64,000 nucleotides of DNA, from contig NC_052488.1 in NCBI RefSeq assembly GCF_009730915.1, forward strand, positions 22,977,868 to 23,041,867, read 5' to 3'. The notes under the pieces were generated by a model. The model was not told where the DNA came from. It searched no databases and worked only from the letters and a program-made list of their open reading frames with translations. Shown here piece after piece: positions 1-64,000 of this stretch (its first letter is position 1; every line of letters begins with the position of its first letter). A program made the position numbers and the translations under genes. Origin of the DNA: Dioscorea cayenensis subsp. rotundata (Eukaryota > Streptophyta > Magnoliopsida > Dioscoreales > Dioscoreaceae).

Positions 1-1867
1 TAACTCACCCTCACCAGCAGCATATGCATGTTCTGGATAATGAAAACTAGTAGTTATTTGTGCATGTTGTAATACCTTTTTCATTTTTTCTCCTCTTCGT
101 AAAGTTTTTATATGTTTTTTCTTGTTTGACAAGAGTTATATTATTCTGTATTGAACTTCAAGCTTTTCAATGTAGGCTTTGCAAAACACTTAATCGATTT
201 GGTCATCATATTATTGAAAATAAATAAAAATAAATCAAAATCAAAGAACTATATCCATAATCTACTTGGTCATTTCACCCGTCACTCTTATGCATGAAGC
301 ATTTAGTGCACTCATCCTTTTAAGGATGGGTCCGAAAGGCATACTGGCAGAATATTCAAGTTTTTGTTTTTTTAGGGAGAAATTATTCAGGTAAAAGTGA
401 TATTAATGAAACATGAGCAAAAGAATATAAAATTCTTTCTAACAAAAAGGAGTAAATACGTGGATGAGGGAGGGTTATTTATAATAAGAATATTTCTCAG
501 TACAGTGTATATATTATATATACACAGCCATCAAAATCTCAACTAGAACATTTCCTAATTAGAGCAGGTCTCAGTTATATATTTGTTATGCGTTTGTTGG
601 ATCAGTGGAGTAGTAGGAAAGTATATTATTATAAGGATAATTCCACTTGGTTTCTCACTTGTTATTTATTAATAACTCCTGCTTGTTTGATTGTGTTTTC
701 TCCATATATAAATCAACAGAGCAATTTGTGCTACTAGTTGGATCGCATGGTGTCATCAGTTGGGTTGAATTGGGTTGGGTTCACTGGGCCTGGATGAATT
801 CTGATCACTTTACTTTAGGCTGATGGATGTCCGCATCGCGCGATAAAGATTCTATCGTTATCACCGGCAAGCTACTTTCTCAATGGAGTTGGATGTTTCA
901 TCAAAGACAACAACAAGAAGGCAACTGTTGTTTCTTGTGGAGGTGGGTGGCTTGTGCCTGTTCTTTGTGATTAGTTATTTATTCTTTCTTTTCATTTTTT
1001 TTTAATTATTTTTTCATTGGTTTTCTTATTCCACTCGTGTTCCTGCATGTGTTTGATGTTGTTGTTGTGGGCCTTGTGGCCACTATTATCATCACTATTG
1101 CAGCTACTTTGTGATGTACTGGATGCAACTTACAATACAAGACTTGCTTGCGTAGATAGACATCTCACTTGACTTTAGTTTTTATTTATTATTTATTATT
1201 TATTATTTATTATTTATTATTTATTGGGTAGGAAAAGATTCAACGCAACATATGGCAACAAGTGGAAGTGGTCATCCCTGTTTAGCTTTTCTGGAGGTTA
1301 GTGACAAAACAACTCACTTTCTTTAGTAAAGATACAGCATCACTTCTGATGGTTGAATAGGAAAAGCACCACCGGGTTCCACTTTATTCTCGTTTTGATC
1401 CCCCATTAATTAGATCCAGGCCACATCTACGGTCTCAAAGCTCTGCACTCTTCTTTTTTAAAAAAACAACTTAAAAAAGAAATGCATTTTTGCCTTCCCT
1501 TTTCACCGTATTCTGATTCCCATTCCTTTTAAATTGGTTTTGCAGGGTCCTGCAATCTATGTAGTTATGCTTCTACACCACCTGCTCAAGATAAATATCT
1601 CCCAAGTGGCAATTTGAGTGTGCTTGTCGTCATCTCACGTCATAAACAAAGTTTTTTTTTTTTTCTTATTATTCCATACCAAAGAACAAACATAGTGTCC
1701 CGCAATCTATGTTTTTTTTTTCTTATTCTCCCAAATTTGATCAAGCATGCCAATCACCATAGCCATACCAAGAACACAAATAGGAGTGTGCTATGAACCA
1801 ATGTTTTAATTTTAATAACTATACAGCAAAAATACACCACAAGCATGGCACCCACGAATAAAAAAAT

Positions 1868-1958
<91 letters not shown>

Positions 1959-2007
1959 TTGATAGCCTGATCAAATTATTGGTACTAGAACGAAAAAAAA
2001 TTAAAGA
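1..2007. other. Intergenic, downstream of the GH3 gene; low-complexity
   Basis: No coding region is recognisable. The stretch is AT-rich with an ATTTATT-type run near 1175-1225 and a long (AT)n tract before 1946. It lies downstream of the 3' end of the minus-strand GH3 gene, so it should hold that gene's 3' UTR and polyadenylation signals at its right edge. Short open frames in it have no family features. Confidence 0.6.
1871..1945. repeat. (AT)n microsatellite
   Basis: An uninterrupted AT dinucleotide run of about 75 bases, continuing imperfectly to about 1959. It lies about 60 bases beyond the stop codon of the GH3 gene. Confidence 0.95.
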
Positions 2008-5000
2008 TTAATCTTCTGTTTGTAAGTCCAGCCCCATCTTCAACCCAAATCCAAGTGGAAATAAAGGGTCATACAAGTTATTTCCAGCATTCAGTGGCAA
2101 CTGAGCAACTGTTCTGAACCATGTAACTGGCAGCAAACCTTCAAATTCATGATCTCCAAACAAAACATCAGTAATTCCACTTGCCTCAGTTCCAGGCAAC
2201 CAAGCAGCAACCAGTGCATCTATTTCATCCAACAGATAGGGCTCCAGAACCAAAGGCCTTCCAGATATCAAAATAACTAATGTAGGAACCCTGCTAGCCA
2301 CCAGACTAATAGTACTTCCACCATTTAGAGGAATATCAAGATTTGATCTGTCCCCCAGGAATTCAGCATACGCAACTTCTCCAACAACTACTATACCAAA
2401 TGTGAAATCTTGATCCACAAAGGTTGTAGCTGATGGACGTTCCTCATAGATAACTTCAGTATTCTCTCCTACTGTTTCTTTGATGGCTTCTAGTATAGTT
2501 GTGCCTGTGAACAAGCAATGATACACCCATGTAGATTATGCAGTGAGTACAATAGACTCCAGCCCTAGACATAATTTAGGTTTAGAAGGTGCTTAAGAAT
2601 TAAATTATGGGTTTTCATGAAATTAGATATTAAGGTTACATTAGGTAATTAATTTCACTTTTTAGCTTGTAGACTGTCAAATCTGGCAGGTATATTTTGA
2701 ATTTTATTCTAAGTCAAAAGGTTTAGCTAAGTACTTGTGTAGATAAGTTTATTTGCATGAAACATCACAGGTAAGATCTCTATTATCTATAAAAGGTTAA
2801 GGAGGGGAACAGTCAATGAATTAATTTCAGGTTCTTTAAAAAGTTATATACCTTTGAAGTGTGATTCCATAAAGTGCTGTTTGATAAGAGGAAATGAAAT
2901 GAGGTGGGAATGGAATGAATTGTAATAAGACAATGGAATGGAATTGAATGCGTATTCTCATTCTGGTGTTTGAATTTGACAATGGAACGACAACCTCATT
3001 CTCATTTTATTGTTTCGTTGCTCAATATGATAAATTGGAATGGATTGGTGAATATAAATTATAAAAAAATAATAATATATAATTACAAAAAATATAATTA
3101 TAAGTTTGATAAAATAATATAATATCTAATTACAAAGACAATAATCATATTTTTAATTAAAAATTTTAACACAAAAATGGGAATAAGGTTGCCATTCCAT
3201 GTTTACATTCAAACACTGAACATTTATTTCATTAATTCATTTTTAGTAATAAAATCTCATTGCAATTTGAAACGCTCGTTCCCATTTGTCTTATTTCATT
3301 TCCCCCACTAAACCCACCAATATGGGAATGAGTGTTTCATTCCCTCCTACCAAACAACACCTAGGTGCTATTGCTTAAATTCCTCGCCGTCATTGCCTAA
3401 GCCTATCCTACATCATAACCACATCCAAATATAGATTCACAATTAAATATTTCGCTCTATTGTGGATATTCATATTGAACTTCATTGCACAAAGATTGAC
3501 ATAAAGAGCTCAGATGTTATAACCAATAGAATTATGGGGTGAGAAATGAGAAATAGCTCTGGGACATGCAGTGCCGTCAGATGAGAAGTGATCCAGAAGC
3601 ATTTAAGAATCCAGGAAAATATAACTGCCTTCGGCCTTATGGGTATGGTGATTTGCAGTCAAGGGTAATTTTCAAACCAAAAGTAGGGACTCATTAAAAC
3701 TGTATATAACCAATAGAATTATGCCTAGCGATATGTCGGTTGCTCAGTAAGGAAGACGCCTATAAAATTCTTGGAGTTCTTTGGCCACATTCATTGTGAT
3801 TGCTTACCCCTACTAAAGTTGGCATTATACTCTACAAACACTTAGTCCGATAATTGAGCTGATCCATGAAATTACTATCAGTTAGAGGTGATTCATGACA
3901 ATAATGCTGAGGATAAAATACGTTTACCCATTAAATGAATAGCAAAAATAAACTATGGCGAAAGTAAATGGAACTAGTCCACTAATATGAAGTTAGTGAC
4001 TATGGGCTAAGAGAGCAATAAGAGAATTATATGATAAAGAATGAGTATGAACTGAAGAATACTGTTGAGATTAATGGATGAATTATTTTCATTGTGTTTC
4101 AGCAGGATGACGTACCAGTTGTTATTTTTCCACTGTTTCCGTGCCATGTTATGGTCCATCCTCCACACTGGTATCCAATATCATCAGCATGGGTTCCCGC
4201 AACAAGAATTTTTCTGGCCTTTTTGTCCAAAGGAAGGAATGGCCTATTTGAATCCTTTCCGTTTTTCAACAGGACCAGGGACTTTCGAACTGCCTCACGA
4301 GCCAATTCTCGATGTTCCTGGAGAGAAGTAGGTTAAACATTTAAAATTGCCAATCATTGATAAAAAGGCATTGAATGTATTAAGCATGCTTCTCAAGATA
4401 CAATTTTCTACATTTAAGTGGTTCTTTAAATAAATTTCGTTTTATGCCCAAAAGGCCAACTAAAGAAACAATTTATATTTTAAAACAATTACTAGAGAAG
4501 TATAGGGATAGGATACCTGGGGAGGCCTTTTAATGGGTTTTAGTAAAGAAAGAGGCTACTACTTTGTCCATAGATCTAATAAAAGATATGTGTATAATAG
4601 CTATATCAATAGCAATAGAATTAAAGGGAGAGAGACTAGAGAGTTCTTTTATTATTATATATTTATATCAAGGTTCAACATCAAACCCTAACTTATTTGC
4701 TTTAGTTTTAGTTGAACTGCCTAAGCATATTCAAAATTAGATCCCTTGTTGTGTGTTTTTTTGTCAAAAATGTGCTCTTAATAGATGAAAATAAATAAGG
4801 TCCCAGTTTAAAGTTGGAGATGCGGAGAGACACTTTAGAAGTTAAGAGTTTGGTTAAAGACAAAATATGTAAAATGCGACTTAGTGAAAAGGTAAGTAGA
4901 AATGAGGGAACTTATCGAAAATGTCACAAATAAGATTAAGGACATGTTTAGTTATAAAATAAAATAATATGGCATAATTTTATTATGTAGGAAGTGCAAA

Positions 5001-8000
5001 TGTTTATTACAGAAATTGTGGAATATTTTATTCTTACTGAATGAGTGTTAGTTTAACAAAATGACAAAATTGTAACCGGTCGATCGGTCACTGGAGACCG
5101 GCCAATCAGCGGTCGGACCAGTCGGTAGATTGGTGGTTAGTGGCTGCCAGTCACGGAGGCTGGCCGAACAGTTCCGGACCACCAATGGACCAATGGCCAG
5201 TCATCGGAGGCGATCGGACCACCAGTGTACCACCGGTGGACTGCCGACAAGTCACCGGAGGCAAGCTGGATGATGGTCAAACCGCCACACACTTACAATA
5301 AAAAAATATTCCACTTATAACCCATATTATGCCATAATGCTATATTCCAAATCAAGTGTCCAAACAACCAATATGGCATAATTATCATAATATGGCACAA
5401 TTTTCTAAATTATGGCATATTGTACGGCCATATATATATATTTTTTTCTATCCAAACAAGCCCTAAGATAGATTGGGTAAAATAAAATTTTATAGAATGG
5501 TTGTTACGTCAGCTATGTTTTAAGGTTGGAATATTGGACATTTATGAAACAATATGCTCAAAGGATGAGAATGGCTAAAATGAGAATTTTGAGATGAATG
5601 TCAGGAATTACTAAGAAGGACCAATTAAGAAATGAATTTATTTGAAATAGATTAGGAGTGGCACCTATTATTGATAAAAAAAGGGCCAATTAAGATTGTA
5701 GAAGACCCATAGATGCCTTTATAAGAAAAGTGGAAGCTCTACAGGTGAAAAGACATAGAAAAGGGAAAGATGGACCTAAAAAGTCTTTTAGCATATGTGC
5801 TCGATTTATCTATTTGGCCTTTGATAGAGCAATGCGAAAATGAAGAATTCATGTAACTAAGGGCTTATTATTGTTGTTGTTTTAATATTGAAATCTTTTT
5901 TATAACAAATTCCTAGAATCCTCTCAACAAATACCATATACTGCAAACTAATAAATTTGCCACTATCATATGGTTATCAAATAAACAATTTTAAAATAAA
6001 ATCCACTTTCTTGTTTAACTTATTTATTTTAAATAAAATAAGTTTCTCATGTAATTTACTTATTTAAAACAAAATCCATTTATTGTTTTATTTATTTATT
6101 TGTTTGTGTTTATGTGAATTAAGTGGAAAAGGGGAATTTCTCAGGTAATGGGAAAATATTGAGAACTCATACTACTTCAGCCATTTGGCATCAATATTAG
6201 CCTTAAAAGGCAAACCCAATAGACCTTGATTAACTAAACTTTTTTCTCAATGACAACCTTTTGATCGGCATCTCCCAAACTGGTCATAGTATACTAACAT
6301 TTGTGTGGATCTTATAATTCTTATCAATGGTATGTAGAACCTAAAAATTGCCACCTTTCAATCTGAAAGATCTTGCTTGCTACGTGCAACTTTCAAGAAG
6401 AATTCTATACTTATTACTAAGGCAGCAACTGAGAAATTGGCATTCAAAACATTTCAGATGGAAAACTGTAGTTTCATCTTTGGATTCGATCGACTCAGTA
6501 AGCATGCAATAGCTTCTGGTGAACATGGCACCTCAATTCACAGCAACTTAGAAGGTCATGAGCTAATTATTTGTTACCTTTAGTCCAACTAAATATTTTA
6601 CAAAAAGATGGTCACCATTTCTCCATGGGACTTTGTTTGTTGAGGTTTCTAATATTGCATGGATAGAATTATTGGAATCTGATCATTCTCCTAGACTATA
6701 ATTTCTTATTGAAATTCTTCAAGTTTACCTTGCAACCAACTGTGTGAAGCAGAGATCGATCTGAGAAAGGGTGCTCAAATAATCCAGCAACAAACTTTAC
6801 CCTCAGGATTCGCTCAACAGCATCATTGATCCTGGACATGGGTATCTCCCCAGTTTCCACCAAAAATATCAAATCCTCCACAAACTGTCCATATCTGAAA
6901 GGCACCATTATCTGAAAAAATGCGCCAGCAAAATAATTGGATAGTTCAACCGCAGTAAAGGAGTTAAATTTTTCTGAAAATCAACTTGTACCATGTCAAT
7001 GCCGGCATTAATTGATGCAGAAATGCAATAACGATAATTTGATCCATGCGGCTTAGAGAGCCTATCAATGCCTTGACAATCTGAGATCACAAATCCCTGA
7101 AAGAAAGAGTACAAGGTGAGTTGTAAGGCTACTTGAGTGAGTAACTACTGTTCCAATGGAGTAGAAAGTGAGTACCTTGAAACCCAGCTTTCCCTTGAGA
7201 ATATCATTCACAAGAAAACGGTTGGCGTGCAAGGGGCTGCCATTCCATTTGGAATATGATACCATGACAGTAGAGACTCCCTGAGAAAGGCAGTTCAAGT
7301 AAGGGCTTATGTGAATCCTCTCCAACTCATCAAAGGTGCAAATGGCATTGCCTTCATTTATCCCCTTGTCCGTGCCCCCATCCCCAACAAAATGCTTGGC
7401 GCATGCAATTACACTATTTCTGCAATCACACACAAGACTTGCCCGCTTGATGAATCATGATACGCTACTAGCCTGCTACACTAGCCATCCATAATACATA
7501 CGAAAAGAAAAATATTATGCTTCGAATTGAATCCGTTACCTTCCAGCAACGAAAGGGTAGCCCACAGGATGATCTTCAGGTGGCGTTCCCTGCAACCCAG
7601 ATACAATTGAGGTCATCTTCCGGACAATCTCAGGATCCTCGCTATAGCACTCGTAGCATCTTCCCCATCTAGGATCCCTGCAAACCTATGAAAAGAAATC
7701 ATGATTAGCATCCAAACCACACCGTAATGCTATGCAAATAAAAAAAAAAAAATTTATTCAATCAATCAATCAATCAATTATGGTGTGGCTTACCGCAACA
7801 CAGGGGGCAAAGGTGTAGTGGATGCCGCTCGCCCTCACTTCGACAGCAGTCGCCACTCCGATCTTGCGAGCTAGCTCGGAATCTCTGGAGTACAATTTAA
7901 AGGTTTAGAAGAACTAAAATGGAAGCCCGAGGCGAGGCCAGGTGAAACGAACCTGGTGGCACCGAGGGCGACGTTGTGGGGGAAGATGGTGGCCCCGAAG

Positions 8001-8314
8001 AGGTTGTTGTGGCCGTGGACAGCGTCGGAGCCGTAGATGATGGGGATGCCAAGACGAGAGGAAACGGCCCAGCTCTGCATCTCGTCAATCATGTCGGCCC
8101 AATCAGCAGCCGAGGCTTGCTCTCTCGGGGCACTGCCGCCGGCGCTGAGGACGCTGCCAACGGCGAGACGGTTGAGAGAGTGGGGAGTGGCTACGGATCG
8201 CTCGATCTGGGCCATCTGGGCGGCCTTTTCCCGCAGTGACATCCGGGAAAGCAGGTCCTGGACGCGGGTTTCCACGGGCTGAGCCGGGTCTTTGTAGAGG
8301 GGGAGGTCGCCCAT
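2008..8314 (-). CDS. Glycoside hydrolase family 3 beta-D-glucan exohydrolase / beta-glucosidase
   Basis: The model has eight exons joined at GT-AG sites: 8314-7953, 7884-7794, 7685-7540, 7419-7176, 7096-6992, 6911-6729, 4317-4116 and 2504-2008. They total 1830 nt (609 aa) with the frame kept at every junction. The family removes glucose from non-reducing ends of beta-glucans and beta-glucosides. Visible signatures are [48 protein letters not shown], the nucleophile loop [10 protein letters not shown] (Asp about 287), CGGWTITW and the GE-x-x-YAE-x-x-GD loop that holds the acid/base Glu in this family. The C-terminus [12 protein letters not shown] is complete. The ATG at 8314 starts directly with the mature-type sequence and no signal peptide is seen, so the protein may not be secreted; an upstream exon cannot be excluded. 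Oddities are Cys after the nucleophile Asp where barley ExoI has Trp286, and TE-filled introns 6 and 7. All exons are open, so the gene is probably active. Confidence 0.93.
2871..3363. mobile_element. MITE-like terminal-inverted-repeat element in GH3 intron 7
   Basis: The left end (tgctgtttgataagaggaaa) and the reverse complement of the right end (tgttgtttggtaggagggaa) match closely, giving an imperfect terminal inverted repeat of about 25 bp rich in GGAATGA. The interior is AT-rich and non-coding. It lies wholly inside intron 7. Superfamily is uncertain and no convincing target-site duplication was fixed by eye. Confidence 0.6.
4790..5890 (+). mobile_element. Non-LTR retrotransposon (RTE-like) 3'-end remnant in GH3 intron 6
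   Basis: Broken reading frames at about 5500-5800 match the C-terminal tail of plant RTE/LINE reverse transcriptases: the series [26 protein letters not shown] and GKDGPKK follows the family order (MRMLRW-MxGxTRKDxIRNE-VGVAPI-GRPKK). The 3' end at about 5868-5882 has a TTGTTGTTG tail typical of RTE elements. Several stops show it is dead. It is antisense to the host gene and is interrupted by the MITE at 4937-5463. Confidence 0.65.
4937..5463. mobile_element. MITE nested inside the LINE remnant
   Basis: The ends read gacatgtttagttata on the left (after TAAG) and gggcttgtttggatag on the reverse complement of the right. The element is flanked by a 6-bp direct repeat TAAGAT (4931-4936 and 5464-5469). 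Both arms carry inverted tracts of the type atatggcataatt. The centre (5071-5280) is strikingly GC-rich with CCGGTC/CACCGGA-type repeats, unlike the surrounding AT-rich intron. Non-coding. Confidence 0.65.
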
Positions 8315-9538
8315 AGATACTATCAGGTCTCCTCGTCTCGTCTCGTCTGTTGGTGTTGGTGTTGGTAGTGGTACTGCAGATAGAGCGGCAGCGGCAGCGG
8401 CAGCGGCAGCTTAAGGGACGAAAGAGAAAAGAAAACAAACAGAGCTCAAGAAGTCAAATGGGAGAATAGTACTCACGCACAGACATACCAAAGCCCAAAC
8501 TAAACGCCATTGACTGACGCCAAGGTCGTGCCGTTAACAACTACACACTCGTCTTTTCTGATTTCTATTTTCTAATGTACATGATAAATATTATTTAGAA
8601 GTACACGTCACATTTGGCCTCTTTCACCTCAACACAAATATATAATCTGATGCCTTAAATTTTTTAAAAATAAAAATAAAAAAAATTTGCTTCTTTCCAA
8701 TTTTGCAAATAAAAACATAGATTTATTTTTTTCAATTTTTAAATTAAATTAATTATTTTACCTCTTATGAGTTTATATATATATACATTTTTGCTAACCT
8801 AAAAAATCACATAATTTTAAAAAAAAAAAACTTTTTTTTTTTTCAAAACTGAAAATTCACAATTTTTTTAATTTTTTTTTTTAAAAACATAACAAAACAC
8901 TGGGATGGATGACTAGATATATCCCACAGACTGTATATCAGTATGTCATTGATTTTAAGGGGGATGATTTTGTAGGGGCAGAAAAACAAAACCAGTCGTC
9001 GGGTCCATAATATAATTTATACACTCATTAGGATTAGGAACTAGCAATACAGGGACGAGAAATCAATGCGTGCAACAAACAGAGGAAGGATGGATAGTAA
9101 CAAGCACTTATTTGTTACGCGTCAGTGAAGAAGCAGCACGAGTCATTGGTATATGTACACAAACATAAATACATAACTTCCATGAGCTGCCTATCAATGA
9201 AAGGAAGACAAGTGCACCGAAGAGCAACACAGAAAGATGCTTCACCCTCGAGCGTATAGCAGAGGTTGCCACAAAACAAAATCCCGTGGCTTGATTACTT
9301 CACCAGCTGGAAAATTGAATGAGTTCTATCAAGATTTTTTTTATTTATTTTCCAAACGGTAAAGACAACATACAAGAGATACAATGTGCAGGGAGATGAT
9401 TATTACAGAACGGGTCCCTCGAACTCTGAAATGATACAAAGATATATGCACAAACTTTTCACGCCTAGCACATAACAAGAGCAAGAAAAATTCAATGAAC
9501 CTAATGACAGGAAAATTTCGATGAGGGGAATGGAGCGC
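8315..9538. other. Intergenic between GH3 5' end and COI1-type gene a 3' end
   Basis: This holds the GH3 5' leader with a short GGCAGC repeat at about 8386-8410, an AT-rich low-complexity stretch at 8640-8890, and from about 9050 the 3' flank of the COI1 duplication unit. No further gene is seen. Confidence 0.6.
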
Positions 9539-12500
9539 TCATGCATGTGGATAAAGAGGAATCACTGTATGAGGGCAATCTGTCCTTCGCCCGGCAAGTG
9601 AATAGTACGCCAAAATCTGAGCAGGGTGGTCAATTGGAGGAAGCTCTCCTGGCCTTTCATTAACCTGCCGAGGAGGGATGAACTCAATGTTCCAGTGCGG
9701 ACGTGCCATCACCATAAGACCACTGCCATTGGGGGACGCGTTGTACCCCTGCACCCATATGTACCTCAATGACACTAGCTGGGTGGCTGCTCGGGCCAAC
9801 GCACGCTCGCTGAAGCAGCAACCCCTCAGTTCCAGCTTCTGCAGGTCAGGGCAGCCTTCTGAAAACCGGAGAAGCCCGGCATCAGAGTCTCCTACAAAAC
9901 CCAACAGCATATACCGTATGTTCTTACTGTTTTCACCGATGTATGCAAGGCCCACATCTGATAAACCCCCGGGTCTTAGGTACAGAGCGAATCTCCTGAG
10001 CTTGGTGCATCCCCTCAGCAGAGCTCGGACACCATTGTCAAGGGGCAGCTCTGTGATTCTTTCTTCCCTCTCAAGCAAGACAAGCCGAAAATCACAAAGG
10101 TTTTTGCTGAAGGTGCCTATGCATTCTAGGGCAGCATTTGAAATGTCGAACACATACACAGCCAGGTATTCCAACTCCAAACATCCTTCGGCAACTGCAG
10201 AAAGCCCCCTTTGTGAAACCATACCTTGCTCATCCTCCAGTCCTTGTTCATCCTCCCCTCGCTCTATTCTAAGCCTTCGTAGTTTCTTACATGTCTGAGC
10301 CACAACTTCTAATCCTCGGTCTCCAATAACATTCCTTACCTATCACAAATACAAGAGAACTATTAATGGGAAACAAATTAAAGCCACAATTAACAATCAG
10401 CTGAGATGTGACACCAAGAGCAGCGCTGTATGCTACCTCAAGAATCTCTAGATTTGGGCATTGTTGAATCAGTTGGCAATGGTCCTCAGTACTGAGAAAG
10501 GTTAGCTGAAGATCCAACTTCTTTAGTGCAGCAGCAAGTGGGAATATTATAGGCATCTCATTGGTTCCCATGAAAGTGAGACCTATACGGCATAACCTTG
10601 GAGGGAACCGGACATTTGTGTACCTGTTGTTCACTTCTCCGGGTTGTTCATCAAATGAACCTCCAGCAAAGTCTTCCAAATTCCTGGCAGCTTGGAAAAA
10701 CCCAATTAGCTCTGACATATCGCAGTCACTGATCTTCAAAGAAACCAAAGACTGACAATTTTTAGCAAGCAATTCAAGTGCTTGATATGGGACAATTTTG
10801 AGCTCTGTCAGATAGAAGTTCAAACTCTCAAGAACCGTACTGTTGGAAGCAAGCTCATGAAGCCATTTGGCATCATTTTCAACAATCAAACTTTCTTCTA
10901 GAAAAAGTGTTTTGAGGCATCTGCACCACCAACATTTCACCATTGAGAATATAAGGTAAGCAATAACATGAGCAAGGTAATAGTAGACTAAATATTACAA
11001 CCACCCCACAAAAGCAATAGATTAAATTCCTTTTCATGTTCTTATTCATTTAGTGGAACATTAACGCAATTACCGCCGGTTGAAAGGCATGACAATGTAG
11101 TAAAACATCAAGGTATTAGATTCAAAGACAACACACTAATTAAACAACACTTGATTTTCTAAAAATCACCTTATGAACTTTACTCTCACATATTTCCTAC
11201 CCCAACCCCAGTATCAGTGTGAACTGATGGGAAACAGAACAAAAAAAACATCCAAAACAATCTCAATCAAATCAGATCAGATTATAAAATGATCATTAAG
11301 TGCTTGATTATTTGCTTTCCCGAAATGAAGACAAAATAAAAACACGGATTCACTAGTATGCAATGTGGTTTCATGACACCTCGTTATATCATCAGCTTTT
11401 ACATATGTGCCCTTTTATAATCCTTTTACAAGGAGTCTCTTTTTCTTCAGTTTCTTCATGAAGAAACAAAAGATAAGCCTAATTGTTAGCTCAAAGCCCC
11501 AAACGGTCAACCAATTAATGGGGCGCCAGAGTACACAGTTAGAAAGCCAACAACCTTTCCAGAGCAAACAACAGTTAGATGTTCACCGATTCACATATTA
11601 ACCAGACCAACCTCTTATCATTGGAACAACTGAATTTTCATTTTCTGCTTGGCACCCTTTTTAAATTTATGACTATTCATTGCATCTACTAAGAACATAC
11701 ACAACATAAAGCACCCCTAGGCCAACCTGATACAATACTGCCATAAGTGTCATTCCACAAGTTCTCTTTACCCCAAAGGTAAAGCTTAAGACTACATGAC
11801 ATAGAAAAATTCTACATGAAGACCAAATTTAACTTGAATCAAGAATGGACTTCTCTACGTAAAAGATGTGAAAGTACAAAGCAATTGCACTAGGGAACTT
11901 GTAAGTCACATATTGCATAAATGTTACATTGTTTAGGTGTGATATTTTCTTTTAGATATGTTACATTCATCTCTTATAGTATAAGCAAGACTCCTGTAGC
12001 CTAAAGCCTGTCATGATGTGGTCATGATAAATAGTTTTGCAACTTCCCTACATGAGATTGATGGCATAAATGATGAAAAAACAAACTCCTGCAGAGGACT
12101 TCATCAAAGACTGGGTTGGCATTGGCGCTGAATAAAATATTCCACTTATTGTGTCTGACATTTAGACTGATGATATATCAAATGCCATCCAGACTATGCT
12201 CTTCCTCACTAACTGAAAATGAGAACATTTTATTAGGAATGTTCTTGTAAGACAGGAAATGCTAATGTAAATAAAAATGAAATAGCAAGAGCTTATTGAC
12301 CCAACCTCAGAAAGGTTTAGCACAAAGAATCCATATATGTTCTTAATACTCCCTGTGTGAAAAAGCATGGCATGAACCTGTTAATTGATGCCAAGTGAAT
12401 CACGTAGTACAGACCTAATTACATGCTTTACCTATACCAACAAACCATCAATGCTTAATGAAATTAGCGTTGCTCCACCAAAACTCAAGCTGTTTACAAT

Positions 12501-13400
12501 TGTCAACTGACTTCAATAGTCGAGGCAGAGAAAGATGACAGAACAAGGAAATCGATTGTGTTCCAATCTCATAAAGTTGAACTTATTCTAGCAAAAACAA
12601 CAAAATGAACATGCAGTAGCATTGTCGCTGATCTCATTTAACTGCCAAGACTTCATCCAAACGAACAAGAGGTTGTTTGTTAGGAGAATTACTCGATTGT
12701 TTAGATTGTACCAGAAACCAACAGTATCAGTAACCAGAGAGATGCATGCTGTATCTATAATAGTTAGAAACAAATAAAGGGAACAATCAACATAAATGGA
12801 TCAAAACAGCAAGTTAAGATCATACTTGCAGGAGCGTGCAACATGGAGAAGCCCATTGGTAGAAAAGCCTGAGCACTTATCTAGCTTAAGCGACTCCAGA
12901 ATCCGGCCCCGGGCTCCGACCAACACCATAATATCAGCATCTGTGACAATCATCCGCCTGAGATGGAGGGCTTTGAGACAGAGAAAAGCATCGGCGATCA
13001 CGTTGATCCAGGGACCCGCGTGGCCGCCCCAGTCCTCTGGTATGAGATTATCAAACATAGACGCACGTGGCTTGCCCTTGAGTTTCAAAGACTCGAGATG
13101 TGGAAATCTCCGGCGAAGGCGGTCAGGGGTGGTGGAGTAGCATAGGGCGATGGTGACGTGCTTGCGGGTGATGGCGTCGATGTGGCACCATCTCTGGCAG
13201 ACGAGGGAGATGGAATCCCGGTCTTTGGGGTCGTCGATGTAGTTCATAACGCACTCCAGCGCCACATCTGAAATCCCGAAGCTCAGAGCTCTGCTGAGCT
13301 TCCGCTTTTCCATGGCTTCGATCCGATTTAAACTATCAATTTGGAGGAAACGGAGCAGTTGCTGCTAGGGCTTTGAACGGACCAAGAAGCAAGGGGACGG
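9050..13400. repeat. COI1 tandem duplication unit, copy a
   Basis: A direct segment of about 4.4 kb that recurs at about 16230-20680, offset about 7.17 kb at the 3' side. Similarity begins near agaaatcaatgcgt (9060) and runs past the start codon to ctatcaatttgg (13336) and beyond. It includes 3' flank, all exons, both introns and the 5' leader. Confidence 0.85.
9539..13313 (-). CDS. COI1: COI1-type F-box/LRR jasmonate receptor, copy a
   Basis: Three exons (13313-12826, 10920-10437, 10339-9539) total 1773 nt, 590 aa, close to Arabidopsis COI1 (592 aa). The product is the substrate-recognition subunit of the SCF-COI1 ubiquitin ligase, which binds jasmonoyl-isoleucine and JAZ repressors in the nucleus. 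An N-terminal F-box (about 13-55: ISDVALECV, LVCQRW) is followed by leucine-rich repeats to LAYYSLAGRRTDCP. By alignment the Arabidopsis ligand residues are kept: Lys81 and Arg85 (KGKPRAS), Phe89, Arg348 (RLRIERG), Tyr386 (AVYVFD), Arg409 (DFRLVLL), Tyr444 (FALYLR), Arg496 (ELRGCCF) and Trp519 (RYIWVQGY). An extra Asp sits right after the Phe89 equivalent (MFDNLIP). Intron 1 is 1.9 kb and intron 2 is 97 bp. It has a tandem partner at 16712-20602, identical across exons 2 and 3 except for one residue. The gene appears intact and functional. Confidence 0.96.
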
Positions 13401-16400
13401 CCATAGTAAGCATCAGGCAGTGCAGGAGATCGGATTAGGATGGAGGAAGAGAAGCAATCGAAGCCAGATGGCCGAGTGGCACGAGGAAGTGGCAAAGCCC
13501 TAGACTCCCTCTTTCTCTCTTTCTCCCCCCCTTTGGCCTTGAGTAGTTTGAGTTGAGTCCTTGACGACGAGGCAAGCGTTTACAAAGTCCTATCCTATAG
13601 CAATGATTGCGTGCGACTTTAGACATTCTTGCAAATTCACAATTTTGTAGCCCACTTTAAAATTCCAATTCTCGAAGTAGAATGTCATTTGTCGTCTCTA
13701 AATAACAAGAAAATACACTGTTTTTCATGTTATTTTAAAATTTTTAAAAAAAAACATTATTATTAACAAAGGCTACATTTTCCTCATTATCGAGAGAGAA
13801 AAGGAGGGGAAATATTTATTAGAAAAATCTCAATTTTTGATTTTTTTATGATTTATGAAAGATATGTTGATGTGGAAGCCATTAACATAACTATTGATAA
13901 GTATTTGTCCAATTTTTAATATAGCAGTGGCACCTTCAAATATTTTCATTCATGATAACAAATGAGTAAACACATATATTATTAATATACTCATTTGCAT
14001 TGGAATGATGAGAGTAACATTTTTGTTGATGCATAAGGGGATTAGTTGTCATAAAATTTAGGTCATTTTTGTCGAAGGGTGACGATTCTATATCTAATCA
14101 TCTGGCTAGTGAGCTTCTTAATTCAACAACTTATTTGAACCAATTAAGTTTTTCTGGAGATGATGGATCCAATCTCCACCATTTTTGCGAGCGTCAAGCT
14201 TGTCTACATCCCATTAATCACCCCCACCCCCCGCCGAAGCAATAGCACCTATGCATCCTTGACAAGGCCAACTAAGAGTACATGTACTACTTCTCCATGT
14301 GAGGCTGGGGCATTCAAGATCACATTTTGTGAGGAATCTCTACTAAATCTAAATAAGTGCCCAAGGTCCCATTAAATGTGCATTGTGAAATTTCCATAGT
14401 AACCAAGGCCACCAAGTTAGAAAATGCCATAGACATATATTCTAACTAGATAACCACATATTCTATTATGCCATACAAATGTTAGATATAAAAACTACAC
14501 GTCCAATTAAAAGGCACATTATAATACAAGGATACCGGAGCAGTCCAGTGTGGTAATTGTCACGGCCTTTCCGATCCCACCAACGATCACCGCGCGGCGC
14601 TCGTCACACCACCAAGACGCCGAGCCAGCCTACGGCCAAGGATGAGCTACAACGAACAAGATACAAACAGCCATGCACACAAACAAGGAAAGTAGAGAGA
14701 AAAACATAAACTCTCTAATTTGAAACCAAGGTTACACCATGAGCCAACAACACAGCCAAGACCTTCTCTCCACCAAGAGATGAAGGTGAACAAAGCCCAA
14801 AGAGCAAGCCTCTTCTTCCAAGGAAGCTCAGCCCCTTACTTGGTCTCTAGTTTTTCATACGAGAGGAAGGGGAGGGGCTATTTATAGCCAAACACCCTCC
14901 AAGGATTGAAGAGAACCAGCCCTTCAATTGTGTGACCAAGAATCACCCGGTTGTCCAATCACAACAAACACAATGCTACAGTGCTACAGTACCAAGAAGC
15001 ACAGTTGCAACAGTGTCACAGACTCAGTCGGCCACCATCAAGATCGCGCTACAGTGCGGCCCATTACCACTATTCACCTGATCGGTAACGGTCTCGGATC
15101 ACCCGGCCGACGTGCCGCATGCTCTCGGTAGCGCGCCTATCGGACCGTGGGTGCCGATACGCTTCGGTAGTCAATTAATACTCGGTCATTCCTCTCGGTA
15201 AAGACAATCGGTAGCGCGCCCATGCGCCTTGTGTCATGCTGACTCATGGCTGGCTAAGAGCTCCCGCTCCGCCCACCCGATCCGCTGACCGACCGTACAA
15301 GTCCCTTGATCGATCATACCGTCTGTGCTTACGCTGATCCGGTTAATTGGCCCATACTTAGCCAATTCTCGGGCTCCAGACCGTGATCACACGATCACCC
15401 ACCCATTGATCGAGATTCCTCGGCCACGCGCATCACGCCATGCGCGCTGCCTAGCGAGCCCTCGGCAATGCGCGCCACCATGCTCCCACACCCGCTCACT
15501 CGGTACCCCCGGCTAGAATTCTCGATTATGCGCAGACTCAACCCGCGCATCGGATGATCGGACGGACAACGCCTATTTGGACTTGGAATTTGGCCAACCT
15601 TGGCTTCATTAGCCATCTCCCTCGGCCAGGGACCACCCTATGCCGAGCGTGTAAGGTGGAACCCTTACAGTAATCTCCTAGACATATAGACCAATCAAGT
15701 AAACATTTTGACTCCTTCAAGCATGGCCTATGTTGAGGAAAATTATGAAGCCTTCAAACAATACTCGAACAGCATAATTATACGATAATTTCTTATGTGT
15801 ATAATTCAATGGGAGTAACCACCTAATTTAAACCATGTGCAATCTAAAAGCAATCTAATTATGACTACCATATGATTTTATTGAAAGACACACAGCAAAG
15901 CTTTCAAAGAACTCCCTAATAATCGAAAATGGTAATTTGGTATGGGGTATCTAACCTAAATCAATACAACTAGTAGACCAGCCATCGGAATTCGGAAGAT
16001 ATACTTTAAAGTTCTCCAAGCATGCTCGAGAAACATACCCTGGCAGGTGATTGATTGGCTAGAACTGTTAGTGTACTAGTTGAATATTTCCAAACTATTT
16101 AGAATCAGAACGAGACAATTTGAACAGATAAAAGTAAACCAATTAGACATCTTGAATATCCAGGTTTGTCATCATTGTTTTGTATGCCTCAAGCTCGTCT
16201 TTGTTACTCTTCATGGAAAATAGTAAACACACGGAGGAGAAATCAATGCGTTGAACATATAACGGGAAGGATTGACAGTAACAAACACTAATCTGTTATC
16301 CTTCTCATTAAGAAATACACTGTCATTTGCAAATTTATAGACACATAAATACATAATAATTTCAGCGACCACCCAATGAAAGGAAGACAAATATTAAAAA

Positions 16401-16711
16401 TAGAGCAATATAGAAGATGATAAACAGTCGACCATATAGCAGAGGTTGCCACAAAAGAAAAACCTGCTGCTTGATTTTCTAACCTACGGGAAAAATTGCC
16501 TGAGTTCTATCAAGATTGTGTTTTCAAAATGGCAAAGAAAAAGTACAAGAGATACAATGTGCGGGAAGATGATTATTACAGGACAGGTCCCTCGAATTCT
16601 GAAATGATACAAAGATATATGCACAAATTTTTCACGCCTAGCACATAACAAGAGCAAGAAAAATTCAATGAACCTAATGACAGGAAAATTTCGATGAGGG
16701 GAATGGAGCGC
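13314..16711. other. Intergenic between the two COI1 copies
   Basis: It holds the 5' leader and presumed promoter of copy a (13314 to about 13700), AT-rich sequence, the solo LTR at 14558-15669 and, from about 16230, the 3' flank of copy b. No other gene is recognised. Confidence 0.65.
14558..15669. mobile_element. Solo LTR with 5-bp target-site duplication
   Basis: A 1112-bp block begins TGTCACGGCC and ends CCCTTACA (TG...CA termini). It is flanked by identical GTAAT pentamers at 14553-14557 and 15670-15674. It is much more GC-rich than its surroundings, and no internal domain or second LTR lies beside it, so it is a solo LTR left by recombination. A related copy is at 27929-29138. Confidence 0.88.
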
Positions 16712-19700
16712 TCATGCATGTGGATAAAGAGGAATCACTGTATGAGGGCAATCTGTCCTTCGCCCGGCAAGTGAATAGTACGCCAAAATCTGAGCAGGGT
16801 GGTCAATTGGAGGAAGCTCTCCTGGCCTTTCATTAACCTGCCGAGGAGGGATGAACTCAATGTTCCAGTGCGGACGTGCCATCACCATAAGACCACTGCC
16901 ATTGGGGGATGCGTTGTACCCCTGCACCCATATGTACCTCAATGACACTAGCTGGGTGGCCGCTTGGGCCAACGCACGCTCGCTGAAGCAGCAACCCCTC
17001 AGTTCCAGCTTCTGCAGGTCAGGGCAGCCTTCTGAAAACCGGAGAAGCCCGGCATCAGAGTCTCCTACAAAACCCAACAGCATATACCGTATGTTCTTAC
17101 TGTTTTCACCGATGTATGCAAGGCCCACATCTGATAAACCCCCGGGTCTTAGGTACAGAGCGAATCTCCTGAGCTTGGTGCATCCCCTCAGCAGAGCTCG
17201 GACACCATTGTCAAGGGGCAGCTCTGTGATTCTTTCTTCCCTCTCAAGCAAGACAAGCCGAAAATCACAAAGGTTTTTGCTGAAGGTGCCTATGCATTCT
17301 AGGGCAGCATTTGAAATGTCGAACACATACACAGCCAGGTATTCCAACTCCAAACATCCTTCGGCAACTGCAGAAAGCCCCCTTTGTGAAACCATACCTT
17401 GCTCATCCTCCAGTCCTTGTTCATCCTCCCCTCGCTCTATTCTAAGCCTTCGTAGTTTCTTACATGTCTGAGCCACAACTTCTAATCCTCGGTCTCCAAT
17501 AACATTCCTTACCTATCACAAATACAAGAGAACTATTAATGGGAAACAAATTAAAGCCAAAATTAACAATCAGCTGAGGTGTGACACCAAGAGCAGCGCT
17601 GTATGCTACCTCAAGAATCTCTAGATTTGGGCATTGTTGAATCAGTTGGCAATGGTCCTCAGTACTGAGAAAGGTTAGCTGAAGATCCAACTTCTTTAGT
17701 GCAGCAGCAAGTGGGAATATTATAGGCATCTCATTGGTTCCCATGAAAGTGAGACCTATACGGCATAACCTTGGAGGGAACCGGACATTTGTGTACCTGT
17801 TGTTCACTTCTCCGGGTTGTTCATCAAATGAACCGCCAGCAAAGTCTTCCAAATTCCTGGCAGCTTGGAAAAACCCAATTAGCTCTGACATATCGCAGTC
17901 ACTGATCTTCAAAGAAACCAAAGACTGACAATTTTTAGCAAGCAATTCAAGTGCTTGATATGGGACAATTTTGAGCTCTGTCAGATAGAAGTTCAAACTC
18001 TCAAGAACCGTACTGTTGGAAGCAAGCTCATGAAGCCATTTGGCATCATTTTCAACAATCAAACTTTCTTCTAGAAAAAGTGTTTTGAGGCATCTGCAGC
18101 ACCAACACATCGCCATTGAGAATATAAGGTAAGCAATAAAATGAGCCAAGTAATAACAGACTAGATATATAAGGTTTGCTTGTATTTGTTGTTTCTTTTT
18201 CAATAAAATAGCTTCAATGCTCTTTTTATCAAAAAATAACAGACTAGATATTAAAGCAACCCCACAAAACACAGATTAAATTCCTTTTATATTCTTGTTC
18301 CTCAAGTGGAACATTAATGCAATTATCACCGAGCTGGAAGGCATGAAAATGTGGTAAATCATCAAGGTATTAGATTCAAAGACAAGACATTAATTAAACA
18401 ACAGTTGATTTTCTAAAAATCACCTTATGAACTTTCTCCCACATATTTCTTAGCCCAACTCCAGTATCAGTGTGAACTGATGGGGAAACAGAACAAAAAA
18501 ACATCCAAAACACTCTCAAGCAAATCACAGATCAGATTATCAAATGATCATAAAGTGCTTAGTGATTTGCTTTCCTGAAATGAAGACAATAAAAACACAG
18601 GTTTAAAAGTATGCAATGTGGTTTCATGACACCCTGTTATATCATCAACTTTCACATGTGTGCCCTTTTATAATCCTTTTGCAAGAAGTCTCTTTTTTCT
18701 TCAGTTTCTTCGTGAAGAAACAAAACATAAGCCTAATTGTTAGCTCAAATCCCCAAATGGTCAACCGATTAACGGAACGCCAACAACCTTTCCACAGAGA
18801 ACAATAGTTAGATGTTCACCAATTTCACATATTAGCCAGACCATCCTCCTGTTTCCATAAATTTATACTCTACCATTGCAACACCTGAATTTTCATTTTC
18901 TGCTTGGCACCGCTTTTAAATTTATGACTATTCACTGCATCTACTAAGAACAACAAATCATAGAACACCCCTAGGCTGACCTGATACAATTCTGCCATAA
19001 GTGTCATTCCACAAGTTTTATTCATCCAAAGGTAAAGCTTAAGACTAGATGACATAGAAAAATTCTACATGAAGACCAAATTTAACTTGAATCAAGAATG
19101 GACTTCTCTACATAAAAGATGTGAAAGTAAAAAAGCAATTGCACTAGGGCAATTAAAAGTCACATATTGCATAAATGTTACATTGTTTAGGTGTGATAAC
19201 TTCTTGCAGATATGTTAAATTGCATCTCTTATAGTATAAACAAGATTCCTGTGGCCTAAAGCCTGTCATGATGTGCCCATGGTAAATAGTTTTGCAATTC
19301 CCCTAAATGACATTGATGGCATAAATGATGAAAAAAAAAACTCATGCAGAGGACTTTATCAAAGACTGGGTTGGTCATTGCTTATTGGCATTGAATAAAA
19401 TATTCCACTAATTGTGTCTGACATTTAGACCCATGATATGCCAAATGCCATCCAGACTATGCTCTTCTCATTAACTGAAATGATAACATTTTATTAGGAA
19501 TGTTCCTGTCAGACATGAAATGCTAATGTAAAGAAAAATGAAATAGTAAGGGCTTGTTGGCCCCAACCTCAGAAATGTTTGGCACAAGGAAGCCATACAT
19601 GTTCTTAATACTCCCTCCTGTGTAAGAAAAAAAAAAGAGGGAAAACATGGTATGAAGCTCCTAATTGATGCCAAGCTAATCACCTAGTACAGAACTAATT

Positions 19701-20602
19701 ACAGACTTTCCCCTAAATCAACAAAACCATGAACACTTAATGAAATTAAGGTTGCACCACCCAAACTATTGTCAGTTAACTTCAATAGTCAATGCATAGA
19801 AGGATGACAGGACAAGGAAATTGATGTTGTTCCAATCTCATAAAGTTGAACTTATTCTAGCAAAAGCAACAACATGAACATGCAGTAGAATTGTCGCTGA
19901 TCTCATTAACTGCCAAGACTTGATCCAAAAAGCAAAAGGTTGTTCATTAGGAGAAATAAATGATTGTTTAGTTTGACTACTCTGACCTTAATATGGTTTA
20001 GTCCTCGAACAGAATCAGTAACCAGAGAGATGCGTGATGTATCTATAATTTTTAGAAACAGATGAAGGGAAAAAATCAACATAAATGAATCAAAATAGCA
20101 AGTTGAAATCATACTTGCAGGAGCGTGCAACAAGGAGAAGCCCATTAGTGGAAAAGCCCGAGCACTTATCTAGCTTAAGCGACTCCATAATCCGGCCCCG
20201 GGCTCCGACCAACACCTTAATATCAGCATCTGTGACAATCATCCGCCTGAGATGGAGGGCTTTGAGACAGACAAAAGCATCGGCGATCTCGTTGATCCAG
20301 GGGCCTACATGGCCGCCCCAGTCCTCTGGTATGAGATTATCAAACATAGATGCACGTGGCTTGCCCTTGAGTTTCAAAGACTCGAGATGTGGAAATCTCC
20401 GGCGAAGGCGGTCAGGTGTGGTAGAGTAGCAGAGGGCGATGGTGATGTGCTTGCGGGTGATGGCGTCGATGTGGTACCATCTTCGGCAAACGAGGGAGAG
20501 GGCATCCCGGTCTTTGGGGTCGTCGATATAGCTCATAACACACTCCAGCGCCACATCTGAAATCCCGAAGCTCATAGCCCTGTTGAGGTTCCTGTTGTCC
20601 AT
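16712..20602 (-). CDS. COI1: COI1-type F-box/LRR jasmonate receptor, copy b
   Basis: Three exons (20602-20115, 18093-17610, 17512-16712) total 1773 nt, 590 aa, the same lengths and splice phases as copy a. The ATG at 20602 (MDNRNLNRAMSFG) aligns with the copy a start; the in-frame TTG 12 nt upstream is not a credible start. The F-box, LRRs and all jasmonate-pocket residues listed for copy a are present, including the extra Asp after the Phe89 equivalent. Exons 2 and 3 differ from copy a by one amino acid (ALAQAATQ versus ALARAATQ). Exon 1 carries many more changes, such as Arg for Gln before RW, Tyr for Cys after it, and Lys for Met in TDADIKVLV. Intron 1 (2.0 kb) has a copy-specific short retroinsertion at 18169-18234. 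Probably functional. Divergent 5' halves and promoters could give the two copies different expression or SCF assembly. Confidence 0.96.
18152..18251. mobile_element. Short 3'-truncated LINE/SINE-type insertion with 17-bp target duplication in COI1 copy b intron 1
   Basis: The 17-bp sequence aataacagactagatat occurs at 18152-18168 and again at 18235-18251. Between them is a 66-bp insert that contains caataaaatag and ends in a short A run. Copy a has a single related site (about 10978-10996) and no insert. Long target duplication plus A-rich end is the mark of target-primed reverse transcription. Confidence 0.72.
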
Positions 20603-21407
20603 GGCTGAATCCAATCTAAGCTATCAATTTGGCGGAAACGGAGCAGCTGCAGCAGCTAGGGCTTTTAAGGGACTAACAAGTGGTAAGCCATGCCATAAAA
20701 TCGCAGTCAGAGGTCAAACAAAAAAGAGGTAAATCAACGGAGAAATATATATATATATATATGTATACATATATATATATATAGAGAGAGAGAAAGAAGA
20801 GCGATATATTGAGCTGAAATCAAAGAAACGAGATTTTTTTTTTTTCTTGGATTCAGGGAAAGTCGGAGGAATCAGCGGATGAAGGCAGCTAGAAGAAGCA
20901 CAGACACCATCCGCGAATCGACGACGGCGATGTTCAGGACTGAGATCGGGGGAACTGGGACAGAGAGAGGGAGCCAGAGCCGAGGGCGGCTCGCTCGGGT
21001 GGGATGATGTGCGACCTCATTCCTGGTAGGCCATTCGCCCTAATGCTCTCAGTGGCCTGGCCTTCTTTCCTTTCTGATGATATATTAAATATTTGATAGA
21101 GAAAATGATAGAGAGATGAGGATAGAGAGAGAGTGCGTGCGTGTGTGTGCGCGCGCGCGAGAGAATGTGAGAGAGAGAGAAAGTTATTTTTGTTTGTCTA
21201 TATATATCTATATATATATATTTTATTATTATTATTATTATTTTTTTACTTGAAAATTTTCACCTAGTATGGTGAATGATGTAGATTTGGTGCTCTGTGG
21301 TGGACTGTAGCAGAGAAAGACGGAAGCCTTTAAAGAGGAGAGAAACGGAAAGGTAAATGAATCTGATGAGCGTGTCTGTGTCTCATCACATCTTCCCACC
21401 GTACATG

Positions 21408-21438
<31 letters not shown>

Positions 21439-21818
21439 AAACCTAATCTCTCACCTCATTGCATCTTTTCTCGTGAAGAGCTGGATCTGAGAGCGCCTAA
21501 TATGAGGGATTAGGAGGTGGTATTTGAATTATTGAATAAAATAATGATATATATATATACATATTTATAATATTAAAATTAATAAAGGTTAAAGTCAAGA
21601 CAAATGATGTATTGGGGGTCAGGTCAGCGACATCAGAAGTAATCCTGTTGTGGGATTTAATCATTTAGGTCAGGAGAAGGACAGGACCCAGGGCTAGCAA
21701 TGGTCGGTTTACGTTTTCCTTATTGAAGTCGTTCAGAATCAGAATGATTTCGAGGGGCATGTCTCTTCCACCTCCAACCCACAACTATCTATTGCCCTTT
21801 CTTACTTACATTACAACA

Positions 21819-21855
<37 letters not shown>

Positions 21856-21920
21856 AGTGTGTGTATAATATGGGGTAGGCTACCTACCCACACAGCGGGC
21901 TGGTTTAGGATAAGAGCTGC

Positions 21921-21955
21921 TTGGCACTTGGCACTTGGCACTTGGCACTTGGCAG
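21921..21955. repeat. TTGGCAC heptamer tandem array
   Basis: The 7-base unit TTGGCAC is repeated head to tail about five times, the last unit ending in G. It is a minisatellite outside any gene. Confidence 0.9.
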
Positions 21956-22764
21956 TGTCCTCATATATGTTATAGGCCATTGCGTTACAGTGACGCCAAC
22001 GTGTGTTTTTGTCTTCACCCAAGCCCTGCTAATTAATTGTCTAGATCTATTTCACTCACAGTGGGGGCCTGCTGCCATTAACTAACATGGGCCTCCTTCT
22101 GTTTTCGTTCTTCTTCGGATAAACTCAGGATGCTCTCTCCTGCTGCTTGCTGTTACTGTTGTTATGCCACGTGTTTCTACTGACTTTGCACTCTCTTGAT
22201 CTTCAATCTCAGCCACACAATTTTTAATTTTAAAACTTGCTCTGAAGTACTTCCTATGTATTTCGCCTTGCTGCTGCTGCTACCCTGCTGCTGCTGCTGC
22301 CTCCTCACAATATTAAACAAATACAAATAACAAAAACTAACCTCTGTTATCACAGGTACTGTAAGCAACATATATAATAAAGCAATAAAAGAAGAGAGAG
22401 AGAGATGATCAATTATTGTGATAATGATGTCAAAAAGGGACTTAGTCATTCGTTCGTTCAGTGGAGTAGAAACGGCAGGGATTGGACCCGCCACATTTGG
22501 GAGTCGTCCCATGGCCATGAGAATGACATCTTTATCATCCTAATCTAACATGCATTCATGTAATTTATTTTACAACCCACAATTCAAAAGAAATATTGAT
22601 TAATCAGCTTATTTTGCAAGTGTTTTTCCCTCTCCTAGTCTCCTGATATCACAGTCTATCCAAACGCGCAGACCATTTCATCACCACATAAAATATTCCA
22701 CACCTCAAGTAGAGGATAAATAGAACGCTATAAAGTAAGGTTAATTTGTTTTATAAATAAATAA

Positions 22765-22798
<34 letters not shown>

Positions 22799-25032
22799 CA
22801 ATCTAGCAAGTAGCAAGTGCTACTCTATGGATTGCTAAAAAGAAGTCCTTGGTGGTGGTGGTGGTGGTCACACTCATTTTAATCCACAGCCATTGCATAA
22901 AAGACTATAAATCCCATAACGCAGAAAGCCAAAAAATTGAGACTAGCTCTGGATCTTGAAAGCCAAGCCTCATCCCTCATGGGGACGGCTTTCCAAAGAA
23001 TGACCCAACTTACGGTGTTGTGCCTGCGAAAGTGACAGCAGCGAGACCACACTGCAGTGAACCTAGCTAGCTATCTCTCTCGTTGTAGTACTGCCCTGTG
23101 CCAATCCTTCATCAAAAAAAGCAAATTAATAATAAATAAATAAATACAGAGCTAGCACCCATACCATACATACTAAGATGATGTATGATGTCAGACTGCT
23201 TTTTCCTTTTTCCTTTTTCCTTTTTCCTTGTTCCTTTATGTTATTTATTCTACACTTTCTCAATCATGGAATTGGAGAGACAACATACACATGCAATTAA
23301 TTCTCACAGTCATGGGTCATAGTAATTAGCTGCAACACCGCCAAAACTCATCTGCAAACTCTGAAATTTGATATTTGAAATATTAAATATAAGCTCTCTC
23401 GTACATGATGCATCTTTTTTTTTAAAATTAATCTCTCAATTCTAGTTGACCAGCCAGCCGTGATTAATAAATAAATTACTCCGAGCATTAGCAAGAAAAA
23501 TAACGGGGATGTACGGAGTTAGTTGATCTGCATTATCTGATCACGTACAGCTTTAAAAGTCATAGATGGAGAGTGTTCTTCTGTTCACCCTTTGGCAAAG
23601 CTTTGGCTGATTTGACAACGTCCTAATCATGCACCCTGTCCTCGATATATATAATTTTTTTATTTTTAGCATTAATGGTAGGTTGCTTCATTTCCAAGCT
23701 ACGGAATAAATTACTAATCATGATGCCGTAGTTGATTATATAATCTCCCATTCTGTAATGGACGTTATATAATGCAAAACGTTTATTACCTCATCATAAA
23801 ATTAATTAATTATTCTCTGATAAGTCTTGGAAGAACCAAATGACCACACCATACTATATATATATACTTTCCACGAAATTATATATATAGCAGTATATAT
23901 AGCACGCACCACAAACTGCAAGCATCTACATGATGCTCATCAGAGGACAAATCGTCTGTAATAATAATTAACATTTAACAATGTGCTTGATCTATGATAA
24001 TTAAAAAACAGATGCTACTGCATTAATCTAAGCAACCGTTTTTTTCTTTAAAGTATATATATATATATTTATATATTTCATGTTCTGAACATTATCTGTG
24101 AAATAGTAGGACAGACCCCCTTGAGTAAACTCCGTATATTACGGGCCGGAGGAGTAGGTTAAGAGAAGTTAAAAAAGGACTATAGATTTAATGATGTTGT
24201 GCTTTGTTTTGTTGAAGATATAGCAGGGATGAAGGAAAGCATAGCTCATGCGGATAACTGAGATTGATGTGAGGAGATGGGACAACAGGACAGACGCTGT
24301 ATATATATATATATATATATATGCATGTGTGGTGGAGAATATTGGTTTATATATAATGCTAGGGACAGCACACTGATTCATTATATATATATTTTAGTGA
24401 AGGGTCCAATTAATTGAGGAGAAACATAAAATAATAATAATAATAATAATAATAGAACCTTTTGCACGAGAACAACTTTGGCTACTGTGACAAAAAAAGA
24501 AAAAAGTTGAAGAGAGAAAACAACTTTGGATAGATGGTCTTTAATTTGATGAATGGTCCCGGATTTGGCCACTACTGCATGCCAGATTAAGGCCCTCCCA
24601 TTTATTTAATGGTCATGCTGCATGACTCATGCATGGACTCTTTCCAACTTTGCGCTTTAGTTCTCTTTGTAACTGTCGGAAATTGCACGTGGTAGCGCAT
24701 GTCCGCTGCTTATAAAGGTAAGAATTACCTGCATGTCACGAGGAACTTCTCAGAGGAGAAAAATAAACAATAAAAGTTATGATCCAATTTGTCCAGAAAA
24801 CTATCAATAACTCCATCATATCATTTAACATACTATTAATGGATATATAAGAATTTGAGCAAGATCGATGGTCCATCTCGTGTCGTCTATATATATATAT
24901 ATATATACCAATTAATCCGACCCCAGTGCAAATCCAAACATTCTTCACTTACGCCACCATCGGATCACTTAATTGTAGAAAGAGATGAGAAGCCGGCGCG
25001 GTCATAATCAGTCGTCATTGATAAATAAATAA

Positions 25033-25073
<41 letters not shown>

Positions 25074-26177
25074 CATTGAATGAATTAATGGGATCGGGGA
25101 AACCTCATGCATACTTCAACTTGTCAGATACTACGTACTGAATCATTATTTTATGGCCCATGCCGCCCATCTAATGACAAGCTATAATCATATCCAGACA
25201 CTTGTCGTTAAACCATTTAATTAACAATTAATCGAGTGCGCCGGTAAGTCATTTTCTTTTATAATTATCCGATAGTTCCTTTCAGACTTTCAGTGGAGCG
25301 CACCTTTAATCGGTGTAATAAATAAATAAATAAATAAATAATTAATTAATTAAATTTGATGAGTTGAATGAATCCAAAGTCTTGTTTTTATAGATTCCTG
25401 ATTTCTCCGCAGAGCAGTACCACTCCCTTATCTCTGAGCTAGGATGTGGATTTCTTAGAGACGAGAATCTGGAATCAATTGGTTTAGAGCAAAGAGATAC
25501 TAACATGCCATAATTTTATTCGATTCACAGCCTCCAATTGATCCATTTTCCTTTGAAAAACAAAACATAGCCAAAATCATCAGCACCAACAAGACATATA
25601 GGCTACAACTGTGTGAGCGATCGCGTACACGTCAACTTTAATTTATTGAAGGGTGTCATATAAAAGATAATGTTTTTTGTTTCAGGGTGGATAATTCACA
25701 ATCAATTTTACTGAACCCGTATCATATACAAGATAATGTTTTATTTTAGGGGATTCATGTCTAGAGGGGAGGGGAAAAAACAGGGGTAAATCACGAATCC
25801 AATGGTAATTAACCAAAAATATCTTATAATAGAATGAGGGTTCAAAGTTTTGCTCTCACAGTATTTTTCATAAATTGTTCATTGGGGGAAGAAGGCCGGA
25901 GGAGAGCCATATTGTAAAATACTATTTATTCTATATATATCTGGTCATAGTGTGACTTTGTATTTCTCTACTTTTCCAAAATTACATAATATGGAAGATT
26001 AACCATTGTGAGGTTATAATTCCTAATATATTATATATTGTGGGTGTGTCGCGTAGTAAACTTTCATCATCCTTGTGTTAGTCTGGCCCACATGTTAAAT
26101 TTGTAAATAATTAAACCACCTTAAATGGTGTATTTCTATAGTTGTTTGTTTTTTTACAACACTTGTTATCTTTATAA

Positions 26178-26217
<40 letters not shown>

Positions 26218-27928
26218 CATATCGAATATTAGAATGTTGCTTTTTGCAACTACTTGTTATATTAATATATTATATTATTGATGTATATAAATATATCCTA
26301 ACATAATTGGTATCATATGATATTATATAATAAAGTTAGTATAGCTTTTATTTTAATCGACTTTGAAATATTTTTTTCTTTCTAAAATATAAATAAATCA
26401 CATACGGTATATATATATATATATTTACAAGAGCTTTTCTATTTTCTCTAAAAATTAAATTCACTCTAAACCCGACTGCTCTTAATTTGTCTATGTTTCT
26501 TGTAGGTGTATCCACTCTCGATGCATTTTTTTTTAAAAAAAAATAAATAAATCATGTTAATTAAATAGAAAGGAGAAAACTACAACATCTCTTATTTCAG
26601 CTGGTTTAGTTTTATACTTTGTAATTTTTATTTAAATAAATTAATAATTCATTATAAAAAAATTGCAGTAACAAAAAAAAAAACAATTGAAAAGCAAGAT
26701 ACGGAGAGATAAACAAGATAAAATCCACCAGCAGTGGCAAGACAGCTGAACAAAAGGACTAAACATAACAAGGACCAAAATCGAAGGTCAAATTTCTCAT
26801 CAGTAACCAATTTGAAAGTTACATCAACTGCAAGCATGGTTTGGGCAAAATGTCACCTATTACGTTCGTCCATTTTGCAGATATTCTCAGCACCATATTA
26901 TATTATATGGCTGACATGGCCCACGCCAAGCCGTTGCCGTCGCCGTCGCCATCGCCGTCGCCGCCGTTGCTGCTAATCATTTCAGAGATTTCGGCTTTAG
27001 TGCTGATGGTACATGCATCATATTACTTCTCCTAGCTAGCTCGTTGTTGTTGATGATCTGCTCAATTTATTTTCTTCAGAGTTTTGGCCTAATTAATTCT
27101 ATGTACTAAACCTTATCCATTCTGCTTCTTTTTTATATTGTCCAATCATTATTGTCGGAAATATTTAAGTCGATTACTTGAAAAATGAAGATAAATCTGA
27201 GCAAGATGCATGGTCTAGCTTGTTGCAATTGATTTTAGTTAATTAATGATCCGTCTCTACGTTGTCATCTCACTTGATATTTCTTTTTTACTGGATTAAT
27301 GGACCACGCGCGCGCTTAAAATATTTTCTGCTGTGATCGATATATATCAGTGTTTTAGTTTGGGAGAAAGACGTACGTCCTCACTCTCCCCATTTAGATT
27401 CATGAAATTAATAATTATGCATGGTATTCATCACTCTCAGGTAGAGGGGAAATTAAGGATTTCTTTAATTTTTTTGGATGGATGGATATATCGTCAATGA
27501 TAAGGAAAAAAAAAGAAATTTGGATGGATGGATGGATTTATCGTCAATGATAAGAAAAGAAAGTCCAACAAAAGCTTCGTTGGTTTATTTGGTTGTACTG
27601 TTTTTGTAGGTTATACTCCTTTTTGTTAATGGATGTAGTTTATTCACTTTTAATCCAACAAAATGATTTAACATGTCTATTAATTGTATGTGCATATTAA
27701 TGTTTTCCTTTATAACTTTTTCCTTATTTCTTAAAATTTTATCTGAAATATTTACTTTACCCATTCTCTCTAGGGGAGTGAGATTCTGATCAGATAATCA
27801 AAACATATACAATGATTAACGGAGGATGTTTATAGAAGTCAATATGAGGGATACAACAAAGTTGTAATTTATCAATTTTTATAAAATAAAAAATAAAAAA
27901 TTTGAGGGATACAAGACAAGACGGCAAG

Positions 27929-29138
27929 TGTCACGGCCTTCCCGATCGCCCCAACGATCACCGCGCGGCGCTCGTCACACCACCAAGGCGCCGAGCCAGC
28001 CTCCAAGACCTGGAACCAAAAACAGTCCAAGAACTAGCAAGCACCCATGCCCTATCAAGCAAACAAGGCTAGTAAGCATGCAAGCCCACACAAAGACATC
28101 ATGAGAAGTCCAGGATAGATCATCCCCACATCACACCAAGGTTACCCGAAGAAAACCACACAAGACAAGGAGCTTGAGAGAAAAAGTAAACTCTCAATAT
28201 AAAGGATCCGAGATACACCACAAGCCAACAACACACAGCCAAGACTTTCTCTCCACCAAGAGATGAAGGTGAACAAAGCCCCAAAGAACAAGCTTCTCTC
28301 CCAAGGAAGCTTAGCCCTTTACTTGGTCTCTAGCTGGCCATATGAGAGGGAGGAGGCGGGCTATTTATAGCCAATCACTCTCCAAGGAGAAGGGAACTGA
28401 CCATTCAAACTTGTGGCCAAGAATCCTTCAGCTGTCTCGTCACAACTAACACACTGCTACAGTGCTACAGTACCAAAAAGAAGCACAGTGCTACAGTGTC
28501 CCAGACTCAGCCGGCCACCATCAGGATCACGCTACAAGTGCCGCCCATCGCCACTGTTCACCTGATCGGTAACGGTCTCGGATCACCCGGCCGATGCGCC
28601 CTATGCTCCCCTAGCATGCGCCTATCGGACCGTGGGTGCCGATACACTTTGGTAGTCTGTTAATTCTCGGTCATTCCTCTCGGTAAAGACCCTCGGTAAC
28701 GCGCCCATGCGCCTCGTGTCATGCTGGCTCATGGCTGCCTAAGAGTCCCCGCTCCGCCTCCTATCTTGCCGACCGATCGCACAAGTCCATATCGACCGTA
28801 CTGCCGATACTAACGCCGATCTGGCTCCATTTTTGGCTCATACTTAGCCAAATATTACCCATCCCGTGCCTCGGTCATGATCCCATCACCACGCCGCATC
28901 ACGCCCCACGACGTTGCCCTAGCGAGCTCTCAGATATGCGCAGACCGCGCTCACAAGACCCCTCGCTCGGCACTCCCTGGCCGGGATCCCCGATCATGTG
29001 CGGCCGCTGCCCACACATAGGCCACCGGACGACTAGTGCTTCATTTGGACTCGGATTTTGACCTATCTTGGCTTCATCGGCTCATCCTCCCTCAGATGGA
29101 ACCGTCCACCGCCGAGCGCATAAGGTGAAACCCTTACA
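27929..29138. mobile_element. LTR relic related to the solo LTR at 14558
   Basis: It begins TGTCACGGCC and ends CCCTTACA, and shares the ordered blocks of the other copy (gatcaccgcgcggcgctcgt near the start, ctctccaccaagagatgaag, cggatcacccggccgatgcg near the middle). The flanking pentamers (GCAAG and AACCA) do not match. It continues into ccacccccactagagaaagt, so it may be an LTR joined to part of an internal or different segment rather than a clean solo LTR. Confidence 0.75.
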
Positions 29139-29543
29139 AACCACCCCCACTAGAGAAAGTTCGACGCCCTCATCGAACGGGGCTAAGGGTTTATAGTAAC
29201 CTCATACGGGTCAAACTAATGCTAGTAGTCGGATTTCATACAGCCAAACATATGAGTTTATGACAGATTAAAAAAATAGGAGTATATATATATATATCCT
29301 AATGCAATGGCAGCTTGACACGTATAGTTGGGTTCACTAGGCGCTAGTAGAGAGCTGGATGGCAACGCACGGGCAAGGCAGGACCATGAGTTGCAAGTCT
29401 AAAAGTGATCCTATTATAATTTTTATGAATTAAAAGTTATTAAGCAAATTAATAGATTATTCAGTGTGGCAAACTGCAAACTGCAAACTGGCAACTGGCG
29501 ACTGGCTAGGAAAAGACGACCCCCCGAATTGGATGGAGATCCA

Positions 29544-29580
29544 AATAGCGCGGTCCAAGAGAGAGAGAGAGAGAGAGAGG
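29544..29580. repeat. GA and CAG simple repeats in the FtsH upstream region
   Basis: A (GA)n run lies at about 29558-29579, and a CAG trinucleotide run of about 11 units at 29771-29801, both within 400 bases upstream of the FtsH start codon. GA tracts are common in plant core promoters and leaders; a role here is not shown. Confidence 0.6.
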
Positions 29581-29768
29581 AGTTTTGGTGGGCCTTGAGG
29601 CGGCCCAGAGACCAATTGATGCATTACCATGGAATTGAGGGAGGCATAACAAACAATAGCAATAATAATAATAATAGCAAATAGCAATGGCAAAAACATG
29701 GTAGAAGAGAGAGAGCATGATAATGCTTATCTAATCTCTTTCTGGCCGTGCCCTCGAAAGTCGAAACA

Positions 29769-29806
<38 letters not shown>

Positions 29807-29911
29807 GTTCGTCACTTCTCTTCCGCTTGCTTCGCCTCCTCTTCTCCATTCTCCCCTCTATGACAAATCTCTAGCTACGCACAAAGAAAACCTAAACCGA
29901 GCGTTAACGAT

Positions 29912-32900
29912 ATGGCCACCACTGCCATCGAATCCCTTCGTCCTTGTTCCCATCATTGGAATCGCGGAGGAGAATTTTACAACTGCCGTCCCAGGGGCTT
30001 CTCCATATTTCCGCTTCGCCAACACCGCCATCATCACATCATCATCATCATCATCATCATCTTCTTCTTCTCTTCCCAAGTCACCTCGCCTCCGTTGACA
30101 AGAGTTTCAGGGTTTCAATCAAAGAGGGATCCGATATCTGGGGTCGATTCCTTAAGAACCAGAGATGTCCGGCAACCCACAGAATCCGCGCCAATAGCTC
30201 CTGTGAGCGGGACAGTAGTGAATCCAAGGCCTCAAGTACCGGTGAAAACCAGGGCGATGGGCCTCCCGCTACCGATAACAACAGCGTTCAAGAGCACTCT
30301 ACGCCTTCTCCTCCGCCGTCTACTACTACTACTACTAATACTACTACTAGCACCACTTCTAATTCCCGTTCCTCTTCTCAGCGACAAAATAAGTGGAAGG
30401 CCGGCGGCTGGTGGAAGGGTGGTAAGTGGCAATGGCAGCCCATAATCCAGGCCCAGGAGATCGGCGTCCTGCTGCTGCAACTAGGGATTGTGATGTTCGC
30501 CATGAGACTGCTCCGCCCCGGCATCCCTCTGCCGGGCTCGGAGCCCCGCCCGCCGACCACTTACGTTAGCGTGCCCTTCAGCGATTTCTTGAGCAAGATT
30601 AATAACGATCAGGTGCAGAAGGTGGAGGTTGATGGCACCCATATAAGATTCAGGTTGAAGCAGGACACCTCTGGCGTAGAGTCGAAGACGGATGCCGTGG
30701 TTCGGTCGGAGGAGGCCCAAGTGTTGATCAAAGGTGCCACACCAACCAAGAGGATTGTCTATACAACCACTCGCCCCGGTGATATTAAGACACCTTACGA
30801 GAAGATGGTGGAGAATAACGTGGAGTTCGGCTCACCTGATAAGAGGTCTGGTGGATTCCTCAACTCTGCCTTGGTGAGTCCTCATCTTTCCGGCTGCTTC
30901 AAATTTCAGTGCTTTCTGGAGGCTTACATTCATATAGCAATTTGTTCTAATAAAAAGGTTGAATTTTTGTATATTAATCTTCTGTTTTGATGATGCATTG
31001 TACCAAATCACACTGACTGTTTCCTCACCATGCCATTGTTCTCAAGCTTTTCATGTTTTGAATTTTCCCTTTACGTATTGTGTTGGTTTCATGGCTCGAT
31101 CTCATACTAAGCTTTCTAGAAACTGTGGCATGGATACAAAATGTGACAAAGAATTTCTGGACAATCCAATTTCAGATTTCTCTCGGGTGTCTATGTTTTT
31201 TTTTCTTGGTTGTTAATGTGCTAGATGTACTGGGAGTGCAATCTTTTACCTCACATGTTTCTTTTCATTGCTGTGAAGAAGGCTAATGCTGATTACCAAT
31301 TTACCATTGGCTCTAAATTTTCTCTGTAATATTTGTATCATGGCAATAATAGTTTTCTTTTGTTCTGCAAGTTTGCGTTTCTTCAGAAAAAACAACATGG
31401 TTCCTTCACATGTTGATGCACCAGAGAATGCCCTCCGCTTTCCTTAAAAATTTTATGTCTACACTTTATTTTGCAGGTTGCTGTTTTCTACTTAGCTCTA
31501 CTTGCTGGACTTCTACAACGTTTTCCGGTTAGTTTCTCTCAGGTACAAACAAAGCCACACACGTTGCAAACTTGTAATTATTGTCATTGATCTTAGAAAT
31601 ATGATTGTGGCTTTCATTGTTTCAGCATTCACCTGGCCATTTGAGGAGCCGTAAGGCTTCTGGTTCTAACAGCGCCAAAGCATCTGAACATGCTGATGTA
31701 GTCACTTTTGCTGATGTGGCTGGTGTTGATGAGGCTAAAGAAGAATTGGAAGAGATTGTGGTATTAAAGAATCGACCCTTGTGACTTCTAATTAGAAAGT
31801 CTATATTGCAACATATGGGGTGGTCTTTCTTGTAAGATGTACCTACCTTTACCTTTATTTTCTTGTAATTAATATGCAGGAATTTCTTAGGAATCCAGAT
31901 AGATATATTAGACTTGGTGCTCGTCCTCCTCGAGGTGTCCTGCTGGTGAGATTAGCAATTGGAAAGAAACTATTGAGTTATCGTCGTCAAGTATTTATAT
32001 GGTTTCTTCATGGTTTTGTAGGTGGGTCTTCCTGGGACAGGCAAGACCCTTCTTGCTAAAGCTGTAGCAGGGGAAGCTGAAGTACCTTTCATAAGTTGCT
32101 CTGCAAGTGAATTTGTAGAGCTCTATGTGGGTATGGGAGCCTCTAGAGTGAGAGATCTCTTTGCTCGAGCAAAGAAAGAAGCACCATCAATCATTTTCAT
32201 TGATGAGGTGCATGACAATAGTCTTCTATCTGGTTTCTGTTAGTGTTTTTTACAACGAGATGATGACATTGGGTTACTTCTTCTTGTACTTTGGACAGAT
32301 TGATGCTGTAGCTAAAAGTCGTGATGGACGGTTTCGTATTGTCAGCAATGATGAGCGAGAGCAGACACTCAACCAGTTGCTCACTGTAAGATGGCTCAGA
32401 AAGCTCTTTGTCAGTTGACAAATTGTTGACATAGTAATTCATTTGTAATGACCAATACTCTAAAAATGGGTCATCAGGAAATGGATGGATTTGATAGCAA
32501 TTCTGCTGTTATTGTCCTTGGAGCAACAAACCGCTCAGATGTCCTGGATCCTGCCCTTCGCCGTCCAGGGAGATTTGACCGTGTGGTTATGGTTGGCTTT
32601 CCTGTGAACTTTTTGAAGTTGACATCAGCGAAAATACAGTATGATTGTTTCAAAAATAGGTGTTCATGTCAATCTGTTTGCTGTCTCAGGTGGAAACCCC
32701 TGACAGACTTGGAAGGGAATCTATTTTAAAGGTTCACGTTAATAAGAAGGAACTTCCTTTAGGAGAGGATGTGGAGCTCAGTGAAATTGCATCAATGACC
32801 ACTGGTTTCACTGGGTAAGATCTATCTTTTTCTTTGCCCTTCTTGAGAAACCTGTTCTTCTTGTTTTTAACTGGTAGTTTTGTTTTAATGTTATGCAGCG

Positions 32901-35283
32901 CAGACCTAGCAAATTTGGTTAATGAAGCCGCTCTGTTAGCTGGAAGAGCAAGTAAAATTGTTGTGGAGAAGATTGATTTTATCCGAGCAGTGGAACGTTC
33001 AATAGCTGTATGTCTGCCTTAATTTATATTGCACACCTAGTCTTCTATGCACTTTTCATCTGTTTCTATCTTTCTGGGACTTATGCCTTCTTTGCCAGAA
33101 ATAGACCTTTTTGATTATGTCTTCCTCCTTTTATCTTTGTATATTTAATAAATTGTTTATTCAGTATGATAGGGAAATTTGATGCAGAGAACTGCTAAAG
33201 ATCTTTAGTTTGATAACCATCATCATGATTAAAAAAATCTTACCCTGCCCTGTGTGTTATAAATTCATTTATGTGAAGTTAATACACCTTATGATCAACA
33301 AGTGCTTTCTAATTCACAAGACTGGCACAACTTACCCTGCAATATAAGGCCCCTTAGATAACTAGTGTTTTCTGTCTTACTTTTGGTCTGGCAACTTTTA
33401 TGTTATCTTTTTGGATGCACTAACTTCAAGTTCAACACCATGGCACTCCTTTTTTCAAAAGACAAGCAGAATGGTTCTTTGTTAGAAAGAACTTGTGACT
33501 TCTCTAAGGCTGAGAGCCCTCTGTCATGATGGTTCACTTTCTCAATGCCTTTTATCAGGAAAATATTATATTTTATTCCGTTTATCTGTTCAGGAGAAAG
33601 AAAAAGTTACTAATATGATAACAACGTATTGTTTAAGCCATCCAGAAATGATGCTATAGATTGAGTAACTCCTAGGTCAGTTTTTAATAATGGTTTTTGA
33701 GAATCACTTAGGTCATCCTAATTTACCATGAACATTAAACGGTGCATCCAAGTAAAACTTTATTTTCTTAGACTTTTAAGATCTGGTGAAGGTCTCATGC
33801 TGAAAGACTGAGTATTTTAAGTGATTGTAAGTGTTAATTTGGTTGTCTGATTGTGAGCTAAGATAAGTGCATCCATATAGGGCATAGAGAAGAAGCATGC
33901 AAAGTTGCAAGGAGGTGAGAAGGCTGTCGTTGCACGCCATGAAGCTGGTCACGCTGTTGTGGGGACTGCTGTTGCAAATCTACTTAATGGGCAACCTCGT
34001 GTGGAGGTAGATGCTTAAGCTATTCTAGCTGTACAAATGTAGATGATGCTTAGCTTTATTATAATCAAAATTTTTTTTTTCTTAATTCAACTTCTTACTA
34101 TTCTGTTTATTATCAGAAATTGAGCATACTACCCAGGTCAGGTGGTGCTCTGGGTTTCACATACACACCTCCTGCAACCGAGGACAGATATTTACTTTTC
34201 ATTGATGAACTACGAGGTCGTTTGGTAACTCTGCTGGGAGGACGTGCTGCAGAAGAAGTTGTTTTCTCAGGCCGTGTCTCAACTGGGGCACTTGATGATA
34301 TAAGGCGAGCAACAGACATGGCTTACAAGGCTATAGCTGAATATGGTCTTAATCAGACTGTTGGTCCCATATCACTAGCGACATTGTCTAATGGTGGGCT
34401 TGATGACTCTGGAGGTGCAGGTCCATGGACAAGGGATCAGGTTTAGATTATTATCATTTCATTTTATATTATCTCTGAACTACTTGAAAACAAATCTATA
34501 AGACTAAATTTACAGGGACATCTAGTTGATCTCGTGCAAAGAGAGGTAAAAGCACTACTGCAATCCGCTCTTGAAGTAGCTCTGTCCGTGGTGCGTGCCA
34601 ATCCCAATGTGTTGGAGGAGCTTGGGGCTTATCTGGAAGGTTGCTCTATGCACAGTTTTATGCTTCTTCTTGCCTGCAAGATTATTAGATTTTTGTCTGT
34701 TTGTCCGGTCATACAAGTTTAGTACTTATCTTGAGTGTTAAGATGCGAACCAAATATATTATTTGTGTTTGATGCAACCCAAAACCTTAAGCGTATAGGA
34801 TGAGAAACCCAGACTTATATATTCAAATCTATATTTTCTAAATTAACCAATATAGGATTGTTAGCTACTCTAACACTGAGTGTGTAATTTTCCTCTGGCC
34901 ACCAGCCGCCTTTATCAGCATAGTGAGATTTGGAACCTTGATTTATCTGGAACCAATCAGACATATTCTTGTATTCAAGCTCTGGTTCTGGTAAGCTGAT
35001 AAACTATAGGAAAGAGAAATGGCTTTTAACCAGATGAGCATTCTCCATAGTGGATTTAGTTTGTTCAATCACTGTTATAGACTGTATGTAGATGTGATCT
35101 TATATCATCTATATGGAGCATTTCTGCATGGTTACTTATTTGTGCCACTTGTGTGCAGAGAAAGAGAAAGTAGAAGGGGAAGAGCTGCAAAAATGGTTGA
35201 AGTTAGTTGTGGCCCCTACAGAACTAGCAATTTTTATTGAAGGCAAACATGAGAATTTTCTACCACAGAAGGCTCTCTCCTGA
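29912..35283 (+). CDS. FTSH9: Chloroplast FtsH AAA zinc metalloprotease (FTSH7/FTSH9 type)
   Basis: Thirteen exons were joined: 29912-30873, 31477-31542, 31626-31760, 31880-31945, 32022-32207, 32299-32385, 32478-32591, 32690-32814, 32899-33007, 33881-34006, 34117-34440, 34516-34639 and 35159-35283. From exon 2 on the frame is continuous; the total is about 840-850 aa. The product is a membrane-bound ATP-dependent protease, expected in thylakoid or envelope. Visible are a basic transit-peptide-like N-terminus, two membrane segments ([18 protein letters not shown] and [13 protein letters not shown]), Walker A GLPGTGKT, Walker B IIFIDE, the second region of homology [20 protein letters not shown], zinc site HEAGH and the third-ligand region [15 protein letters not shown]. 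Oddity: the ATG at 29912 ([11 protein letters not shown]) is in a different frame from the rest of exon 1, which has no in-frame ATG; the break falls in a (CAT)n tract at 30036, see findings. FTSH7 and FTSH9 cannot be told apart here. Confidence 0.93.
30029..30060 (+). repeat. Interrupted (CAT)n tract coding polyhistidine in the FtsH transit peptide
   Basis: The tract reads (CAT)2-CA-(CAT)8: the third unit lacks its T at 30036/30037. The start-codon frame reads CAT (His) before the gap and the main FtsH frame reads CAT (His) after it. Confidence 0.9.
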
Positions 35284-35909
35284 CAAGTTCGTCTATTATA
35301 GTTTAGTTGACTCACGGAGCTAATTGTTTCATTGTGTGACATATCTCTCTTACAACATATGGGAAAGACAGTAAACGCTTGAGACCCTCTTTACCAGTTC
35401 ATGTTGGATCAGAAGCATGATGAGAAGGGATGCGGGAATTGTTGGTTATTTCCTTTCTTGGAGCTGGTCTGTGGAGAACATTCATAAAGATAAAAGATTA
35501 ATCCAATACTACTCTCCAGAGTGCTACTCCATCCCTGGAACTGAAGTCTCTGTTTCCCCCCACTTTTTGGGAGAGACTCTTGTGTTTATTAGATGTACAT
35601 TATTATCGTTTCAATCAGCAAGTGGGGTAACCTTACCTGTATTTTTTTTTTATTATTATTTTGGATTATGTGTAAAAATAAAATCTGTCGAATTGTCTGT
35701 AGAGATAACTGAATATATCATATATAAAACTGAAAGCACAATGCTTTTGATGGTGTTTATACATACATATGCCCAGGCTTGTTTGTACCCCGTTCTCTGC
35801 TTGTTTTCTTTCATGAGCTGCTCGCATTGGTCAGGCGTGTTCAGTTTTGCATGAATTGGTGTTAATCCATACGCAACGTAATTCGCAAGAGTAAAAAATT
35901 ACTAAGAAA
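35284..35909. other. FtsH 3' flank
   Basis: Probable 3' UTR and downstream spacer of the FtsH gene. An open frame at 35417-35854 on the plus strand has no family features and looks fortuitous. Confidence 0.5.
35893..35898 (-). terminator. RNA polymerase III T-run terminator of tRNA-Asp
   Basis: Six A on the plus strand, giving TTTTTT on the minus strand, 11 bases after the tRNA 3' end, as expected for Pol III termination. Confidence 0.75.
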
Positions 35910-35981
35910 CGCCGTTGCCGGGGATCGAACCCGGGTCACCCGCGTGACAGGCGGGAATACTCACCACTATACTACAACGAC
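35910..35981 (-). tRNA. trnD-GTC: tRNA-Asp (anticodon GTC)
   Basis: A 72-nt gene on the minus strand with a complete cloverleaf: acceptor GTCGTTG/CAACGGC plus discriminator G, D-arm with TAGTGGTGAGTA (A box), anticodon loop CTGTCAC (GTC, Asp), and T-arm GGGTTCGATCC (B box). No intron; CCA is not encoded, as normal in nuclear genes. It is followed by a T6 terminator. A degraded partial copy lies at 44231-44279. Confidence 0.97.
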
Positions 35982-36367
35982 TTGTGCAACGGATTCGGCT
36001 AGATTTATATAGGACAAAAATAGTAGTACATCACCTTTTTGATAAGATTATTTGGCTCATTAATTATTTTTTTATAAAAATCCAAAACCTAATCCACATA
36101 AACATCGATACTGGGCCAAAAAAAAAAAACAGTAAAAGCAAATCCCGAAACAAAATGGACGGCGCATAAGAAATCGCAGCAACAGCAGGAGGAGGCCCAT
36201 CAAATGTATTGTGTTGTGTTGAATTAGATCACTCACCGTCTCTTGAATCTTGATTCCTTTACCAAATCATAGACAGGAGACAGCAGGATTCACAAAGCAC
36301 GCCTGACGTTTCTCCCTTTCCCGCAAGCCCCAAGCTTCCAAGCCAAGCAGCGAGCGTCTCCGTGACC

Positions 36368-37400
36368 ATGGCTTCATCGCGACCTCCTCCTCCTCCTCCT
36401 CCCCCTAAATCCTTCGATCTCGTCGAGATCACTGTCGTCTCCGCGAAGCACTTGAAGAACGTCAACTGGCGCCACGGCGATCTCAAGCCCTACGCTGTTG
36501 TCTACTTGGACCCCGAGCGCCGTGCAGCCACCAAACCCGATGATTCAGGATCCACGCGCCCCGTCTGGAACGAGATCCTTTCCCTGCCCCTCCCACCCAC
36601 TCCCCTCGACGATCCCTCTCTCATCCTCACCTTCGATCTCTTTCACTCCAAGCCCTCCGAGACCCCAAAGCCACTTGTCGGCACCGCCAGATGCCCCCTC
36701 AAAGATCTCCTCTCTGAACCCGCCGCAGCCCTCGATGGATCGCCCTCTCCCATCAAAACCCTAGAGCTCCGTCGCCCGTCGGGCAGGCCCCAGGGAAAAA
36801 TCCGGATCAAGCTCGCCATCAAAGACCGCCCTGCTCCTCCCCCTGAGCATGGTTACCACTTCGGCCCTCCATCTGGCTATTATTACTCAACCGCCGGGGC
36901 AGCTCCTCCTCCCTCCTCCTCCTCAGCCAGCGAGAGACTATAGCCGATACTCCCCTCAGCCTCCACCCGCCTCTCCTTACAGCCATCCTATTCCTCCTCA
37001 GCCCTCTCAGTATTCCTATGGGGTCTACTCTGATCCGTTCGCTGGGTACTATTCCTCTGGCGCTGGATATTATTCGGCTCCTCCTGCTCCTGCTCCTGCT
37101 CCTGCCCCTGCGCCCACCCAGGCTCCTGCTCGTTCCTATTACGATCGAGCAGCTGGGTATGGTGGCCCATCTGCGCCTCTGGACTATTCCTCCTCGGGCC
37201 CTTCTTCTTATTATGAACAAAAGCCTAAAGGTAGCAGACTGGGGATGGGAACAGGCTTGGCCGTTGGAGCAGCGGCAGGGGCACTGGGTGCTCTGGCGCT
37301 TGAAGAAGGTGTCAAGTATGAGGAGGGGAAGATTGCAGACAAGGTGGAGACTGATCTCGCTGCGAGGGATGATTACAGCGACTATCGTGCTGACTATTGA
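36368..37400 (+). CDS. C2-domain protein, SRC2-like, with one-base frame break
   Basis: A single exon. The ATG at 36368 (MASSRPPPP) opens an N-terminal C2 domain (about residues 15-150: [59 protein letters not shown]), the module that binds membranes, often with calcium. A Pro/Tyr-rich linker ([13 protein letters not shown]) follows. The opening frame then stops at 36943, while a second frame carries the expected rest: [27 protein letters not shown], a PAPAPA run and the Gly/Ala-rich tail ([20 protein letters not shown]) ending at 37400. This is the usual layout of SRC2-like stress-responsive plant proteins, so both pieces are one gene broken by an extra C at about 36911-36913. Consensus error and a real truncating indel are both possible. 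If real, the product keeps only the C2 domain and about 40 residues. Other upstream starts are not ATG. Confidence 0.88.
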
Positions 37401-39109
37401 TAAGGTTTTCTTTCCTCACCACTCTATAATCTCCGTGAGTTAGTTTGGTTCTGGAGGAGCTATGGATTTCAAATAAACTGAAAAAGTAAATGTTTGCCAT
37501 TTGATGTTTCGTTTATCACCCTCTTTATGTAATATATTGTTACCCATGCTGTGCCCCCCTTGAATTTGTTCTCTATTTTTTTTTTTTTATCAATGAACTC
37601 CAATTTAGTTATGTTACAACAATGCAGCTCATGCTTGTGCAACATGATATTAAGGTTTCTATCAAGTGTTTCTCAAAATTGTGGGCGCCTCTTTTGTTCT
37701 ATTAATTGTGTGCAACTTCATTGCATACCAGAAACCACACACTGGAGCAAAGAATCTCCCAATGTTCAGCCTTACTTGCATGCCTTTTATTTTTTATTTT
37801 TATGTTTGACCTTGAGTGCTACGATCATTACTGAATGATAATGTTAGTTGAGTTTTTCAAGTTTGTATCTAGATGCTCTTCTTGCTCCTTTTTATTTCTT
37901 ATTTTTCTCAGGCGTGCATATTTTTAATCTGTAGTTCATGGTCTCTGCTCTTTGCCCTTCCCCCTCACATTTAAGAAATTAGTGTTTTAGATTGGGCATG
38001 TGAGCATAGGTTCTATTGATGTTAGGCTCTTTCTATGTTTTAATTCTTCATTTGTGGCATGTTGGCCTGTGTTTAAGTGATTTTAAAATCAGTCTAATGA
38101 TTTTGAGTTTTGTCTCTTCTCAACAATTATTGTGAAAATTTGGAGAGAATTCTACCATGCAAGAGTCAGAAACAAAATCATACTTATACTAGGGCTTTAG
38201 ATAATCATTTAGATGAGTAAGAATGTGACATAAATCTACCTCAATGTATCTTTGTACCAGATTCTAGGGCACCAGCTCTCTCATCCAACATCTTCATTAC
38301 TCTGTGCTGGATTAAAAATGAAGAACTCCTTGTATCCACGGTCCCACCCCATTGCATCACTGATCACTCTAATATCCCATCGTTCTCTGTTATGAGAGTG
38401 TGCGTCCTTCATTAGCCATTCAGCCTTCGCCCTAAGATTTTGGGAATAAACTATGAAAACCTAGCACATGACCAAACTGACACTGCAAGCCTTTTACAAC
38501 GCTGCATTGGAGGGAGAGGTGATCTACTGTAAAGACCTGATCACAATCAGAATTGAAATTGGGGTATCAGTTATCATGTCTACATTTTTTGCATGAACCT
38601 CTTCTACATTTTTCCACCCTCTTGAACATAGTTTCTGGTGACTATATGATGCATTTATATGATGCCTAATCAAGAACTCACTCAAAATCGAGTAAACAAG
38701 AATATAAAATTTGAATACATCGGTTCTCTTTCACAAATTTAAAACAAGTATTTATAGATATGTAGACTAAGGACAAAATAATAAATAAAACTAAAATAAT
38801 CACAAAATACTAGATAAATAAATAAAACTAAAATAACCAATAAAGCTAAGATAATTATAAAATATTAAATAAAAACTACTTTGAAGATTTATATTTAAAA
38901 TTTTAAAATCATTAGGAGATATTTTTCACCATGCTGTGTCTTTTAAATGGTAACTTCAATCTCTGAAAATCTGTTCTGTTCTTAGAGCACATGCCACATT
39001 TCATATTCACATACATTTTCTCTTGTATGTGTTGTGTTACATCTCTGAATTCACCTCAAGTTCTGCTTCATGTCTTTAGTTACTCCATTTTTGCTGATTC
39101 CATGTTTTT

Positions 39110-40015
39110 TTTTTTTTTGATAATGTTAGAAAATCCACTCCAATATGTGATCCTTAGAGAGCTGTTGCATTGTTGTTGCTGTCACAATTTATCTAGGTCA
39201 TCATAATTTTCATTTTTCTTGTGAGCCTTTGTTCTGTGACTTCTGTCAGCTGTGAAGAACAGTGAGATCAGAAGAAGACTTGAAGAAATGAATTTTGCTT
39301 ATTGTTGTATAAAACACGGGTGCATTTCTTTCCTTATTCTTTAAGTTTAAAGATCATTTTAGATAGAAGATTGAATGGACACTTCTGCTTCTTGCTAGAA
39401 CTAGCCATTATCTCAAATGAGTGCATCCATTCCATTGATGACCAATTCTTTATGGATGTGCTTATTCATCCCTGTTGTAATTTTAACAGCATATGGTCTT
39501 ATACCTGGTTGCATATAGCCTTTGCTTTTGGTTGACAAGTGGGTGGCTTTGTTTTCTGGCAGTTGCTGTATGGTTAAATTGGGTGGTAATACATACTGGA
39601 AATTGTTGCAGCCATCACGATTTATGTTGTAACTATTAACCATATACAGGATAATGTTTTTCCCATCTCTATTTGCATTATAGTTACTATGCTGAACCAG
39701 GGCTCCTTTTTGAACTCTTCAATAGTCAGTGGGGTGCATTACAGCCTATTGTGCAGAGTTTTTTGATGGAATGAATGATCCTGTATGTTGATAAATGATT
39801 GAGTCTGGACTCTGGATGCATGCATGACCCGCATGCGGCATTGTTTGGAAGAGTTTTTATTCCCGGTTTACCTTTATACTGTTGCTTGTGGCATATGCTA
39901 CTGTATATTTCCATTCTAATTTATTACTGTCGTTATTGTGATGGGCATTGCCCGCAGAAGTTGCCATTGTTTTTCTGCAAGGCAATCGATCCTAATTACC
40001 TGCAATGAGTATGGC
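39110..40015. repeat. Old duplicated non-coding segment, copy A
   Basis: It shares ordered, diverged blocks with 43250-44110, for example agaaaatccactccaatatg here versus ggaaaatccattccaattca there, cagtgagatcagaagaagac versus cagtgaggttagaagagaat, and attggaagagtttttattc. No coding content was found in either copy. Confidence 0.6.
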
Positions 40016-40035
40016 AGTTATCTGTGAACCTTTAC

Positions 40036-40410
40036 TATTTAGTGACTGTTTGGTTCGTGGTAATGACATATTACCACGTAACGAGATTATCATAGTAATA
40101 TGAGTGAAAATGTTATATGGTTGAGAATATTGCGGTAAAAAAAATAATCATGTTTGGTTGGGAACTCTTATTACCGGGAATAGTTCATTACCGTGTTTGG
40201 TTGTCATGGTAATCAATTTGTTAAAATATAAAAAGTTATAAGAGTATCACGGTAATCTAAGATGGATACAAAATTTGGTGATAATAGGATTATCACTTTT
40301 TTTGTAATATTTATAAATTGGTAATGTGATATTACCATCCAAATTAGCACCGGTGTAATGCTAAACGTGGTAATATTTTCAGTGGTAATATTTCTATCCT
40401 ACTGTGAATT
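40036..40410. mobile_element. MITE-like block rich in GGTAAT/ATTACC
   Basis: Repeated GGTAATA and TATTACC motifs on both strands with tggttcgtggtaatgacata at the left and aacgtggtaatattttcagt at the right. The pattern is of a small inverted-repeat element, but exact ends and a target duplication were not resolved. A block of similar character lies near 60900-61145. Confidence 0.4.
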
Positions 40411-40843
40411 AAATGGCCTCTTGTGAGGGGGAGATTTCCCAAGTTTCTTCTATGACTCTATTCTTGGTGAGTGGATGGAGATCAGGTTAACAAATAACGA
40501 TTATGTCGGAAATGTGGTTTGGGAAGCGAAGCAGCAAGGGGATGCTTGTACACGAAAAAGGAATACGCAAGGCGCTATCGCCTGCCGTGGGCTGCTTTGC
40601 TGGCTATAATATAAGTATATATTTATATATACATATATATATATATATGGAGGAGTTTTAATACCCATAAATTACTTTAATGATTCACATTAGAATTATG
40701 CTTATTCTTTTGGCTCATTAAGAAAAAAATTAAGAGATCAATTTTTTTTCATAACAAAGGATTCGCCTCTTAAAAATTTTTTTAAAAAAAAATTTGCTAT
40801 GTGATAAGGTTATAGTCTTTTTATTTTTTAAATTTTCTTGTGT

Positions 40844-40978
40844 ATCTATAAGAGTCTTTGTTAAATATTAGTATTTTTTTGATAAATTTAAATATCCATA
40901 ACTTAAAAATATCTATAAGAGTCTTTGTTAAATATTAGTATTTTTTTAGATAAATTTAAATATCCATAACTTAAAAAT
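40844..40978. repeat. 67-bp direct tandem duplication
   Basis: Unit 40844-40910 (starting atctataagagtctttgtta) is repeated at 40911-40978 with one extra base (ttttttagata for ttttttgata). The near-identity shows a recent duplication. Confidence 0.9.
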
Positions 40979-41276
40979 ATGTTAATTCAAAGCCAAAAGG
41001 CCCAAAACCAAACCAGGGGAAATGACCTGTACCCGCGCTAGTCCAGCAAGCAGGGTCTAGGTTATCACGCAGCATAAGGTCGGAATTAAATTCTAATCTT
41101 TTAAAAAAAAAAAAAATCTCTTTTATATGCCATGAATAAATAATTTAATATATATCTGTTATATATATATATATATATATATATTCCAACAATCCTCGGC
41201 TAAACGCCACATTCAGGAGAGTGGGTCGAGTGGCATCTTGGTCTAGGCCGTAAGAGAAAGAGGGGTGGAGATCAAG

Positions 41277-41744
41277 ATGATGAGTCTTTGGAGGGCGGCC
41301 ATGGGATCGGGAGCGGCGGAGGAAGCCGCCGACGGCGTGGAGTTCTGGGTGGATCCCGAGCGATCCGGATGGCTGACCAAGCAAGGAGAGTACATCAAAA
41401 CGTGGCGCCGTCGATGGTTTGTGCTGAAGCAAGGGAAGCTCTTCTGGTTCAAGGATTCTTACGTGACGCGATCGTCCGTCCCGCGGGGCGTAATCCCCGT
41501 CAGCACCTGCCTCACGGTGAAAGGGGCGGAAGACGTGCTGAACCGCCAGTTCGCCTTCGAGCTTTCCACCAGGCAGGAGACCATGTACTTCATCGCCGAT
41601 TCTGAGAAGGAGAAGGAGGAGTGGATCAACTCCATCGGCCGCTCCATCGTCCAACACTCACGCTCTGTTACCCATGAGGAGGTCCTCGACTACGACAGCA
41701 AGAACCCCACGGTGCTCACTTCTACGCCAGATCCTCAGCGCTAG
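41277..41744 (+). CDS. PH1: Small pleckstrin-homology-domain protein, PH1 type
   Basis: A single-exon gene of 155 aa. Two ATGs (41277 and 41280) are possible; the second gives MSLWRAAMG, nearest to Arabidopsis PH1. Almost the whole protein is one PH domain (about 28-130): SGWLTKQGEYIKTWRRRWFV, the beta-strand signature KLFWFK, SVPRGVI, FAFELST, FIADSEKEKEEWINSIGRSI with the invariant C-terminal helix Trp. The tail RSVTHEEVLDYD also matches the PH1 family. PH1-type proteins bind phosphoinositides and act at late endosomes/vacuole in Arabidopsis; that function is from family knowledge. The basic KTWRRRW loop is where phosphoinositide contacts are expected. No frame breaks. Confidence 0.93.
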   Translation: MMSLWRAAMGSGAAEEAADGVEFWVDPERSGWLTKQGEYIKTWRRRWFVLKQGKLFWFKDSYVTRSSVPRGVIPVSTCLTVKGAEDVLNRQFAFELSTRQETMYFIADSEKEKEEWINSIGRSIVQHSRSVTHEEVLDYDSKNPTVLTSTPDPQR

Positions 41745-43249
41745 ATTGCCAAATTACCGTCCATTAGGTGCGCCCGGCCACCTCCCTCTCCCTCCTGGAA
41801 TTCTATATGGAAATATTAGGGTTTCTCTTCGTCGATTATGATTATGTTCTTTAATATTACGACTGTGATTATCAAGCGTGGATGTTTCCTACTTCTTTAT
41901 ATATAGCTATGGTTGTGTATACTATATAGAGGTCTGTTCTCGTGCTGTGGTTTGTATGCACAAAAATCTATTTCATTCCAAGCTACTTGATCCTTTTGCA
42001 TGCTGTATAAATCTTTGGTTCTTCAGATATATGGTCTTTTTTATGCTTGTTATTTCTATTGATCTGATGCATCTGCTCCTCAGCCTCTCATTCATTCATG
42101 TGCCATGGCATCTATAAATTAACTGTAATCTTGTTTTTCCATAGAATTTCTTACTTTTTCATATTGATTATTTCTTGTTGAACTTAGCAAGTTGCAGAGA
42201 AGCATGAATCTTGCCCTGAATATTTAAGACTACCAAGATAGGAAATGCACATCTACTTGTGATTTGTTATTATCCATCGCTTCTCCCCTAGATATAGGGC
42301 CATGCTTATAGAAAATGCTTGCAAGTCCTAATTTGCTCCATAATATCAGGCAACATAGGCCAAAACACCATCTTTCATTGTAAACTTTGCTTTTCCCCCC
42401 ATCACACATGGAAGGGCTGAAACACCTGTAATATGCACAATCATACTTGTACATCTAGCATACTGGAATATAATGTTTTCAATAATCACGAATGAGTCTA
42501 TGAGTCAAAATGATTCTATTAATCAACCTGCTTTCATGCTTCAATGATGAAGCAATTGTTAACAATAAATAATGCTGCAATTGCTACTTGCAAAATGACA
42601 ACCAGAAACTTGTCATTGACTGCATTTCTGTAACAGGTGATTTGGCGGCTTCCTTCTATGTCAAACTTGTCCCGATCATTTAATCAAAATCTCACCCCCT
42701 ACAAGAAATCTATCCTGATAGCTTGCATATTTATTACAGCATCTTTTATTTCCATCCCCTGGTGATTCTGTACTGAATGATAGAGTGATCCCATTGACAG
42801 ACCCTAAGCATTCCTGCATTCGTCTGTTCATTTTGCAACTTGGTGTCTTGCCTTGTTTTACTGGCTGTAGATTAATAATTTCCAGCACTTGTTCTGGTCT
42901 GCCTTCTCAACCTGACTGTGGAGGGTGAAGCCACCACTGGATATATCCTCAGTTGGCTGCTTCCCTGTAAACAATTCTAACTGAAGCATGCTTTCCCTGT
43001 AGACATCGCCTTTAATTGATACTTTTATGATTCATTAACTAATAAAAAGATTACACTTAAAATTGTAACTTCAATTTCCAAAATATCTTGTGATTTCAGT
43101 TCACATGCCACCATTCATCATTGTGGTGAACATCCTGTTGTTTCTGCATATCAAACTGCTTGTAACTGCGTGTCTGCATACTCTCCAAGTGCTGCTCCAC
43201 ATCTTCCCTGACTTAATTTCTGCTGATTGCATCATCTCTTCATTATAAC

Positions 43250-44110
43250 AAAGGAAAATCCATTCCAATTCATGATTATTGAGAGAGTTATCACATTGTT
43301 ATTGCTTTCACTAGAATTATCTGGGTGATGGTAACTGTTGTATTCCATGCTTAACTTTCTTTTATCAGCTCTGCAAAACAGTGAGGTTAGAAGAGAATTT
43401 TTGAAAAAGGGTGTCTGCTTATTTCTGTATATACCACAGGTCTTCTGTTTTTCATCCGTTATCTTATACCTGTATGGAGCTAGTTAAGATTGCATTATGG
43501 GGTGCTTTTCTCTTGAACAATAGACCAGCAATTTTATCTGGTAAGTATATCAATTCCATTGATAACCACTTCTTTGGGGATGTGCTTAACAGCGTATGGC
43601 CTTGCAGTATTTAATTTGCTTTTGATTGAGAAGGTGATGATTTTGTATTCTGGCTAATCTTTTATGGTGATATGTTGGAGTGGTACTTTTTGCTAAAATT
43701 TTATTATGACTGTTGACCATATACTGGAAATCATCATCACGCCTATCTTGTTGTGACTGTTACTCATGTACTGCAAACGAGACATTTTTGTGGCATACTT
43801 GATTTGTGTTAAGAGTTGCTCTGCAGAATCAGTGGTCATCTGTGAACGCTCCAGACTTAAATAATAAGCTAGGTGCGTTTGTGATGGCTTGCAATCAAGG
43901 GACTTGTTCTTGACCAGCTTCATCCCCGATGAACCAGGATCTTGATTAATGATCATCTGAGCCTCTACATAATACATATGCTTGCCCGCCATTCATGGAT
44001 TGGAAGAGTTTTTATTCTATGTTTTCCTTTTTATGGTCACTGGTGGGAAGCTTCCCCATGCCATATGTTACCCGCCGTTTATTTTCACGGTGACTTAAAA
44101 AAACGAGTTA
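43250..44110. repeat. Old duplicated non-coding segment, copy B
   Basis: Diverged partner of 39110-40015 in the same orientation, about 4.1 kb away, with several indels. The segment may be an unrecognised old transposon present twice rather than a host duplication. Confidence 0.6.
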
Positions 44111-44230
44111 AAGGGAATTTCAAAGTTGGTTATGACCCCCAGCAGTAGCGCTAACCATTTTCCTTTTATTTCCGCATTATGAGCAAGTCTTAATATATAT
44201 ATTTAAGCTCATTGTCCAGTGCGTTATAAA

Positions 44231-44279
44231 GGTCACCTGAGTGAAAGGCGGGAATTCTCACTACTACAGAACAACAACG
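44231..44279 (-). pseudogene. tRNA-Asp(GTC)-derived fragment
   Basis: On the minus strand this aligns with the 5' two-thirds of the tRNA-Asp at 35910-35981: a TTGTTGT acceptor side, a D-arm with small insertions, and the anticodon arm TTCCCGCC followed by TTTCAC, so the anticodon GTC has decayed. The T-arm and 3' acceptor are missing. Not functional. Confidence 0.75.
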
Positions 44280-44418
44280 TCTTGGAGATTGAGTTAAAGT
44301 ATTAAACATCAAGAAGTTCTATTAACCTTACTGACACAAATTGTCATCCGTTTTTAAGTTTAATTGGTAGCTAGATATATATATATATATATATATATTA
44401 AATTAAACCACCCTTATA

Positions 44419-46223
44419 TCATATATCCTTTTTGGGTGAAACGCGACCGTCAGTCCCGGCGAGCATGAGGTACTTGTCCTTACGTGTAAGGTTGGTGCAC
44501 TCGTAGCAGAGAGTAGCGGCGAGAAGTCGCTGGATGTAATTGGCAACCTGGATGGGTGACTTGCCACCAGCACAGGTGTGTTCTTTGTGGAGTGGTTTTA
44601 GGAACGTGATCTCAAACGTGGGGATGGGGTTCATAAAGACCATATAAGGGTCCAGCGCCTTCCAACCCCTCACGGTCGTGCCTTGAAACATGCTCTGCTT
44701 CGTAATGATTGCTACGGGGACAATCTGGTCCGTCAGCTCAGCGAACAGGGCGCTGAATCGCAATAGGTAGGGCTCCCTGCAAGTGGTGCCCTCTGGGCAT
44801 ATCACCAGATCGCCCTCTTCCAGTAGCTTCTTGATGATTTCGGCGTCCTTCTCTCGTTCCCTGCTCAAAGCCACTGCTTTGATCGGGGAGATGATCTCTG
44901 TGAACTTGCTGATGCTGTAGGTCACGCAGCTGACCTTGCGGCCAAGTGCCACCGCGGTGATGAATGGGTCACACATCGTGCGATGGTTGCACACGAAGAG
45001 GAAGCCCGGCCTGCCTTTTCCTGGAGGTGGCGGAGGGCTTCCCTTCACCACCAGGTTAATACCCATGAGCTTGTAGTTGTACCGGATGATGTGCTCAGGG
45101 AATGGAATGTTGCAATATATTCGGATTAGTGCTAGAATGAAGCCGATGGGCATCCACATGAAGGTCAGCAGTGCCACCATTGCTGTCGGCCGCCGGACCC
45201 ACCGCCCGTCATGGAAAATAAGCGGTCGCTGTAACTGCTTTATCGGTACTCTCTGCCATCTCCCATCGTCATTATTTGGTACGAGGCACACTTCCTGCAG
45301 TGCAGTGCAGTGACTCATTTCTTATTCCATATCTTATAATTAATTATTATTCATTCATGCATGCGTGCTTGCATACATTACCATTTTATTTATTTATTTA
45401 TTTATTTCAGATTGAGATCGAGCACTAATTTCCTCATTTAGCTAGGTTGTTTAAGGTTTGTCTTCTCAACCCCTTCATGTTGGAGTTGAGTTGTCAAGTC
45501 ACTGTTATGAAAGTAATTAAAAGTGCATGGGGAAATGGGCGGCAACGGCGAAAGATCGATAGAAAGAAAGAAAGAAAGAAAGAAAATTCAAACCTTGCAC
45601 ATGGACATGAAGCCACAATCAGTTTCTCCATCTCCATTAATACCCAAATCCGGCATGTTATCACCAAATTCTTGCTGGAGCGTCTCCTTCATGAGCTCCC
45701 CGAGAAGAACACCGGGTTTGCTGACAAAACCTGTTGCCCTTCCGGACTTTGTGGTTTCTAGTTCTGTCCCCAGGACCTTGTCAGCCCCTAGGAAGCTCTT
45801 GACGAAGGGCTCAACCATTATTCTTGGGTTGGCGGTGACTATGCACCTCTTGCCAAAAGAGTTGAACATTTTCCATCCCTCAGGGTGTACATCCTCGGTG
45901 TAAAACTTTGGCAAAACTGCCGCTGCCACCATGTCTATGTCTTTGATCTTCAACCCGGCAAAGGATATGTAGACAAGCATCTGTATCCCCAGGGACCGAG
46001 AGATGAACAGGGTCACAATGTACACGAGGGGGACACAAACCAGGAGAATTACTCCCCTGAGGAGACTGCCAGCTTCAAGTGCCACGAGCATGTAGTAAGG
46101 AAAGGCGTTCCTGGACAGGAGAAGAGCGCCATCTAGCTCCGCTATCACCGTCTCATCAGACCTATTTTTAATTCCTTTTGAGCTCTGTTTGCTTATTGGT
46201 TCTAACCCACGTATAACACCCAT
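44419..46223 (-). CDS. sn-2 glycerol-3-phosphate acyltransferase, GPAT4/6/8 (cutin) clade
   Basis: Two exons (46223-45594 and 45294-44419) total 1506 nt, 501 aa, the length of Arabidopsis GPAT6. Family members use acyl-CoA to acylate glycerol 3-phosphate for cutin monomers at the ER. The N-terminal half is the HAD-phosphatase-like domain; the C-terminal half is the acyltransferase, with HX4D at His314-Asp319 (NHRTMCDP), [15 protein letters not shown] (377-379 PEG) and [18 protein letters not shown]. Membrane segments include [18 protein letters not shown] and [20 protein letters not shown]. Clade marks are [27 protein letters not shown] and the tail [12 protein letters not shown]. Oddity: phosphatase motif I (D-x-D-x-T/V-L) reads ELDGAL, with Glu29 for the nucleophile Asp and Ala33 for Thr, while Asp31 and DxxxD (DGETD) remain. 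The ATG at 46223 fits the family; the in-frame ATG at 46370 would add an unlike extension. Intron 1 is about 300 bp. Confidence 0.95.
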
Positions 46224-46500
46224 GACTGCTGAACGCTGGAGAACGCTGGAGAATATATGTATATATATATACATATATCTGGGACGACGGCAAAACACGA
46301 AAAAAAAGTCTAGGATATAGTTGAGAGGTAAGGTAACCTTGAGAGTGTCCTTAATTTTGGTGGCTGCCATCTACCCGTATGCATATGAATTGGATTTTTT
46401 TCACTACCGCCTTGCTTCTTTTCTATGCACGCTAGCAGCGCTTTTTTGTTTCATTTCACGTGAATAAAGACTTTGTTGTTTGTCCTTTTTCTTAAACTAT
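46224..46500. other. GPAT upstream region
   Basis: Presumed 5' leader and promoter of the GPAT gene, with a tatatgtatatatatataca palindrome near 46253-46275. Its right edge meets the poly-A end of the LINE remnant. Confidence 0.5.
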
Positions 46501-48166
46501 TTTTTTTTTTAAATGGATAACCTTGAATTCATTAAGAAAACATCATCCGAATAGAATAAAGAGACAAAAGACCTCTAAAAACACCCGGAGGTGTAAACAT
46601 GGGACAAAAAAACAAATCAAACAAAACACATTAGCAACTAGCAACATAATAAACAACGCCTAAAGAAGATGTCGGAAGCCATGATCGGGAGAGCAAACTA
46701 AGAAGGCGCCGTTGATGGAGAAACATCAGTCGTGCAAGCAAAAAGCTGGTGGATTTGGTGGGTGGGTGGGTTGGGGGGCGGGCAAGGATCCTGGAGCCCA
46801 CAAAACTAAGACTATGCCTGATCATAGGAAGAGACTCCACAAGATAAAGCCTAGACGAGTCGGATGCTGCATTGATCCAAACAATGAGTAAATGATCAAT
46901 CTTACCGATAATGGCAAAAAACATTTCAACGACAAAAGAAAATATGCGATTATTGCGTTCAGTGCAAATGACCCAACAGATGGCTCGTATCAGGAGACAA
47001 CCTAGATGGTTTTGACTCAGTCGATCCTTCCAAAGCCCAAGAGGTCCAGCCTCTGCCAGGGTGGTGGGGGCCCCTAACCGTAACACGAAGCGAAGTGGGT
47101 CCAGATCAAAGAGGAAAACGGACAAAGAATTAAGAGATGGTCAACACTTTCCAACTCAGCGTTGCAGAGGACACAGGTATTGGTTGAGATTCTATTGCAA
47201 CCCCGCCGAGCAAGCTTATCTTGAGTTAAAATTTTATTGTTCTGGGCTAACCAGAAGAAAGCTTTGACTATAATCGGGTAGTGTCCCCCTCCAAAGAACC
47301 TTGACGAAGGCGCAACGAGAGCCACCATAGTTGAGAAAAGAGTAAAAAGATTTTGGTTTAATTGCCGTACAGGTCCCTATAATTGCGTAATTTCTGTCCT
47401 TTTAGTCATTCTAATATTTTTAGATACAATTAAGTCCTCATATTTAGTCGAATTGGGTAATTCTAGTCCACAACAATATTTTTAGGTACAATTAAGTCCT
47501 TGCAATTTACACTTACCCATCTACACATCGGACTAAAATGACCTAATTCAACTAAATATATGGACTTAATTGTACCTAAAAATATTGCAAGGACTAAAAG
47601 GGCAGAAAGTACACAATTACAGGGACCTGTACATTAATTGAACCAAAGATTTCACAGTGAAGCCCTTGTTGTTCCATCTCCAGATTTTAGAGTCTTTATC
47701 ATGGGTAACATCGAGAAGAAGTGCAGATCATAATGGAAGAAGCAACACAAAACTCGGATCCAGCTCTGTAAGGCAGAAATCCACCACCGAGCTGAGGGGG
47801 TTACTCAATCCAGCGAAGAGGTCAGGCCATCTGTGTCTCAGCATGGAGCCCTCATACCATCGGTCTAGCTAGAACGAAGTGTCCTTCCCGTCTTTGATAG
47901 AGACATCAATACTAGTTAAGAAAGTAGCTCTGCACTTAAGTAGACCTTTTCAAAAAAAAAAAAGGGTTGATCCTTGGGATAGTATGGAACAGAATGATCG
48001 ACCTACCAATCGGCGCATAGTTAAAAGTAATGATGTTAGACCAGTAGGAACTACAATAGGTGGAGAACTTCCACCACCATTTGCCAAAGAGAGCCTGATT
48101 GAAATCAGCGAGATTCAGAATGCCCAACCACCTTAATTTTAACGAAATATGACAAAGAATTTTCAA
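46501..48166 (-). mobile_element. Degenerate LINE (L1-type) 3' part
   Basis: On the minus strand, reading from 48166 down, broken frames give WLGILNLADFNQALFGKWWW, the region after the RT core, then the zinc-binding RT domain (FFWLAQNNKILTQDKLARRG, CVLCNAELESVDHLLILCPF) at about 47280-47110, then CWVICTERNNRIF at about 46960. The 3' end is marked by a run of A (plus-strand T10 at 46501-46511) after gaattcaaggttatccattt. The element is split by the MITE at 47354-47644 and carries frame breaks, so it is dead. Confidence 0.85.
47354..47644. mobile_element. MITE inserted in the LINE remnant
   Basis: The terminal inverted repeats are long and clear: ggtttaattgccgtacaggt on the left against ggttcaattaatgtacaggt on the reverse complement of the right, continuing through ccct and further. 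The flanks share the octamer AAAGATTT (47346-47353 and 47645-47652), and the ninth base differs. An 8-9 bp duplication suggests a Mutator- or hAT-type MITE. About 290 bp, non-coding, with internal inverted copies of aatatttttaggtacaatta. Confidence 0.85.
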
Positions 48167-48170
48167 GTTT

Positions 48171-49595
48171 TGTTAGGTTTGACGACGTGGATTGGCATTA
48201 TTTGACAAGCCAAGTAGTGACATGGCAAGAGAAAAGTGACATGGCATGATGACTTAGCAAATGAAGTAATGACTAGGATGATGATGTGGCAAAATGTTGA
48301 TGTCATGACATGTGAAACTACAAGGGTTAGAAGATCATAATGAAGATGATGTGTAGAAGATATATTTCTCAATGAAGTCATGTAATGATCAACTATTTTT
48401 GGAAAGTGCATCAAGTTAAAAGGATCTCTTCAAGAAGGGTAAGTTTTATTTAAAGTATGTTTATCTATCCTTGATAAGATCCGGGATGATAAATCATATC
48501 TTTGATAGAACTCCTTTTTGGAAAGATCTATTTTAAAAAGGGAGAGGAATATTCTATCATTGGTAAAAATTCAAGATCATAAAGATTGTATGGAACTTAG
48601 TTTGGTGTGAAGCTATTTGAAGACACAAACTAAGTTAGGCAAAGGCAAGCCAATGTGATTATCAAGACCATAGTTAGCAAAAACTATTTAAAGAAAGATC
48701 CAAGAGCAAATTATGGGCGGAACTATTTATGGAGACTAGTCATGTATGGAGATTGATTGAAGATTACATGAGATATGATTAGAGATTTGAAGATCCAAGC
48801 ATGGATGATTGGAGATCATGCTTGAAGATATCGAAGGCTAAACCTGGATGAAGATGAGATCAAGTTTAGAAACAATATTTCCATGAGTCAAACGAAGATA
48901 TTTTAGGAAGACCAAACTTGGGCCAAGTTTGGAAAGAAGATCGGGAGATCTTCGTTGACCATCTTTGGTAAGATGGTTGCATGTGCCTTGGTGGGCACGT
49001 CCCTCGGGAGAGGGTAACCTACTGAAGTGACGTGAGGAAGGAAGCAACTGCAGGAAGGAGGAGCTTGGGTTGAGTCAACTGCTACGAGGCGAACTGAAGG
49101 AACCTGGAAAGTTGAAGGTTGCAGATTCGGGTGCAATTGGCTAGAACCCAATCATGTTCAGTAAGGTGGGCCATGTTACAACCGGATTTTGCAACTGGGT
49201 GTTACAACATCTAACTTTGGAAGGTGTCCAAGTTAGGAAGCTGCAGAGAATTCTAAAAGAGGAAGGTTTATTTGGATGTCGGTGCGTCTATATCAGATAT
49301 CTTGTTTGAAGATTTAGGACGAGCTACGAAGTGAGAGACCCTTGGGCGAGGGTTGAGAAGAGTGGACATCGGTCAATCTTAAGAGGATATTCTGTGTCTT
49401 AGAAGAGTGAGAGAGTGTTGCACTATTTATTCTTAAGCCTCTTTTAGTGGATTGATTCTCTGGACTTGGCCCCCCCCAGATGTAGGCATGGTTATGCCGA
49501 ACTGGGTTACCATCTTTCTTGTCTCCTTTCTCTTGTTTGGTCGTGTGTGTATGTCCAATCTTCGAGTGAGTTATTGAGTGACTTATCTTACCACA
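48171..49595 (+). mobile_element. LTR-like repeat, copy 1
   Basis: It starts TGTTAGGTTTGACG and ends near TTACCACA. The right part has the look of a Ty1/copia-type LTR end: cttttagtggattgattctc, a ggccc...gatgtaggc block, gaactgggttacc, then a pyrimidine-rich tttctcttg tail. The left part is rich in atgatgtggca / gacatggcaag motifs. Copy 2 repeats this order. No protease, integrase or RT frame was found nearby, so it is probably a solo LTR or non-autonomous element. Confidence 0.55.
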
Positions 49596-52269
49596 ATACC
49601 TACTGGAACCATCAAGTTTCAAAGCAAAATACATCATCCTTCACACATTACAAGTAAGACATAATGGGTGGAACTAATTATTAACTTTATAATTAGGTGA
49701 ATATATATTGTTAGAGCTAGGCTATATAGTTGGCATCATTTGGCACCAAATTAAGATGATGTGGCAATGACAATGATGTGGCAAGCCTAATGACATGGCA
49801 AGATGACTTGGCAAAGGATGATGATATAGCTTGAAGACTCGAAGACCATGGTTGGTGCTATATTTGGAGGATCTCAAGAAACCATATGGAGCTATCTTTG
49901 GTAGAAGCTTATATTGTGAGAATCTCTCTCAATCAACTTTGGAAGATCTCTCTTGAGTAGAAAGCAAAAGCCATGTGAAGAATATCTACACAACTATATT
50001 TGGAGATTGGATCTATTTGAAGACATAATGATATATATATGGTCACAAATAATTGGTGAGATCAAAGCTATATTTAGAGAAGCTATATAAGGAAAGTGGG
50101 TTGCAACTTCAAGAGCAAGCAAGCAAAATCCTAGCCTTATGAAGTCAAAGACAAAATGAAGACACTTGTATATTTGGCAAGTGAATCTATCAAGCAACCA
50201 CTTGTAGGCAAGATCTCATCAAGACCATATTTAGATACAACTAAAGATTTGTTCAGATTTGGAGAGAATCTAAATATGGAGGCAAAGCTAAACGGAGTCA
50301 TGTCTATTTTTGGTAAAAAACATTAAGGTGAAAAGATCTCTCTGGAATAACAAGCCATGAGGAGTATATCTAAAGTTAAGATTTAATCTATCTTTGGTAA
50401 GATCTAGGATAATAAAATTTATCTTTGATAACTTTATTAATTTCTAATGAGAGATTTATTTCTTGAAGACCATGTGGAGAATATTCTAAAGAAGGAAGTA
50501 ATCTATTTTTGGTAAGTATGAAGACCTTCATTTAGAGACCAAGATTGCATGGAACTTAGTTTGATGTGAAGCCATTTGAAGGTACAAAATAAGATAGGTA
50601 AGGGAAAGCCAACATGATTCTCAAGACCATAATTAGCAATGCAAATTGAAGAAGAAGATCCAAAGTTAATTATTGTTGGAGTTATTTGAAGACACAAGCT
50701 ATTTAAGAGCACACGTTATCTTTGGCAAGTGTATGGATTTGGAAAAAGATTGATGACCCAAGCTTGGATGAATGAAGATCATGCTTGGAAGATATTGAAG
50801 AGCTAAACTTGGATGAGAGGTGATCAAGTTTAATAACAATATATTGAAGACCTAAAGACCAAACTTGGATAAATGAAGATCAAGTTTGAAGATTGTGAAG
50901 ACAAAACATGGATGAATAGAGATCAAGTTTGGAAAGAAGATCATGGAGATCTTTGAAGACCATCTTTGGTGAGATGGATTCGTGCCTTGTTGGGTGCGAT
51001 TTTCAGGAGAGGGACCTGCTGATATGATATGAGAAAGGAGACAAGTTGTTGGCAGGAAGAGCTCAGGAGGAATAGACTACATCGATGCTAACTGGAGCAA
51101 CCGGGAGGGTTGGAGGTGTCACAGGTCATATTGTAACAGGAGCTGTAACTCATTTAAATTAGTAGGTGGGCTGCATTGCAAGCTCGGTTGCAATAGGTTT
51201 TGCAACATCTAATTTTGGAAGATATCTAAGTTAGGAAGCAACGGAGATTCTAAAAGAGGAAGTGCTATTTTGGGACATAGAGACGTCTATATAAGATACC
51301 CTGCTTTGAGATCTAGAGTATGCCACTGGAGAGAGTCCCTTGAGTAAGGGTGAGAGAGAGTGGGCATCGGACAATTTAAAAATTAAAGGGTTATTTTTTT
51401 ATCTTTGTAATGATGAGTGTGAGAGTTGTACTCATTGTTTTTCATCCACTACAAGAAAAACAGGAATTTGGCACGGTAGATTTGGCACGGATTTTGACCA
51501 AAAAACCGTGACAAACTGATGTTGGCACGGATTTTGGCACGGAAATATAACCGGGTGCTTATAGCATGCGTGACAAAATATAATTTGTCAGCGGAATAGT
51601 AAAACCGTGCCAAATTTTGTCACGCTTTTTAACTAAACCGTGCCAATTTTGTCACGGTTTTAGGCACAGTTTTTTGGTACTATTTTTGGCACAGTTTTGT
51701 TTTGTCACGATTTTTAGGCACGGTTTGTTGTCACTATTTTTGGCACGGTTTTTGGCATGGTGTTTTGTCACAGTTTTTGGCACGGTTGTGTTTTGGCACG
51801 GTTTTTGGCACGATTTAGTTGGTACAGTTTTTGGGACGGTTTTATGTTGTCACGGTATTTGTTCTGATTTATTTAGTACCATTTTTGTCACGGTTTTGCT
51901 TTTGTCACCTCTTTTTGTCACGGTTTATCTTTCGTCAATTTTTGTCACGGTTTTTTGGCACAAAAGACAATTTTTAGCACATTTTTTTGTCATGATTTTT
52001 TGCACGATGATTATATATAATATAGTTGTTGGTACATTTTTGTCACATTTTTAGGCAGCGGTTTTAAATTTAGTAAGGATATTGGCATGGTTTTTGTCAC
52101 GAAATTTGGAACAATTTTCTTTAAAAAATTTATAAATGGATTTATTTAATAATAAAATCTGTATTTAATTTCATCAAAATATATATTGCCATATTTGTAA
52201 AATAACCAAAATTGTTATTACAATCATAGCATGACAATAATAAGGTCCAATCTACATAAATCCACAAAA

Positions 52270-52411
52270 CTCTAAACATAAACCATGTATATTATCACTC
52301 TGTTATGACTCCCAATGGCTACCTCATTCCATAATTCGTCTTGGTTAATAGAATTCTCATTCATCCCTTGACTGCATTTATCTACTAGTGCTTTGTCAAA
52401 TTCCTCCTGCA
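52270..52411 (-). pseudogene. CACTA transposase (TNPA-type) C-terminal relic
   Basis: After an acceptor-like TGCAG (52415-52411 on the minus strand) an open stretch gives EEFDKALVDKCSQGMNE, then DELWNEVAIGSHNRV and YMVY. This resembles the end of plant Ptta/En/Spm transposases, which finish with W-x-x-VAGG-x-x-(R/K)GRVYGLG. The key glycines are altered. It is short and isolated, so the call rests on the context of a CACTA element. Confidence 0.5.
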
Positions 52412-55379
52412 TCCATTAAAAAATAAACATATTATTAAATGATAGTGAGTTAAATTGGCTAATTAATTTGAGTTTATAAAACCAATTCTCAAATATTAAA
52501 TAAAACTAAATAAATATTAAAGGTTTTCATACATTAGCTGACTTTCCTAGGTTTTCATACCATTAATGTCCATTGAACAGACCTTTCCTAAAAAACCACT
52601 CTCATTAATAACATAAATTTAATCAATGACTTTCTTTACAAAGAACATGAAATGCATTCCCATAATTGAAAGTAGTATAATATTTGGACTAATTAAATAA
52701 ATAAATAAATAAATAAATAAAAACAAATGAGATAACGAACACAAGTGGCATCTAAATTTAATATGCATTCTATGGCATCTAAAAGAATGTACAGCAAATC
52801 ATGAATTGGATATATAAAGCTAGAATACGAGCTCATGTTAAAACAAAGTTCAATTTTAACTTATATATTCAAATCCTATTTGATAAATCATCAAATTAAC
52901 ATTTGAGGAGTCATACTTCTGCTATCAACCATCAGAATTAAATCTAATGACCCAAGAAATAATTGAACCTTATCAAGTCTTGGACAGATATATTGATGAA
53001 GGAATAATAAAAAATAAGCTCAGCTAGAATTCAAGTACATTTAACTCAAAGAAATAGAATGAGGAAACTTCAAATAGAATCCTGGAAAACTGATATATCT
53101 ATAAGATTGACCTCTAAAAAAAAACCATCAAATCACATCTCATAATATACAATTAATTTCAATGAGATAACATAATGTGCAGACAAGATAATGTAAGCAA
53201 ATTTCAATAAATGAAATCAATGTTAGTGGCTCTCTAGCATTTCAATACTAGTGGTTTTTTTCCTGTATGACTCCATGATGCTAATGATACTACTACTACT
53301 AAGAATAATAACTACCATGATGCTTTTTTCCTGTATGACTAGTGGCTCTCTAACATTTCAAATTTCAATAAATGAAATCAATGTTAGTATAGTATTTTTA
53401 TTTTTTATTTTATTCCAACCATGTCCAAGTGCAGTGTATATTTAGATTTAAAAGACACATTGAACAAACACAATAATGCACACACATACACAATCAAAAA
53501 TGGAAAAGAAAGAGGGTGGGAGAAATGGGTGCTATTATGATTCAGATGGTGATTAGGGTGCAAAAGTGTTGATCCATTAATAAAATCATGAATAATTTTA
53601 ACTAATTTGTCTCCATAAAGCATATGCACCATAAAGTATCACTAGTTTGTCTCCATCTTACGATCTCCCAATCATCTAGCACTGTTATATGCGTCATTCA
53701 ACCACCCAAAGAAATTACCAAAGTATCATTGTATTCCACTGGTTCTTACCAAGAATATTTATATATATATAAGAAATGTGATCTTGGTCAATGCCATCAA
53801 ATGATCAGATCATGGCTACAAACCGTATTGTACTAAAGCAGTTTAACAAAAGTTTGATCTTTTCAACAACAAAAAATGATTCTGTGATTTTTTCCTAAAA
53901 ACAGAAAAAATAAATTAATCCACTTCTAGTGTTCTTTACATACATGTTTAACAAATGGAATACAATGGACTACCTTTCCAGCAAAGCTTTTTTCACCATC
54001 ATTTCTCCTAAATGAAGTGCCCTGCTTCACTGAATAAAAAGCCGAAACAAAAAAATAATTCGAACCACAGAACTCCAAAAAAATTTGAAATCTATAAAAT
54101 AATTCCAAACAACATAACTTCATGAAGGCTTCAGTGCAAACTAGTTATCAATGATTATCCGTCTCCAAACCATTTTTTTAAGATAAGTAGATGAAAATTC
54201 AAAATTATAAGTATAGTACTCGATCATAAACCAAGTTATGACCCTCCATCAATAAAAAATATAAGAAGATTCAATTATGCCAAGATACCCTGAATGACAG
54301 AAAAACTGTTTAGCACCAAAGATTCCCCATCATAATAATACAACCCAGCCTGTTTATAAAATGGCAAGCACACATCCTTTTGAACTGCAGCACAATAAAA
54401 TCACAAACCACATGCCATCAAGTGTTTTCATCTGATAAACATCATCATGGCAAAAATCATAACAAAATGGAGTTTCTATACTCTATACATCTCCTCAAAT
54501 ACTTAGGACTTGGGCCCTGATAAAATAGCCCATACTTACACTATAACTGACTATCAATTAAATATAAAAAACAAAGCCATAGAAACCATGGAAGGATTAT
54601 TTACATCAAATTCACTGTATAGATATTCAGACACTTTGCACTACTAATGATCATTAGAAAACAACACAATCCATCAAAACTCAAAAAGTAATTGCAACAC
54701 AGTGCCAATAGAATCAACAAAGTGATGAGCAAAACTCTTTGATAGTACGAGATTTGGGTATGCATGTGTCAATAGACACGTGAGATATATCATAAACATT
54801 ATGCTCCCTCTCAACAAATAGAGAGTCATCAAAAGTCAAACAGATATACTACACTCGAAGGAAACAAAAGCTTCCTTCCAACATAATAATTTGAAAACAT
54901 TAAAATCCTTCACAATCACAACCACACCATGCAATGTAAAGCAAAGTCATTAATGGAGCAGAGATGGACCTCACTTATTCAACTTCTAAGAATTAGCTTA
55001 TACAACATCTGATAGCCAAATCACTATGCAACTCTAACTTTTCACCTAATCGAGATCGGAGATGTCTCAAAAACTTGAGCGTATTACAAACAAGTCATCC
55101 AAATAAGAGTCGGATAGAGCAATTCGTCGAGCGACAAGTAAAGCATGCCAAGCATTGTTTGAAAACAATCCAAGTACATTTGTTAGGCACTAAGTTATAA
55201 TTAATTGCATTTTTAAACCGCTCAGACATCTCGGGTTGTCATGTACATACCTCCAAAACAAATTTCTTATAATGTTGATCATTAAAAAGATAGAAACCAT
55301 GTTTACCAGTTAAGATACAGATACGTAAAAGAAAGAAAAAAATCACACTATAAAAATAGGCATGAAGCAAAAATACCTT

Positions 55380-55510
55380 GGCTTGTTCCAATTAACCATC
55401 CACATTGCTAGTGGAATAAGCGACTGCCTGCTTTGCGAGCATTAGCGATGATGGGAAAGCCCGATTTCCTTGGAAGTGAGTCCTCCTCTTGGCAAGCACA
55501 CCCTACGAAT
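55380..55510 (-). other. Exon-like fragment of unknown origin inside the CACTA element
   Basis: On the minus strand, a stretch bounded by GTAG at the left and CCAAG|GTATTT at the right is more GC-rich than its surroundings and reads KRRTHFQGNRAF and LAKQAVAYSTSNVDG with one stop. I do not recognise the protein. It could be a later exon of the captured gene or a separate capture. Confidence 0.35.
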
Positions 55511-55695
55511 AGAAGTAACAAACGGTGATCATAAAGTTTAGGATATGTGACATAGATCCATGTTGCAATTTTTAAGCGGGAGCGAACAAGCAAAGACACC
55601 AACCTACCTGCTCTAATAGATGATCTAGAGTCCATGAAAAAGGTGTTAACCTTTGATATCAAATGCATAGTTTTACTGCTTAGGAAGTAACAAAC

Positions 55696-56225
55696 CTCTC
55701 TAGGATAAGTATATCAAGCTTGTATTTTTGACTATTGGTTCAACAACCCGATTTGCTTGATCTCTATTCTTCTTACGCAAAGCTTTCTTGATCTTTCTCT
55801 TATGGGCCCTTATATCCCTGAAGCATAAGATGAAAAACAAACAAACAAAAATGTAAGCAATTTACTAAACACCATATAGCGAAGATCAAAAGAGACAAAA
55901 CCAATAAACAAAAACAAAGAGAAGACACCGATCACTCGAACTTTTTCAATCGGTCATGAGCCGGAAGGCGATATCTTTCATATGATAATAGGTCTTGTTG
56001 TTTCCCTCGACCTTCTTCTTGGGCTCTCGAGGAATATCCCTTGAGAATACATAGCTTCCCCGCAAATCGAGCAAAAAAATGGCATAAAATCGGAGAAAAC
56101 CAATACCTTTCTTTCGCAAAACAAAAGCGAGAGAGGCACTGTCTGGAGAGACTAGTCCGGAGGTAATGAATAGCCTTGGTCCCGGTGATGTACCGAGTCA
56201 GCGTTCCCCCTCCTTCTTTTCCCCG
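55696..56225 (-). pseudogene. PES: Captured Pescadillo (PES/NOP7) gene fragment, degraded, introns retained
   Basis: Three exon-like pieces on the minus strand match the conserved N-terminus of Pescadillo, the PeBoW-complex subunit for 60S ribosome assembly. Piece 1 (about 56225-56139): RYITGTKAIHYL. Piece 2 (about 56057-55935): KLCILKG, then [20 protein letters not shown] and, after a shift, AHDRLKKFE. Piece 3 (55817-55696): DIRAHKRKIKKALRKKN, NR, then [10 protein letters not shown], followed by a donor-like GT. The family order is [66 protein letters not shown]. Single-base shifts in each piece make it non-coding as it stands. The spaces between the pieces look like introns, so genomic DNA, not cDNA, was captured. 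It covers roughly the first 130 residues; the BRCT part is absent. It lies wholly inside the CACTA element. Confidence 0.82.
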
Positions 56226-56595
56226 GAGAAAGAGAATGAGCAGATGATTGGTTGTGGTTGATTGGAGATGGAGATGGAGATCGAGAGGAGAGGGAAAGGG
56301 AGAGGGAGAGAAGAAGCTCACCGGGAGGCGTTAGTGCTTCGAGCATGCCGACAACCCTCGAGAGGATCCAAGACGGAGGAGAAGAATGGAGAGCTTGAGC
56401 GGGCTAGCAGTGACTACGAGATGAGCAAGGGTTTAATAGGGATGTCGTCGTCGGTCTTTCGGTGGCTTCACGCCAGCCAGTGACGCCAAAAGGAGTCTTG
56501 AGGGAGAGGATCGCTCGGGTTGGAGCACGAGGCGGCGAGGTTTGATCTTTAGGGTCAGAGGGTGAGAGAGGATCGCTAGGGTTTTCCGTTGTATT
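56226..56595 (-). other. GC-rich promoter/leader-like segment upstream of the Pescadillo fragment
   Basis: Minus strand: AACCCTAGCGATCCTCTCTC near 56582, CT-rich leader sequence, then ATG at 56346 (MLEALTPPG) followed by a donor-like CCCG|GTGAGC at 56325. The base composition is that of a plant gene 5' end and quite unlike the AT-rich transposon filler on both sides. It may be the captured 5' end of the Pescadillo gene or of a second gene. Confidence 0.45.
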
Positions 56596-57351
56596 ATTTT
56601 TGTTCACATGTAAAGCATTTGGTAATTTTGTAAATAAACCGAATTTAATACTGGGTTTCTTTTTAAGGAAATAATATTACAAAAATTCAAAATGCAACAT
56701 TCAACCCTAGGGCAAAATTAAAAAAAAACATATAATTTTTTCTAATATTATTCAAAAAATTTTATTTCCAAATATAGGAAAATCTAAAAAAATCTGTAAT
56801 TATTTTTTTTAAAAAAATAAGCCACTTAGGTTTTTGTGATATATACACTTTTTTACACATGCATGCATACATGATAAAACATAAAATTTATTTAAGTATT
56901 TAGAGTGGAATAACATTGTGAGAAAAACTTCACAACAGAAGTTAATGGTGTATTAATGATATAATTTAAATCATAACAATTTCCGCTCGGAAGCAATAAT
57001 AAAATTTATCAATATTAATAAAATTTAATAAATTTAACATTGAATATTGTAGAAAATAACCAAAAGAACCTTTCACATATATACCCTTTTAAAAAATTTT
57101 AAATTTAAATATAAATAAGAATAATAATACTTAAATAAAATATTAATTTTTAGATACGTTTTTAGTCCTTTTCTATTAGAAACGGATTAGAAACGGATAT
57201 TTTTAATATTTAAATAAATTATATTTTAAATTTCCGTTTGTAAGCCGTTGTTATTTAGATTATATTTAAAACGATTGTTGGTCCATTGTTAATCGGGTGT
57301 AAGTAGAAACGAAATAAATTCCGTTTGTAATATTCCGTTTTTAAACAATAA

Positions 57352-57364
57352 CTTTCTTGTAGTG
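57352..57364. mobile_element. Extra CACTA-type terminus (CTTTCTTGTAGTG)
   Basis: This reads as the right end of another CACTA element and is preceded by its own subterminal motif set (AAACGGA / TCCGTTT, 57180-57350), different from the CACGG motif of the host element. The matching left end was not found in the window. Confidence 0.5.
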
Positions 57365-58011
57365 TTCAAGGTCTTTTAAGCTATCGAATTAATGTCAACA
57401 AAAACTTACTAATATAGCTCACACGTTGCCATTATTTTTCATCGTGTTAAAAGAAATAATCAAAAGAATAATTAAGGGGAAAAAGCGGGGAATAAAGACC
57501 AAGCAGAGGACCTAATTTAATTGCCCTGATCGATCCAAAAGAATGAAAAGCCTTAAATTATTATTACTATAATTATTATATATTTATTATTAATAATAAT
57601 AATAAGAAGAAGAAGAAGAAACAAATAATGATAAAACAAATAAATATATATATATATATATAATATAATATAAAAATATAATAAAAAAAGAAAATAATAA
57701 TAACAATAATAATAATAATAATAATAATTTATTTTTTTAATAAATAAATAGAGTAAAATTATTATGTAATTATTATAAATAAAGTATAATTATTATGAAT
57801 ATAGAATATTATATGTATGGGTAATTAAATTATGCTACCAAATTTTAATATATTTTTGTGAAGAATAGTAGAGATTTTGTAAGAAAATATTATGCCAAAA
57901 AAAAAAATATAGCTTTTTTTATTGTGGGTCTATAATTATTATCAAAAGAGTAAAATTATTATGTAATTATTATAAATAGATTAAAATTATTATAAACCGT
58001 ACAAAACTCGC

Positions 58012-58860
58012 GTGACAAATAAAAGGGGTCGTGTGTTTGTTTTGTCAGCAGTTTTTAGCATGATCAGCCTTAAACCAGCAAACGACCGTGCTCAAATCCA
58101 TGGACTCCGTTGTCGCGGTTTTTTAGCGCAGGTTCAAAAGTCGACGCCAAAAAAGCGTGACAAAGAAAGGATGATGTATTTGTCACGGTTTTTGACACCG
58201 TCAACCCTAAAGCTCGTAAAAACCGTGCCAAATACCATGGATTCCATTACGGTTTTTAGCGCGGATTTCACGACGCTATAAAAGCGTGACAAATAAATGT
58301 ATGATATGTTTGTCACGGTTTTTAGCACGATCAACTCTATCATGCTAAAAACCGTGCCAAAGATCATGAATTATTAGTCACGGTTTTTTATGCTTAAGAC
58401 TGATCGTGCCAAAAACCGTGACAAATAAACGCATTATATGTTTGTCACGGTTTTTGGCACGGTCAACCCTAAACTGTGCCAAAAACTGTGACAAATACCA
58501 TGGACTGATTGTCGCGGTTTTTGGCACGGTTTAAGCTGATCTGTCAGCTGTGATCAAATAAATATATGATGTGTTTGTCACGGTTTTTGGCACGGTCAAC
58601 CCTAAACCGTGCCAAAAACCGTGCCAAATACCATGGATTCTATTGTCACGGTTTTGGTACGCTTTCAAAGGTTAATCATGTCAAAAAACCGTGACAAATA
58701 AAAGGCATTATATGTTTGTCACGGTTTTGGCACTGATTCAGGGATTGATTGTGCCAAAAATCGCTCAAAAGCCACCTGGACTCCGATTGTTATGGTTTTG
58801 GGATCTGTTTAGGATTGTTCATGCCAAACATCGTGACAAATGTGTTTGTCACGGTTTTTG
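58012..58860. repeat. Palindromic ~135-bp tandem array at the right subterminus of the CACTA element
   Basis: Units begin at gtgacaaataaa-like sites near 58012, 58157, 58286, 58418, 58550, 58691 and 58832, spacing 129-145 bp. Each unit contains TTTGTCACGGTTTTTGGCACGG facing CCGTGCCAAAAACCGTG, so each can form a long hairpin, with the palindromic core ataccatgga between. Confidence 0.85.
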
Positions 58861-60029
58861 GCACGGTTTTTTGTCTAAATTTTAGACAAAAAACATAAAT
58901 GGAAAATGCTAAATCATGGTGACAAAATTGTCACGATTTAATGATCTGCTAAATCTGGTGACGACATTTGTCACTACAAATTTTTGTTCGCTGCCAATTT
59001 CCGTGACAAGTTTGGCACGGAATCAAAACCGTGCCAAATAGATCGTGCCAAATTCCTGTTTTTCTTGTAGTGATCACTTTTAGTGGATTGTTGATCTTTG
59101 GGCTCGGCCCCATAGAGGTAGGCAAGTTATGTGGAACTAGATAACCAATTCGTGTATTTCCTTTCTCTTGCATGTTTGATTTTACATTGACTGTGTGTGA
59201 TTGCATTATATGAGAGATTGATCGAAAACTTACCACACAACTACCCCTCCGGACCTAATCCGGACCTAATATATGTATATATATATATATTTAACAAAGA
59301 CGATAAGTGTTGTCCTACAAAGGAGTTAATTAGGTGAATATATATACATTGTAATTGTCACCCTTCGTTTCCATTCATCCCTTTTCTTCTTCTGACTTTC
59401 CAACTATAGAATAATAACAATAATAATACTTGAGTACCACATCAAGTGTGAAAAGAAAAAAAAGAGAGTTGTAAATATGCACGAGATGTAGGACGTTAGT
59501 TGAAGTGTTGGTGCTTTCATGCATTAATATAGTTGCATCCCATACACCACCACTGCAATGAAACGTGAAACGTGAAATGTTGAGCGGACCAGCCAAATTA
59601 AATAATTTGAACATTGTTATACTACTCTTTGCAGATACGTTAGACGCCTCAGCCACCTCCCTGGGAGCTGGGTGAGTTGATTTTGATCAGCGGTTTAAGT
59701 TTAATAGAGCAATTTATAGTACTTAGTACCATCCTAGACTAACATCGTTCCTTTATTTATTTCTTTATTTATATTTGATTTTGGTTTTTGCTGCTCTTGA
59801 GCTGTCGGCATGTTTCAATATTTTTTGAAAAAAAATTAAGTCATCCAATATATTAGAAAAAAAAATATAAAATTAAACATGTATAAATACAAGGGTGATC
59901 ACCAAAATAAGGGTACGTGTGCAGAATAAAAATGGGATACACACAAATGTAAATATGGTATTTTGCTAGGAAGATGGTTGTTGAGACAAGTGAACGTGAT
60001 ATTTTTCATTTGTTAATTGTTTTATTTAT

Positions 60030-60445
60030 TTATTTATTTATTTGAAGAAAGAACCCATTTATTAATAAAAAGAACAAAGGAACAAGGGAAAGGGAGCAAA
60101 GCCAGCAAGATTAAAAAACACATTAACAAAGAAAAGAAGAAAATAAAAACAGGAGCATTAGAAAGTAATCCAAAATCAATGAAGCTTCTCATGATCCAAC
60201 AGGGGAGATCTTGTCCTTGGAGGAAAAGGTTCAAAGTATGAAGGTTTGAGCCATGAACAGCCAGCTTAGTGGCAGGAATGATCCAAGAGTGCGGAATAAC
60301 ATTGATTGAGTTGGCATTAATTTTGCTAGTTACAATAGCTAGTGTTGAAGGGTGTTTGCTGCGATGAATGTTGTGAAAATTGACTTGGGTAATAAAATGA
60401 GAGACGAGTGAATAAATGATAGTTTGGTTGTCTAACTTTTGCAAT
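60030..60445 (-). mobile_element. Possible retroelement 3' end
   Basis: A 136-codon open frame on the minus strand (60444-60034) runs into an AATAAATGGGTTCTTTCTTC segment followed by (AAATA)n at about 60018-60045, like the tail of a LINE or retroposed copy. The peptide (VHGSNLHTLNLFLQGQDLPC near its middle) was not matched to a family. It could be a non-coding relic. Confidence 0.3.
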
Positions 60446-61172
60446 GAAACGATTCTACAACGTTCTTAGAAAATGCAAACTTGTTGGATATAGTTATCTC
60501 CTTTTTGTTGCATGACTTGTACTAGCAATAGTTGGAATAAAAAGGCTAGTAGTAGTTTTAGTTTGAGTGTGCATTGATAATAATTTTATGTTTTTTTTTT
60601 CAGGTTTGTATATTTAAATTATATTTTTTTAATCAAAAATTTTATTATCGCATTATTTTACATTAGAGACAATTGCTTTATTGGATGATTTTATATATAT
60701 ATTATACTTTTAGTCCACCCTTTTAGTGAGTTTTGCCACTTGTCCTATTAAGTTGATGTATTCACGATTTCAATCTAATATAAATTTTTATAAACTCTAT
60801 TGAAGTTTAGAAAAGAAATCTATTGAAATTTAGAAAGGAAATCTATTGGATACAATTAAGAAATATAACTTTATCTCTATTTACATTGGATATTACTATT
60901 AAGGGCCATTTGTGAAAATATTACCGTCCGTTATATGACAATTTGGAAAGATCATCACGTTTGGCACTGTAGCAACAATAGTAATATATATTGATTGTAA
61001 TATGATATTAAAAATAATAAAATATTAAAAAAAAAATAAAAATTAATAAAATATTACTGAGAAACTTAGTTACATAACCACTAAAACATGTGGTAATCTT
61101 GGATTACTAAGTGGTGGTGATCTAATAAAATTTTTAAGACAAACATGCCTTCTTTTTTCAAATTGATTTTTA

Positions 61173-61218
<46 letters not shown>

Positions 61219-61241
61219 TTATGTGTATGCATATATATATA

Positions 61242-61575
61242 TGTGAGAGACTGTTCTCCTCAGAGTGATAGCTGGACTTTGTCCCTACAGTCTAAGTATT
61301 GTCCAGTTATTCGGCAATTAAATTCATCCCCTCTCGGAATCGAACTTGTGGCCTAACCCTTTGTCTTTCTCTTAAGTCGAGAGCCTTTCACCAAATGATC
61401 TTTCACAAAAAAGGCGCATCTTTTGTGAGAGACTGCTTTCCCAAAGTGACAGCTAGACTTTATCCCTTCAACATAGTCCAGATATCATCTGGTTATTCAC
61501 CAAGTTCATCCCCTTTTGAAATTGAACCCGTGACCTAACCCTTTGTTTCATACTTAAGGCGAGCGATTGATTCAC
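61242..61575. repeat. Two tandem copies of a ~150-180-bp SINE-like sequence
   Basis: Copy 1 (61242-61424) and copy 2 (61425-61575) share gtgagagactg, then gtgacagctagactttatcc/gtgatagctggactttgtcc, then aattcatcccc and cgtgacctaaccctttg. On the minus strand the sequence ggttaggccacaagttcgat resembles a Pol III B box. tRNA-derived SINE origin is a guess. Confidence 0.5.
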
Positions 61576-61911
61576 GCATATTATACACACACATATATAC
61601 CCTTGTATATACAAATATGTATATATTAATGCACATACACACATATGTATACATATATATACATATATAAATGACAATAATTATTTTAATTAAATTACCA
61701 ACTTATCCTCATATTATATAATAAATAAATAACAAAATTTATAAATCCATGGATAAGAATGAGCCATGTTTTGCTTCGATGGTAGTTATCACATAATGGA
61801 GTCCACTGGATTATTTTTTTAATTTTTTTTAATGTACTTTTGTCAGCTTTTGATGGTTGTTATTTTAATTTTTATTTATGGTTTTTTCCTCTCTTACCCT
61901 TGATGCATAAA

Positions 61912-61947
<36 letters not shown>

Positions 61948-61948
<1 letters not shown>

Positions 61949-62916
61949 GGGCGGATCTAGAGAGGGGCAAGGAGTGCTTGCCCATATAAACATCATTAAA
62001 ATATTAATAGTATAATTTATATGGACACTCTTTATCTTTATTTTTCAAGATTCTACCCACAATAATTAAAATAAATTAAATAAAAATAATAAAATTATTA
62101 TATTAAATTAAATTGATGTTGGGATAATAATAAATAATATCGCTAGCCAAAATAGATCTTCAAAATTAAAAAGAAAATAGATCTTCAAAAAAATTTGTTT
62201 TTAAATTTTATATTTAGATATATTTTTTTTTATTGAACTTATTAATACATAATTATAATTTTTTAGGATATCAATATAAATAAATAGTAATAATAAATAA
62301 TAATAATAATAAAACTCTAAAAAAAATTGCAATTTTTATCTCAAAATCTCTAAAAACAAATCATTACATGAATTGCATCAATTGATGAGTTTTTTTATTT
62401 CTTTTTACTCAATCTATTCCAAGTATATTTTACTTTCATTATAGAGACTTATTTTATTTTATTTTTTAATTTGTTTCAAATCTAATTTAATTTGCTTAAT
62501 TTTTTGTGTGATTATTTGTTATGTAAATTTATTTGACATTTGTTAAATCGTTGTTTGCTTATTTATTATGAAAATCATTGTGAAAATGGTTAGATATTTG
62601 TTATGATTAATTGACTATTCATTAGATTATTTTTAAAATAATTGTTGTATTTAATAATTGAATTTGTGTTAACTTTTTTTTAATTATGATATTTGTTAAT
62701 TAGTGTTTAACAGTTAGTTGATTTATTTACTAATTATGTAAATATGATATTTTTTTTTTACACCTAAACCAAAATTATTAGATGAATTTATATTTTATTT
62801 TTTTTAAATATTGATTATAATCCTCTCAAATCTTAATTAATCAAATTATTTAATATTTATAATTTTTTAAAATTTGAATTCAGCACCCTCTAAATTTTGT
62901 CTCTAGTTTCGCCACT
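61948..62916. mobile_element. AT-rich TIR-type non-autonomous element
   Basis: The left end gggcggatctagagaggggc and the reverse complement of the right end gtggcgaaactagagacaaa form an imperfect inverted repeat (GGCGRA-CTAGAGA). The interior is about 950 bp of AT-rich non-coding DNA. (AT)n on both sides hides any target duplication. Confidence 0.5.
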
Positions 62917-63012
62917 ATATATATGAATTTGTAATCTTTGTATAAAATAAAGATTACAATACTTTATGATTATTTATTTGTTTTTAAGGATTTTTGAGTT
63001 TTCAAAAAAATG

Positions 63013-63043
<31 letters not shown>

Positions 63044-63263
63044 TGTATGCAATACTATATATACTGTTGGTGTTTGGGTTTTTGGGCTTTCTAAGAGTAT
63101 TTTTAAGTGACATAGTATATGTATAGTATACATATCTAATAGATATTTTTAAGATATGTTATATATACACTTTATTTTATAGTTGTTAAATTTTTCTGTT
63201 TTTTATGTAAAAGATATAGTATATGCATATAATATATAGAGAGAGAGAGAGAGAACGTGTTGT

Positions 63264-63289
63264 CTGTGGACGTTCACAGACGTCCACAG
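63264..63289. repeat. Perfect 9-bp-stem hairpin
   Basis: CTGTGGACG (63264-63272) and CGTCCACAG (63281-63289) are exact inverted repeats around an 8-nt loop, directly after a (GA)n run. Probably the end of a small mobile element. Confidence 0.6.
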
Positions 63290-63699
63290 GCAAGCACAGT
63301 AGCATTAACTTAGCTACAGTGAGAGCTAATTTTGATATAACCGGGTTGATTAATTGAGTTTTGGTTTATAGCATGTTTGCTGTAGTTCTAGTAGAAATAG
63401 GGTTAAACGGTTTAGATTTGTTTAATTCTTTCGTGCACAAATCAAATTCACGCACACCACTTTTCACCGTACTCTCATTCGTCGAATTGTGATCAACGTT
63501 GGATCGAAATCCAACCGATGATATAGCGTTAAAGTGAGATTTCGATTCTCGAACATGGATAGATGAACCTCATATATATATATATATATATAATATTTGT
63601 TTTTGTTTAGTTTTTTTTTTGCAGTGATTTTTTTTTAAAATTTTTAATACAATTCGCATCCTAATGAAACCCTAAGCATGGTCAATCTATACTAGTAAA

Positions 63700-63935
63700 T
63701 ATATACGGGTTTTTGGGGACTTAGTGGCAAAAACAATTATTTGGAATATCTACCTTGCTAGGAATGATTATATTTTCAATGTTAATGTTATGCATGCACA
63801 TTGTCTCATTGTAAAAATTGATTGTATGCTTGTATCTTGGTGCTCTTCTATTGTAGAGGGAACTAGAGCGAAAATGGATGAAGATCTCAACACTGTTTGT
63901 AGAAACTTGGAGTTTCTTGGCTCTTTATGAAGGAT
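63700..63935 (+). mobile_element. LINE 3' coding remnant
   Basis: An open frame reads IIWNIYLARNDYIFN, then IVKIDCMLVSW and LNTVCRNLEFLGSL to a stop at about 63930. This matches the C-terminal tail of plant L1-type LINE proteins (W-x-ARNDRIFN, then HMLxSW, then LEFLG). The left part is absent, so it is a 5'-truncated copy, distinct from the LINE at 46.5-48.2 kb. Confidence 0.6.
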
Positions 63936-64000
63936 TTCGGGTAAGTATCACTGGTGGCCACAAATGTTTCGTAAATATAACGCTGTGGCCACATACGTTT

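Follow-up and report, generated by a model that had tools for sequence, protein, structure and literature searches.

The CACTA transposon at positions 51447–59072 of the window, the 64,000-nucleotide stretch of DNA analysed here (C18:22977868–23041867 in the Dioscorea rotundata (white yam) assembly), is in all probability a composite, non-autonomous Pack-CACTA element, in which host DNA was captured by one CACTA family (family 2), taken up by another (family 1) and mobilised as a unit. Genomic DNA of the Pescadillo (PES) gene is carried by a family-2 CACTA element on C3 (copy C3c). In the lineage of the window element, the PES piece breaks off within intron 4 and is joined there to genomic DNA of a UIF-like gene, both running in the same orientation. 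The family-2 body lies within a repeat, R, and its left end is gone together with 42 bp of R; R and the truncated family-2 block stand between family-1 ends at several places.

The Outer CACTA Element

The outer element has a length of 7,626 bp and is bounded by 29-bp terminal inverted repeats (TIRs) which are identical to each other and start with CACTA (CACTACAAGAAA...). The triplet ATC is found on both flanks, in agreement with the 3-bp target site duplication (TSD) of CACTA (En/Spm) transposons and with the preliminary description of this DNA, which had reported a CACTA element with both ends and a target duplication. The features of family 1 are as follows.

51444–51446, no strand: left copy of the TSD (ATC)
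51447–51475, plus strand: left TIR, 29 bp, identical to the right TIR
51447–52814, plus strand: left family-1 part, its GGCACGG/GTCACGG motifs lying at 51470–51944; found elsewhere without the composite, e.g., at C18:8920104
58150–59072, minus strand: right subterminal region, with motifs shared with the left side
59044–59072, minus strand: right TIR, 29 bp
59073–59075, no strand: right copy of the TSD (ATC)

Subterminal repeats, another character of CACTA (En/Spm) transposons, are present at both ends. The terminal zones contain 20 GGCACGG/CCGTGCC and 17 GTCACGG/CCGTGAC motifs, and all 37 matches in the element fall within 51470–51944 or 58182–59029, the remaining window having nine. A related repeat at 49199–49603 crosses the insertion site without the element, and the joined flanks align with it (294 of 393 bases identical). 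Since both ends, the TSD and this related empty site enclose the PES fragment, a PES gene with a CACTA element inserted beside it was ruled out. Two neighbouring related repeats (48582–49382 and 50541–51379, 69%) were also observed, the outer element being inserted in the second.

Domain scans of the 39 element ORFs of at least 50 aa, below which size smaller pieces would escape detection, showed no transposase domain; at this ORF size the element is without a transposase of its own, as is a non-autonomous Pack-CACTA. No autonomous partner for the composite was identified in this analysis. The same scans gave Pescadillo_N matches under the cut-off (E 0.0037, 0.024 and 0.029); other Pfam matches (e.g., Tox-MPTase4, E 0.0019, antisense to PES) were likewise under the cut-off and were taken as chance. 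Rfam gave no match at gathering thresholds within 48000–60500. Pack-MULEs have a target duplication of about 8–11 bp, and assignment to this class was rejected on the 3-bp TSD. Pieces like 52150–52814 of family 1 occur at many genome sites without the rest of the composite; the fetched family-1 copy at C18:8920104 has the family-1 left end and diverges from the window at 52812.

Outside the element, a two-exon gene like glycerol-3-phosphate 2-O-acyltransferase 6 was observed at 44419–46223 on the minus strand. The closest protein is from D. sansibarensis (88%); since identity to the named D. rotundata protein is only 73%, the gene is perhaps unannotated in D. rotundata.

The Captured Host Gene Fragments

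PES is considered an essential gene. When the 120 plant PES proteins listed were used as tblastn queries, a single colinear minus-strand chain was obtained at 56238–55692 (best E 9.3e-16), which bears out the Pescadillo similarity first proposed from the letters of the DNA; outside this chain, no match in the window was better than E 0.16. The best PES score within the element was 67.0 bits, and the maximum in 300 dinucleotide shuffles was 33.1 bits, which rules out chance similarity. In a frameshift- and intron-tolerant alignment with 193 PES proteins retrieved, D. rotundata PES ranked first and D. zingiberensis PES second. A count of 94 identical residues among 113 includes five (residues 4–8) that the aligner took from intron 1. 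The captured fragments are as follows.

55633–56441, minus strand: captured PES fragment, from the start-codon exon into the fourth intron; 86.9% to the C8 parent
56324–56346, minus strand: PES exon 1, coding part, with the ATG at 56346; splice point from the intronless C17 copy
56143–56232, minus strand: PES exon 2, limits approximate
55938–56058, minus strand: PES exon 3, limits approximate
55697–55822, minus strand: PES exon 4, reaching approximately residue 121; limits approximate
53735–55638, minus strand: second host gene fragment, UIF-like (putative mRNA-export adaptor); 87% to the C5 locus

The similarity traces to C8:2722392–2723193, where the yam genome has its intact PES gene; this locus aligns unbroken with 56441–55633, the introns being colinear with those of the fragment; this supports the capture of a gene fragment by a Pack-CACTA element, as had been suggested. 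The captured stretch is longer than the 55696–56225 first described, and the three exon-like blocks recognised there are PES exons 2–4, exon 1 with its start codon having been overlooked. In total, the fragment has four exons, three full introns and part of intron 4, corresponding to about residues 1–121 of 604, so whole PES cannot be made from this piece. Because the introns are retained and can be aligned with those of the parent, the capture was from genomic DNA and not from mRNA.

Exon positions were marked from two PES copies without introns, one on C17 and one on C2141, which match only blocks of 55633–56441. The C17 copy matches 56397–56324, the block containing the start codon, and 56228–56143, 56058–55938 and 55822–55685. 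The C2141 copy contains a 320-aa open frame.

The earlier account of the capture was correct in placing PES in a CACTA element but missed a second captured gene. The fragment at 53735–55638 contains the terminal part of one exon, another two exons and introns, and matches C5:21802449–21804293, a locus with a readable exon series whose intactness as a gene was judged by eye. The joined peptide matches FYTT (Forty-two-three protein) with an E of 0.0058, under the family cut-off, and the motif MDMSLDDIIK is taken by us as a pointer to the UIF-like identity. The two fragments, in the same orientation, join at 55633–55638, where a short TTC is common to both sides. Host gene DNA thus lies between the ends with its parents elsewhere, at C8 for PES and at the C5 locus for the UIF-like gene, as in a Pack-CACTA.

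Copies of the Composite in the Genome

The assembly searched for copies and parent loci comprises 584 Mb in 2249 contigs. The DNA query 55690–56600 gave 36 matches: eight long ones (window, C5a, C9, C3a, C20, C3c, the parent C8 and C3b), eight that are pieces of the two intronless PES copies, and 20 short ones, all within 56438–56600 (the first 163 bases of the query). Six places with the composite were detected, and at four of them, the window included, both ends and a separate TSD are present. The three other complete composites are as follows.

C5a, 30800771–30808953: TSD AAC, both family-1 ends
C3a, 216975–222891: TSD GGA, both family-1 ends
C9, 8881309–8887940: TSD CTT, both family-1 ends

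Two composites are incomplete: C20 has the left end only within the stretch fetched, and in C3b, with a similarity of about 80%, one end was located and a run of N interrupts the PES part. In each of the three complete copies listed, the PES fragment lies inside the CACTA ends; the overshoot beyond the ends that, according to the preliminary description, would have refuted the capture was not observed in them. An element with captured DNA is therefore present at several sites, as in Pack-CACTA elements, and the family-2 element C3c also carries PES. The right end of the inner element followed by ttcaaggt is kept in the window, C5a, C3a, C9 and C20. A segment of about 53915–55026 is missing from C3a, C9, C20 and C3b and kept in the window and, minus some 130 bp, in C5a.

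Sequence Damage in the Window Copy

Between the window copy of PES and the C8 parent, exons and introns differ by 13.0% and 12.1%, respectively; the corresponding values are 4.5% and 8.7% for C5a and 5.4% and 9.6% for C3c. Compared with C9, C3a and C5a, the window differs by 0.0–4.1% per 400 bp, mostly below 2%, over 52247–55046, by only 2.5–4.1% over 55447–55846, and by 8.2–13.6% over 55847–56646. The terminal zones are also divergent in this comparison (left 2.6–8.0%, right at least 11.5%). The single-base shifts noted in the preliminary description are present in the assembly, but exons 2–4 are free of indels in two of the five other copies compared (C5a and C3c).

Assembly error probably lies behind a good part of the differences of the window copy. 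The competing explanation, that its frameshifts and substitutions are true decay of an old pseudogene, has a smaller though substantial chance of being correct. It is favoured by the nearly equal differences from the parent in exons and introns, and by the finding that conserved PES sites were hit as freely as variable ones (13 of 61 versus 6 of 52, p 0.21), whereas D. zingiberensis and D. rotundata differ at nine of the same sites, none of them conserved. Furthermore, the exon indels show no significant association with CAG/CTG (4 of 6, compared with 124 of 352 background positions, p 0.19).

The evidence for assembly error comes from the distribution of the substitutions. In PES, 38 of 103 bases in CHG motifs of the parent were altered in the window, compared with 71 of 610 other bases. 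The numbers of altered CHG-motif and other bases were 21 and 45 in C3a, 25 and 45 in C9, 29 and 62 in C20, 11 and 33 in C5a (p 0.047), and 11 and 47 in C3c (p 0.33); in the poorly aligned C3b, the fractions were 36/64 and 162/460. When COI1-like duplicates were compared, one comparison out of four also had an excess of altered CHG motifs (odds ratio 1.8, p 0.0012), so that the excess as such is not specific and only a directional test separates the element. These duplicates are tandem copies of a gene like coronatine-insensitive protein 1, a jasmonate receptor, at 9046–13389 and 16226–20680 on the minus strand; two aligned blocks have identities of 94% and 85%, and part of one copy matches PDB 3ogk with an E of 1.3e-126.

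The directional test counted A-to-G and T-to-C changes at the central base of CAG/CTG, which give CGG/CCG. In PES, such changes were found at 6 of 19 CAG/CTG in the window, versus 19 of 371 for the remainder, and at 7/21 in C9, 5/21 in C20, 2/21 in C3a, and 0/21 in both C5a and C3c. Over the whole element, each complete copy was compared with the unanimous other three, which gave 10/54 at CAG/CTG versus 32/3195 for the window, 2/48 versus 6/3143 for C9, 1/43 versus 12/3155 for C3a, and 5/48 versus 86/3271 for C5a. In the UIF-like fragment compared with the C5 locus, the window had 10/57 at CAG/CTG versus 28/1132, the CAG/CTG counts of the other copies being 9/21 (C20), 3/21 (C9), 2/53 (C5a) and 1/21 (C3a). 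None of the controls in the window (two blocks of the COI1-like duplicates and one pair of flanking repeats, in both directions) was significant, the six comparisons giving odds ratios of 0.6–1.9 and p of 0.23 or more. The directional excess and the null controls argue against true decay, as do C5a and C3c, which have neither directional changes in PES nor indels in exons 2–4, although over the whole element C5a has such changes at 5/48 CAG/CTG; moreover, deamination of methyl-C would yield C-to-T, not A-to-G or T-to-C at CAG/CTG.

Nanopore was presumably the sequencing platform of the D. rotundata assembly. The words nanopore, MinION and polish do not occur in the main text of PMC7749330. Basecallers that were not trained with native plant DNA are known to cause problems (PMC7501810, PMC9749173); the CAG/CTG pattern is not named in the available portions of these two papers.

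Possible Function of the Composite

Most likely, the composite persists as silenced passenger DNA. That the fragment is instead a working regulator, acting through a PES/UIF-like chimeric transcript or through small RNAs dampening the parent genes, is improbable. The preliminary description had raised the possibility that antisense or small RNAs from the fragment, if it is transcribed, target the parent PES gene. The common direction of the two fragments and the splice-like sites kept in them are consistent with such a role, and a review describes maize Helitrons, Pack-MULEs and Sireviruses with gene pieces as siRNA reservoirs (PMC13317346, CACTA elements being unnamed in the part available). 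A telobox-like AAACCCTA at 56584 points in the same direction, but it belongs to the family-2 segment, outside the PES-derived DNA, and direct splicing from PES exon 4 into the following UIF-like exon would be out of frame. The GC-rich segment of about 160 bp in which this telobox-like site occurs is recurrent and is perhaps a promoter region of family 2.

It is similarly doubtful that the two-family composite is a methylated mobile cassette of PES and UIF-like DNA, with small RNAs that reach both parents and the CAG/CTG pattern as an assembly footprint of CHG methylation. In that case heavy CHG methylation would be expected on the captured host sequence and not on the parents.

The Inner CACTA Element and the Origin of the Composite

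The account of a single CACTA element given in the preliminary description had to be revised, PES having entered as part of another CACTA element, which has since been truncated and has its right end at 57364. The features of this inner element and of repeat R are as follows.

52816–53093, no strand: left piece of repeat R, host of the family-2 insertion; 99–100% identical at C13 and C9
53094–57364, no strand: body of the inner (family 2) CACTA, right end kept, left end lost
56438–56600, no strand: family-2 segment next to PES, also without PES at 20 further listed places
57354–57364, minus strand: right terminus of the inner element (TTCTTGTAGTG), with five AACGGA/TCCGTT motifs at 57181–57334
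57365–57538, no strand: right piece of repeat R, 42 bp from the match of 52816–53093 at C13 and C9

No partner end for the inner terminus at 57364 was found in the window. Repeat R is uninterrupted at C13:4283372–4283880 and C9:3002660–3002158, where the matches to 52816–53093 (99–100%) and 57365–57538 (84–87%) are 42 bp apart, and the similarity of the window to C3c starts at 53093, the point at which the left piece of R ends. It follows that the left end of the inner element is missing, as are 42 bp of R. The uninterrupted repeats also show 53094–57364, PES included, to be one block. The right limit of R and its passage into family 1 would lie somewhere within about 57540–58150; at C13 the next similarity to the window (57535–57617) is about 830 bp further on.

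Copy C3c is a family-2 element, from C3:7235866 to about 7243192, with PES joined to the 56438-side segment at a breakpoint near 56440, the same as in the window. Its PES piece is longer, reaching near residue 140. Provided that a deviant last terminal base is allowed, C3c has ends like that at 57364 and a TCT duplication. Segment 56438–56600 recurs without PES, a CACTA end of similar sequence being nearby in 9 of 15 fetched loci.

From these data, family 2 would have made the PES and UIF-like captures, family 1 would later have taken up R with the truncated family-2 element inside, and transposase supplied in trans may have moved the composite as a single unit. The order of the captures is read from a single family-2 copy, C3c, in which the last terminal base is off consensus. 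It is very unlikely that the outer family made the capture and that the end at 57364 marks an unrelated, later nested insertion. The missing family-2 left end, owing to which the inner element is not demonstrable whole in the window, would be compatible with this, but C3c, with family-2 ends, has PES on the same native segment with the same breakpoint, and the uninterrupted R makes the block containing PES a single one. Least credible of all is a processed, mRNA-derived PES pseudogene in the transposon by accident, for although the genome has two intronless PES copies, these are without the intron stretches that the window retains in alignment with the parent.

Relation to Known Elements

Similarly to the Pack-CACTA and Pack-TYPE elements described in the accessible part of PMC8903248, the yam element is non-autonomous and has host coding DNA between its TIRs. 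It differs from them in combining two CACTA families, with a truncated family-2 body and a repeat between family-1 ends, and in its host genome, yam here and rice or maize there. The same source describes Pack-TYPE elements in which several loci were captured, and also fusions between neighbouring insertions. Tgm-Express of soybean, in the portion of PMC1947982 available, is also a plant CACTA transposon mobilising host gene fragments; for the yam element, in contrast, transcription and splicing are hypothetical. The Chenopodium CACTA elements, according to the part of PMC8978399 at hand, contain host gene fragments too, located upstream of a transposase-associated domain, whereas no such domain was found in the yam element. 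No earlier report of the yam composite was found among the titles from a limited literature search.

Conclusions

In multicopy plant elements, what looks like the decay of a pseudogene may in part be assembly error at CAG/CTG, and caution is advisable. The composite exemplifies an already known route of gene shuffling by transposons, joining pieces of two RNA-pathway genes, PES acting in ribosome assembly and the UIF-like gene encoding a putative mRNA-export adaptor. One genome shows the intact parent, the longer PES piece in a family-2 element, the inner insertion site without interruption, family-1 elements free of cargo and several copies of the composite; since all these stages are present together, capture, fusion and re-mobilisation by CACTA elements can be dated stepwise in yam. 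As PES is considered essential, a conflict between small RNAs from a captured piece and a needed gene would be testable here.
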